Assembly (NCBI GenBank): GCA_023374045.1
Contig: CM041780.1
Coordinates: forward strand, 88,067,627 to 88,131,626
Reading direction: 5' to 3'
From: Limonium bicolor
Taxonomy: Eukaryota; Streptophyta; Magnoliopsida; Caryophyllales; Plumbaginaceae
Length of the DNA: 64,000 nt
Under the pieces are notes generated by a model. That model was not told where the DNA came from. It searched no databases and saw only the letters and a program-made list of their open reading frames with translations. How positions within the stretch are numbered: position 1 is the stretch's first letter; each line of letters begins with the position of its first letter. Position numbers and translations under genes: made by a program. Shown in pieces: positions 1 through 64,000 of the stretch.

Positions 1-403
1 GGGAATCAAGTTCCACTAAGTATCCACAACTCAATCTAGTAGGGATCAAGTCCCAAGTCTCTATATTCCTAAGTTCACAGTGTACATGAAACTAACAGGA
101 ATACTTTGGAACAATATAGGTAATGTAATAACACAGTCACTTTTAAAATCTTAATAGTGCAGAGTAGTGCACATAAACTTTTCATTGTAGTGTAACAAGG
201 TACACACCAACAAGTAGAAGTACAAAGTACATTCAAGTACAGTGTTAAACAAGAACACATACAAGACAAGGTGTCACTGAAATGCACCAAAGTGCAACAA
301 AAGTATACTGAGCAGTGTTACACAAGAACAACATACAAGACAAAGTGTCACTGAAATGCACTAAAGTGCAACAAAATGCTTTTGTACTCACAAACGAAAA
401 AGG

Positions 404-425
404 CTCTACCCCCCAAAAAAGAGGG
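404..425 (-). other. Second polypurine-tract-like motif near the end of pol, element 1
   Basis: The plus strand reads ctaccccccaaaaaagaggg, a purine tract on the element strand. It lies just downstream of the chromodomain remnant. Elements 2, 3 and 4 each have a similar tract at the matching place, in addition to the tract touching the 3' LTR. For element 1 the LTR-proximal tract is outside the window. Confidence 0.5.
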
Positions 426-462
426 GTACGCCCACGTACCGTAGACTAAAGTGTCTAGTCGG

Positions 463-1983
463 TAAATAATGAGGGAAACTTCGCTCGCATATCCGCTTCT
501 AGTTCCATGTGGCCTCTTCCACATCGTGGTTTGACCAAAGAACTTTTACTAGGCTCACAGATTTGTTTCGAGTATCTCGTGTCTTTCTGTCTAAGATTCG
601 TTGCGGGTTTCCACATACCGCATTGTTGGTTCTAATGAGAGTGTCTCTGGTTGTAGAACATGAGAAGGATGAGGCATGTATTTCTTAAGCTGAGACAGTG
701 AAAAACATTGTGTACTTTGCCCAACTCTGCTGGCAAATCAAGTCGATATGCCACAAGGCCCCCCGCTCTAATAGCGTAGGGTCCTACAAATTTCGGGCTT
801 AGCTTGCCCTTTTGCCCAAATCTGAATACACCCTTCATGGGTGATACTCGTAGAAAATACCTGGTCGCCAACAGCGAACTCAAGGTCTCGTCGCCTCTCA
901 TCAGCATATGATTTCTGTCTGTTGTGCTGCTTTCATGTTACTTCTGATTTGTTGTACTTCTGCTGACTTGCTCTAAGTACTCAGGCCCAATGATGACGGT
1001 CTCACTAGACTCGTCCCAGCACAATGGTGTGCGACATGGTCGTCTGCCATATAAGGACTTGGAAAGGTGACATCTGTATAGAGGCGTGATAGCTGTTATT
1101 GTATGCAAACTCGATGAGATGTAATCTATCTATCCAGCTACCCTGAAAATCCAAGGCACATGCTCGTAGCATGTCCTCTAAGGTCTGAATAGTCCTCTCT
1201 GACTGACCATCTTTCTGAGGATGAAATGCTGTGCTAAGCTTCAATTCAGTGCCAAGTGCTTCGCGAGTAGCTCGCCAATATCGTGAGAGAAATCTAGTGT
1301 CTCGATCTGAAACAATAGTCTTTGGTACTCCATGATGTCTGATAATCTCCTGCTCAAATAGTTCTGCTAACTTTGGCACTTTCCAAGTGTCTTCATCGGA
1401 ATAAAACCTAGCAACTTTAGTCAGCCGATCAACAACAACCCAAATCATATTAAGTCCTCCTCTCGTAGGTGGTAGTCCCACCACGAAGTCCATGGAGATA
1501 TCGTAAACTTCCACTCTGGAACTGGCATAGACTGTACCATACCTCCTGGTCGTCTATGTTCGAATTTCACTTTCTGACAAGTGAGACATCGAATCACTAT
1601 TCTGTCACGTCGCCCTTCATACCACTCCACCATAAATACCTCTTTAGATCTTTGTACATCTTAGAAGCTCCTGGATGGACAGATGTGGAAGAAGTGTGGG
1701 ACTCTCGAAGAATATGCTCCTTTATATCTGTGCTGTCTCTGGGTATACACAATCTGCCCTTCAATCTGATTAATCCATCATCATGTAGCTGAAACTCATA
1801 CTTTCCACCCTCAAATGTACCGTCAGACAACTTCTGACTGATCTCCATCATTCGCTGATCACTCTGCTGTGCGCTACGTATGTCGTCCATAAGACTCGAG
1901 CTAGCCACAATGGCATTTAGAGAATGTGCTCGTCGACTTAGTGCGTCTGCTACAACATTAGCTTTCCCTTCTTTGTACTGCAA
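463..1983 (-). pseudogene. pol: Element 1 RNase H end, integrase and chromodomain (frameshifted)
   Basis: From high to low coordinates the frames encode the RNase H tail (KEGKANVVADALS), the integrase zinc-binding part ([11 protein letters not shown], then CLTCQK), and the integrase core with the first Asp in DFVVGLP, the second in IVSDRDTRF and the Glu in QTLEDMLRA. A GPY/F module follows (KFVGPYAI at about 800), then a chromodomain remnant between about 590 and 470 that includes VKVLWSNHDVEEATW. Integrase inserts the cDNA, and chromodomains of this clade bias insertion to heterochromatin. Several frame changes (near 1600, 1500, 1000, 640 and 480) make it non-functional. It is closely similar to the element 3 integrase. 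Confidence 0.85.
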
Positions 1984-2064
1984 TCAATATCATAATCCTT
2001 AAGAATTCAACCCATCTTCTTGTCTCATGTTTAACTCCTTCTGGTGAATACATACTTCAAACTC

Positions 2065-3876
2065 TTATGATCCGAATAGATGGTCATCTGGACACCATAC
2101 AGGGTGGCGCCAGATCTTCAAGCAAAAACAATAGCTCCGCTCCAAGTCATGTGTGGGGTAGTTTTCCTCATGTTTCTTCAACTGTCGGGAAGCGAGGCGA
2201 CTACCTTCCCATTTTGCATGAGTACACACCCTAATCCTCTTTCCTGATGCATCACAGTAACTCTTCATAACCCCTCGTGCCTTCAGTATTGTCAAAACGG
2301 TGCTGATGTCACAGCGTTCACTCAAAAACTGAAATGATGATTCACACTCTGTAGTCCATGTGAATGGTGCATCTTTCTTCATTAAACTGGTCATAGGTTT
2401 TGCTAATTTGGAGAAGTCTCTGACAAACCTTCTGTAGTAACCGGCTAACCCCAGGAAACTCCTGATATCAGTCACTGTCCTTGGCCTAGGCCAACTGCGA
2501 ACTGCTTCTATCTTTGCTGGATCCACTGCGATCCCAGCATCTGAGATAACATGTCCTAAAAAGGAAACTCTGTCTAACCAAAATTCACATTTGGAGAACT
2601 TAGCATAAAGCTGGTTCTCCCTTAAGATCTCAAGTACATGTCGGAGGTGACTCTCATGCTCTTCCTTAGATTTTGAATAAATTAAGATGTCATCGATGAA
2701 TACAACCACGGTCTTATCCAGCTGCTCTCTGAATAATCTGTTCATCAAATCCATAAATACTGCTGGTGCATTTGACAAGCCAAAAGGCATAACTGTAAAT
2801 TCATAGTGGCCGTATCGTGTTCTGAACGCTGTCTTTTCTATGTCTTGCTCCCTGATAGGTATCTGATGGTATCCTGATCTCAAATCGATCTTTGAAAACA
2901 CTTTCGCTCCTCTTAACTGATCAAACAAATCATCGATTCGTGGTAGTGGATATTTGTTCTTTACTGATACTGCATTAAGCTCTCTGTAATCGATGCATAA
3001 CCGAAGGCTTCCATCCTTCTTTTTCACAAAAAGTACAGGTGCTCCCCAAGGAGATACGCTAGGTCGTATGTATCCCTTGTCTAATAAGTCTTTCAGCTGC
3101 TCCTTCAACTCAGCCATCTCTGCTGGTGCCATACGGTACGGTGCCTTAGCTATGGGACCGGTACCTGGTAGTAATTCAATGGAGAACTCTACCTCTCTGG
3201 GTGGCGGTAAGCCTGGAAGTTCCTTTGGAAAAATATCTGGAAATTCTGACACCACTGGCATATCTAGATCAAAATCAGGGTCGTGCTCTACATCCTGAAC
3301 ATAGCATAAGTATACTTCCTTCTGCTTCCTGACGTGTTTGTACATGGACATAGCAGATATCACCTTTATTGATGGTGCTCTAGGGCTCTGGCGGTATGAT
3401 ACTGTCACTCCTGATGGGCTCTTAAGTAACAGTCTGCGCTCTGCACAAAGAATGCGGCCTCTGTGCCGCCCCAACCAGTCCATCCCGGCTATAACGTCGA
3501 ATCCTAGACCTCTGAACTCAATAAGGTCAATGGGAAATTCCTCTTCCTTAATACGGATAGTGGCTCCTCTATAAAAACGAGTGCAACTGATCTTCTCCTT
3601 AGACGGGAGTGCCACCTTAAAATCAGGTAACTCTACAGCGTCTAGCCCCAACTTCCCCGCAAGCGTAGGCGAAACGAAAGTATGTGAGGCTCCGGAGTCG
3701 AATAGTACTACTGCGTCCACTCCATTAACAAGAAAGGTACCAGTGAGGATCGCGCCGCCCTTGCTGGCCTCCTCCTCAGTAAGAATACTTAAGGCACCTT
3801 CCGTCTCCTTAGCACAACCTAACAACAGAATCTGGGTAAGTACTCTGGTATATGTTGGAGGTCGACAAACATTCAC
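2065..3876 (-). pseudogene. pol: Element 1 protease, reverse transcriptase and start of RNase H
   Basis: A 603-codon open frame. It holds an aspartic protease with the active-site motif [10 protein letters not shown], a complete reverse transcriptase ([33 protein letters not shown], catalytic [11 protein letters not shown], then [16 protein letters not shown]) and the first part of RNase H (SYCDASG), after which the frame is lost near 2100-2300. RT makes the cDNA from the genomic RNA primed by initiator-Met tRNA. The ATG at 3876 is probably not the real start. A phase-1 splice acceptor ending at 3819 (minus strand TTGTTAG) would join this frame to gag, matching the acceptor in element 3. RT identity to element 3 is above 80% by eye. 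Frame loss in RNase H shows decay. Confidence 0.9.
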
Positions 3877-3941
3877 TTTTCATAACAATAATGCTTCATT
3901 GATGAGATGATCTCCTTTCAGATGTCCAAACAATTACAATA

Positions 3942-4679
3942 CTAGTACTTTCTAAAAGTCAAACTTAATCTTCCTGGTTTCATGTGAGTGGTGTTTATCA
4001 CTGTCGAAGGTGCTGTGTTTAGTTTGATCCTCTTAATTCCATGGTATAGCAACCTTGACTTTCCACCCAGTACTAAAACATCTCCTGAACTCAATATGAT
4101 TTTCTTTGCAAGGTCCATACGCTTCTGCTCGCCATAAAGGAACTCTGCGTCATCTCCAATTGACAAAGATAATACTGGTATCCCCTGTTCAAGGGACCCT
4201 TTTGTTTCATCATTGTCCTGGTGTAGTCCTAAACGGCCTCCTTCTTCATAGAAGTTGATGATACATAGATCAGCCCTTAGATTGGGAACTGGATCTTCTT
4301 CTAGCTGTTGAGCTGTATTAACTGCTTGTTCCACAATTGGTAAAAATTCTTCTGGGATTTTTGGTACTTGTGCTCCATCTCCATTTCTTGTATCTTGGTA
4401 GGTTTTTGTGTAAGGATTCCAATCCTTTCCTAAGCACATCATTTTCAGCTTCATCTTGATCCTCCTGGAAATTCTGGAGTGTAAACCCTCCTGGTCCTAC
4501 TCCCAATTCTAGACATTTTCTGATGATTGTAATTTGTGTCTCCGGTGTTAGGTATCCTTTGAGTAATATCAAACCTGGTTGGATAACCTTACATTGTTCG
4601 TTCCCTGGTTCTTGTATTTTGATAATGTTTTCTTCCAGGGAGGGCGGTGAGGGGATAGGAAAGCATATCTTATAGCTTC
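3942..4679 (-). pseudogene. AlkB-type Fe(II)/2-oxoglutarate dioxygenase domain inside element 1
   Basis: The open part (3942-4454, 170 codons) is a typical AlkB core: INFYEEGGRLGLHQDNDE with iron ligands H78 and D80, then SIGDDAEFLYG, SGDVLVLGG, the third ligand H138 in LLYHGI, and C-terminal R162 and R168 in RLSLTFRKY, positions that bind 2-oxoglutarate in this family. The upstream part (4456-4679) is also recognisable (VIQPGLILLKGYLTPETQI) but is offset by two apparent one-base deletions near 4484 and 4456 relative to element 3. AlkB proteins oxidatively remove methyl groups from DNA or RNA bases. The sequence resembles plant ALKBH1-like proteins more than viral AlkB, an impression from memory. 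It lies after the Gag zinc knuckles, before protease, on the element strand. A splice acceptor at 4680-4681 precedes it. It ends in its own stop (3942-3944). Confidence 0.9.
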
Positions 4680-4806
4680 CTACGTGGTTTAAATTTTACT
4701 AGTGAGTCTTACTAATTCTTCCCTACTCAATTAGGCAATCAAGGCATGCAAGCACTCATTCACATCATCCATTGCTCAATAATAGGTTCACATGGTTTAG
4801 AAATAC
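4680..4806 (-). other. Candidate intron joining gag to AlkB, element 1
   Basis: On the minus strand the donor is CCAG|GTATTT at 4806 and the acceptor is CACGTAG|GAAGC at 4680. The intron is 127 nt, AT-rich, and joins phase 1 to phase 1, carrying the Gag frame into the AlkB frame. The matching intron in element 3 is 130 nt. Splicing is inferred from sites, phase and conservation; no transcript evidence is available. Confidence 0.65.
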
Positions 4807-6177
4807 CTGGGTTGGTAGAAGGACCAGCCTCATCTGAGCGGTCCATGACATGTAGGGCGGGTCCCGATGCTGGGCCTTTGCCCTTATACCCCTGAGCCTG
4901 GTTTGTTGGCGGAGGGCGAGTATCGCTAGCTCCATTCTTAGGGCCGGTGTTTGCCTTTGCTCCCGGGCGGTAGTTCTTGCTCTCCGGGTTTCGGATACAC
5001 TCGAAGGCCTGATGTCCAAGTATTTGACAGTGGCGACACTGAACTTTCTCCCCTTGGCAGTCCACGTCGGGGTGATCTTTTCCACACTGTCTACAGTTGA
5101 TACGGCGGACATACTTCTGGCCCGTGCTTGAGCCAGATCCAGAACCTAATACAATCAAGGTCAATTACACATTCTAACTGTACTGAAGTAATCTCACAAG
5201 CTTCAAATTTGACTGCTTGGTTAGAGTGCCTACCCTTAGGTGGGTAGGTTTTCTGTGATGTTGCCGCTCCGTGGGTTCCTGACTGGGGGTTCCCAGTAGT
5301 TTGGTTCCCCTTCCCTTGGTAGGACCCCTACCTTTCTGATAAGGTTTGTTCCTTTTGTTGGAGTTCCCCTGCTTAGCATCTTCGCCACCAGGTCCGTCCT
5401 TCCTCTTTTGGGAGCTCAAAGCATCCCTTCTCTTACATGTAATCTCCACCATGGAGGCAGCATGATAACATTCCTGAAATCTCAAGGTATCAATCTCCAA
5501 TTCTCCCATGACGGGGTATAGTAGATAATAAAATTTTCAACCGGTTTATGTCTCTCCTGTTTTACCTGTAAACTGGTAGGGATGATTGGTCCCATCCCAA
5601 ACTGGAGTCGAGGGCTCAGTCCCCCGTAGAATCGGTCGACCAACACTTGGTCCGAGTATCCTATACCGGGTAGTAGTCGGAGTAGCGAAGTGAACTTCGC
5701 ATAGTACTCATCCACTGACATCTTTCCCGTCTGCTCCAGGGCATCAAATCTCTCGTCTTCACCATCCTGGTGTGGGCCGGGTAGTATTTGCCCCTAAGTA
5801 GTGCTGTGTAGTGTCCCCAAGTAAAGCTGGGTCATCCAGGTGGTCGGCTTTCACCATGTTCACCAATCTCGCTGCATCCTTCAGATAAAAGGTAGCAAGC
5901 CTTACCTTTTCCCTAGCTGGGACTGCAAGCGTCTCGAACGCTGTCTCATCTCCATGATGTATGTCTCCAAGTGAGCAGGGTCAATCTGCCCCTTGAATGC
6001 AGTTGGCCTCAGATCAGCCAAACTCTTCACCCAATCTCTCTCCCTGGGTGGTGGTGGTGGAGGTAGCGTTGCGCTGTCCAACCGTCTGTGCAAATGCTGA
6101 GAGATTAAAGTAGCAAGTATGCCAGCCTAATGTTTGGTCCTCATCGGCCTGTCACGGCGTCCTCCTCTTCCTGACAT
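4807..6177 (-). pseudogene. gag: Element 1 Gag (interrupted, at least three exons)
   Basis: The start ATG (6175-6177) opens with MSGRGGRR, as in element 3 Gag, but meets a TAG after 16 codons. Further pieces in shifted frames carry the capsid-type Gag domain (VDEYYAKFTSLLRLLPG near 5700) and two zinc knuckles, CRQCGKDHPDVDC (CX2CX3HX4C) and CRHCQILGHQAFEC (CX2CX4HX4C), near 4990-5100. Candidate introns are at 5474-5575 (donor CAG|GTAAAA, acceptor TTTCAG|GAAT) and 5146-5233 (donor AAGG|GTAGGC, acceptor TATTAG|GTTCT), at the places of introns 1 and 3 in element 3; the element 3 intron 2 is not seen. Gag forms the virus-like particle and its knuckles bind the RNA. Internal frameshifts make it non-functional. 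Confidence 0.8.
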
Positions 6178-6328
6178 CTGCAGGATGTTGAGGTATGTTA
6201 GATACTGTGGTCGCAATCTCGGTCTTGGATAGTAGTCTAAGTAAAACTAACTTAAACTCCTTTCAATACTATCACTCAACACATAACCTAAGCTTTTAGA
6301 AATCCTAATCTCGGTGTATCCTTGTATC

Positions 6329-6354
6329 CAGAGCGTAACTACGCTCTGATACCA
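6329..6354 (-). promoter_or_regulatory. Initiator-Met tRNA primer-binding site within a hairpin, element 1
   Basis: The minus strand of 6343-6354 reads TGGTATCAGAGC, complementary to the 3' end of plant initiator-Met tRNA. It starts 5 nt from the LTR end at 6360. The 3' half of the site is also one arm of a perfect inverted repeat, CAGAGCGTA at 6329-6337 and TACGCTCTG at 6340-6348 with a 2-nt centre. The other elements keep this hairpin with compensatory changes. Confidence 0.93.
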
Positions 6355-6682
6355 CTTTTTGTAACACCCCAACCCGAAATCCAATAACCTGAACGACGAT
6401 CACTCCCAAATAAAATACAACTGCAGCGGAAATAAATACAACAACCGGGCGGTATTACAATGCCGTTGGCCACCCTTGTGACCAACAAGGCTAAATCCAA
6501 ATACAATCTCCAAAAGTCACGGTCTGAATACGAATACAATCCGAGATACTAGGAATCAAACTCTAATGTAAAATACTTAAGTAAAAACAAGTAACTATAA
6601 GAAGACTCCCATAGCTTGAATCTACCCCACCTACACTCGGTGTGGTAATCTTCTCAACTTCAGGTACCTGAAAAATGGGGGT

Positions 6683-6712
6683 GCCCCCAAAGGGGCTCAG
6701 CAAACAATGCTG
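6683..6712 (-). other. Tandem double hairpin in LTR of element 1
   Basis: Stem GCCCC/GGGGC (6683-6696) is followed at once by CAGCA/TGCTG with a 5-nt loop (6698-6712). The same pair of hairpins occurs in the other LTR families at 240-400 bases from the same LTR end. Confidence 0.6.
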
Positions 6713-7032
6713 GTATGGAAAACGTGCAGCCCATCGTCTACCGGGCCACACCAACTACTTTGTCAAACACATGCAGTTCATTTTTATAAAGCTGTAAACA
6801 AGCATAGTCTGATAATAACAAGTATCCATACAAGGACAATAATGTCACATAGAACAAGACTTCAGAAGGTCAAGTTAGCTGAGCTGAATCATTTGATAGC
6901 TGTCGGGTCCACAAGTGGGACTGACAGATGTATAAAAGTATATCAATATAGTGGAGGTATAGTGACCCCGTTATAGAGAAAGGTTGGGCAGTTAGTCCCC
7001 AGGAGATAACGTAGTTAAACCCTGTACTGAGA

Positions 7033-7131
7033 GCTGATGGGAAATAGAACCCACGAGAGGAATGAAGTCTTCCTCTCCACTGAACTGATGGGCATTAGAA
7101 ACCCGAGAGGAATAGAGTCTTCCTCTCCACT
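7033..7131 (-). repeat. Two tandem hairpin units in LTR of element 1
   Basis: Two copies of a unit of about 50 bp. Each has the perfect 8-bp inverted repeat GAGAGGAA/TTCCTCTC with a 7-nt loop, at 7055-7077 and 7105-7127. The loops differ (tgaagtc, tagagtc) while the stems are identical. The units lie about 670-770 bases from the LTR end. Confidence 0.7.
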
Positions 7132-10100
7132 GAAATGTTCCGTCGCGACGTATAACTGAATAGGAGACGACCTGAGACAGGTACAACTCCTGTAGCATGC
7201 ATGGCCAGATCCAACTGGGCTCCTCGTTCTCGTAGTATAAAATTGTTAAGTGTCATATAAAGACGTTAAACAAGAACACAATGTGTATTGTCAATTATCA
7301 CGTTTAGGATAATGATGTTTATTATAAAGTGAAGTTAGTGAGAGAATTGAGTACAAGTCCTCGGTATACTGAAGCGCAGGTATTTAATCCACTGGTATAG
7401 TAGTGTTTGTATGCGTGGGACATACACGTTGTAGTCAGCATCATTCACGCACATAAAATTATACAACAGTGCACAAGAGTAAAACAACAGTTTACATTAA
7501 TTATCTTGGTCGTTATTTCAAACAACAGATAGCACACAAGCCGGTGTAATCCGGTAGAAAACAGGTTGCAAGAATCTCATACCGTTCACCGTAGACTGTA
7601 CTTGTTTAATTCCCGGTCAACGTCTGGTCAAACAAAGTCCTAGAATAGGATTAACTGAGAGGGTTAATTTATGTTACCCTTATATAATAATTCTATTGGA
7701 TCTTTTAACAAATCTCGTATTTGTTATTTCATGTGAGGTTTATTTCTTTTAATTACCTCATGATTTAATATATAACTTATTTGTTATTCCTTTTTGATTT
7801 ATTTATAAATCCTTTAATGTACATATATGTATTCATATATTCATGTACTATATTTGTTGTTTATTTTAATTGTCTAGGTGACATAACAACTTAAAATTTT
7901 CTTAACTGTATTTAAATGTCTTACAATGACATAATATTCTCATAATCTCATTATTCTCCTTTTAGTCATAAATAATATTTATTGTTCTCCTTTAACTTCC
8001 TTATAACTATATAAGCCATAGTTCTAATTCCATAATCCCTTTAATTAAAATTTTTTCTTCTAATTCCTCTAAATGTCCATATAGGACCTATCTTTATTTA
8101 AATGTAAATTATTACCCTTATATTTTGGTTATTTACAAAACAACCACATAAATTCATAAACTTTACATTTAAATTCTAATCTCTTTATATATCATAGTTT
8201 TAATTCCTTATTTAATTAAATCACAAAACTACCATTAATATTTTGGTATATACTTTTAAATATTGTAACTTTTGAAAATTACAACTTAGCCCCTCTTACG
8301 TCTCGGCCTATATATATATATTCCTTATAATTGCAATTTAGCCACAAAATCTTATAATCTTTACATAATGCCTTATAAACTATAGTTTTAATTCTAATTC
8401 TCCATAAATGCCGAATATATTTATATAAATTCTTAAATTACCAAACTAACCCCAAAGAATTTCGGCTTTGTCATTTAATCTTCCTTAATTACATTTTCAT
8501 CCCAAAACTTTATAATATCTTCTTAATAACTTATAAACTATAGTCTAAATATTTAATTCCTAAAAATTTCGAAGGTGAACCTATTAAATCTCTTAATTAT
8601 GAATTCGCCCCTTTTTATGTTCTAAACTTCCATAACAACTTTTATAAATTACATAATAGCCCAAAACTTTATAAAAAGTTATTTTAAAGCTTGTTTAAAT
8701 TATCTAAAATTCTTAAACTTAATTCCTAACCTTATATTATATCATAACTACACCAAACACCCCTTTAGCTCTCGGCTTTCACAATAAATGCACTATACTT
8801 TGTAAAAATTACATTTAAGCCACATAACTTAGTTAATTAGCCATTTAAGCACTAATAAAATATTTTTAACTCACCAGACTTTATAGTATAAGTTTATACA
8901 CATAAGTAGCTCATAAAAATCTATTTTCACTTAGGCAATTCGGCCATAATTAAATAGTTACTATATAGTATATAAAAGTGGATTTATATGTCATATAAAT
9001 ATACATAAATTCATAGGAGTCATACAACTCATGTATAAATTATTGTAATGTCTTATATAAATTCTTAGCTCAAGATAAGGTACTTTTGCCCTTGATAATT
9101 CGGCTTGGAAGTGTATGTAACTTAGGTAAATTTTGTGACACAAAAATGTGTCTTAAGGCAAATTTTTCCATATAAGTTATAGATTATATTTTTGGCATAT
9201 AATACTATATAGTTTTGGTTTTAACTAACCTAGGAGATGTACATAATTTTTGTGGAATTTTTAGAAGCTTAACAAAGCTTAAAACTTAAATATTAGCTTA
9301 GTAAACTTACTTCTTAACAAAGGTGGTTAAGTGCTTGAACTTCTTCTTGAATCTCCAAGCTTTCTCCAAGGTAATATTGATGCTCCACTTCGGTTATATG
9401 CAAGTGGTGAAGGTGTTTAGGAGTTAGATCTTCAATAAAGATCTTAAGTAGATTTGTAAGTAGTTTTACAAGAATTTACCTTAAGCTTTTTCCCTTATAA
9501 TTTCGGCTCACCAAAGGTAGATGAAGAACAAATTTTCCTTCATCAAAATGGAGAAGAAAAGGACCTTAGAAGAAGTAGAACTTGGTTACACATAAAAATG
9601 TGCTTTAAGGATTTTTCAAGCATTAAAACTACCTTAAGATAACCTTGAGATGCTCCTTGGATTAGTGTTGGTTTGGACAACGTCCTTGGATAACTAATTG
9701 ATGCCGAACCCTTGTTGATATGCTAGGAAGAGTTTTGCTTCAAGGTTTGACAAGAAATGCTAGGAAATTACCTTAAAGATGAAGATAGAAGTTAAAACTC
9801 CATTAATGGACTTAAGAGCTTCAAAGGAAGAAGATGAAGCAAGAAGAGAGAGGAGAGAGCCTTACCAATTCGTGGATGAAGAGGGCAAGGAGAAGAATGA
9901 GACTCACGAATTGTATAAGGTAAGAAAATGCATTTGGAATTTGATTTTTGCTTTGTCAATTTTTAATGTCAAATGACTTTACTTTTCCTTAGTTTATTAC
10001 ATGGTTTATTGGCTCAATAAATGCCCATGTTCTCTGCATAATTTCGGACATGTGGTGTGTGACAAGGCAAGAGTTGGAAAGAAAATGATTGTAAGCTAGA

Positions 10101-11253
10101 AGACAAGGTAAGAAAGGTAAGGTATATTCTCTTGATTTTTCTAAGTTAATGACTTGTCTTCTTCTTCATTGTGTTGCACGATTTCAAGGGCTGAATGGGG
10201 GTCTCAATCGGTGTTGAAGAGCCAAGGACAAGCATGTTAGGTCACATGGAAAAGAAGGAATAAAAAAAAAAGTGGATTCTAGATCTACTTTTTGCCTTTT
10301 CTCATTTGTTTTTGTTCTAGCTCACATGGCCTTATTCCATGGCCTAATTTCGACAGCTTGATGGTCAAATGAGACCTACATACTTTGACATTAAGTAATG
10401 TAACACATGGGAAGGTGAGTCACCATGTTCTATGCCTTTTATAAACTTTTAATGCAATTTTTGTACTAGTTTTTGCCCATAAATTCGGCCCCTATAGAGA
10501 GCCTTGTTGACTAGTCTCTCCAACGGATTTAGAAGTTCATTTTAACCCTATTTAAGATTACCAATTCGTGTCATGTCAAAAACTACAAGGCAATTGCGTA
10601 AAACGCGTTTTCTTGACACCCGAAGGTGTGTTTTTGTGCTCTAAGGAAATTTTGGGAAACAAATTGTTTTTATAAGTTCCAAGTGTTTGTAAACACTTAT
10701 TATAGTAAATAAACATATATTAAGATATTGCATTGGGTTATATTGGGTTATATCAACCCGTGACATAATTTACGGGCCATCGGGACACACCCGGGCAAAA
10801 AGGAGCGCTAAGAAATACTCCTGAGGTTTTTGTTGAATTTTGAGAAACTACTTCGTGGGTTCTCTTTAGAATGATTAATAATGATGTTAGGAACTCTAGG
10901 AATTAATTTTATAGGAGTTCGTGCCACCTCGGCACTCCTCTGGACTTTTCGTGCTTTAAGGAGCGGGCGTGAGCACTCCCGAGCATTTTGCGTATTTGAC
11001 TAAATATAGCCTTGGGAATATGTTTATATATTCATATAATGAGTGTATGACCATTTGGTTTAAGTTTTAGAAGGTCATACAAGGTCATGCTTGATCACAT
11101 GTTTCTAAGGCGTTTTAGCGTTTATGGAGAAACGACTATTTTTACGTAACGTTCTCATGCATGGGTTTGCATGCGTACGTGAAATGATTTATTTTTGAAT
11201 TAATTTCCATTAAATAATGGTTTAATAATATTAATTAGATTTGGGGTATTTCA

Positions 11254-12897
11254 TTCCTATTCTTCTTCCCACTAACTCGATGACTCTCAAACTATCCTAA
11301 CTTAGTTTGACACTAACGTTTTACCATTTACAACTCCACTCAATTACATTTCTTTTCCTGTTACAAAACGAAGTGAACAATCTCATTTTTCCTTCTCTGT
11401 AATTCTCTTCTGTTTCTTTCTTTTCTAACATCAACCAAGACTCTACATTCCTAAACAAATTTTGACAGAGTTTCCCTACATTTCTAAGTGTTCTCACCAC
11501 ATAATTTTGCACACTCACTATATTCACAACCTGTTTAACATATACATTATTCTCACATATATTTCTAATACCTCCTGCACACTCAACATTTACACTTAGC
11601 ATATTATTCTCTTGTTTCCAAAAGCTCCAAACCACAACTACCATTCACATTAGTGTACCCATTCTTTTCCCACGGTTACAATAGTTTGGTTCATTGCTAA
11701 AACAATATACCTACACATACACAACATAAGAATTATACAGAGGCTTCTCATTACCTTTGGTTTTCTTGTTTCTTTTCCTTTTCTCCTCCTTCTCCTTTCT
11801 TGCTCCTCTTCCCTTCTTTGTTTTCTTGTTTTATTTCAACCAAACTACACCACGTAGCAAGGTACACCCATACACACCAAACTAGTAAGTTTTTATATCT
11901 CACGTATTAAACCCTAACTTATGAGGACTTATTTAAAACTCTTAGGGGATCTTACCTTGAGCTCCTAATGGGGTTTTTGGAGTAGAAAATGACAAGGCTT
12001 CAACCTTCAAGGTGGAACACCAAAACGGCTAGCAATAGAATAGTGGTGTTACGTGAGTTTTATTTTTATTTTTTCTTTTGCAAGGAAACATAAAAAAGAG
12101 TGAAGCTTTGGTCTACTTCTTACCTTAGAACATGGAGAAGATGATAGATCTTGAAATGGTGCTCTTGAAGCTCCTAACCGATAATACCCTAAAAACTAAA
12201 GTTGGTGGTTTTAGATTTTTGAAGGGTGGAGAATGATCTCCTTGACGATACGAATTCAACGGTATAGTTTTTGTAGCATTTGGTGGAGGTTTGAGGTTTC
12301 AAAATGAAGAAGAAGGTGGCTCTGTATGTGGGTTCTTCGAATCACCATGGTCGCACCAGAGAGGAAGAAGAGAGAAAATAAGAGAGGTGCAGTACGTGGG
12401 TTGTGAGTGAGTGAGGAGAGAGAGTTACTTTTTTTGCTTTTTATTTGTTTTGTCCTCTTGCAAATAAGGAAGGAATTAAGAGAGGGGTGTGAGAGAGGGC
12501 GGTTCGGCCCATACAGCACACACACAGTCACTTACATTTTTATTTTCAAAGTGGACACACTAACTTATTTTAATTACACTCTCACCCCACAACTTCCCGT
12601 TTTTGACAGTTTTTACTATTTTCTCGTTTTATTGATTTTATTGGTCCTAGACCTTCACTAATATTTATTAATGAGTATTTAGTTGACTAAAATTGTTATG
12701 AGTCTATTTGACCCGCTTAAAGTCGCGTTTTCCCGGTTACCTCGAAAAACGCGCTTTAATGTTCATTAGTGTTTTTAATCCATTTTAAGGATCCGTTTTC
12801 TTCGGGATTTGTTCCCTAATATTTATTTATACTTAATTAAGCTTCTAAAATATTTATTAGCCTAATTAATCACCCTTTTTAATTACGGGGTATTTCA
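11254..12897 (-). repeat. End portion (U3) of another LTR, probably a solo LTR split by element 1
   Basis: Non-coding. It ends at 12897 with aattacggggtatttca, the same terminus form as the other LTRs. The simplest reading is that element 1 inserted into this LTR, whose remainder lies left of the window. An alternative is that 6360-12897 is one longer LTR of element 1. The section 12340-12520 is rich in GA on the plus strand, like the U3 of the other LTRs. No gene seen. Confidence 0.5.
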
Positions 12898-14010
12898 TTC
12901 AATGTGGTATAATTAATGTAAACAATACTTTGAATTATATAAATCCTTATTATCCCATGTATACCCTTAACATTAGAATTTCCATATCTAATGTTTATAA
13001 TTCTTTTCTCTTCATCTATTATCATTTTAATTATGATAATTTATAGTTATTGAACCATATTTCATTTTCTACACCATAACATATATTTATTTATATACGT
13101 GTATTATGGAACTATTTATTATATGGTAAGTCTTATAATATATATTCATTCTTTTTAATGAATACCTCTTATATTATAAATGTTATAACTCTTATAACAT
13201 TAAAAACCATATTATAAATTTCATTTTAAAATGTTAATATTTCCGAACAGCACCTATGTTCTTAAATATATACAAAATCCACCACATAATTAATATAATG
13301 TTACATTATAGTTATATAACATATATTATGACATTTATGTCATTAAAACAATCATAACATATAGTTGTAAATTGTTTTAAAATACCAAACAGCCCTTATA
13401 TTATTCGGCTTTCATCATATACCACTAAACTTCTATAAATCACAAATCAACCCCAAATTACATTTCATTATTACACTTATAGTATATACCTTATATTATA
13501 ATCCTTAAACCTTAATATAATTATAACCTATAGTTTTTAAAGGCTATAATTTTCGAACAGACCCTATGACTGTTTTAATTAAATCCCCACCACCAAACTT
13601 TGCATATTTACCAAATCTTCCCAATTTATAATACATAGTTTTCTAATGCCATTAAAACTATATATTATACATATGTCTTTATAAAATCTTATATAAAACT
13701 CCAAAAATTACCAAACTATACCAACAGGCTATAAATATTATTCCTAACCTTATACTTTCTATAAATCTTGGTTTTTACCCATTTGTTACCCATTTGTAGC
13801 AATGTTATAAAATATCATATATTATACTTATATAATTCATATAAACTCCAAATTTAACCAAATAAACTTCTAAAAATACCTAATAACTTAAGGACTGTAC
13901 TAAATCCCATTTAGCACCCCAAAGTTTTGGAAATTACATTATAGCCCATCTCTTATAAATCTTTTACAATTTAATAACTATCTTAATATAAGGTAGTATT
14001 TTAATTTCTT
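12898..14010 (-). repeat. Fragment of the 3' LTR of element 3 (outer host sequence)
   Basis: AT-rich, non-coding. It is continuous with 33663-35769 once the solo LTR between the two TTCTT target copies is removed. That continuation runs into the polypurine tract of element 3, so this should be its 3' LTR. The matching portion of the 5' LTR is outside the window, so the pair cannot be compared. No gene seen. Confidence 0.5.
14006..14010. repeat. Target-site duplication TTCTT of the solo LTR (partner 33658-33662)
   Basis: The five bases before TGTAACGCCCC are repeated right after the other end (ggggtatttca at 33657). This shows that 14011-33657 is one insertion. Confidence 0.85.
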
Positions 14011-14275
14011 TGTAACGCCCCTATTAACCATAAATACAGCGGAAATAAAACTCTAAGGCGATTACAGACCATCGGGTTCCAAACACCCGACACCAAACCT
14101 CACCAATTACAACTTACAATCTACAAAAGCTATGGTCTGAACTCGAGAAAAACTTAACACAAACATAATAGAAATTAAACACATTAACTCTCCACAAAAC
14201 CTAGTCCCATCCCAAACGCTCATTCTCTTCGTGGCCACCTGTAAATCAATTCGTACCTGCAAGATGAAACCAAGC

Positions 14276-14319
14276 AGCCCACCCCGAAAGGGGCGGGTCA
14301 GTTCCCTGGAATGGAACTG
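14276..14319 (-). other. Tandem double hairpin in the solo LTR
   Basis: CCCC-gaaa-GGGG (14282-14293), extended by GCCC/GGGT, is followed by the perfect 7-bp stem CAGTTCC/GGAACTG with a 7-nt loop (14299-14319). It occupies the place where other LTR families have CAGCA/TGCTG, so sequence changed while pairing was kept. Confidence 0.6.
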
Positions 14320-14661
14320 GTACAATTCTTCAAAAACAAACTTATAAAACATAACTCTTCAAAATAAACAGTAACATGAAAACAAACTCTTAAAAATAAA
14401 ACGGAGATAAAGCACTTCAAAACAATCAAGTTAAAGAGAAAAGAAGACAAGACAAAGATAGAGATAAAGAACTTCCAAACCAAGTCGACCACTTAAGTAG
14501 TCACACCACATAGTTAGTAAGCATCCATTGTTGATGTTAGAACCAATTCCCGTTCGGAGTATAAAGACTCAGATAGTCACAAAGGACTAGGAATAATAAG
14601 ATAGATCCAAGAACCAATAACTCAAGAGTGGAATAATTCAATTGGGAGAGATGGTCCCCAC

Positions 14662-14902
14662 CGCCAGATATCAATGTCCATATGGACGAGGGATATACAG
14701 CCCCCTGCTGTCAGATTTAAATATCCTGGTGGACGAGGGATATACAGCCCCCTGCTGTTAAATATCAATGCCTCTATGGGCGAGGGATATACAACCCCCT
14801 GCTGTTAAATTAAAAATGTCCTGATGGACGAGGGATATACAGCCCCCTGCTGTTAAATATCAATGCCCCTATGGGCGAGGGATATACAGCCCCCTGCTGT
14901 TA
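14662..14902 (-). repeat. Five tandem units of about 50 bp in the solo LTR
   Basis: Each unit contains gagggatatacagccccctg followed by ctgt, which can fold as ACAGC-CCCCT-GCTGT. Alternate spacers carry self-complementary parts such as GTCCATATGGAC. The array starts about 650 bases from the LTR end, similar to hairpin repeats in the other LTR families. Confidence 0.75.
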
Positions 14903-15619
14903 CCATTGAAGACGCGCGCACGTCGAAAGAAAGATTTCCAAGATTGACCTTTTCCAAATTCCCACTAGATCACCAACTACCCAGAGCAATACCAAAACAC
15001 TCAGTCCTACAGAGTGCAGAAGCGTAAACCCTAAGCAGTCAATGTCTAACGGGACACCAAATAGAAGAAACCAATACCCAAGTGAGTTCCACATCCAAGG
15101 CTCAGTTAGTCACACAAGCTGAGTCAGTCACACAACCATTTCCTTTTAGAAGTTCCTCTTAAAGTCATTTAGCGTTTCCCAAAACATTTCACAAGTCAAT
15201 CAGCCAAAAATATCGGAGTACAAGAAATCGTACAAAAACAAGCTGAGTACGAGAAATCGTACCTGGTAAGTGTAGAGCAGTAGCCAAACAGAAAGTGTGA
15301 ACTTCCACTAATCACCTATAATTAATGTGTTCCAAGTATCGATCAGTTAAGTAGCTCACAGAGCTAAACACCTTTACTCTTAATGGATAATAGTTTAAAG
15401 TTTACAATTATCCTCACGTAGAATCTGGGCCAGGTTCAGGTAATTAACTCTTTTGTTAGGCCCATTTCATTTAATCCGAAATGATTTGAAGTTTTAACCT
15501 GAGAGCGGCCCAAACTCTCTTGGACTGTTTAAATGGCTTTTGAAGTTCACAGACTTGGGCTTAGTAGGTTAGTCCAAGACCGGGTTGCGGTTTTGCTATT
15601 TAAACTAAATTCCCTAAAA

Positions 15620-15694
15620 GGATTATGCGGGGTTTCGAACATGCAACCCCGACTCAGTTCCAGGTTTATCTTGACCAACTACGCCATTGAATTT
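15620..15694 (-). other. tRNA-like stretch with Pol III A/B-box resemblance in the solo LTR
   Basis: On the minus strand an A-box-like TAGTTGGTCAAG is followed about 35 nt later by a B-box-like TGTTCGAAACC. The spacing is tRNA-like, but the T arm and acceptor do not pair as in a tRNA, so this is tRNA-derived at most, for example a SINE head. Confidence 0.4.
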
Positions 15695-17850
15695 CTTGTC
15701 TAACAGATATGTCTAATTTTATTTTACTTACTTACTCCTAGCCATGGGACTAGTTAAATAAACTTTTAAGTTATCATTGGCTAATTACTACAACATTGAT
15801 TAAAGACCTGAAGCTTAGCACCAGTATATAGTTATATATATATATATTCTTCTAATTAAGTTTCCCACAAGAAATGTTAACATGATCTCTTAATATTTCT
15901 AATATACTTATATACATATGTTAGGATTTATCCCAAAACATTCCTTAGGAAATTTTATTAAATTTAATAACTCTTACACATCTAGTATCCACAAGGTATA
16001 TTATATGTTTTATTATTACCTATGCAAAAAGGTGTTTAGTATCACCTTTTATGTATCCTTACTTACATTTAATTTCCTAAATGTTTTATTTTTACACACA
16101 TTCCCTCCATAGACTATGTATAATCCTTTTGTACCAAATTTTAATAAACTTATGTCTTAACTACATTTTGGATTATTACAAAACTTAAGGTTTCAAAGGA
16201 ATAACTTAATGAATTAATTTCCTTTATTGTATTTCAGGATAAACATTATATCCCGACGTAAGGTAAAATTTACCTAAGAATTAAATCCTCAATTCATAAG
16301 TGAACTTGTAAATTATTTAATAGGATCGTGTATTCTGAAAAATCCTCATATCTTATATCCAAGTGACATATTAATATTCCCAGTGTCAAAAGGTAAATCA
16401 GTATAATATCCTATTTAACTTAGCTTCATCTAACTAAAGGCTCAAAGGTTCTAATTATCTAATTACTATTTACAAACCTTTTATAAGTCCTAACCATTAA
16501 AGACATCACCTATTTATTACTCCCATTCTGAATATTGGTAAGTAATGTTATAAATGTATTTTATATGTCTTATATAATTCTAAGAAACTTAAGGATCATT
16601 ATTTAGATTAAATTCCTAATCACATGTTAATATAGTTTTATATCTAATCCTTTTAATGATTTCATCTTAAAATATTAAGTTATTACTCAATACTATAAAT
16701 GTCAAGTAATGATTAAATCTAGACTTAATAATCCTCTTCACATTTGGATGTAAAAGTAACTCATTTATTTTATTATTGTTTATATAATAAGAACATTTAA
16801 ATGTAAAAGTATTTCATTCATTTTATTATTAATTATATAATAAGATCTACTTGTGTAACACTTTATGTAATCTAATTACAAATACTCCTAAATTTTAACT
16901 TATTAATTTCTTAACCCAATTTAAGATTTACATCCGGGTCGTCGACAAATAATACTATACATGTATTTTAATATGGTTATATATAAACCTTGGAAACTCA
17001 AAGGTAACTCTTAAGCCTAATACATAACTATAATTTAATACCACCTCATATAATATTCTTCTATTAGTATTATGTAGAGGTTTAGTTTAACTTATTAATT
17101 CCTTCGTATTATATTTCCTATAAGTTGTCTAATTTTATTTATGTTAAATGTGTATATATTTATATACTAGGATTTGTTCAAAACATTATTTATGTAGTTT
17201 ATTGTATTTAATTATGTTTAATAACTTTTAGGCACAACTACAACCGACTTATGGTTTAAAATAATGTGTTTCCTTTATTTATTTATATATAAGTGTACCC
17301 GTACTAGAAATCAGCTAAGACATTCCCTATGTAACTTATCATATTTAAACTATCTTATTAATACAACCTTAAACTGTATTCCAAGTATGTTTCGTTAAGT
17401 ATTTCTTTTACCATAACATAGGATACTAGCTCTTATAACATTTAGTTATTATAAGTGTTAATTTAATTAGTTCCTTGTTTTACTCTAAGTTACTACTTAA
17501 TTCCCTTTTTATAAATGCGCAAAAATATATATATTTATTCCTTAGTTTAATTAAAATATTAACTCCCATATAATATAGTAAATAAAATGTAGGATAATTA
17601 AGTTCCTTAATTTATATAAGTTTCTACTTAAGTAAGTATATATACATATATGTAAATAATTTCACTTCTCTTAAAAGCTAATACAAAAACATTTATAAAC
17701 TTACTGTTATAAAATGTTAATTTAGTTCCCTTTATTTTCCCCAGCTTAAAAGTTAATTAACAAACCATACATTAATTTTTGGTTACATTAAAAACCTTAT
17801 ATTATAGGTTATTCTTATGAAAAACTCATAAACACAATTTTTAAAACCTT

Positions 17851-17855
17851 CTACC
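17851..17855. repeat. Target-site duplication CTACC of element 2 (partner 31803-31807)
   Basis: The same five bases precede the TGTAAC end at 17856 and follow the CA end at 31802, which fixes both limits of element 2. Confidence 0.92.
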
Positions 17856-20800
17856 TGTAACACCCCAACCACCACCGTACACTTAACATCAAACTGCAGC
17901 GGAAATCTCAACTAAACATATTACTTAATTCAATGGTGTTACACGCCGTTAACCACCCACGTGGCTAACAAGGCTAATACATGTACATTGTATCGGTCTG
18001 ATGGACTAGATTCCCGAGCAACTACACAATACAATCCTTATTCCATTTCCAACATTTATTATATACATACATTCCCACTGCACCGAGTATTTACAAACTA
18101 ATGCCGATAACAATTTTGGTCTCACTACGCTTACAATGCCTACGCCATTTAAATGGCTACCCATGTATAAACATCTACCCCGTCCTACTCTCGAACGGCT
18201 TCCAGCTCCTTGTGCCTGAAATAGAAAAGGAGAGAAAGGGTGGCCCCCAAGGGGCTCAGCACCTTTGCTGGTATGGTAATCCCGCAGCCCACATGCTACC
18301 GGGCCACGCATAACTAATTGTCGTCTTAGCATGCAGTTGATTATATTTAAATCATGCATACAAACCATAAACACACAACACTTTGCATACACCCAACGAT
18401 AGGGCTCAACATATATCCAACACATCCACACTTAACAAACCATCCAATGATTCCTTTAACCTTAAAGTGGCTCTCCTCTAAAACGGAGCTACTTCCTTAA
18501 TGAACGACATGTACCCATTAATCGGGTTATCCCTAAACGCCTCTTGTCACAAACTGGGATTCATTTCCATGATCCACACACTCCATATCATACAACATAT
18601 CTCATTTCTCACATAATAAAACATAACAACACCTTTCTTGTTTCGACGTACATATGATGACATCGCATTCATTTAAAACATCCAATATATATATATATAC
18701 CATAGCATAGCAAGGGAATTTGCATAGCACCATAACATTACATAACACCATAAAATCGGTTCTCACAAGGAACCTTCCACCATAGTTAGTATACCATGTG
18801 AGCCTAGGGATTTTTGCCAATCCCATGTTAAGCTCGTTACCAACCTCGTTACCGTCCAGTTATATAGAACGGTTAACTTATACCCAAGGTGTGTCGGATA
18901 TAGTGATCCCAAGCACACCGAAATAACATTCGTATGCCCCTGTGGCCCGACGTGAGTCAGTAACTAGCTTTGGATAAGCTAAGGGAAGGTAGAAACCAAA
19001 TTGGAATACCACCTATACATACACCAAGAGAGCCGAACCGGATATGATATCGACTCCCGTCCATCACACGCGTGGCCGGAACAACCGGACTCCTCACCCC
19101 CCATTAGTACATATACACTTATAAATAAGTAGTTAGAGATCCATTATGGAGCCTACCACATCCACACACCATACGGTATCATAACCGAGTTAAGCACACA
19201 AGGGAGGTTCACACACTTGCATACAACAACAATGTCCAACTAACTCACACATAGCCGTGGTTAGCACGTTCCCAAGGTTTGGGCCGTCAACTCCGAATAC
19301 CGATCACTCATGTGTTCCTAGATTTGGTTAGCTAAGGTTTAACACATATTTGAGGTTAAATGGTATCGGAGGCCAAATTCGCCACATAAATGAATTACTA
19401 TAAACTCATTACATGTTTTAATCTTACAAGGTGGCAAACACTCAGTAAAACATATTGGCATACAAGCCGGTGTAATCCGGTAGGACACAGGTTGCAAGAA
19501 AACCATACCTGTCACCGGAGTCCACTTTACCACGTCCACTTATGTTCCTCGAGCAATTCTCGAACAACTGTTAACATCACATGTGTTTATATTACATCGG
19601 GGTTGCTTGATTAGTTAATGTCTAATGCTTATAATTTTTTTCCCCGTTAGTTCAGTTACATAACTTCACTTTTAACTTGTTTTATTTTCACATTTTATTA
19701 CAACTTTTCACCCACTTAATTGTCATTAAAACTCACCTAACATGTCCTTAACAACCTCATAACATCATTAACTATCAATCCCCATCATTACACACCATTT
19801 CCATACCTTAAACAAATGTTTTGGCCCATACAACACCTTGTCCGAACTTGTGTCCGAACCTCCAAGTTCGGACGCAAGCCGCGACCTAATACTGAAACCC
19901 ATACACACGTCCGAACTTGTGTCCGACTTCCCAAGTTCGGACACAGTTCGAGAGTGGGAAAATCCTTTACCCAACAGAGCCTGTCCGAACTTCCATGTCC
20001 GGACGGAAGTTCGGACACGGCAAAACATTCAATCTCCAAGTCTTTAAACACTTAACCAAATTCCTCCAAAGCCTTTAACACTTATAGTACCTTCTCCTTA
20101 GGTTTCTAAGTGATGTTTCATGCCTATTCTAACCATCATACCAAGACATATCTTCCACACAAACATCATCATCCAAACATCTCCTCTTACTAACCAAATC
20201 CTCTTTTTACAACTTCTTGAATTCCTTTCTCAAAACCTTATCTAAACATCATTTATTCCTTGGATACCAACATTACCTAAACCTTAAACAAACTTCTCCA
20301 AGACTTAAATACATTCTCATAACACACCTTGAATTCCTAGAACTTCCAAGACAATGCCTAAATCCTTATAGCACCTTAGAACACCTTAATGCATGTGTTC
20401 TTCCTTAGTGAAGCATGTATCCATTCCTAACAATTCCTAGTTCACCCAAGTTCATTTAAGCACTTAGAACTCCTTATACATTTTACAAATTTCGCCATGG
20501 GTTCTCTTAGCACATCATCATTCCAAAACTCATGGTTTTCACCATTAAACACTCAAGAACACCTAATTCCATCAAGAACACTATCACTCACCAAACTTCA
20601 CCAAATTTACACTACATCACAATATAGTGCATAATTAAACTTGCTTGGCACTTAGGCCCTTAAATAACATGGCTCTTAGGCCCTTAAATTGCATAAACCT
20701 TAAACACTGAATTTCCACAATATATAAGCCTTTGACCTGCAATTACACACACCAAGACATATGTTCCTTTACTAGTCTCCTTGAGAACACCTTACTAAGT

Positions 20801-22336
20801 CATTCACCATTTGCTCTTTAGGTAGTTTTAGCAAGCATTATAAGCTCATTTCTCCTAAGGCATTATACCACATTGAGATAGCATATTTACCTCTTTTCCA
20901 CTCAAACTTCCTTCTTGTTTCCTCTTAAAACCGGTAAGGCATTTCACTCCTTGTCAACTACTTAACAGTATACAAACATCATAATGAGTATTCAAGCTTT
21001 AAGCTCCATCTCATTGTAAACCCTAATTACATATATTGTTTTAACACATCAAGGTAATTGTTTTACCTTTGAATGGAAAGAGAGCTTGAATGAGTATCAA
21101 GAGAGGACTCCTCCTAGCCCTTGGAAGATTTAAATGAAGTTAAAACAAGACAAGAGAAGACACCATTACAAGGTGCATTTTCGGTCAGCACCAAAAATGA
21201 AGGAAATGGAGTTTTCTTTGGTTTTTCTTTACCTTGAAGCAAAGGTGATCAACAAGGCATAAAAATATTAGCTCAAGCTCCTTCCATGGAAGTTCTCTTT
21301 GGCACCGAAATGGTGGTTTTGATGATTTGAAAAGACAATGTTGTAGAGCTTGCTCCAACTAAGAGAACGGTAGTCTCGGAATTAAATTCGGAGCATGGAG
21401 TCATAAGTTACAAGTGAAGAAGGATGAAGAATGATATGGTTCTGTTGGAAACCGATGGAGAGAGGAGGAAGAAGATGGCCACCGTGGGAAATGAAGAAAG
21501 GAATGAGAGAATGAAGATAACCTTTGCTTTTTGAAGATATTTGTTCTTTTAAAACAAAGTACATTAATTAGTCATTCTTTCTTTTCTTAGTAAATTAACA
21601 AGGGTGGTGAGTCACCACACCTTAAAAACCGGCCCCCAATAGTACCTAGGGTATTTTAGACTTTATTAATCAATTATCTCACATATAACATTATATGTTA
21701 CAAACTAGCTTATTAAGGTTACTATTCACAAAAACAAGGCACATAGAAGTGAAATTTTTGATTTCCCATTGATATAGCCACCCAAATGTGATACTATATA
21801 GTACACATGTTAATTAAAGAGTAATGATGGACATTTAGCCATTCAAAACTCATTTACAAGACAATTTTTCAAAAACGTGCTTTAAGACTTCTTAAAGCAC
21901 ATTTTGTGTTTTAACTTGTTTTCAAGCTTGGTTTTCTTTAGTAATTGATTTAATATGTTCATTAACATATAAATAAGGCATAGGTATGACCATTAGGTCT
22001 TATACACATTTATCCCAAGCTTAGAGCACATTTTAGCCCATATTGACCTTAAGGTATTTATTTGTGTTTTGTTTGGTTTCATTGTCTACCAAAGTTTCCT
22101 AAGGACTTATTTAGCCTTACAAAGTCATAATTAAATATTATCAAGTCTTGGTAGGCTCTTTGGGTCCTAGCCAAGTTCACTCCAACCTTAGAGCATGTTT
22201 TTGCTCAAACCGTGTCTTAGTGTTTTATTGTGTTTTACCATGGTTTAAATGGTTCATTTATGTTTCTAAGGCACTTTTTAGCCTTTAAATACCATAGTTT
22301 AACATTTACACACATACCAAGGTTTGGGGTATTTCA
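17856..22336 (-). repeat. 3' LTR of element 2 (4481 bp)
   Basis: TGTAACACCCCAACC to ggggtatttca, followed at once by the polypurine tract. It contains a double hairpin (18243-18270), an imperfect inverted repeat AGTGGCTC/GAGCTACT (18466-18493), CCGG/CCGG (19467-19480) and three tandem TCCGAACTT/AAGTTCGGA hairpins (19840-20016). Non-coding. Confidence 0.93.
19840..20016 (-). repeat. Three tandem inverted-repeat units in element 2 3' LTR (same array at 29310-29487)
   Basis: Units at 19840-19873, 19909-19942 and 19983-20016, each GTCCGAACTT...AAGTTCGGAC with a 14-nt centre, spaced about 70 bp. Stems are perfect while the centres vary. Element 4 has an equivalent array with a different stem. Confidence 0.85.
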
Positions 22337-22373
22337 ATCTACCCCCCTTAAAAGAACTTCGTCCTCGAAGTTC
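22337..22373 (-). promoter_or_regulatory. Polypurine tract and adjacent hairpin, element 2
   Basis: The plus strand atctacccccctt is a purine tract on the element strand touching the 3' LTR; it should prime second-strand DNA. Next to it is the perfect 8-bp stem GAACTTCG/CGAAGTTC with loop TCCT (22354-22373). Confidence 0.88.
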
Positions 22374-23084
22374 ACATTTCCTCGCATCATTGGATTAGAA
22401 TACGGGAATTACTTATAACCATAATACCTCCATTACCAACCACTCTTTACATCCAACCTCGGACTTTATGGTCCGGGCAACATATCCACATTATACATAA
22501 AATTTCATACTCACATGGTAACCTCGGACTTAATGGTCCGGGTACCTTCACCACACTTGCACTGACATAATATCCCTCAGACTCTTAGGTCTGGGTGACA
22601 TAACCACATTTAGACACATAGGTCTATGTAACACAACAATTCAGAACCCACCCACCTTAGAACTCAAGGTCTAAAATAATATTTATTACTTATTCCACAC
22701 AACATGTCTTAGCATGTGTATCAAACAGAAATACCTTTTCCATCTCTCCATGGGTTCGAATCCCACGTTGAGTACATATACACTGTGATCCCGCAGAACC
22801 AGGTCGCGATGGACACCTTCTGTCCCCGTTCCTTTGGGAGATCAAAACATTCACTTAATTTTTAACATATGTACTTCTCATGTCACCGGTCCGAAGACAA
22901 AGGCTCATACGTCCTCAGCTCGTGAGCAAGTACTCCAAAAATATTCTTTACTAGGTTAAGTATAAGAAGATCTTTTATTCAAAATATTAATCGATTGTTT
23001 GAAAACACCAATTGAAAATCCTTTTGAAAACACCACACAACTCCAAGTCCGATTTATGCTCTTTGTATCTTTCTTAACATAGTT

Positions 23085-23230
23085 ATTTATGACCACTTAC
23101 AGGGAGCTTCAAGAGTCATCCAACCCTGATGTGATCAGCATCAGTGTTGAACTATCTTTCCACCCCAATTTGTGTTCGGCTTCCCTTGATCTCATGATAA
23201 TCAAGTTTCACCTCCCACTTCATTTTCAAC
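23085..23230 (-). repeat. Conserved non-coding block shared by elements 2 and 4
   Basis: About 140 bp, roughly 80% identical by eye to 57595-57740, including the shared run gtgatcagcatcagtgt and a CTTGAT/ATCAAG inverted pair. It lies in the 3' untranslated part, between the polypurine tract and its second copy. Frames are broken by stops in both copies. Confidence 0.65.
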
Positions 23231-23713
23231 CAACAACTAGTTCAAACATGCCCCATTTTCTATCTTTAAATCCTTCTAGTCATATTCATTACATCTCCAA
23301 GGGATAGAACTCCATCTATCAATCATCATCCAAATCCAACTTAATTCAAGTTACCTAGGGGATTTAATTCTCACTAGGTTCTATGTCGGTCTTATACCCC
23401 TCATAAATCACAACACTGTATATATATTATTTTTTTATCAAAATACAATACATGGTTTACATTTATGCACCATTGGGGTTTTAGTTCCCCGGGAGTTTCT
23501 TTACTCCCTTCCACTTGTACTCTCACACACCACTGTTAACAAAATACACACTTCCCACAATGGTATCTTCTTTGTGCGCAATTACCACAATTTAACCACA
23601 AATAAATGCGTGTTTATATAACACACGCGCCAACCATCATAACAAATCATTTTGTGCTATGCACAACTAGTTCGCGTACACTTGTACGGTAAAACACACT
23701 AAGTGGTTTTGCG

Positions 23714-23732
23714 CTCTACCCCCTTAAAAGGG
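23714..23732 (-). other. Second polypurine-tract-like motif, element 2
   Basis: The plus strand reads ctctacccccttaaaaggg, a near copy of the LTR-proximal tract about 1.38 kb away, followed by attacgcccacgtaatc as in element 4. Confidence 0.6.
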
Positions 23733-26477
23733 ATTACGCCCACGTAATCAATCATTAGACCTTGGCTTAAAAATGTTCTGCCGTCGTGAAGTGTTTTGAC
23801 TTCCACGCGGTCTATACACAATGGAGGTTGAGTAGAAGATCTTAACCATATGGTGGGTTAGCCCTAAACCAAGAATTCGTATTGGAGTTCTAACTCATAA
23901 CCGGTTTCGGTCCTGGCCTGTGAGGCTTTTAGGCATTGATAACTCGCCATTCATTCATATTCACAATGTATACCCGGTACCTGACGCATGGGCTCACTGG
24001 CCTCTGTTGCGCAACCCTGATAATTATAGAGCTAGTTTGCCCCATTCGTTACTGTTACTGTATTGTACATCTCCAATGTATTACCCTTATCTTGGGAAGA
24101 ATGGTTTCTCAACCGACGCATGGTATCTCTTACCCTGAGCGAATTCGGTGAGTTTCACAATTTTCCATTCACTTCTCCAATAGCTTACAGTGTAAACTAC
24201 TATGTAATTCACAATGATTGACTTACTTCTACCGACTTACTGTCGGTTGAGATTGAGCTACTACCTAATGTGTAGTGCTCTCTCAGTTATTTCCCACACC
24301 TGGGGTATATCTCATACCGACCTTTGGTATTTAGTGTTACTGTAGTTATTTACTGTTAATCATGTCTCCACCTTTGGTTTTGTACATGTATTCTTTCATT
24401 CCTGCGGCCTTGCATTACCTATGCATCGACCATTATAACATTATTCCTCCACAATTACCATGCTTCTGATTCCTAGTTATCCCACTCGATCATTACTGTG
24501 CAAGTGCAATACCAAAACACTCAGTCATACAAAGTGCAGAGGCGTAAACCCTTGACAGCAACTCTCTCATGCGATTGCGATAGGAATTTTCACTGAAATC
24601 CTTATCATCTAACACTTGCCACCGGCTTACTGCTCGGTTCGTTTGCTATCACTTACTGTTGTATCTCCACTGGGGTTAACTCACAACTCTGCTTACTCAC
24701 CATTTATCATCTAACAATACTCATACAACGGTCGCTTATTGCGCACCGTGTCCTTACTCATTATATAACATCAACTTATACTGCATCCGCTATTATATTA
24801 GCTTCCGCCATTACACTGGGTTTATCTGGCCACTTATTTGGCTGATTTTTTTTTTTGAATATGCTACATTTTTCGAGCCTTTATGTTCCTTGAGCGTTGT
24901 TCGCTACTAATTTAGCATCACACACCTATGGTGGTTGCTATCGAACTTATCACTCTTCCTTTCTACACAACTAGTACAAACATTTCCTTTCGTATCATTG
25001 TTATTCAAATCATTCTAGGGTAATAACCACATGGTTAATCCCTGACATATCTCTTGAACTTGGTTCATATAGCTACCGCTTCTGCGGTCTCACAATATCG
25101 AGAGGTATCCCCACTCTTAATGCAGTGGTTCGTTCTCCGCTCTATTTCCCTGTACCACATAAACTTCTACAATTAACTCAAATTTACATAACACATCTTA
25201 TTTGTGGCTTATAAGCCTTGCTGCCTTGAGCTCCCCTCATTGTAGGGTATCCACACACATGTACTTCTCTATACCATATTACCTGGTTAGAGGTTGTATT
25301 GGCATCCATGACGAGGTTGTTGCATCACATTTCCTTTCATGGGATGTCCCTTAGGATTGTCAGTCCGTCTCCTGACAACTTATGTCTAAACTGGGTGTTA
25401 ATTTCAACCCTTGTGCTTCTGTCATGCATTTAGTTCAACAATTGTTGATGCGAACACCCTTCAAGGAATTCTCCTGGGTGTTGTTAAGTTATGCCTTTAC
25501 ATCTGGTTCACAGTTATTGGTACATCTAGTTAGCCACGCCTTTTTGCGTTCTTATCTGGTTACTATCTTCTTCTGTGAAGATCAACATTTCCTGATAGTG
25601 TAGGTACTCATTCTGGGAGTTTCATCCCGTCCATTGCACATTAATGTGTCCACATTAGGCATCTGCCTTGCCCTGCTTTCCAGCTATCATGTTTATCCCT
25701 GGGGATCCTTAAGTCATATAAGCTGTCTTTACATTCAGTTAGTGCACTTCGCACCTCCTGACTCTTAAACATTTCCTTGAAAGGAATTCACTAATTCCTT
25801 TAATCTCGTTAACTTAACTGAGTTCCTTAACTTCAACCATTCCTTGCAATCTCTAGCTCTCGTTTGATTTATACTGCTGACTGTAGACGGAGTCGACTAC
25901 TTCCCGTGTTTCGGACTCTACTCGTATACATATATGGGGTATCATACTGATACATTACTACTTACCCAACTAACCTATAAGTAGGTCTGTCAGGCCCACA
26001 TGCTCCTATCGGAGTGCGGTCGTCCCACAACACAGTTGGTACACTTGTAGTGTCCGTCACACGCCTAGGTGAAGTATTCTGTTGTCAACTCCCTTATATT
26101 GTCCCGTGACAATATTCATTCCTTGCTTCCCGAACTTAATCGAGGGAAGGTTTATCCACTGTTGTATCCTTGTCAATTGCCCCTGGTTTCACTGGTTTGG
26201 TTTAAAAGAAGGTCGGAAAGAAGTGTTGGTTTGAAAGAAAATCTGGTTTTGAAAAGAAAGGGTTTGAATAAATTTAGGTTTGAAAGAAAAATTTTCATGG
26301 TTTCACAACATCTTCTTACCTTAGCCAAGTCTAGCTTCTTGCTGACTGGTGTACTTCCAATTGCAAAGGTTAGGCTAACAGGCCCTTCCACTGTTATGAC
26401 AATCACATTTAACTTTATTGTACTTCTCCAAGTATTTTGTAGTGGTTATAAATTTCCCGAATAGCCCTGTTATAGCA

Positions 26478-26497
26478 GCACTTGCTATGGCAAGTGC
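26478..26497 (-). other. Perfect 8-bp palindromic hairpin shared with element 4
   Basis: GCACTTGC-TATG-GCAAGTGC. The stem, loop and a few flanking bases are identical in element 4 (61408-61427), although the surrounding sequence is divergent. Confidence 0.75.
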
Positions 26498-27076
26498 GCC
26501 ACGCTAACTGGCTATCGGTTCAACACATACCGGTTGTGGTATTGTTTTTACCCGTACTATCATCAGTGGCCTTGTTGGCCCTTATTTGTTCTTACGGTCT
26601 CGACAATAACCTTTGGGTAACTTCTCACTGTATTCACATAGTAGTTATCAACTGGGGTGTCTCCCATTCTTGGAGTCCCCTTTTACTTAGCATTATTTTC
26701 TCTTTGTAGCCCGTTCCACGCATCGTCGTGGTTACTGAGACTTGTCTCCTGTTTGGGCACTATGTTATAGTTCCTTAGTTGGTTGGCATACCGTTGGTGT
26801 ATCGCTTACCAACTGTGGTCCCATAGACATTCGTCTCGGGTTTCATTAATCCACTTCTTGCTTGTTGCACGGTCAGTGCGTTGCAAGCCGGTTGTTCTCG
26901 ACTGCTCGGCATGTCGACCCAGGTTGCTGGAAATTCTATTCTTCTATACACAAGATTCTTCATTCCTCGCTATTAAATGCGGTTAACATTGTTCAGATGG
27001 AGACCGTCTCCGGGATTTCCAGTTTTCGGGATCTACCGTATGACAGGTCTTCCGTACTTAAAGGTATTTAATAACA

Positions 27077-27123
27077 GCCAGATCGGGTTTTCCCGAGTAA
27101 GAGAGGACTTTCATCTCTCTGGC
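27077..27123 (-). other. 47-nt three-way-junction-like element, element 2
   Basis: Outer stem GCCAGA/TCTGGC encloses TCGGG/CCCGA (27083-27096) and a GAGA/TCTC arm (27101-27117). Element 4 has the same layout in 47 nt, with a different tetraloop and a repaired third arm. It lies 186 nt from the primer site in element 2 and 187 nt in element 4. A packaging or dimerisation signal is a reasonable guess. Confidence 0.65.
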
Positions 27124-27294
27124 GTTCTTTCCCAAGTTATAAAACAGGGATTGTGGAGGGCGGGAAGGATATTGTAGGTTTCCAGTATTCACTGGTAGTT
27201 CCTATCTAGCGTATCTCTCACGCTATCACTCAACCCTTAACCCAAAGTACTTAAATCCTAACTCGGTACTTCCTAAGCTCGGTAATTCAGTCAT

Positions 27295-27320
27295 CAGAGC
27301 GATACTTCGCTCTGATACCA
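27295..27320 (-). promoter_or_regulatory. Initiator-Met primer-binding site within a hairpin, element 2
   Basis: TGGTATCAGAGC on the minus strand of 27309-27320. The surrounding stem CAGAGCGA/TCGCTCTG (27295-27314) has a TACT loop. The last stem pair differs from elements 1, 3 and 4 on both arms together. Confidence 0.95.
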
Positions 27321-27325
27321 CTTTT

Positions 27326-30300
27326 TGTAACACCCCAACCACCACCGTACACTTAACATCAAACTGCAGCGGAAATCTCAACTAAACATATTACTTAATT
27401 CAATGGTGTTACACGCCGTTAACCACCCACGTGGCTAACAAGGCTAATACATGTACATTGTTTCGGTCTGATGGACTAGATTCCCGAGCAACTACACAAT
27501 ACAATCCTTATTCCATTTCCAACATTTATTATATACATACATTCCCACTGCACCGAGTATTTACAAACTAATGCCGATAACAATTTCGGTCCCACTACGC
27601 TTACAATGCCTACGCCATTTAAATGGCTACCCATGTATAAACATCTACCCCGTCCTACTCTCGAACGGCTTCCAGCTCCTTGTGCCTGAAATAGAAAAGG
27701 AGAGAAAGGGTGGCCCCCAAGGGGCTCAGCACCTTTGCTGGTATGGTAATCCCGCAGCCCACATGCTACCGGGCCACGCACAACTAATTGTCGTCTTAGC
27801 ATGTAGTTGATTATATTTAAATCATGCATACAAACCATAAACACACAACACTTTGCATACACCCAACGATAGGGATCAACATATATCCAACACATCCACA
27901 CTTAACAAACCATCCAATGATTCCTTTAACCTTAAAGTGGCTCTCCTCTAAAACGGAGCTACTTCCTTAATGAACGACACGTACCCATTAATCGGGTTAT
28001 CCCTAAACGCCTCTTGTCACAAACTGGGATTCATTTCCATGATCCACACACTCCATATCATACAACATATCTCATTTCTCACATAATAAAACATAACAAC
28101 ACCTTTCTTGTTTCGACGTACATATGATGACATCGCATTCATTTAAAACATCCAATATATATATATATATACCATAGCATAGCAAGAGAATTTGCATAGC
28201 ACCATAACATTACATAACACCATAAAATCGGTTCTCACAAGGAACCTTCCACCATAGTTAGTATACCATGTGAGCCTAGGGATTTTTGCCAATCCCATGT
28301 TAAGCTCGTTACCAACCTCGTTACCGTCCAGTTATATAGAACGGTTAACTTATACCCAAGGTGTGTCGGATATAGTGATCCCAAGCACACCGAAATAACA
28401 TTCGTATGCCCCTGTGGCCCGACGTGAGTCAGTAACTAGCTTTGGATAAGCTAAGGGAAGGTAGAAACCAAATTGGAATACCACCTATACATACACCAAG
28501 AGAGCCGAACCGGATATGATATCGACTCCCGTCCATCACACGCGTGGCCGGAACAACCGGACTCCTCACCCCCCATTAGTACATATACACTTATAAATAA
28601 GTAGTTAGAGATCCATTATGGAGCCTACCACATCCACACACCATACGGTATCATAACCGAGTTAAGCACACAAGGGAGGTTCACACACTTGCATACAACA
28701 ACAATGTCCAACTAACTCACACATAGCCGTGGTTAGCACGTTCCCAAGGTTTGGGCCGTCAACTCCGAATACCGATCACTCATGTGTTCCTAGATTTTGT
28801 TAGCTAAGGTTTAACACATATTTGAGGTTAAATGGTATCGGAGGCCAAATTCGCCACATAAATGAATTACTATAAACTCATTACATGTTTTAATCTTACA
28901 AGGTGGCAAACACTCAGTAAAACATATTGGCATACAAGCCGGTGTAATCCGGTAGGACACAGGTTGCAAGAAAACCATACCTGTCACCGGAGTCCACTTT
29001 ACCACGTCCACTTATGTTCCTCGAGCAATTCTCGAACAACTGTTAACATCACATGTGTTTATATTACATCGGGGTTGCTTGATTAGTTAATGTCTAATGC
29101 TTATAATTTTTTCCCAGTTAGTTCAGTTACATAACTTCACTTTTAACTTGTTTTATTTCACATTTTATTACAACTTTTCACCCACTTAATTGTCATTAAA
29201 ACTCACCTAACATGTCCTTAACAACCTCATAACATCATTAACTATCAATCCCCATCATTACACACCATTTCCATACCTTAAACAAATGTTTTGGCCCATA
29301 CAACACCTTGTCCGAACTTGTGTCCGAACCTCCAAGTTCGGACGCAAGCCGCGACCTAATACTGAAACCCATACACACGTCCGAACTTGTGTTCGGACTT
29401 CCCAAGTTCGGACACAGTTCGAGAGTGGGAAAATCCTTTACCCAACAGAGCCTGTCCGAACTTCCATGTCCGGACGGAAGTTCGGACACGGCAAAACATT
29501 CAATCTCCAAGTCTTTAAACACTTAACCAAATTCCTCCAAAGCCTTTAACACTTATAGTACCTTCTCCTTAGGTTTCTAAGTGATGTTTCATGCCTATTC
29601 TAACCATCATACCAAGACATATCTTCCACACAAACATCATCATCCAAACATCTCCTCTTACTAACCAAATCCTCTTTTACAACTTCTTGAATTCCTTTCT
29701 CAAAACCTTATCTAAACATCATTTATTCCTTGGATACCAACATTACCTAAACCTTAAACAAACTTCTCCAAGACTTAAATACATTCTCATAACACACCTT
29801 GAATTCCTAGAACTTCCAAGACAATGCCTAAATCCTTATAGCACCTTAGAACACCTTAATGCATGTGTTCTTCCTTAGTGAAGCATGTATCCATTCCTAA
29901 CAATTCCTAGTTCACCCAAGTTCATTTAAGCACTTAGAACTCCTTATACATTTTACAAATTTCGCCATGGGTTCTCTTAGCACATCATCATTCCAAAACT
30001 CATGGTTTTCACCATTAAACACTCAAGAACACCTAATTCCATCAAGAACACTATCACTCACCAAACTTCAACCACCAATTTACACTACATCACAATATAG
30101 TGCATAATTAAACTTGCTTGGCACTTAGGCCCTTAAACATGGCTCTTAGGCCCTTAAATTGCATAAACCTTAAACACTGAATTTCCACAATATATAAGCC
30201 TTTGACCTGCAATTACACACACCAAGACATATGTTCCTTTACTAGTCTCCTTGAGAACACCTTACTAAGTCATTCACCATTTGCTCTTTAGGTAGTTTTA

Positions 30301-31802
30301 GCAAGCATTATAAGCTCATTTCTCCTAAGGCATTATACCACATTGAGATAGCATATTTACCTCTTTTCCACTCAAACTTCCTTCTTGTTTCCTCTTAAAA
30401 CCGGTAAGGCATTTCACTCCTTGTCAACTACTTAACAGTATACAAACATCATAATGAGTATTCAAGCTTTAAGCTCCATCTCATTGTAAACCCTAATTAC
30501 ATATATTGTTTTAACACATCAAGGTAATTGTTTTACCTTTGAATGGAAAGAGAGCTTGAATGAGTATCAAGAGAGGACTCCTCCTAGCCCTTGGAATGTT
30601 TAAATGAAGTTAAAACAAGACAAGAGAAGACACCATTACAAGGTGCATTTTCGGTCAGCACCAAAAATGAAGGAAATGGAGTTTTCTTTGGTTTTTCTTT
30701 ACCTTGAAGCAAAGGTGATCAACAAGGCATAAAAATATTAGCTCAAGCTCCTTCCATGGAAGCTCTCTTGGCACCGAAATGGTGGTTTTGATGATTTGAA
30801 AAGACAATGTTGTAGAGCTTGCTCCAACTAAGAGAACGGTAGTCTCGGAATTAAATTCGGAGCATGTAGTCATAAGTTACAAGTGAAGAAGGATGAAGAA
30901 TGATATGGTTCTGTTGGAAACCGATGGAGAGAGGAGAAGAAGATGGCCACCGTGGGAAATGAAGAAAGGAATGAGAGAATGAAGATAACCTTTGCTTTTT
31001 GAAGATATTTGTTCTTTAAAGCAAATAGTACATTAATTAGTCATTCTTTCTTTTCTAGTAAATTAACAAGGGTGGTGAGTCACCACACCTTAAAAACCGG
31101 CCCCCAATAGTACCTAGGGGTATTTTAGACTTTATTAATCAATTGTCTCACTTATAACATTATATGTTACAAACTAGCTTATTAAGGTTACTATTCACAA
31201 AAACAAGGCACATAGAAGTGAAATTTTTGATTTCCCATTGATATAGCCACCCAAATGTGATACTATATAGTACATGTTAATTAAAAGTAATGATGGACAT
31301 TTAGCCATTCAAAACTCATTTACAAGACAATTTTTCAAAAACGTGCTTTAGACTTCTTAAAGCACATTTGTGTTTTAACTTGTTTTCAAGCTTGTTGGTT
31401 TTTTTTAGTAATTGATTTAATATGTTCATTAACATATAAATAAGGCATAGGTATGACCATTAGGTATTATACACATTTATCCCAAGCTTAGAGCACATTT
31501 TAGCCCATATGACCTTAAGGTATTTATTGTGTTTTGTTTGGTTTCATTGTCTACCAAAGTTTCCTAAGGACTTAATTAGCCTTACAAAGTCATAATTAAA
31601 TATTATCAAGTCTTGGTAGGCTCTTTGGGTCCTAGCCAAGTTCACTCCAACCTTAGAGCATGTTTTTGCTCAAACCGTGTCTTAGTGTTTTATTGTGTTT
31701 TACCATGGTTTAAATGGTTCATTTATGTTTCTAAGGCACTTTTTAGCCTTTAAATACCATAGTTTAACATTTACACAACATACCAAGGTTTGGGGTATTT
31801 CA
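27326..31802 (-). repeat. 5' LTR of element 2 (4477 bp)
   Basis: The same family and order of features as the 3' LTR at 17856-22336, differing by a small number of substitutions and short indels. The hairpin array is at 29310-29487. It ends at 31802 and is followed by the CTACC duplication. Confidence 0.93.
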
Positions 31803-31807
31803 CTACC

Positions 31808-33657
31808 ATTGCCCAAAATTCCCAAATTTAATATACAGTAACTATAACATTTTAGACATATTATAAATTTTTATTTCATAAAATATCTTTTTAATTTAGC
31901 CAATAATTCCAGAAAACCCGTAACTTGTAAAAATAACTTATGTTTAAAAACTCCAAAACCATAATAATTTACATAAAAAAAACTAGATTAAAGAAGGAAC
32001 CTATGGTTAAAATTTCAAGTCAAAATACATTCGGGAAGATATTTAAATTAACCCAACAAGTTAAGACTATTACTGGAATTTATTAAAACCCTTATAAACT
32101 AATTCTGGAATGTTTTAATCTCGGCCGTCCAATCTCTTAAAACGAGATGGACGGCCCCTGTTTTCCGAGTTCGTCAGAAGATACTATACAGACCGAGTAC
32201 TAAATCTCAAATTCCTTCCAATCCACAGAACGAAATCGAGTGATTCTTGTTTCTATGGATTCGTATTCAAATTTCGGTTCTATTGGTATCAATTTCCCTA
32301 ATTATAATGCAGAGTTCATCCAGTTTCGAATTCGATTCGAAGGTTAGGGTTTAGTTTCGGTACAGAGTTCAAATCGATTGCAATTCTTACAAATTCTCCT
32401 AATCTAATACGAATTGACTAATTAACACATGGGTTAGATCGGAAATACAACTACGAACAGCAACAACGGAGAAATTTGATCGGAGACTCACCGATTGTGC
32501 GAATTGTGCGAATTACAATTCAGAAAACTGGGAAAACTCGAACTTTAACCAGTTCGTGATGCCAACTTTGAGGATCTATAACTAGCAGTACAAAACGAGT
32601 TAGATTATGAGTAAGGGCTCATTGGAAAGAACAAATGTAGATCTACGTATTGGTACAAAACTAAACCTAACTCGCACCATACAAGAAGATATTGAAGTCA
32701 CAAAACACAGTTTACCTCTCTGTTTCGGTATGATTTTATGCTGTTGAAACGAAACTTTAGATCTCTATATCTCCCAACTGGTTACGAATCAGACTTGGGC
32801 ATAAACACGAATATTGTAGAGGGATTAGAGATCTTTACAACGAGCTAAAGAAATCGAATTTTGGTAGATTAACGAAGAAGTTTATGATCGACGCAAGTTA
32901 CCTGAGATCGAAGAGAAATCTGGAATTCTGGAAACAGTTTCGCGTGGTGGCTACTTTGGCTCGATTTTCCGGTTGACTCAGAAGGAGTTAGGGTTTGTAT
33001 GAGTAATGGTTGGAAAGAGGAATTGTAGGAGAAGAGATGGTGAAGACGGCATGGAAAAATATTGAGAGATGTAAAAGTTATAGCCGTCTAAAGTTAGGGC
33101 AAAGTAAGGGCAATCGGTTACCGAAATTCAGGGAAGAAATCGGCTAAGTGTGGGCGACCCATTACAGAGTGACACGTGGCATCTCTTAAAATTTTGATTC
33201 AAAACTTCAATCTAGCATAACTTTGGCTAGGATGATCCGTTTTTGACGTTCTTTTTATCGATCTTCATGGTTTTTCATAACCTATTTATTGGTATAGGTT
33301 TCATGGCCTAGTTTGACCATTCTCAAAAAAGTCAACTCTAGCAAGGCTTAATAAGCTTTAAGGTTTCTAGAATTTTATTGACTTTTATGTTCAAAACAAT
33401 GTTCCAACACTTCCTAAAATCTTTATAATATAATTGGAGTGTTTAGAAATTTTCCCAATTTATTGACTTATAAATCTTATTATTAAATTCATAATACTAT
33501 CTAATAATGTATAATAATTAGGGTTAAATAGGAGAAAACCCCTAAATAAATTTCACAACTCCATATAATAATTTAATATTCATAATTCCATATAATAATT
33601 TAATTTTTAATAAAAGAAATCCCCTAAATTAATTTAAATTAATTTAGGGGTATTTCA
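31808..33657 (-). repeat. Solo LTR, second part (continues from 14011-17855)
   Basis: The sequence resumes after the CTACC duplication and ends at ggggtatttca (33657), followed by TTCTT. It is U3-like and non-coding. The 32100-33150 section is less AT-rich and may contain the LTR promoter. No gene seen. Confidence 0.75.
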
Positions 33658-33662
33658 TTCTT

Positions 33663-35769
33663 AAATTCTCCAAACTTGGTCAAAGTCTCTTATATAGTCA
33701 ACTTTGACTTCTAATACCAAATTGGACCCAAACTCTCGGTAATTACCAATCTTACCTCATACTTTTCTATTTTTAACAATTTGACACAAAAATTTATAAA
33801 ATGTTATAATTTTTATTAAATTCATTTAAAAACCCTAAATTCCTCTAAATTAAGCCCACGGCTTTATATTTTTCCATTAATTACGGTTTGGCCCCAAACT
33901 TAATTATATAAGCATAAATCTAACTAAATAAGCTTATAAACTTAAATTAAAATGGCCTAATGACATGGCCTTATTACAACTTTGCTTTATAACATAAAAA
34001 CCAATAAATTGCTCAAAATAGTATAAGCTCACGGCCTTGCTGTAGCTTAATTATTTTTCCACATAATGTCATAATTTGACCATTATGTTAATTAAATCAC
34101 TTAAATGACTAGCTTAATTTATATTAGTCATTTTTTTCCATTTTTAGGTTAATATAGCCCATATGTTTAACTCCATTCTCGGCATAATTATATATATGCT
34201 AAAAATTATAAAATCATAAGTTTTAAGGTGTTTATACCTTGATTTCTCCTTGTATGAGCTTGGCAGCTTAGAGGAAAATTCACCACATCATTTAGACATG
34301 CTTAATACCCAAAATAATATATGGTTATACTCCAAGTTTGAGCTTAACCATAAGGAACAATTATGTAAGATTAAGGCAAAAATCACCTTAAAAATGCAAG
34401 GGAACTTCCAAAGGGATTCGGCCTGAATTAAACACACCACAAGGTGTTTAAATTCACCATATAGACATAGGAAATAGCTAGACAACAACAAGCTGCCTTG
34501 GTATTAGGTTTTACCTTGGAAAAATGCCTTAAGAAGGGTATTTGCTTTAGATCTCGGCCACCCTTGCTCCAAATGGCTAACCAACTGGATGAACATGTAA
34601 ATATGAAGATTATGAGTGTATAAACCCATAAAAATCAAGAGAGAAAATCGGATGGAGAAAGGAGAAGCTTAAGGTATATTTTTACCTTAAAATGCAAATT
34701 TGGGAAACCTTGGTCCCTTAACTTGTTTCAGCCGAGTTTGGTTGTTGCTCAAGGTCTAAAATACTGAGAATAAGCCATAGGAAGTGATAAGTCAAGAGAT
34801 CTAAGTGTAGTTAATGAAGAGATGAAGAAAAAGAGCTAAAATAAGCCTTAAACCATTACCTTAGGAGCTTAAGAGATGGAGTTGTCTTCCTAACTCAAGA
34901 ACACAGCTTTAGAGGGTCTGGAATCTGAGTGAGCTTGGCTGGAATGGAGCAAGAGACAAGGGAATGATTGAAATGAGCCTTAATGATTGAAAAAACAACT
35001 TTAGCTTATTTTATGTTTGTAATGGCTAATGACTCATCAAAGGGATAAGCATCGGTTATTGGAGGGGAAAGGGGTGGTATCACACGGTTTGGAGGCTGAT
35101 AAATCATGGAGCAAATGTGTATAGTTTAATCCATAATATTAGAAAGGTAAAAGGTAATCTCCTTAATTTAAGGAGTGGTGTTGGAGACTTGTCCCTTGTA
35201 TGTGCAAGTGCGAATTCAGCCTCCTCTTGCTTGTGGCTGCCGATTCCATGTGGTCCAAGGGGTCAACTTTGACCTCTTGACCATTCTTATTCAATGTTGA
35301 CTTAAAGGCCCCTTTTAGGGTTTTATTAATATTTAATATTAAATTTGTAAAAATTGTAAATTTGTGGAATTAAATTCCTAATATGATATAATGTGATATA
35401 TTATCATATTTAAGGTAATTATAACCTTTAAGGCCCATTAAAAACCAATTTAGAAGGAAATTACACAAAAACGTGTTTAAGGTGTTTTAGTGCACATTTT
35501 GTGTTGCAAGGTGCTTCTGAGCTTAGTTCTCTTTGAGAATAGTTTTGTTGTGTTCCTTACTTCATATAATACTTAGGAATCCACTTTGGATCCTATTTGA
35601 GGTCATACAATCTTTATGGTGCTTTAAAGCACATTTTTGGCTTTACCGATCTTAAGGCATGTTTTGCCTTGTTGAGATCTTAGATTGTTCCCCATTGGTA
35701 TTTAGATGTTTATTAACCATTAGATAATTATAGATCATTTAATTAAGTTTTAAGGTTAGGGGTATTTCA
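33663..35769 (-). repeat. 3' LTR of element 3, U3 end
   Basis: Non-coding. It ends gttaggggtatttca at 35769, directly before the polypurine tract. Several frames with purine-rich leader-like text (34200-35000) look like the U3 of the other LTRs. No gene seen. Confidence 0.75.
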
Positions 35770-35805
35770 GTCTACCCCCCTTAAAAAGGCTTCGTCCCGA
35801 AGTCC
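35770..35805 (-). promoter_or_regulatory. Polypurine tract and adjacent hairpin, element 3
   Basis: The plus strand gtctaccccccttaaaaagg touches the LTR end. The hairpin GGCTTCG/CGAAGTC with a 3-nt loop (35788-35804) includes one G-U pair and sits where elements 2 and 4 have GAACTTYG stems. Confidence 0.85.
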
Positions 35806-36154
35806 TTAATCATCTACAGTTCACCTAAGGAATCAAGTTCCACTAAGTAACCAAACAGTCCATCGCTAGGGAGTAACTCCCACTAGGTTCAGACCTAGTC
35901 TATACATAGCATATATCAAATAGCCAAACTCAGGTATAAACTATTCATATCACAGCACTAAACAAGGTGCACATCCAACTCATCAACAAAAGTACTCAGC
36001 GGTACTATTATATATATTCAAACAGGTGCACTAAGGCACATACAAAATGTATTAAGCATACAATCATCCAAACAAACATGTATGACGCAGCATACTACAA
36101 AACACACCACTAAAACAAGACCTAATGCATAACATATGCGCAAGCCAAGTGGTG

Positions 36155-36173
36155 TCTACCCCCCTTAAAAAGG
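36155..36173 (-). other. Second polypurine-tract-like motif, element 3
   Basis: The plus strand tctaccccccttaaaaaggg, nearly identical to the tract at 35770, lies 385 bp away and next to the end of pol. Confidence 0.6.
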
Positions 36174-36189
36174 GTTTGACCACGAACCG

Positions 36190-37541
36190 TACAAGTATCA
36201 CAGCTACTACTCGAAGAGTGCGGGATACTTCGCTCTCATGGAGTCCTCTAACTCCCATGTAGCCTCCTCCACCTCATGGTTGACCATAGAACCTTGACCA
36301 TGCTAACGGTCTTGTTCCTAGTCTGTCTCGTCTTCGTATCGAGAATGCGGAGTGGTACTTCCTCATATCGTAGAGCGGGGTCCAACTCTAAAGTCTCTGG
36401 CTGTAACACGTGCGATGGGTGGGGCACATACTTCTTCAACTGTGAAACGTGAAAGACGTCGTGCACCCTCCCGAGCTCTACTGGCAAATCCAGTCTGTAG
36501 GCTAACGGGCCCACTCGCTCCCTAATTGCATAAGGTCCAACATACTTTGGGCTCAACTTGCCCTTCTGCCCAAACCGGAAGATCCCCTTCATGGGTGACA
36601 CTCTGAGGAATACCATGTCGTCAGTAGTGAACTCAATGTCCCTCCTCTTGGTGTCTGCATATGATTTCTGCCGGTCCTGAGCTGATTTCATGTTCTTACG
36701 AATCTGTAGGACATCCTCCTTAATCTGCTCTAGGTACTCAGGTCCTAGAAGCGTATTCTCGCTGGCCTCATCCCAGCATAGAGGAGTCCTACATGGTCTA
36801 CCGTATAGTGCCTGAAACGGTGGCATCTGTATCGAGGAGTGGTAGCTGTTGTTGTAGGCGAACTCTATCAGATGTAGTCGCTCTAACCAACTCCCCTGAA
36901 AATCTAAGGCACATGCTCTCACATGTCCTCCAGTGTCTGGATGGTCCTCTCACTCTGACCGTCGGTCTGTGGATGGAATCGTACTAAGCTTCAACTTTGT
37001 ACCAAGGCTTCCTGAACCTGACCCCAGAATCTAGACAAAATCGAGGGTCCCTATCAGACACAATGGTCTTTGGCAATGGTGCCGGATCACCTCCTTCTGG
37101 AACAAGTCCGCTAACTTCGGGACCTTCCAGGTATCCTTCATAGCCACAAACTTTGCCACCTTCGTCAGACGGTCCACAATGACCCAAATCGTGTTCAGTC
37201 CTCCCTTAGTCGGTGGGAGACCGACAACGAAATCCATCGAGATGTCCTCGAACTTCCAGCAAGGAATAGGCATAGACTGCACTAAACCGCCGGGTCTCCT
37301 ATGCTCAAACTTAACCTTCTGACAGGTCAAGCATCTAGTCACGTAGTCAGCTACATCCTTCTTCATCCCGCTCCACAATAAATGGACCTTTAAGTCCTTG
37401 TACATCTTCGAAGAACCGGGGTGGACGGATAAGGACGAGCAATGAGCCTCCTGGAGTATCTTCTCCTTCAAATCTGGAGAAGACTCGAATACATAACCGG
37501 CCATTCAGTCGAATCATGCCATCATCACAGTTCGAAGTCAT
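36190..37541 (-). pseudogene. pol: Element 3 integrase, GPY/F module and chromodomain (frameshifted)
   Basis: Pieces read the zinc-binding part ([27 protein letters not shown]), the core with the first Asp in [11 protein letters not shown], a second Asp region broken by frameshift near 37090 (DRDPRF), and the third-residue region LDFQGSWLERLHLIEFAYNN. Then come the GPY/F module (KYVGPYAIRERVGPLAYRLD) and a chromodomain (ILDTKTRQTRNKTVSMVKVL) whose end (VEEATWELE) lies in another frame near 36270. Frame breaks occur near 37525, 37430, 37090, 36920 and 36290. Function and order match element 1. The chromodomain type supports the Tekay clade. Confidence 0.88.
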
Positions 37542-39183
37542 ACTTCTGACTCTCGAAGCAACCCTCTATCATCTTCTGCCTGATACTCTCCATGTACTGG
37601 TCACTCTCCTGTGCAGCTCGTATCTCATCAATCATACTGCTGCTCGCTAACAGTGTAAATAATGAATGAGCTTTGTGGCTCAGGGCGTCGGCTACTATAT
37701 TCGCCTTGCCCTCCTTGTACCTCAGGTCAATGTCGTAGTCCTTCAAGAACTCGACCCATCTTCTCTGTCGCATGTTCAGCTCCTTTTGAGAGAAGAGATG
37801 CTGTAAACTCTTGTGACCAGAGTAGATAGTGACTGTCACACCGTAAAGATAATGTCGCCGGATCTTCAAAGCAAAGACTACTACGCCTAACTCAAGGTCG
37901 TGTGTGGGGTAATTCACCTCATGCTTTTTCAGCTGTCGGGAAGCGTAGGCAACTACCTTTCCGTGCTGCATAAGCACACAACCTAGACCGGTTCCAGAGG
38001 CATCACAATATACCTCGAACCCATCAGTGCCCTCAAGAATAGTAAGAACGGGTGCCGATGTCAGGAGATCCTTCAGTGTCTGAAAGGACTGCTCGCACTC
38101 TACAGACCATAAGAACTGGGTCTCCTTCTTCATGAGATTAGTCATCGGTTTGGCCTCTTTGGAGAAGTCCTTCACGAACCTTCTATAGTAACCGGCCAAA
38201 CCCAGAAAGCTGCGGACATCAGTAACTGTCTTTGGCATTGGCCAACTCTTCACTGCCTCAATCTTAGCAGGGTCTACAGATATCCCGTCTGCTGATATGA
38301 TGTGTCCTATAAATGACACGCTGTCTAACCAGAACTCACACTTCGAGAGCTTGGCATATAGCTGGTTCTGTCTCATGATACTCAAAACCTGTCTCAAATG
38401 TAACTCATGATCTTCCCTGGTCTTTGAATAGATCAGAATATCGTCGATGAAGACCACCACTGATCTATCAAGCTGTTCTCTAAAGAGACGGTTCTTCAAA
38501 TCCATGAAAATAGCTGGTGCATTCGTCAACCCGAATGGCATAACGGTGAACTCGTAGTGTCCATACCGTGTCCTGAAAGCTGTCTTCTCTATGTCACCCT
38601 CTGCAATCCTAATCTGATGGTAGCCAGATCTGAGGTCTATCTTTGAGAACACACTGGCCCCTCTCAGCTGGTCAAATAAGTCATCTATCCGTGGTAACGG
38701 GTACTTGTTCTTGACCGTGACCGCATTAAGCTCGCGGTAGTCGATGCAGAGTCGCATACTGTCGTCCTTCTTCTTGACGAATAATACTGGAGCACCCCAA
38801 GGAGAAACACTAGGTCTAATGAATCCCTTGTCGAGGAGGTCCTCCAGCTGTAACTTCAGGTCCCTCATCTCAGCCGGTGCCATACGGTAGGGTGCCTTAG
38901 CAATTGAGCCCGTACCTGGCAATAAGTCGACGGCGAACTCAACCTCACGCACAGGCGGCATGCCTGGCAACTCATCAGGAAACACATCGGGAAAGTCTGC
39001 CACGACTGGAATGTCTACATCCATCTCGTCGCACTGTCTCGTGTCCTGTACATAACAGAGGAAGGCTTGTCGGCCCTTCCTAACGTCCTTCATCAGGGAC
39101 AATGCTGACACGATCTTGACAGTCGGCTCTCTCCTCACACTGCGGTACGACACTGTCTTGCCGCTCGGCCCCTTCAGTAGTAG
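37525..39183 (-). pseudogene. pol: Element 3 reverse transcriptase and RNase H
   Basis: A long open frame directly after an in-frame TGA (39184-39186) that separates it from protease; element 1 has Arg codons there, so a C-to-T change of CGA is likely. RT motifs are complete: [50 protein letters not shown]. RNase H shows [23 protein letters not shown] and [15 protein letters not shown]. The motif [12 protein letters not shown] has Gly where I expect the catalytic Asp of this family, so RNase H may be dead. A frameshift ends the frame at 37525, before integrase. Confidence 0.9.
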
Positions 39184-39602
39184 TCAATGCTCTGCACAAT
39201 GTAGGCGGCCCTTATGCTTCTGCAGCCAATCCATACCCACTATAATGTTGAAGCCCAAGTTATTAAACTCAATCAAATCGATGGGAAAAGTCTCATTCAT
39301 AATGCTGATCTCCGACCCTAAGTACTGCCTGGTGCAACCTACTCTCTCCTTCGATGGAAGGGTGACTAAAAAGTCAGAAAGCTGTTCGGGGGCAGCCCCT
39401 AGCTTCTTAGCAAATGCCGAGGAAATAAAAGAATGTGAAGCCCCTGAGTCGAACAATACGGAAGCACTAACACCATCAACAGGAAAGGTACCTGAGATTA
39501 CCTCTCGCATTAGCATCGAGTCCCAATAAATCACTAACTTACTGTCGGTTGTAATTGTCATACCTGTGATGACATTACCGGACTCCCTGGCTTGCGCCAT
39601 AT
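39184..39602 (-). pseudogene. pol: Element 3 aspartic protease
   Basis: Active-site motif [12 protein letters not shown], then FNNLGFNIIVGMDWLQKH. The frame ends at the TGA at 39184. The minus strand GCATCCTAG|ATATGG offers a splice acceptor with exon start at 39602 in phase 1, the phase in which the Gag zinc-knuckle exon ends. It would process Gag-Pol. It starts only 159 nt downstream of the AlkB stop, in a separate reading context. Confidence 0.87.
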
Positions 39603-39760
39603 CTAGGATGCAGATGGTACCCTCCTTTCCATTTCTGTAGCCTGAAGTTATGAATTAACGGTATCAACAAACTGAACACATATACTTGAAAGTACAAGAC
39701 TCTTATTTCATTCATTCAACTGTTTTATACAAGGTTACACACTTAGCCACTGTTATTACA

Positions 39761-40500
39761 TCAGTACTGTCTGAAAGTCAAATTTAAACGGCTAGGTCGG
39801 ATGTGGGTATCATTCACTAGGGCTGGTGGGGCGGTATTGAGCTCAATGCTCTTAATACCATGGTATACAAGTCTCGCCTCTCCACCAAATACCAACACAT
39901 CCCCAGACTTGAGGATGATCTTGCTTGCTAGATCCATCCTCTTCTGGTCTCCATAGATGAACTCAGCATCATCGCCGATGGAGAATGACACAACCGGTAT
40001 TTCTCTGGTGATGGACTCGGTCGTCTCATCACGGTCCTGGTGCATCCCAAGCTTTCCTTCCTGCTCGTAGTAGTTGTTGATGCAAACGTCAGGTGTCATG
40101 TCGGGTAATGGAAAAGTCTCACAGTCTTGAGCAATATCCATTGCGTTTCTCACCATGGTTAGGAAACTCTCAGGTATCCTAGGAATAGATACGCCACCTA
40201 CCATCCTCACCTCTCGATAAACCCTAGCTTGTGGATCTCAATCTTTTCCTAAGCACATCATGTGCAGTTTCATTTTAGAACCATTATTAAATATAGGGGT
40301 ATAAAATCCTCCTATGCCCTTACCCAAAGCTCTACACTCATTCACTATGGCGATTTGCTCATCTAGGGTTAGGAATTCTCTGAGAAGTATCATGCCCGGT
40401 CTGACCACATGACACAACTCGCTAGGGTACTCCCGTCTTTCTTCCACGGGTCTAGGTGATCTCTGTCTTGTAAGTGTGGGATAGCAGATGTCGAAGTCTC
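39761..40500 (-). pseudogene. AlkB-type dioxygenase exon of element 3 (one in-frame TGA)
   Basis: A 740-nt exon from the acceptor CTCTTAG|GAGAC to the stop at 39761-39763. The N-terminal part has VVRPGMILLREFLTLDEQI and a conserved MKLHMMCLGKD; a TGA follows (40238-40240) where element 1 has Trp. The catalytic part is open for 149 codons: NNYYEQEGKLGMHQDRDE with H57 and D59, SIGDDAEFIYGDQKRMDLA, SGDVLVFGG, H117 in LVYHGIK, R141 and R147 in RLNLTFRQY. Its full length, about 245 residues, is normal for a single-domain AlkB. AlkB enzymes demethylate nucleic-acid bases using Fe(II), oxygen and 2-oxoglutarate. It is about 60% identical by eye to the element 1 copy over the core. The catalytic residues are unbroken; the TGA is probably a late mutation. 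A captured host ALKBH1-like gene is the most likely origin. Confidence 0.92.
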
Positions 40501-40630
40501 CTAAGAGGTAACATGTTTCTTAGATAAGTTGTTTATCTAAAGTGGTAATTTAAACACGCATTCATGCTAAGGTAAAATGTTTAACACTTAGTCATGCTCT
40601 CATACAATGGTTAAGGTTTCAAATGCTAAC
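40501..40630 (-). other. Candidate intron joining gag to AlkB, element 3
   Basis: Donor GTGAAG|GTTAGC at 40630, acceptor CTCTTAG|GAGAC at 40501, 130 nt, phase 1 on both sides. With this intron removed, the summed exon lengths (675+131+125+357+740) are a multiple of three ending exactly at the AlkB stop. Confidence 0.7.
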
Positions 40631-42174
40631 CTTCACCGCGCTGGGTACTAGTGCCAGCGCCCGAAGCTCCCGCTGCATTCAGCACACGGTTGCCCGGCGG
40701 GTTTCTCTGGTTCTGGTTCTGCTGTTGCGGCTGCTGATGCTGCTGCTCCCTCTGGGCTTGGGGCGCCGGCCCCCTCTGGCCACCTCGAGCTCCACCTCCT
40801 CCAGTAGGTGCGCTCAGAGTCCCCTTCGGCGGGCGGTACGCTCGGCTCTCTGGATTAGCAAAGCACTCGAATGACCTGTGGCCTTTCTTTCCACAATGGT
40901 GGCAGTCCACCGCTTGCCCGGTGTAGTCAACACCCGGGTGGTCTTTACCACAGCGCTTGCAGTGAAAGTGGCGCTGGGGTGTAGAACCTATTATCATATC
41001 ACACTCAGATTAATACAAGGACGGTAATGGATAGTATAGTACACAACTCATTCACAAGGTTAGATCGCTTACCCTTAGGGGGTGCAGATCTAAGAGGCTG
41101 AACATCGTAGGTAGGCCCGGTCAGCATCGGGACCTTCTCTTTGCCCTTCTGGCTGGCCTGCTCCTTCTTCTTCTCCTTCCAAGAGAACTTTTTCTTCCTG
41201 TGATCGTCAAGTGTCAGGAGTAGCAGGTATAAAAGCAGGCAGCAAGTAAGTAATTTAAATGGATTAAATAACTTAAAGGTGGTTCTTACTTCCAACCCTT
41301 GCTGCTTCCGCTTCCAGCCTCAACCTCCGCCGCCTTCTCGGGGGCCTTACGCTTCTGCCCCTGGTTGTCCTCCCGGCTGTTCACCAACAGCTCGGTCCGA
41401 GAAGCAGCTTCGTAGCATTCCTATATTGCATCAATGAGTTCCCCGAACTTGTAATAAATCAAACTGAGTTACAAGGTATAATCTGTCAACTAATTTTACC
41501 TGGATCGTAGGGTATAAGGCAGCACCCATGGCGGCCGTGATAGCATATCGCAACCCGCCTCTAAATTTCTCCACTTTCACAGTATCGGAATAAACAACTC
41601 CCGGGACAAAGTCCAAGAGCCCAATAAAAGACGAGTAGTACTGATCTACTGTCAGACTACCCAGCCTCAGGGCCTCGAACTCTTCCCGCTTCCTCTGCTT
41701 CAAATGAGCAGGATAGTACTTCTCTCTCAATAATTCCACAAAGCCTGTCCAACCAAAACCCTCTATAGCGGTGTAGTGTGCCTTCACGGACCTCCACCAA
41801 GTGCTGGCGGCATCCCTCAGATGGAAGGCTGCTATACCGACCCGGTGCTCAGCGGACACATGAATGGCATCGAAGGCCTTCTCGTGCTCAACAATGTATC
41901 TCTCCAGGACGGTGGGGTCAGCTACTCCGTCATATGTAGGTACTCGCGTGTCAGCAACGCTCTTTAGCCAGTTCGCCTCTCTCGGTGTGGGTACAGGTGG
42001 GACTACCGGTGGTGCTCCTATCTGGACACCCCCCAACAGGGCTAGCTGAGCAAAGACGGCAGCTACCGTCTCAGCAACGCCCACGGCTGGGGCCTCAGGA
42101 GGACCTCCTCCAGGCCCGCCGCCGCTTCCACCACCTCCTCTACCTCTGCCAGTCGAACGTCTTCCAGAAGACAT
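40631..42174 (-). CDS. gag: Element 3 Gag, four exons, open
   Basis: Exon 1 (41500-42174) starts MSSGRRSTGRGRGGGG and holds the capsid-type Gag domain (STWWRSVKAHY, FVELLREKYYPAHLKQRKRE, LTVDQYYSSFIGLLDFVPG). Exon 2 is 41290-41420, exon 3 41073-41197, exon 4 40631-40987. Introns are 41421-41499 (CAG|GTAAAA...TATAG), 41198-41289 (GAA|GTAAGA...CACAG) and 40988-41072 (AGG|GTAAGC...AATAG), 79-92 nt each. Phases 0, 2 and 1 match throughout, so no stop interrupts the joined frame. Exon 4 has two zinc knuckles, one with the spacing CX2CX3HX4 but Tyr for the last Cys (CKRCGKDHPGVDY), the other intact (CHHCGKKGHRSFEC). The tail is Gln- and Gly-rich. Gag packages the RNA. Exon 4 ends in phase 1 and could continue into AlkB or protease. 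Confidence 0.82.
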
Positions 42175-42370
42175 CTGAAGAATTCAGAATCAAAGTTAGC
42201 TCTTGGTATAAATACCGTACTGTTCCCAACCATAAGTTCACATAGCCCTGAAAGGCATAAAACACATTATCCCCGACAATCTCCTAACTCAAATCATTTA
42301 CAACTATCTCCTTGGTACTGGTGTGTGGATAACCTAAGCTCATGGTACTTAAACTACTATCTCTTGTAAT

Positions 42371-42396
42371 CAGAGCGGTACTCCGCTCTGATACCA
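42371..42396 (-). promoter_or_regulatory. Initiator-Met primer-binding site within a hairpin, element 3
   Basis: TGGTATCAGAGC on the minus strand of 42385-42396. Surrounding stem CAGAGCGG/CCGCTCTG with TACT loop (42371-42390). The innermost pair is G-C, against A-T in element 2 and T-A in elements 1 and 4. Confidence 0.95.
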
Positions 42397-43022
42397 CTTT
42401 TTGTAACATCCCTACTAGTTCGGCTCCTAATTATCCTATAAATATCGCACATAATAAATAAATCGCAGCGGTAAATAATAGACTGTCGCTCTAATGGTGT
42501 CACTGTTATCACTCGCCCATACGGGTGATAACGAATTACCTATTAATCAACTTGCAAAACGTATTCCCGCAGTGACCACAAGAGATAGATAGTAGTACTT
42601 AAACAATTTAAAACAAATCCAACAACAACCGATTATTACAGACCATACTCGTGAGCACCTATCCAAAATATACCTCGGTTTACACAACCCGAGTCCAAAA
42701 CAACATCAGTATCAAACCGTACCAAGTTTTACCAACAGTATAATCTCAACCGTCGCACCCCGCGTCGACCCATCAGCTAATCTCCTGAAATAAAAATGGT
42801 TTATGGTATGGAATCAGCCCCTGCTGAGTATGTTATCACATGCCCCGTCATGCCTCCTCAAACCCCTCAATTAATTGGTCGAGAGCATGAGATTCGTTAC
42901 ATACAATACCGTTTTAATATTTAAACTGTAAAACAATTAACAGTAATATCCATACAATAACACAACCACCAATACACATAATATAACCACATAGTATAAC
43001 CAATGAACAACAAAGCGAAACA

Positions 43023-43053
43023 ACGAGAATAACAAACAAGTATTAATTCTCGT
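43023..43053 (-). other. Inverted repeat in 5' LTR of element 3
   Basis: ACGAGAAT at 43023-43030 and ATTCTCGT at 43046-43053, a perfect 8-bp stem with a 15-nt loop, 621 bases from the LTR end. Other LTR families have unrelated hairpins at 605-670 bases. Confidence 0.6.
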
Positions 43054-43374
43054 CCATGGTGTAGAAACCAATATCGTTCGCCACTGTAAGAGTCTCAACT
43101 GTATTAATTGTTCAGTTATACCTAATGACAATGTCTCGTTAAAACGACGTGTCTCTAAATTACCCATATATTATGGCGGGTCACCCACGGCAGTAGCCAC
43201 TCCAGCGGTAGAGTCTCCGACCAACGAGCCATTCTAGCTCACGGGAAATTTTCTTGATACTTACGGACCCGTACGCGGACATCCTGGTATCGTTTTTGTG
43301 ATCACAGCGCGCACCAAGAGCCACATCCTCTTGGCTTTGTAATCTTTCATTAATTAATTATACCATCGCATCGC

Positions 43375-43379
43375 ATTAC
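43375..43379. repeat. Target-site duplication ATTAC (partner 49908-49912)
   Basis: ATTAC precedes TGTGGAGGG at 43380 and follows GTCTACA at 49907. This delimits the 6528-bp insertion. Confidence 0.85.
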
Positions 43380-44668
43380 TGTGGAGGGTGATTTTTCGGT
43401 ATAAGGGGGGTCTATCTGAATATGGTTCTTGACCGAAAAGTCTAGATCCTAAAAATGCCATTCTGTGGAGGGTGAAAACCCGTTGTTCTGGCATCCCTCA
43501 AATACCTACTACATCATCCGTCTTTCCCAGAAAGCATAAGGGGAATGCTAGTGAGCACTACACCCGCTCTCAATGGGCTCCACGCGGACTTATGCCTCTA
43601 TAAGGCGGAATTGACTAGAGTCGCCACCTAGTTTGACCTAAGATACTAGGAAGGAAGGGAGGGAGGGTTCTAAGAACCGTTGGTTGACTCTGATTGTTGC
43701 TTATGGATAGGGCTTATTTGGTCATTACAGAGATTCTATTGTGGGTTCGCACTGGGTTACACCCCTTAGAAGTGGCAACGACCACGACTTCAGATTGGTG
43801 CCCGAGGAAACCTCGGTCTCCAATTGTCGGGATTGCCTTCTTTCAAAACCTTATTGAAGAGATTCTGTTAAAGCCAAAGGATAGGATTTGAGTATGGAAT
43901 GAGGAGTAGGCGATTTTGGAGAGTCTTGAAAGAATAAGCTGATCATGAGGTATCGGTTCGTGGGATTGGTCAAAGGGTTGAGAAGGTTTGATTAATTTTG
44001 AGGGGATTGGATTTGTCTCGGCTTTTGTGAGGCTAAGGGGGTATTTTGGTCATTCTTATGGAGTTGAGGGATGTTTGGGTCATTTGTTGGAGTTGAAGAA
44101 TTTCCTGGGTTTGTTAGGTTCATCTTTCAGAGTGGTCGGATTTTTGAGGTGCTTTTGGGAAGTTGAATGTGTTGAGAAACACCATGTATAAGATGGTTGG
44201 GTGTGGAAGAGGATATTTGGTTTGTAGGTACTCGGGTTTTGAAGATGTTTCAAGCTTCTGGGAGCCTTCAGGAATTGGAGGTCCTATGTGACTTAGAGTT
44301 GGTTCAGAGGAGGATTGAGAAGTGTTTATGGGTCTTAGGGCTCTAATGAAAGGATTTGATTGATTTATTCAGAATTGTCTCTCTTTGAAAATTTAAAACG
44401 GAAAATCATTTTTGTTGGGAAAGGGCGGATAATCCCGAGGGATTACCCTATGTACCCCCTCGAACACGACACTTAATTAATGGTAAGTGTCAAGGCTCGA
44501 AAGATGGGGCAATGAATTTATGTCGAAAATAAGATTTAGAGAGAAACACCATGAATGAGATGTTCTCGGTCAAATCCTAATAACGTCTCTAACTCCCGGG
44601 TTTTAAAACGTTAAAAATCAAAAATATTGAAATCGAATGGAAGGGAGTTAGACGATTCTAAAATCCCG

Positions 44669-44813
44669 GCTGCAACTAGGAAGGCCGTTACTTCCCTAGC
44701 ACCCCGCCTTGTAAAAAACTAGGCTGCAATTAGGGGAGGTTTGTCACCCTAATGCCCCGCCTAAAGAGATCCAGACTGCGACAAGGGAGGTTATGACCCC
44801 AGTGCCCTGCCTC
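44669..44813 (-). repeat. Three tandem units of about 52 bp
   Basis: Units at 44669-44709, 44721-44762 and 44773-44813 share the frame ctgcaa..agg...ccctag..ccccgcct. Each can form a stem (CTAGG/CCTAG, TTAGGG/CCCTAA, and a weaker third) with changes on both arms. Confidence 0.65.
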
Positions 44814-45290
44814 GGATTTTTATTTTGGGAAGGAAGACAAGTGATGTTCTAACCATGGAGGAAATGCTTTGAAAGGGTTAGACATTTCTTGCTCCCCGAA
44901 AACATATTATTTGGATTTGAAAACTAAGTTAGAAAACTTTGAAAGTTGTTCGGAATCCTCGGTAAAGAAACACTGATTTTGAGAAATATTTTTAGGAGAA
45001 AACTTTCTGTGTATGTGAGAAGAACTTTCTGCAATTGAGAAGAGTTTTCTGTGATGTGAGAAGAGTTTTTCCTTTTTAAATTCCACAAAATGGTTTCTTT
45101 GAAAACTTGATGAGACTTGAACAAAATGATGGTTTTGAAATTCTTTTGGGTTTTTAGATTTTGAAAGGAATTTACAAGTGAGTGTGGATTGGATGAAATG
45201 CATTTGGGTTTGAGTTGGATTGAGCTCGATGAAATGGGTTCGGTTTGGATTTAGGTTCAGGCTTGAACCAGATTGAATTTTGAGTTTTTT

Positions 45291-45378
45291 GGTCAAGGTC
45301 AACGTTTTTGGTCAAGGTCAACGTTTTTTATCAAGGTCAACGTTTTTGATCAAGGTCAACGTTTTGGTCAAGGTTTGA
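45291..45378 (+). repeat. Short tandem repeat, about five copies of tcaaggtcaacgttt
   Basis: Copies of ggtcaaggtcaacgttttt with small variations (atcaaggtcaacg), about 17-20 bp each, directly upstream of the larger array. Confidence 0.85.
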
Positions 45379-45391
45379 CATTTGTGGACTT

Positions 45392-46330
45392 GGGCTGGAT
45401 TGGGTTAATGGGCCGAGTTGGGCTGATGGGCCGAGATAGGGTTTGGGTCATGGGCTTTGGGCCAAGTGTGGGTATTTGGGCCGAGATTTGTTTTGGGTCA
45501 AGTGTGGGCATTTGGGCCGAGATTTGTTTTGGGTCAAGTGTGGGCATTTGGGCCGAGTTGGGCTGATGGGCCGAGATTGTGTTTGGGTCAAGTGTGGGCA
45601 TTTGGGCCGAGTTGGGCTGATGGGCCGAGATTGTGTTTGGGTCATGGACTTTGGGCCAAGTTTAGGTATTTGGGCCGAGAGTGGTCTTGGGCCACGTGTG
45701 GGCATTTGGGCCGAGATGGGCTGATGGGCCGAGATTGTGTTTGAGTCAAGTGTGGGCATTTGGGCCGAGTTGGGCGTGGGTCATGGACTTTGGGCCAAGT
45801 TCGGGTATTTGGGCCGAGAGTGGTCTTGGGCCACGTGTGGGCATTTGGGCCAAGATGGGCTGATGGGCCGAGATTGTGTTTGGGTTATGGACTATGGGCC
45901 AAGTTTGGCTGATGGGCCGAGATTGTGTTTGGGTTATGGACTTTGGGCCAAGTTTAGGTATTTGGGCCGAGAGTGGTCTTGGGCCACGTGTGGGCGTTTG
46001 GGCCGAATTTGTTTTGGGGTGAGTGTGGGCACTTGGGCTTGGATCATGGGCTTCGGACCACGGTCTGGACTTGGGCTGAGATGATTTGGGCCGAGATGGC
46101 TTGGGCCGGGTCGATATGTAATTGGGTCGTGGGTTTTGAGTTTCGGGTCATGGATTTCGAGTTTTGGGCCACGGGTTTGGGTTCGGGCCGAGATGGTTCT
46201 GACATCAAGTTTGGATTTGACTTAATGGGCTGGGTCAAGGCAATTAGGCCAGGCGTAGACTTGGGCCGAGATGGTTTGGGCCGAGAGTGGTCTTGGGCCG
46301 AGGTTTGGACTTGGGCCGGGTTGAACGGAT
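45392..46330 (+). repeat. Degenerate tandem array of gggccgag-type units
   Basis: About 0.9 kb built from short words: gggccgag, ttgggctgatgggccgag, gtgtgggcatttgggcc, ggactttgggccaag. Units combine into longer periods of about 60 bp and longer, and become less regular after 46030. Open frames on both strands are products of the period and should not be taken as proteins. Confidence 0.9.
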
Positions 46331-49189
46331 GATTGGGCCAAATTTTGGAGTTTTGGGCCACGGGTTTGGAAAAGACGATCAAAGTTAAAATGGAAAAGAA
46401 GATTGATGATAAGAAAAATTAGAGAGACAATTTGAATTTCCATTGGATAGAAAACTTTACAGGGATGAAGTTGATGACTAAGTACTTTTTTATTTATCAA
46501 GCTGGATGTACAATTTTTTTATCTTAATAAAGGGATGGTTTGGAAAGTCTTATATTAGAAAGGGTTGTTCTCACCGTCCGGACTCTACGGCCCGTTTGAG
46601 TGAGACAAACCCTTGATCCTAAAAGCTTTTCTAGAGTGGGCCTTTGAGGCCCACTAAAAGGGGTCAACCTAATGGGCTATCTATGGCCACCTGTCCTAGC
46701 CTGGTTTGGCTAGTTATGGGCTAGGTCTGAATTAAGCTAGATTTGGGCCCAAGTTTAGGCAGGCCCAAACAGATCAAGCCCATACGGTTTCACCAGTAAC
46801 AAAACATCATCAACAAAGTGTAGTCGTATACTTCAACAGCCATGCAAACAAAGCACATGAATTTCAAAAGCCACCCAATAAATAATGTATATACAGAACT
46901 GAGTCTAGAGGGGTATCAAAGCAGCATGTATGTGAGAGTGGATTTCAGAATAACCAAAAAAAAACAAATCAGGTTTAATTAATCCTAGAAGTCTAAATAA
47001 GACAGATGACAAAGTCAGCCCTACTGTGTGGGTTGCTAATTGGTTATTATTCTCACTCTCTTTTTTTTTCGATGACCAAACAACGGTTAACAGTAGGAAA
47101 GAACATCAAAAGATGAATATACAGAGGAGGAAAACTATACATGGAATACAGGTGAGAGCTGGTATGTAAAGTTAATTAACCTACTAAAACAGACTTGGAC
47201 AGATTTGCCGTATCAAAAGAAAAATCTAACACCAACCGTGGATCCTAAATGTGGGGTTTCTAATTCATTGTTACTTTCTCCTATTACCTATCTTTCAATG
47301 ACCACACAAAGGCTTCCCAGCAAAAGGATTAATCTAAAAAAAAACAAGTATACAGCAGGCAAACGACATATATAAAACTGAAATGAATTCTAAAATGAAT
47401 AACTGATTAGAACACCATTTAATCTAGGCCAACCAGATCTGAATGAGCATGCTCGCATGGATTCCATTTTTGACAGCAAAGAAGATGTGGTATAGGTTCC
47501 TTTCCAGAAAACAAATCCCACCAGAAACAGACATGGATTTCAGCATACAAACAGACATCAACCAACACACTTTGGTAAGTTCTCAGTTCAGAAGAGAGTA
47601 CCAGGGAATGGAGATACGAACTCCCTGCAAAACAGTGAACGTAAGACTGAAATAGAAGCAGAACAAGCAACAAATGGAGGTTAATTCACACAGCTCTGAA
47701 CAAAGTTCTGTTTGGGCACAAAGGAAGGTTTAGAGATACAACTTCCCTTTCGTAATATCAATCTCGAGCGATGGATCTGCTTTTGACACATCAGTATACT
47801 TAAACAAAACAAACTCGTGGGATCAGTAAACAACGAGAAACTAAGAGCAGCGGGGTTGAATGATGAATCCAAATATGACGGAAAGAAGCAGATAAACACT
47901 ATTCCGTGAGCACTTCCCATCCGTACTCCAGCTACAGAAAGTAAGATCCAAGGATCTTGCAAGGACAGGAAGACAATGCACAGCTAGTGGACACCTCAGT
48001 TGGCTTGCATAATCGGGAAGGTAAAGGAATTAGCCAAAGCGGGATTATCAACCTGAGAACATGGGCCAACTTCCAGACCAAGCATAATACCAGAAACATT
48101 TTGAAATCTAACCCGAGATACACACGAGTCGTCAGGTTTGTACGGGTATGGGATAAAAGAAATGAAACAGAAGTAAAGTGGAACTAAATACCCGAAAGAA
48201 TGATAGAACATCATCCTGAGCCTAGTTCAGTGTATTGGTAAAACAGATTTTAAACCAGGCCGTAATATCAACGCGCAAGTAGCATATCGACAGGGAAAAA
48301 AAACGGGGTATAGACGCAAGGACTCAAATTCTTTCGCCAACGAAACGAGATAGCGTTAAAGTGTAGTAGAAACGAGAATGTATATACTGAGTGGTTTGAT
48401 GCTCGTCTGTGATGGAGATACACAGTGAGAATCAAGGGTTTTCGAAAGTTAAGAGAGAATGATGAAATTAAACTGGATGAAAACGGGGATATGAGATAAA
48501 AAACTGAACATCGCAACCGACTCAGTTTTCGGGACCAAGGTCTCGAGAGAGTCGAGATTTCTCCAGCCATTACCGATTTCGGTTCCTTTGGCAAGAAGAA
48601 GTGGGGAGTTCAAGCGAAAAATGAAATCTACTTGAAAAAATAGAGAAGGGATGGAGAATGAGACGACGCAACTTACTCTGTCGATGATGGGGATGAATTC
48701 GGAATGGTGAGGGATTTCTGGTGTGGGTATAGTGATGGTGGTGGCGATTCGTGAATGCTTTCACGGTGATTTCGAGATGGGGAACGCAGGGAGTATGAAA
48801 TTGAAAGGATTTTGAGGTTTCCTGGCTTACAAATTTCACTTTGAGAGGAAGAAGAAATGAGCAGTCACTATGTTTCTGGGTTTTGTTTTTCTTCTTTCTC
48901 GGTATAGTAAGGGACGGGGAGACCAGACAAAACAGAAGAAGAATTTTGGGGATTGATGTCTACCGGGTTTCAAAAACGTGGGTGACTGTAGGGTTTTTAA
49001 GGTTGTTTTTATAATATGGGTGGACAGATGTCATTCTAGGGTTTTGTTTGAAACATGGGCTTTACTAATTGACTCTTATTTGGGGTAGCTGACATACATG
49101 GGCCTCATTTGGAGGCAAAGCTGGACTGGAATGAGACGGGCTGTGTTTGGGGTTGATTCCCGGCGCCAATCTCAAAAAAAATAGAGCAA

Positions 49190-49262
49190 TATGCTCACAT
49201 CCGGGTTCGAACCCGAGTTTCTCGCATCGTCCAAGCGTGTGCCTACCGTCTCTGCTGTTGTG
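49190..49262 (-). other. tRNA-like stretch 1 in the Tat/Ogre-like LTR
   Basis: The minus strand has GGGTTCGAACCCGG, a good Pol III B box, with GCAGAGACGGTAGGC about 40 nt upstream as a weak A box. No complete cloverleaf could be drawn. Confidence 0.4.
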
Positions 49263-49350
49263 GAATTCGGTGGTTATACAGGAGACACAGCTTTTAACCC
49301 ATAATGCGAGTTAGAAGAAACAAACAAACAACAGGAGAGCAGAACGCTTA

Positions 49351-49416
49351 AGCTAGGATTCGAACTCTAGACCAAAAGCATCCTCAAGGAGTACTCTAAC
49401 CAGTTGTGCCAAATCA
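49351..49416 (-). other. tRNA-like stretch 2 in the Tat/Ogre-like LTR
   Basis: Minus strand GGCACAACTGGTTAGAGTAC, then GAGTTCGAATCCTAGC, spaced as in a tRNA gene. It resembles the A and B boxes of a tRNA or SINE, but the 3' acceptor does not pair. Confidence 0.45.
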
Positions 49417-49907
49417 GAACTCAGTATACAAATGACAGAAATAGTACAAAAGCCCTAATTAGAACTAGATACTCTCTCTAAAATGCTAGCATATGTACAT
49501 AAAATAAAATGAAAGAAAATACCTTGCATAAAAAGAACGAAAATAGTGACGATAAAACAATGGAAACATAAAAAGGGGAATAATAAATAATAATAATAAT
49601 AAAAAAGTAATAATAATAGTAATAGAAAGTAGAGATCAATCAAGTAAATAAAATAATATAACGTAATAACAAAACCGTGAAATATTTTAAAACAAAAGCA
49701 ACAAAATAAGCATGCGAAATGAAGTCAGTTAAAAACAGATTTCAACAAAAAGCTCGTGCTCCTTTTCCATAGGAATGTGAGGTTTAAATGTCGGTAAAAA
49801 GAAATTCCTTTGGTCGAAAACGGGGACGACCGCCTTGTTTCTAGAAGCATGTTTATCTTTTTTTATTTTTTTCAATATGAGATGGGTGAGAATTTTTGGT
49901 GTCTACA

Positions 49908-52622
49908 ATTACCAATTTTTTTTCTAACACAGCAGACTAAGGTCATTAGTCCAATCCGGAGTCTGTAAACTCGGGATCCAGTGTTAGATACGAGAGCGGC
50001 ATTTAGAAAGGCCAATGCTCCGTATAAAAGTCTCGGATAATATATATATCTTATTATCCTAGTGCTACATCGTTTTTCTGACGATCCTTATATTTCATAT
50101 AAGATAGCACCATAGCCGCTAGTTCGTTTTATATATAGGTTCTTATATACGAACCAATACTGTTAACTCAACAACAGTAATTAATAAGCAGCTATAGATA
50201 TACAATTCATGCATATTAATTAACACATTCAGACAAACAATCTTATCACAGATCACACAGAAGTCTGAACTGAGGAAGCCCTTAGAGACATTCAGAGACA
50301 CATAACAACATACCGTTCACCCTGATTGTATTACGGTGGAGTATGAATCAGCAGGATCCTATGCTCCGTGTGTCGTCTCTAGCAGTCTAAACAATCCACA
50401 ACGCTACTGATTAGCACCCCGTATAACAACACAATTCTACGGTACCCCGTACCGTCATTAATACCTCCCGGTTAATCCCCCGTTATTAACTGTCAACGTT
50501 TGTCGGGTTTTCGGCTTAACTCGAGATTGGAAAAATGTTACATTACTGAAATACCCCTGAACATTAAACGCATAAAACCATAACGTGTTTTATAATTCGG
50601 ACATAAAATAACGTACAAAAATTAAATCTAGTATATATATATGTTCGAACGCGTGACGACGTTACACACTAATAAAGTCGCGTACTTAAATATGTACTAA
50701 TACGAAAACTACATGGGTGTAACGTTACGACATCGTAACGTTGTAATAAAAATGATAACGTCGCGTAACCTTGTAACAAATAAATAAATAAATATAACGT
50801 GGTATATTATATGATGTTACATATATAAATAAGCAAGTATAACTTAAAAAAAAGAAAGGAAAAGGAGCAAAGACGCTCCCGCTGAGGCTCGAACCCGAGA
50901 CCTCCCGTACCTTCGCCAAATGTTTAACCGGTTGAGCTATGCTCGAATTCAGTGATACATTCTCACGAATCAAAACTAGTAAACTCTGAGCTGCGCTAAC
51001 TTAATTAATAACCCATCTTCCTTTCCTTAGTATTGCAACAGATCGAACAAAAAAAACACACACAGACCATCAATTTTCCCTGGTCCTGTATGAGAACCTG
51101 GCGCGCACCATGGTGCACCAGAGCACGCTTTGTTTTGAAGTTCTGAGTCTCAGTCTCCAATGCTCTCCCTCTTCAGTGTAGTGCTGTCAACACCCCAAAC
51201 TTCCACAAGACTACTTTATCGAAACCAGCAGTATTCCCTGACCTTCTCTGTTGTAACCGCAAGTACATAAACTACTCTGACAAGTACACAACCCATGGCG
51301 TTTTTGATTTCAGTAAAAGCAGTCAATTGACAAGGTGTGTGTGTCAGAGTTATTCTTTTCCCAACCCCCACGCTGCCTTATGGGAATCAGCCAGCCTCTA
51401 TCACTATAACTGATCCAACTGGTGCGTGTCTCACGAAAGGGCCCTCTCTGTTGTGCCATACCTGGAGCAAAATAAATCAATTCCCTCTGATTTCCTCTCG
51501 CACGCAAGGTAAGAGCTGCTGCTCTGTGTTGTCCTCCTTCTTTCCTTTTCACTCCTGTTTCTCCTGAGCTCCTTCTTCCCTGATCAAAAACGTGACTCCT
51601 GCAGTATATCCAAGTCCCTACAACTGCTGTGTTTTCATGCAAAAAGAAAACTGGTTGAGAACCAGTACTCTGGTTCAAACACCAGCATCAGGTAAATACA
51701 ATTTCCCTGTTCTGTCTTTCTACCCTTATGTCGTGGTGACAGTAGAAACTTTCTTACCCATTCCTTCCTGGTTCCTGCTATGCAACAACCACACATGCAG
51801 CCGTCTAAGCCTCATTAGGACTATACGGGAGTGTAGCTGCTTATTACCTCATCTGAAGTAGAAACCAGAAGGTAACAACTTACAAAGAAATTTCAGTTCT
51901 TGCACCAACCCTTTATCTGTGTCATTTCTATTGTGCCGAAGATAACACCTGAGAAACCATTCCAGTGGAGTCGTGAGTGCAAGAGCCTGAGAGGTTATAT
52001 TGCGCCAAGAATCACCAGGAGGAACCCAATTCCAAAACACAGAAGGGAACCAAAGGTATTCGAATCACCCAACCTTCTGTACAGATTCTCTTAAACTCAT
52101 TGCTTTCTTGTATAACTATAATTTCAGAGAGCAACCTGACATGGTATCGACTTAATATCCATCTAAAGCTTTCTAATACCCTCAACTAAAGTAGGAAATT
52201 AATCTGGTAGTGGTTGGGAAAGTAAAGAAAAAGAAAAAAAAGGAAGAGAACACCAGAACAGCCTGATGTTGCAAGGTTCTGTCAACTTGATAACCTGTCA
52301 AAAATCTGTAACATGCTCCTCAGTATCCTTGCTGCCCTGAAATGGTTTTGAGTGCTAATACACTTACAATCATATGGATGTACCTGACTGAGAATGTACA
52401 CGTGAGAATGTAAGAGAAAAATAACCAGAAACAGATGGCTCCTCAAAAGAACAGGAAATAACGTATTAGTCTACACCTCCTGTTTCGGTACAATTTCAGT
52501 AACCAAACCATTTTGTTTCAGGTCTGTTTCGAGGTGTGAAAACCTGATAACACACTTAACTAGTTGGGTAACCAATTGAGGGTGAGCTTCAAAAAAAAAA
52601 ACAGCTTGGTGAATAACAGAAG
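49908..52622 (-). repeat. 5' LTR of element 3, continued, with unassigned interior
   Basis: After the ATTAC duplication the sequence resumes with a stretch (ataccgttcaccctg at 50311) like one found in the LTRs of elements 1 and 4, so it is still LTR. The part 51000-52600 is more GC-balanced and matches nothing I recognise; it may be LTR interior or another old insertion. No convincing coding region. Confidence 0.5.
50871..50946 (-). other. tRNA-like stretch in the 5' LTR of element 3
   Basis: Minus strand ATAGCTCAACCGGTTAAA (A-box-like), then CTCGGGTTCGAGCCTC (B-box-like) about 40 nt later. This is the most tRNA-like of the four stretches. Confidence 0.5.
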
Positions 52623-52938
52623 TGTAACACCCCAACTTAATCCAATTGTGGTCTCGCAACTTAACAACATATATACATACATGTCACAGCGGAATTCTTT
52701 ACAATCCAGGACCTTGCCACGGTCTGACTACAGAACATACCGAACGTTAGTACATAACAACCTTAACCAAATACATATTCTTCTTACAATCCTCTCACAA
52801 CCTATACATCTTACTAACTCAATTGCCATACGAGTGTACATGCACAACTCGTAGGTCACACTTAATCCTTAACACTTGTATCCTCTTCTTACTCTTGCGA
52901 CGGCCGCCTCCTGATGTACACCTGTGTAGTAAAAACAG

Positions 52939-52966
52939 CCCCCAAAGGGGGTCAGCACGAATGCTG
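52939..52966 (-). other. Tandem double hairpin in LTR of element 4
   Basis: CCCCC-aaa-GGGGG (52939-52951), then CAGCA-CGAA-TGCTG (52953-52966). The same layout is in element 2 (18243-18270) and element 1 (6683-6712). Confidence 0.6.
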
Positions 52967-53230
52967 GTATGATCCCCTCATGGCCCCCAAGCTAACGTGG
53001 CTACGACGACTAATTGTCGATAGCATGGAGGTTGATTAGATGCACAACATAATAGTAAATGCTGTAAACAACAATCCATATATGAACAATCAAAGTTCAC
53101 ACACAATGAACGACTTAAATGCGTTCCCTTAATTGGAGAGTTAGTTATTTAACTCCTTAAGTAATGTTCCCTCTTAACCTTAGTCCATCCTTATCTCACC
53201 TTAATCTTAGTCTTATCTTAACCTTAGGAA

Positions 53231-53387
53231 CAACCATCCTTTAATAAGGAGTGGATGTCGCTTATCTTAATCTTAATTATACAAACCATCCTTTAATAAG
53301 GAATGGTTGCAACTTATCTTAACCTTACCTTAGCCTTAATCTTAACTTAATCTCAATATACAAACCGTTCCTGGAAGGGAATGGTTG
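53231..53387 (-). repeat. Three tandem hairpin units in LTR of element 4
   Basis: Units around aaccatcctttaataagga, with imperfect stems AACCATCC/GGAATGGTT and AACCGTTCC/GGGAATGGTT. They start about 605 bases from the LTR end and recur in the 5' LTR at about 62990-63145. Confidence 0.7.
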
Positions 53388-54212
53388 TAGCTTAATTCGA
53401 ACCTGGGATTTAGGTGATCCCACCGCACCATCTTAATGCCACCTACTCTGGACGGGAGTCCAGCGCAGCTGAGCCAGCAACCGGCCCTAGGCTACAAGTC
53501 CGAAGACAAGTCCTTAATCAGAGGTCGAATCTGCTATAGATAACGACCCCCTTTCCTTAGCATGCATGACCGGAGATCGGTCCCGGGTTTCCTCACTCAA
53601 GTTCTAGTTAGTAGTAATCTCAAGACCATGTTCGTTGGTTAACCTCTTTCGGTTCATATCGTCCCATATTAGGGAGCGTTCCTTAGTCTCACTCATTTCC
53701 TTACTAAACGTTGGTTAGTAAGTTCTCACGGTATGTTGTGTTAGTTTTCAAACATCACACAACAATACAATAAATACAATATATTCCGGTTGCATGCTTT
53801 ATCTTGTTTAGTGAGCACACAAAAACAACTAGCACACAAGCCGAGGGACACCTCGTTAGCAAGCAGGTCACAAGAGAACTGTACCGTTCACCGTTGGTCG
53901 TTCGGCTGCTTACTCTCTTCCGGAGTCCAAACTCCCAAGTCCTAAAACATTCATTCAGTTTTAGGTTGTTAATCACTTAACTTAATATGACCTACTTAAC
54001 TTGTTTAACTTACTTAATTCCTTAATGATCCCCCACCTAACACCTCTTAAGTCTTACAACTTAATCTTACAAACTTAATCTTAAACTTTTAAGTTTATAC
54101 TTAACTTAACTTAATCCCTTAAGTTCTTAGGGTCCTATTCATTACCACCCTACCAAAGGTATACCTTATTACCTACTACCATCCTTAGAATTTAAAATTT
54201 CTTTTTTTTTAG

Positions 54213-54546
54213 GCCCGACCGAACTTCCGACCGACCTTACCTAAGGTCGGTCCATTCCAGAACATATTACCGCTTGAAAATTCTACCCCGACCGACCTTG
54301 CAAGTCCGGTCCCAAGGTCGGTCCATTCCCAAGAGTTTCCCCCGTGGGAAATTTAAGCCCGACCGAACTTGCCAAGTCCGGTCCCATGTTCGGTCGATTC
54401 CAGAGACTTAATTCCTTCACAAATTACAAGCCCGACCGAACTTGCAAGTCCGGTCCCCAAGTTCGGTCGGTTCCAGAAACTTTCTCCGGCAGTGTAAACT
54501 GAGCTCGACCGACCTTGCAGGTCCGGTCCCAAGGTCGGTCGGCTCC
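54213..54546 (-). repeat. Five tandem inverted-repeat units of about 72 bp in LTR of element 4
   Basis: Each unit has an arm GACCGAACTT or GACCGACCTT and the matching arm AAGTTCGGTC or AAGGTCGGTC about 12-16 nt later. The two arms change together between the AACTT and ACCTT types in several units. The start of the same array is at 63974 in the 5' LTR. This mirrors the TCCGAACTT array of element 2. Confidence 0.85.
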
Positions 54547-57097
54547 AGAACCTTGTTTCTAAATTCACTTTTCAACTCCAAACTTCTCCTCATATATCCT
54601 AATATGTTATAACCTCATTTGGGCACTTCAAGTACACCTTAAGCCCTCCTCTAAACACATTAAATCACTCACCAAGATCCACCTTAGTCATTATGCATTT
54701 TCCTTGTAACAATGCTAACACTTGTAACGTTCTCCTCTAGGTTCTAGGTGGTGGTTCACACCTAATGTAACCACTATGCCAAATGTTTTCCTCACCACTA
54801 TAACATCATCTCCCAAGCATCTTTCACCATCGAAAATTCTTTTATGCATTTACTTAAAGTTCCTTCACAAGCTTAAGCTTCCATCCACCAACACCTTATT
54901 TCCTTCCTAGTTGTTTACCAACATTTGCCTAAGTCCTAAATACTCAATTACATTCTCTTGATTCCTAAATCCTTCAAAGTAATGCCTAAGTCATTATAAC
55001 TCATTATAACACTTTACCTCACCCTTTTTCCTCAAGACAACTTCAAAAACTTCCTAGTATTTCCTTAGTCATTAAATTCCCTCAGAACATATTTAAATCA
55101 CCTTAATCATTACACCCTCTCCTTAAACTTATGCACAAGTCTTATATTCCTCATCTCATGATTCTGGTGTGTTCAAAAACACTCACCAATCCTCTAATTC
55201 CTCCTAGACATCTCTAGGTCATCTAAACCTCAAGAACTCTTTGGTTAACTAATCTCCACTCAAATTCCTCATAGTACTCCTAGAAAATCCTAGGTCATAT
55301 TAATTCACCACCATCACCTAACACTTATTTTTCTCTCAAATTTCGCCATAGCTTCTCTAGTATCTTATCATGCCCACACACATTATTTTTCCTCATTTAA
55401 CCATCTCACACACATCAAGTTCTTTCTCATCATATCTCATCACCAAACCAACTCATCACAAACAAACTCAATATTTTGCAATAATCTTAAATTGCATAGC
55501 ACTAAGGCTCTTAAATGACGTGGCTCTTAGGCCCTTAAATGACTTAAACACTGAATTTCCCACATATATAAGCTTTCAACCTGCAATACACTCATCAATC
55601 TCATAGTAGTTATAATGCTCTTAAAATCCACCTTAAACTATATTACTAACATTCAATTAGCTCCTTAATCACAAGTTCATAAGCTTGTTTAAGTTCTTTT
55701 TCCTTAGGTTATATAACCCAACACACAATGTAAGCTCTTAGCTACATTGGTACTTATCTAAACTCATTCCTTAATCTTAAACCACCATTAGGTAAGCATT
55801 TTACCTGCTTTCTCAACTTATCTTAATCTCCTCCTTAGACGTTCTTCTTGCATAGATCTCGGCCACCACTTAAATTCCCCTTGCCAATGTTCTAATCAAT
55901 TTCAATGACTCATATGAGTACCAAACAATGCACTAACCTCAAGGAATGAAAACCTAGGTAGAAATGTGTTCTAAGGCATTAAAAGTGGATGATTACCTTG
56001 AAGTCTCAAAGTAGACTTGGGCACTGAATGAAATAGACCTCCACTAGTCCTTGGGAATAAATCAAGCAGAACAAGGCATAAAACATAGCCATGAGAAGGA
56101 ATTTTTCGGCCATGTACAAGAAATGATGGAAACATGGTTTTTCTTACATTTTCTTTACCTTAAGAGAATGGAGAAGCTAATGAGCTCTTCAAACTTGATT
56201 TTCCTCCATCAATCGAGTTTTCTCTTGGCACCAAAATGGAGCTTTGAAGGATTTGAAAAGATAGAAAGATAGGTCTTGGCCTAACTAAGAGAAATATGTG
56301 TTTAGTTTTTTATTTGGAGCTAAAATGAGCAAGCTATGGACAAAGCAAGGTGAAGCAACAATGGAGGCTTCTCTTACGTGAATGGAGAAGAGAGGAAGTG
56401 AAGAAAACCGTGTGAAGAGGAGGAATGAAGAGAGAGAAGAAGAAAGGTAAGCTAATATAAGATATTTGCTTTAATAAAGCAAATAGTACTCTTTTTACTT
56501 ATCTCTTCTTTTCTTCCTTATTTGATAAAGTCTATGGTGACTCACCCTTAGAAAACCGGCCCCCTCATTATAACCAAGATATTTATGGTCTTGTTTGACC
56601 AACTAATTGACTTAAGTTGATTAAAACTTAAACTAGTCACTATTTGGCACTATTCACTAATCAGTGCACATATTTCTGAAATTTTTGATTTCCCACTGAT
56701 TTAGACCTCCTAATGTGATACTAATTAGTACACATGTTGATTAAAGAGTAATGATGGACATTTAGCCACTCAAAACTCAATTCTAAGACAATTTCTCAAA
56801 AATGTGCTTTAAGACTTCTTAAAGCACATTTTGTGTTTTAACTTGTTTTCAAGCTTGGTTTTCTTTGATAATTGATTTAAAATGACCATTAGAATATTAC
56901 TAAGGTCTTATCATGATATTTGGGTACTCACCCAAGTCTCTCCAAGCTTAGAGCACGTTTTTGCCCTGATTGCCCTTAAGGCACTTTCTTGTGTTTTCCT
57001 TGGTTTAAATTGTCTACCAATCTTTCTAAGGCATATTCTAGCCTTACTACATCATAGTTTGATGTTTGCTTAGCATTCTTAGGTTTGGGGTATTTCA

Positions 57098-57134
57098 ATC
57101 TACCCCCCTTAAAAGAACTTTGTCCCCAAAGTTC
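57098..57134 (-). promoter_or_regulatory. Polypurine tract and adjacent hairpin, element 4
   Basis: The plus strand atctaccccccttaaaag touches the 3' LTR. The hairpin GAACTTTG/CAAAGTTC with loop TCCC (57115-57134) differs from element 2 by a paired change (C-G to T-A). Confidence 0.88.
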
Positions 57135-57594
57135 CCATACACCTTATCTTATTAGGATACATATCTTATCTCATTCCTTAGATCATATAGATCATACTTA
57201 TGTATACTTAAACTCAATGGGTCATTAGGTCCGCCATATTCTTATACTCAAATATCACACAACATGCTTAAGCATGTATAACACTCAAAATTCTTTTTGT
57301 TTCTTTCGATGATTAAAACATTCACATAACTTCCAACGTATTCTCCCATGTCACCGGTCCGTAGACAATGGCTCATTCGTCCTCATCACCATGGGCCAGA
57401 ATACAAAACACCCTGCTCTCCCCATGTCACCGGTCCGAAGACAAAGGCTCGTGCGTCCTCGACTTCATGGGCGAGACTCAGTAAAAAGGTAATCCTTTTT
57501 ACGAGGTCATGTGAGGAATAATTCCTCTAATTAAAAATACAATCAACTCCAATTCCATTTTATCCTAAGGCCTCTATCCTTAGTGTGATTAAAT

Positions 57595-57740
57595 GTGACC
57601 ACTGGTAGGGAGTTTCAGGAATCATCCTACCCAGATGTGATCAGCATCAGTGTAGAATCATCCTTCCACTCCAATTTGTGTTCGGTTTCCCTTGATCCCT
57701 AGAAAATCAAGTTCCACCTCCCACATCATTTTCAAACATC
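57595..57740 (-). repeat. Conserved non-coding block shared with element 2
   Basis: The partner of 23085-23230, including gtgatcagcatcagtgt and the CTTGAT/ATCAAG pair. No open frame is shared. Confidence 0.65.
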
Positions 57741-58258
57741 CAAATAATTCACTCATGTCCAATTTTCTATCTTTTTAGTTCTTCTAATCATAATCAATAC
57801 ATCTCCAAAGTGTGGACTCAGTCCATCAAACATTCCCAATTCATCTCTTAGTACTTACCTCAGGGCTTAACTTCCTACTAAGTTCTATTACAGTCTCATA
57901 CCATTTCTCACCATCTTATATCTCATAGCATTACTATCTTCTTCCTCATGCTCATGTCAAATTGTATCTCATACTGTTATCTTATTTTTATCTCACACAT
58001 AGTCTCATATCGACTCATACCTCATATATTCCTTATTCCTTAAGTCTCCTTAATCCTTTTCCTTAATTCTCTTAACTTGTACTCACACCGGAGTTAACAA
58101 GACAGGTACTTAATATGTATGGCATTCACATCTTCTGTGTGCAATAACCATGATTTATCTCAAAATGTTTGTGTAAAACATATTCTCATATTCTTTTGTG
58201 TGCTATGCACACCGTAGTTTATGTACTAAGTACTCAAACATACGATAAGCGGTTTTCG

Positions 58259-58275
58259 CTCTACCCCCCTTAAAA
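58259..58275 (-). other. Second polypurine-tract-like motif, element 4
   Basis: The plus strand ctctaccccccttaaaa, 1.16 kb from the LTR-proximal tract, followed by attacgcccacgtaatca as in element 2. Confidence 0.6.
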
Positions 58276-58379
58276 TGGATTACGCCCACGTAATCAACAC
58301 CATCACATTCTTGAACATAAGTTCAAGATGTCTAATTCTCACCAAGCATTCTAGCTTCCACGTCATCTATCTTACTTAT

Positions 58380-58900
58380 AATTTGATCAGAAGTGACTTA
58401 GTCTCTGTATCGAGGATTCTTAACGGTACTTATACCGTTTCCTTAACATAGTTTGGTCTAATCTCAAAGGTAGTGATCTGCTAGCTTCCGCTGCACCACT
58501 CTGATGTTCTTAGGCTTAACTGCTTCACTTATCTCTTTTTTTTTGGCATTGTATATCCTCCTGCCTCCTTACAGTTTAGGTATATTGGTCTCTCAATGGA
58601 CACGTGTTATCTTTATATATACACGGCCTTAATGAGTTGTAACTCGTGTATCCATTCTCCTTGAAGATCTTATGTTCATACTCTTAGTGTTTTCTTGAAT
58701 GTTTAAGTTGTTCTCTCCAACTGACCTTTGGTCTGAGGATGATTCTTAGTCTGAAACTACTATTTAGTGCATATCGCGCTTTACAGTCTTAATTCCTTAC
58801 ATCTTAAGACATATCCAATGTTTGTACTTAACATTCCGTGATTTTCGCACTTCATAGTCCTTAATTATCTGTTCTCTAGTTCCTCTGTGTTGCTGATTCA
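58380..58900 (-). pseudogene. pol: Heavily decayed chromodomain and integrase remnant, element 4
   Basis: No open frame. At the DNA level 58391-58520 aligns with the chromodomain end of element 3 (about 36320-36440; shared words such as gtatcgag and cggtact), and 58655-58780 aligns with the integrase core of element 1 (about 1141-1262; shared words ctgacc and tctgaggatga). Identity is perhaps 55-65% by eye with many small indels. This shows descent of the non-autonomous family from a coding chromovirus. Confidence 0.65.
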
Positions 58901-61407
58901 ACTGAATTCTTCTCTTCGACTGTCTGTGGTAGTAGCTGCTCTTGTGTGATCTTGCGTCGTTGTGCGTGGTACGGAGCCGACTACCTCCTGTGTTCCTTAC
59001 ACCACTCGTCTACATGCATGGGGTACCTTACTGGTACATTACTACTTACCCAACTAACTCATAAATGAGCATGTCAGGCCTGCAAGCCCCTGTGGGGTGC
59101 AGTCGTCCCACATCTCGTTTTAGTAAACTCGTAGTGTCCGTCACACGTTTAGCTATTGCTAATTATGAAGTATTCTGTTGTCGATCTCCTCTTTCATCGT
59201 TCCATAATAACATTTATTGTTCTTCTTGAAGTTAATCAAGGGAAGTCCATTTACTGTGTTCTTGGGTATTGTATGCTCTAGCTCCTTCCTGTATTCCGTA
59301 TTGATTCGGTCACTTAATATCTGAGGTCTCTTTCCGTAGAGCCTCTTATCTTGTTTCTCATATTTATGCTACTAGGAACGCACTTCCAGTTCCTTAAGGA
59401 ATGGATAGTGTGCTTCTGTGAAATCTTACCTAACGAGGTCCAGACTACTGGCATCAATGCACAGCTCGTCTACCATCTTATTTTCTTACTTATGCTGGTC
59501 TTAACTCATAAATCTAATTGCCTCAGTGTCAATATTTGACGGCTCATACATAATGGTCGCCTTACCGCGCACCATGACTTAATCCACCTTTCTAACTATT
59601 GTACTCACGACCACTACTACCGTGGTAGTTGGCCCTTACCATGTTGCCCATTGATGGTGCAACCTCTTACTCATTTATTCTAATGTCTTACCTTACAATC
59701 AATCCCTTCTTGGTGTAAACACACTGGGAGTTCTCTCATTCCGGTATTGGCGGTTGTCGTACCGTGTTGTAAAATAGTTGACTCTTGATATGAAGGTGTT
59801 ATGCTCCAATCTCAGATTCGTAAGTAGGCTAATTTCTTCCGCTTTCTTTCATCCTTAGTGATGTTATCTACCATGTAGTTTAACTGGTTACTGAAGAAGT
59901 CATCCCCTGAATCACAAGCTCTTCTGAGCATTGATTAATTGACGTGCCTTAATGTGCAGTCACAATGTTTATCTCTGCCAATCACTAATCCTTACATCCT
60001 GGGTGTTGGATATGGGGTCTATCTGTGCAACCTTCCTTATTACTCAAGTGTATCTGACCTGTTCTAAAGTAATCTCAATTTTACAGTTTCCATTCTCTAA
60101 CAAAAGCGTATTGCATCTCTAATAAGTGAAAGCCCTTTTGAGGGGTTCATTCCCACTCATGGCCTCACAACAAGGAGTGGTATCCCCACCCTAAAAGGCA
60201 TGGTTCGTTCTCCGCTCCTGTCCTTAGCATTATCTCAATATCCTCATTGGTACCCTTTCTTGGTAATGCTCTTCCCATTCTAAGTTATAGGTTTGGTAAC
60301 CGTTCATATCTACAAATTGTAGTCCCTTCGTGGCTTAAACAAGTTCTCTCATAACTCACCGCGCCTTGAGCTCTGATGTGGTTAACATCCTTCGCTCGTA
60401 GGCTCTTAATGCTTAATGTCTCAGTTCATTATTTGTACTCTTACTCATCTGTAGGTCATCCCTATAAGATTCTGGTTCTTTGAGCACTATCCACCGTTAG
60501 GTTACATACTAAATGTAGCATCGGGTTTCATGATAAGTTGCTGCATCCTGCTTCCTGCTAGGGAAGTTGTTCAGGTGATCTGAGGTTACTTAATGTCTTT
60601 GACAATACTGTCATTTTATTAGACCTATGTCTTTTAGCAAATAAGGATAAGTTCGTATTAGGCGTTTGCCTTAAGGTGTCCAAGTTGGATATCTTCCAGT
60701 CATCTTGTACTTCCATCTCAACGCTTCGTTCAACTTCCGTTGACTATGCCACCCGTTGATGATCAATCATACTTGGGTGTTAATGAGTTAAACAAATAGT
60801 ATCAGCTGTCATTCATCAGTTATTTGGCTCGACTATACCCGCTCTGTGTGGGTAGTCCGCTGAGCTTCCCTCTGTCGGGATTATACATTTTTTTTAATCC
60901 TTAGTAGGTTATAGCTTATGTTCATTTCTTTTACCCTTATTTTCTAGGTTTTCCAACATCTTCATTGAAGAATGTTGTTATTGGTACTCTTAGTGGTCAC
61001 TCTGGGAGTCTTATCCCGTTTTCGTTGTAAGTCGATGCTTCAACAGCCTCAATAGTATCTTATAGTACATCCCTTGTATATCATTGCTTATATATTGTTT
61101 TGCTCGGATCACCGAGTGATCCCTTAAGTTTTCCCCTTGGAGTTCGGGATTGTGTTCTTACAGTACTGTCGGTTGTTGTTGTAGTGGTTTATACCGTTGC
61201 TAATATTTATATGGTTTAGTACTTTGTCTGAGTTCCGCTCCCGGCTGACTGGTGTGTCACCTCATCTCATCATGGTCAGGCCGTCGGGCCTTTCCAAGGT
61301 CTTATTTTTCTGTTCTAATGGATTTACAATCCGGTATTAATATATGCTACAACTGTAGCGTTCCACCATCTCGCCATGATGGCTTTTCGTGTGGCTTAAC
61401 CGTGGTA

Positions 61408-61427
61408 GCACTTGCTATGGCAAGTGC
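61408..61427 (-). other. Perfect 8-bp palindromic hairpin shared with element 2
   Basis: GCACTTGC-TATG-GCAAGTGC, identical to 26478-26497, followed in both by GCCA. Confidence 0.75.
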
Positions 61428-62131
61428 GCCATGCAGGATGGGTTATTGGTACAAGGTACATCGGTAGTGACACTTGCTTCTAATTTCCATATAATTGGTA
61501 GTCCTCAGGATTTCTTCGATAATCTCTTATTTTGGATAACCGTCCATCCGGCAGTTTCCTTGTTGTTTGATAGTACTGTCATTTATCAGGGCGTTCCTCT
61601 TTCTGAGGGAACCCCTTAACATTTCCTTATGTCTTGATCCTCCCTCCTGTCTCCACACGTTTTGTTGTGGTAACTAGGCAACGGTTTTCCTTTAGGCACT
61701 ACATTGTAGTCCTATTCCGGTATACAACTTGTATGAGTTCCTATCGTCGTCCGTATTATGTTGGCCAGGTTTTGTAACCTTCCTCATTGTATGGGGTTTG
61801 GAGTTCCTGTTTCTAACTGGACTTTCCAGAAATTTCAATCCTCATGCTTTGTATTATCCCATTGTTATGCTCACTCGGACCGCTGTCCGGTACTCATGCC
61901 TCTTATCATTTCCTTATCTATTGCACGCGTAGTGCTTTTCTTATCATTGGTATTGCGGGTTATTTCGACTGCGTAGCATGTCGACCCATGTTGCCGGTAA
62001 TTACCGTTCTTTTACTGGTAAGGTTCCATTGGTAACGCCTGTTTCACCGATGTGCTCCATTAAAAATCTCCCAGTTCTCCTTAACTGTTATGCAACAAGA
62101 TGTTTCTCGTATTGCTTACTGTTAGCTAACT

Positions 62132-62178
62132 GCCAGATCGGGTTCCCCCGAGTAAGAGAAGGCTTTCTTCTCTCTGGC
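62132..62178 (-). other. 47-nt three-way-junction-like element, element 4
   Basis: Outer stem GCCAGA/TCTGGC, arm TCGGG/CCCGA with loop TTCC (62138-62151), arm GAGAAG/CTTCTC (62156-62172). Compared with element 2 the stems are kept while loops differ, and the third arm is fully paired here. Confidence 0.65.
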
Positions 62179-62350
62179 GTCTGTTCCACATATTCAGGGT
62201 TAGGGATGTGAAGGGCGGGTCTAGGTACTATGGATATCCGATAAACACCGGGAAGCCCTGACTAACGCACCTCTCACTCTATCTCTCAACCCTTAACCCA
62301 TAACTCAATCTCAGCCTCAATATTCTCCTAAGTTCGGTATTTCTTGTCTT

Positions 62351-62376
62351 CAGAGCGTAACTACGCTCTGATACCA
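62351..62376 (-). promoter_or_regulatory. Initiator-Met primer-binding site within a hairpin, element 4
   Basis: TGGTATCAGAGC on the minus strand of 62365-62376; stem CAGAGCGTA/TACGCTCTG at 62351-62370. Confidence 0.95.
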
Positions 62377-62381
62377 CTTTT

Positions 62382-64000
62382 TGTAACACCCCAACTCAAT
62401 CCAATTGTGGTCTCGCAACTTAACAGCATATATACATACACGTCACAGCGGAATTCTTTACAATCCAGGACCTTGCCACGGTCTGACTACAAAACATACC
62501 GAACGTTAGTACATAACAACCTTAACCAAATACATATTCTTCTTACAATCCTCTCACAACCTATACATCTTACTAACTCAATTGCCATACGAGTGTACAT
62601 GCACAACTCGTAGGTCACACTTAATCCTTAACACTTGTATCCTCTTCTTACTCTTGCGACGGCCGCCTCCTGATGTACACCTGTGTAGTAAAAACAGCCC
62701 CCAAAGGGGGTCAGCACGAATGCTGGTACGATCCCCTCATGGCCCCCAAGCTAACGTGGCTACGACGACTAATTGTCGATAGCATGGAGGTTGATTAGAT
62801 GCACAACATAATAGTAAATGCTGTAAACAACAATCCATATATGAACAATCAAAGTTCACACACAATGAACGACTTAAACGCGTTCCCTTAATTAGAGAGT
62901 TAGTTATTTAACTCCTTAAGTAATGTTCCCTCTTAACCTTAGTCCATCCTTATCTCACCTTAATCATAGTCTTATCATAACCTTAGGAACAACCATCCTT
63001 TAATAAGGAGTGGATGTCGCTTATGTTAATCTTAATTATACAAACCATCCTTTAATAAGGAATGGTTGCAACTTATCTTAACCTTACCTTAGCCTTAATC
63101 TTAACTTAATCTCAATATACAAACCGTTCCTGGAAGGGAATGGTTGTAGCTTAATTCGAACCTGGGATTTAGGTGATCCCACCGCACCATCTTAATGCCA
63201 CCTACTCTGGACGGGAGTCCAGCGCAGCTGAGCCGGCAACCGGCCCTAGGCTACAAGTCCGAAGACAAGTCCTTAATCAGAGGTCGAATCTGCTATAGAT
63301 AACGACCCCCTTTCCTTAGCATGCATGACCGGAGATCGGTCCCGGGTTTCCTCACTCAAGTTCCAGTTAGTAGTAATCTCAAGACCATGTTCGTTGGTTA
63401 ACCTCTTTCGGTTCATATCGTCCCATATTAGGGAGCGTTCCTTAGTCTCACTCATTTCCTTACTAAACGTTGGTTAGTAAGTTCTCACGGTATGTTGTGT
63501 TAGTTTTCAAACATCACACAACAATACAATAAATACAATATATTCCGGTTGCATGCTTTATCTTGTTTAGTGAGCACACAAAAACAACTAGCACACAAGC
63601 CGAGGGACACCTCGTTAGCAAGCAGGTCACAAGAGAACTGTACCGTTCACCGTTGGTCGTTCGGCTGCTTACTCTCTTCCGGAGTCCAAACTCCCAAGTC
63701 CTAATACATTCATTCAGTTTTAGGTTGTTAATCACTTAACTTAATATGACCTACTTAACTTGTTTAACTTACTTAATTCCTTAATGATCCCCCACCTAAC
63801 ACCTCTTAAGTCTTACAACTTAATCTTACAAACTTAATCTTAAACTTTTAAGTTTATACTTAACTTAACTTAATCCCTTAAGTTCTTAGGGTCCTATTCA
63901 TTACCACCCTACCAAAGGTATACCTTATTACCTACTACCATCCTTAGAATTTAAAATTTCTTTTTTTTTTTAGGCCCGACCGAACTTCCGACCGACCTTA
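62382..64000 (-). repeat. 5' LTR of element 4 (first 1.6 kb, truncated by window)
   Basis: Matches 52623-54240 with about 1% difference by eye. It ends inside the first unit of the GACCGA array. Confidence 0.93.

What the first reader, a model, noticed from the sequence alone, without database searches (positions are those of the whole stretch)
39761..40500. A chromovirus family carries an AlkB demethylase domain between Gag and Pol
Seen: two separate elements (this copy and 3942-4679) carry a full AlkB domain on the element strand at the same site, after the Gag zinc knuckles and before protease. Both keep H-x-D, the distal His and the terminal Arg pair, and are about 60% identical by eye over about 140 residues. 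Known: AlkB enzymes remove methyl groups from DNA or RNA, AlkB domains occur in some plant RNA viruses, and Ty3/gypsy elements normally lack them. Inferred: an ancestor captured a host ALKBH1-like gene and kept it under selection, perhaps to erase m6A/m1A on its RNA or methyl marks on cDNA and so escape silencing. I know of no described chromovirus lineage with this layout, but could not search.
Basis: partly seen in the sequence, partly recalled or inferred. Interest (0 to 1): 0.95.

Follow-up and report, generated by a model that had tools for sequence, protein, structure and literature searches.

The report
AlkB-carrying plant retrotransposons with introns
A numerous family of plant jumping genes has taken up a host enzyme of a kind that strips methyl groups from nucleic acids and kept it under selection, apparently as an optional spliced segment between its shell protein and its copying enzymes; a different case of such a capture was known from orchids.

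Summary
Both window elements carry an AlkB (PF13532) exon between the Gag zinc knuckle and protease (60% identical over 144 aa), but the named copy has an in-frame stop and the other a broken frame. Elsewhere the domain is widespread: 149 of the 150 best-scored hits have no stop inside the match, and in 22 of 22 copies examined Gag or protease pieces lie beside it. LTR pairs in four copies are 95.0-98.3% identical. Element AlkBs form one clade (100/100) apart from 70 host ALKBH1C/1D-type proteins; their reverse transcriptases form one clade among relatives without AlkB: one capture, then co-inheritance. dN/dS between two subfamilies is about 0.11; seven catalytic residues are kept in 21 of 21 copies. 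New: Gag is split by intron-like gaps, and the NC donor is in phase with both an AlkB and a protease acceptor, suggesting splicing to Gag-AlkB or Gag-Pol; 2 of 19 copies lack intron 2, one exactly. AlkB-bearing gypsy elements are published from orchids (PMC9289625), with an ALKBH5-type domain in Tat/Ogre elements; this looks like an independent capture. New variant of a known kind. Substrate and RNA splicing untested.

The parts
39761..40500 (-). Copy 2 (W2): AlkB exon with its own stop; one in-frame TGA inside, so not open in this copy
40501..40630 (-). W2: intron-like gap from NC donor (GT) to AlkB acceptor (AG), phase 1; 31.5% GC, 34% T
40631..40987 (-). W2: NC exon with CCHC zinc knuckle (PF13917 match below the curated cut-off)
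40988..41072 (-). W2: intron 2-like gap
41073..41420 (-). W2: linker exon, placed by its splice-like borders (the linker probe gave no match in W2)
41421..41499 (-). W2: intron 1-like gap (phase 0)
41500..42174 (-). W2: Gag capsid exon (PF03732)
39642..39760 (-). W2: T-rich stretch from AlkB stop to the protease acceptor (AG); would go with AlkB when NC is joined to protease
39046..39641 (-). W2: protease exon (PF08284)
37534..39045 (-). W2: reverse transcriptase and RNase H
36248..37504 (-). W2: integrase and C-terminal SH3/chromodomain region (frames broken in this copy)
3942..4679 (-). Copy 1 (W1): AlkB exon; frame broken in its N-terminal part, C-terminal 170 aa open
4807..5145 (-). W1: NC exon
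5234..5473 (-). W1: linker exon
5566..6033 (-). W1: capsid exon (3 stops inside)
3295..3818 (-). W1: protease exon
1792..3294 (-). W1: RT and RNase H
529..1734 (-). W1: integrase to chromodomain region
7836..11253 (-). W1: 5' LTR; its partner lies just left of the window (L029 6524-9941), 98.3% identical over 3434 columns; W1's target duplication was not resolved

Best explanation
A chromodomain-bearing Ty3/gypsy retrotransposon lineage captured one host ALKBH1C/1D-type (OsALKBH1 branch) coding stretch, with no intron inside it, between Gag nucleocapsid (NC) and protease. The domain diverged under purifying selection as the element multiplied (supported by trees, dN/dS and catalytic residues). 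It is an alternative terminal exon: the donor after NC is in phase with an AlkB acceptor (Gag-AlkB, ending at AlkB's stop) and with a protease acceptor about 1 kb further on (Gag-Pol, AlkB skipped). The unspliced RNA is the genome that is copied (inferred). As a Gag fusion the enzyme would be carried into the virus-like particle and would remove methyl groups from adenine in the element's own single-stranded RNA or cDNA. That would lift an m6A/6mA-type restraint or mend alkylation damage (inferred; substrate not tested).
For: Domain, recurrence and layout. Single origin: AlkB tree, 13 element-type rows against 70 host-type rows, split 100/100. RT tree: 8 AlkB elements form one group (SH-aLRT 98, quick method) among 104 relatives; 0 of 120 listed pol relatives have an AlkB match (their length is limited by the search), and in P0186 and P0187, from the nearest group, NC is followed by protease after 45 and 65 residues. 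Both trees set W2 apart from the W1/L009/L014 and L011 groups. Selection: omega 0.109 (L009-L011, dS 1.78), 2dlnL 138 against omega = 1. Variants shared by 2 or more of 17 main-type copies have pN/pS 0.18, against 0.48-0.73 for private variants in PR, RT and RH (16 copies). Seven catalytic residues kept in 21 of 21. Fold of P0002: TM 0.93 by target length (0.75 by query) to OsALKBH1 5xeg, 0.57-0.59 to ALKBH5. Splicing: GT-AG gaps at the same places and phases in three subfamilies; gaps have 31-37% GC against 40-63% in exons and 28-38% T against 12-29%; 2 of 19 main-type copies lack intron 2, L015 exactly and L027 with one base more lost. Rice ALKBH1 acts on 6mA in single-stranded or unpaired DNA (PMC10469495, passages).
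Against: No RNA data: no spliced NC-AlkB or NC-protease junction was seen. No copy lacks intron 1 exactly or intron 3; only intron 2 loss was found. The genome-wide count of spliced junctions could not be run (genome search gave no answer). Copies were picked by AlkB Pfam score, so intactness and private-variant ratios in AlkB (0.21) are biased. The closer pair W1-L014 has omega 0.37 (dN 0.045, dS 0.12); RT is under stronger constraint (0.02-0.07 in most unsaturated pairs). W2 pairs are saturated in dS, so their low omega is not a measurement. Both window copies are broken. The tree tool warned of long branches (H_P0053 with the element rows; H_P0037), and the tree has no outgroup. Substrate inference is by homology only; the element clade lies apart from the host proteins on a long branch, so activity may differ.
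Confidence: 0.6

Rival explanations
1. Same capture, but AlkB is made as a separate protein (own start codon, reinitiation or a subgenomic RNA), not as a Gag fusion; the GT-AG gaps serve only Gag and Pol, or are partly decayed.
For: In the orchid elements AlkB is in a separate ORF2 (PMC9289625). The AlkB exon has internal ATGs.
Against: The AlkB acceptor is in phase with the NC donor in three subfamilies. In L003 and W2 the frame is open upstream of the first ATG to the acceptor (W2 has a TGA further on) and includes an FDIC/FNIC-type motif that host proteins share.
Confidence: 0.25
2. RNA or DNA repair rather than an epigenetic role: the enzyme mends m1A/m3C-type damage in element RNA or cDNA, as postulated for AlkB of plant RNA viruses.
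For: Fold and sequence are also close to E. coli AlkB (TM by target length 0.82-0.90; 83 bits). The repair idea for viral AlkB is cited in PMC9289625.
Against: The nearest relative is OsALKBH1, described as a 6mA demethylase. Neither substrate was tested here.
Confidence: 0.3
3. Passenger: a captured exon carried along by a successful element without function.
For: AlkB is under weaker constraint than RT; W1-L014 omega 0.37; the two window copies are broken.
Against: omega 0.11 between subfamilies at dS 1.8; shared-variant pN/pS 0.18; catalytic set intact in 21 of 21; retention in three subfamilies.
Confidence: 0.05
4. The same lineage as the published orchid AlkB elements, not a separate capture.
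For: Both are very abundant Ty3/gypsy elements with an AlkB domain.
Against: The orchid domain is ALKBH5-type, the RT Tat/Ogre, the PBS tRNA-Arg (PMC9289625). Here ALKBH1C/1D type, chromodomain, PBS TGGTATCAGAGC. The orchid sequence itself was not at hand for a joint tree.
Confidence: 0.02

Closest known systems
Gypsy_Pa_2799 and kin, Phalaenopsis Tat/Ogre elements with AlkB (PMC9289625)
   Same: Ty3/gypsy LTR element, very abundant, with a captured AlkB 2OG-Fe(II) oxygenase that keeps catalytic residues; in vitro m6A demethylation shown there
   Different: There: ALKBH5-type AlkB at the end of a separate ORF2, Tat/Ogre RT, 25.5 kb, 6.4 kb LTR, tRNA-Arg PBS, Gag-Pol in one ORF. Here: ALKBH1C/1D-type AlkB exon between NC and protease, chromodomain, TGGTATCAGAGC PBS (tRNA-Met type by recall), LTRs of 3.4-4.9 kb where measured, Gag split by intron-like gaps
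Plant ALKBH1C/1D, rice OsALKBH1 (5xeg/5xoi)
   Same: About 50% identity, same fold (TM 0.93 by target length), same catalytic set, FDIC-type motif upstream
   Different: Host proteins mostly have a longer N-terminal part; element copies form their own clade
Tekay/Del-type chromoviruses
   Same: Order gag-PR-RT-RH-INT with chromodomain, long LTRs, Met-type PBS (lineage placement recalled, no named reference in my tree)
   Different: AlkB exon and split Gag; relatives P0186 (Bienertia) and P0187 (Cuscuta) pass from NC to protease without AlkB
Spliced LTR elements: Ogre, BARE1 (PMC3735527 and PMC6317226, passages)
   Same: Splicing of a subset of transcripts decides between products of the element
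   Different: No captured enzyme as alternative exon; the passages describe one intron in each
AlkB of Flexiviridae and Closteroviridae (as cited in PMC9289625)
   Same: AlkB domain in a plant parasite with an RNA genome
   Different: RNA viruses; their AlkB was not compared here

Membership tests
Chromovirus (Ty3/gypsy) | gag-PR-RT-RH-INT order | tested here: met
   L023 and L025 show only part of it
Chromovirus (Ty3/gypsy) | chromodomain after integrase | tested here: met
   2 of 2 copies given: PF00385 E 2.2e-5, 24.7 bits (L010) and E 4.1e-4, 20.7 bits (L026), both under the curated cut-off of 25.1; right position after SH3_Tf2-1
Tekay/Del clade | RT groups with named Tekay references | not tested
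   no named reference set; RT tree used database relatives only
AlkB 2OG-Fe(II) oxygenase | HxD...H, RxxxxxR, N-x-Y | tested here: met
   21 of 21 copies
ALKBH1C/1D (OsALKBH1) branch | closest by sequence and fold | tested here: met
ALKBH1C/1D (OsALKBH1) branch | demethylase activity on 6mA single-stranded DNA | not testable with these tools
   inferred from PMC10469495 passages
Orchid AlkB gypsy elements | ALKBH5-type domain | tested here: not met
   nearest is ALKBH1C/1D; ALKBH5 structures rank far lower
Orchid AlkB gypsy elements | tRNA-Arg primer site | tested here: not met
   TGGTATCAGAGC after the 5' LTR of L026; that it fits tRNA-Met is recalled
Orchid AlkB gypsy elements | Tat/Ogre RT with dual RNase H | tested here: inconclusive
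   chromodomain present; no Tat reference in the tree; dual RNase H not looked for
Spliced LTR element | GT-AG gaps with conserved phase | tested here: met
   phases read by eye
Spliced LTR element | spliced RNA | not testable with these tools
   only the indirect sign of intron 2 loss in L015 and L027

The most novel reading that the evidence does not exclude
A retrotransposon toggles by alternative splicing between Gag-Pol and Gag-AlkB, so that a captured DNA-adenine-type demethylase is packaged in the particle and cleans the element's RNA or nascent cDNA of adenine methylation before integration. This would be a second, independent and mechanistically different answer to the pressure met by the orchid elements, and would point to nucleic-acid methylation as a general restraint on plant retrotransposons.
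Probability: 0.3. Interest if true: 0.88.

Novelty: new variant of a known kind. Interest (0 to 1): 0.72.

Why it matters
Two plant retrotransposon lineages that each took up a different AlkB branch and kept it under selection would be convergent evidence that methylation of element RNA or DNA restrains transposition. The captured ALKBH1-type branch, linked in rice to DNA 6mA, makes the question of what plant 6mA demethylases act on testable with an element-borne enzyme. The intron layout gives a concrete, checkable model of how a retroelement can express an accessory enzyme without disturbing Gag-Pol.

Tried and rejected
Rejected: two separate captures (one AlkB clade and one RT group); identity with the orchid lineage (no joint tree); chance match; neutral passenger. 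Led nowhere: IMG/VR scan with the AlkB protein, no relative; Rfam scan of the window, no match; LTR pair of the W2 copy not found inside the window, and for L016 only a 631-base pair; first script stopped with an error. NG86/YN00 estimates for distant pairs saturated or failed (its W1 row was out of frame at the start) and were replaced by a pairwise maximum-likelihood codon model, where dS of many RT, PR and CA pairs and of the W2 pairs is saturated and must not be read as numbers. The search with an alignment of element-type AlkBs listed only P0001-P0004, the query's own members, above the host-type proteins (120 of 1,783 hits listed; P0121, next in score, is a host-type protein with two AlkB stretches); retroelement proteins are often left out of annotation, so this says little on distribution. 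Not done, because the genome search did not complete: species of the genome (matK), RT-picked sample, junction counts, host ALKBH1 gene of this genome.

The 70 host rows of the AlkB tree were the first 70 of 116 listed proteins other than P0001-P0004; some of them are unnamed. In that tree W2 pairs with P0002 and the other 8 element rows group with P0001/P0003; W1 entered with its open C-terminal part only. Counts of copies leave out L023 (rearranged) and L025 (mis-centred) where the region was missing. The automatic junction table failed for diverged copies and for exon ends with indels, which were read from the alignment instead.

Full report
The window lies in a 2.92 Gb genome with eight very large contigs, a plant by its protein relatives, not named. 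Two elements on the minus strand are relevant: W1 (window 1 to about 11,253, running out at the left) and W2 (about 36.2-42.2 kb), which is the finding. Both have the order capsid, linker, NC, AlkB, protease, RT, RNase H, integrase (the W2 linker is placed by its borders only). The AlkB stretches score E 1.9e-32 and 2.4e-40 against PF13532 and are 60% identical over 144 residues. W2 has one in-frame TGA. W1 is out of frame in its N-terminal part.

In the rest of the genome the domain is common. A six-frame search scored 150 of 38,325 first-look candidates; all 150 passed the Pfam cut-off, and 149 had no stop inside the match. These are the best 150, so intactness is biased and the total is unknown; stops outside the matched part occur (L010). 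I examined 22 of the 150 (L009-L028, L004, L007; L001 and L003 are the same places as L009 and L011). All 22 have Gag or protease pieces of the same element beside AlkB. LTR pairs were found for W1, L014, L015 and L026, 3.4-4.9 kb with 95.0-98.3% identity; that is 0.7-2.0 My at an assumed 1.3e-8 per site and year, or 1.2-3.7 My at 7e-9 (rates recalled). For L016 only a 631-base pair was found, for W2 none inside the window. L026 has a TTACT target duplication, a TGGTATCAGAGC primer site and a purine tract. A chromodomain follows the SH3-like part of integrase in both copies tested, under Pfam's cut-off (24.7 and 20.7 against 25.1 bits).

The AlkB belongs to the plant ALKBH1C/1D branch. In 5.8 billion proteins the four best hits are unnamed (P0001-P0004, 59-71% identity); the named ones among the 120 listed are plant AlkB-like proteins at about 43-55% identity, several named ALKBH1C- or ALKBH1D-like. 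The best solved sequence is 5xeg (E 1.9e-70), with E. coli AlkB at 1.3e-22 and animal ALKBH1 at 2e-11. An AlphaFold model of P0002 (pLDDT 86) matches OsALKBH1 5xeg with TM 0.93 by target length and 0.75 by query length, ALKBH5 with 0.57-0.59 by target length. [quoted passage not shown] that 5xeg is that gene's product rests on the PDB title. Seven catalytic residues are kept in 21 of 21 copies.

One origin is supported twice. In a tree of 83 AlkB rows the 13 element-type rows are split from 70 host-type rows with 100/100; W2 pairs with P0002 (99/93), and the other 8 element rows group with P0001 and P0003 (99/96); P0004 is loosely placed. P0001-P0004 are unnamed proteins from public contigs, so the family probably exists in other plants. 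The tree has no outgroup, so the donor lineage is open, and the tool warned of long branches (H_P0053 beside the element rows). In an RT tree of 112 rows the 8 AlkB elements form one group (SH-aLRT 98, quick method, no bootstrap), next to 7 relatives that include elements of Bienertia and Cuscuta. In P0186 and P0187 NC is followed by protease after 45 and 65 residues. This indicates that AlkB was inserted at this place after the split from them.

Selection: the L009-L011 comparison has dN 0.193, dS 1.78, omega 0.109; L014-L011 0.111; W1-L011 0.117; pairs within the main type 0.19-0.27; within the W1 type 0.19 (L009-L014) and 0.37 (W1-L014). W2 pairs are saturated. RT in pairs that are not saturated is 0.02-0.07, with one exception (L021-L011, 0.27). 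Variants shared by at least two main-type copies have pN/pS 0.18 in AlkB (17 copies), 0.09 in PR, 0.06 in RT, 0.09 in RH (16 copies each). Private variants have 0.48, 0.67 and 0.73 in PR, RT and RH, and 0.21 in AlkB, the last biased by selection on Pfam score. So AlkB is constrained on lineages that replicate, less than RT.

Architecture. Capsid, linker, NC, AlkB and protease are separated by short GC-poor gaps that begin with GT and end with AG and often change frame. Gaps have 31-37% GC and 28-38% T; exons 40-63% GC and 12-29% T (three copies). In the alignment of 21 rows, 19 of 20 comparable rows keep GT and AG of gap 1 (L020 has a deletion; L023 is not comparable there). The NC donor is GT in 21 of 21, the AlkB acceptor plain in 20 of 21 (L020 altered) and the protease acceptor AG in 21 of 21 (W2 by its own coordinates). 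By reading the codons, gap 1 is phase 0, gap 2 phase 1, and the NC donor is phase 1 with both the AlkB and the protease acceptor, in the L011, W1 and W2 types. AlkB ends with its own stop before the protease acceptor. Of 19 main-type copies, 17 keep gap 2 (L021 with one base lost at the donor) and 2 lack it: L015 exactly, L027 with one further base missing. Loss at the exact borders is what a reverse-transcribed spliced RNA leaves. No copy has lost gap 1 or gap 3 that way, so splicing of those two, and the choice between AlkB and protease, is inference.

Most likely working: unspliced RNA is packaged and copied; spliced RNAs give Gag-AlkB or Gag-Pol. As a Gag fusion the demethylase would sit with the element's RNA and cDNA. 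Supported here: the domain, its kin, one origin, constraint, conserved splice-like borders, intron 2 loss. Inferred: alternative splicing at NC, fusion, packaging, substrate, benefit.

Relation to what is known. AlkB in gypsy elements was reported in 2022 from Phalaenopsis (PMC9289625: abstract, text parts 1-3 of 7 and two further sections, on homology and the discussion): Tat/Ogre elements of 25.5 kb, ALKBH5-type ORF2 with m6A activity in vitro, detected in two Phalaenopsis genomes and in no other of the 121 screened. The present family differs in element clade, AlkB branch, placement and layout. My ten answered paper searches listed no chromovirus with AlkB that I could see in titles, abstracts or the passages read; most subscription papers and all preprints are not held. 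Splicing in LTR elements is known from Ogre and BARE1 (PMC3735527 and PMC6317226, passages). A 2025 review mentions the orchid case in the passages seen (PMC12786077). Two further papers were seen in passages, on Retand elements (PMC11963269, no AlkB in the text) and Retrosat2 with its ORF0 of unknown function (PMC3485330, not searched for AlkB).

Verdict: a real second kind of AlkB-carrying plant retrotransposon with an unusual intron-like layout; new variant of a known kind.

Noticed in passing
window 17856-31802: LTR pair (98.9% identical, 4.5 kb LTRs, TSD CTACC, same primer-site type) around a 5 kb interior without an ORF of 150 aa; several LTR pieces 79-86% like DNA from the AlkB-element loci: a non-coding element perhaps moved by them.
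   Followed up: partly
window 52623-54239 and 62382-64000: Second repeat pair, 99.1% identical, cut by the window's end, starting like the LTRs of the pair at 17856.
   Followed up: no
G000:C1:497439466-497470353: Four AlkB hits spaced 10.04-10.12 kb, as in a tandem array of elements sharing LTRs.
   Followed up: no
L026, L028, L024 against L011: Capsid dS (0.9-1.5) is far above AlkB or RT dS (0.1-0.4) in the same pairs, as if gag segments had been exchanged between lineages.
   Followed up: no
L023: AlkB copy in a rearranged element: 2.3 kb direct repeats of 98.6% flank part of NC, AlkB, protease and part of RT only.
   Followed up: no
P0187 (Cuscuta europaea): Polyprotein without AlkB begins almost at the position of the NC exon here, so the Gag introns may be older than the AlkB capture.
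   Followed up: no
P0121 (Artemisia annua): Annotated host-type protein with two near-identical AlkB stretches in tandem.
   Followed up: no
window 45391-46038: Tandemly repeated stretch upstream of W2, copies about 78-85% alike.
   Followed up: no
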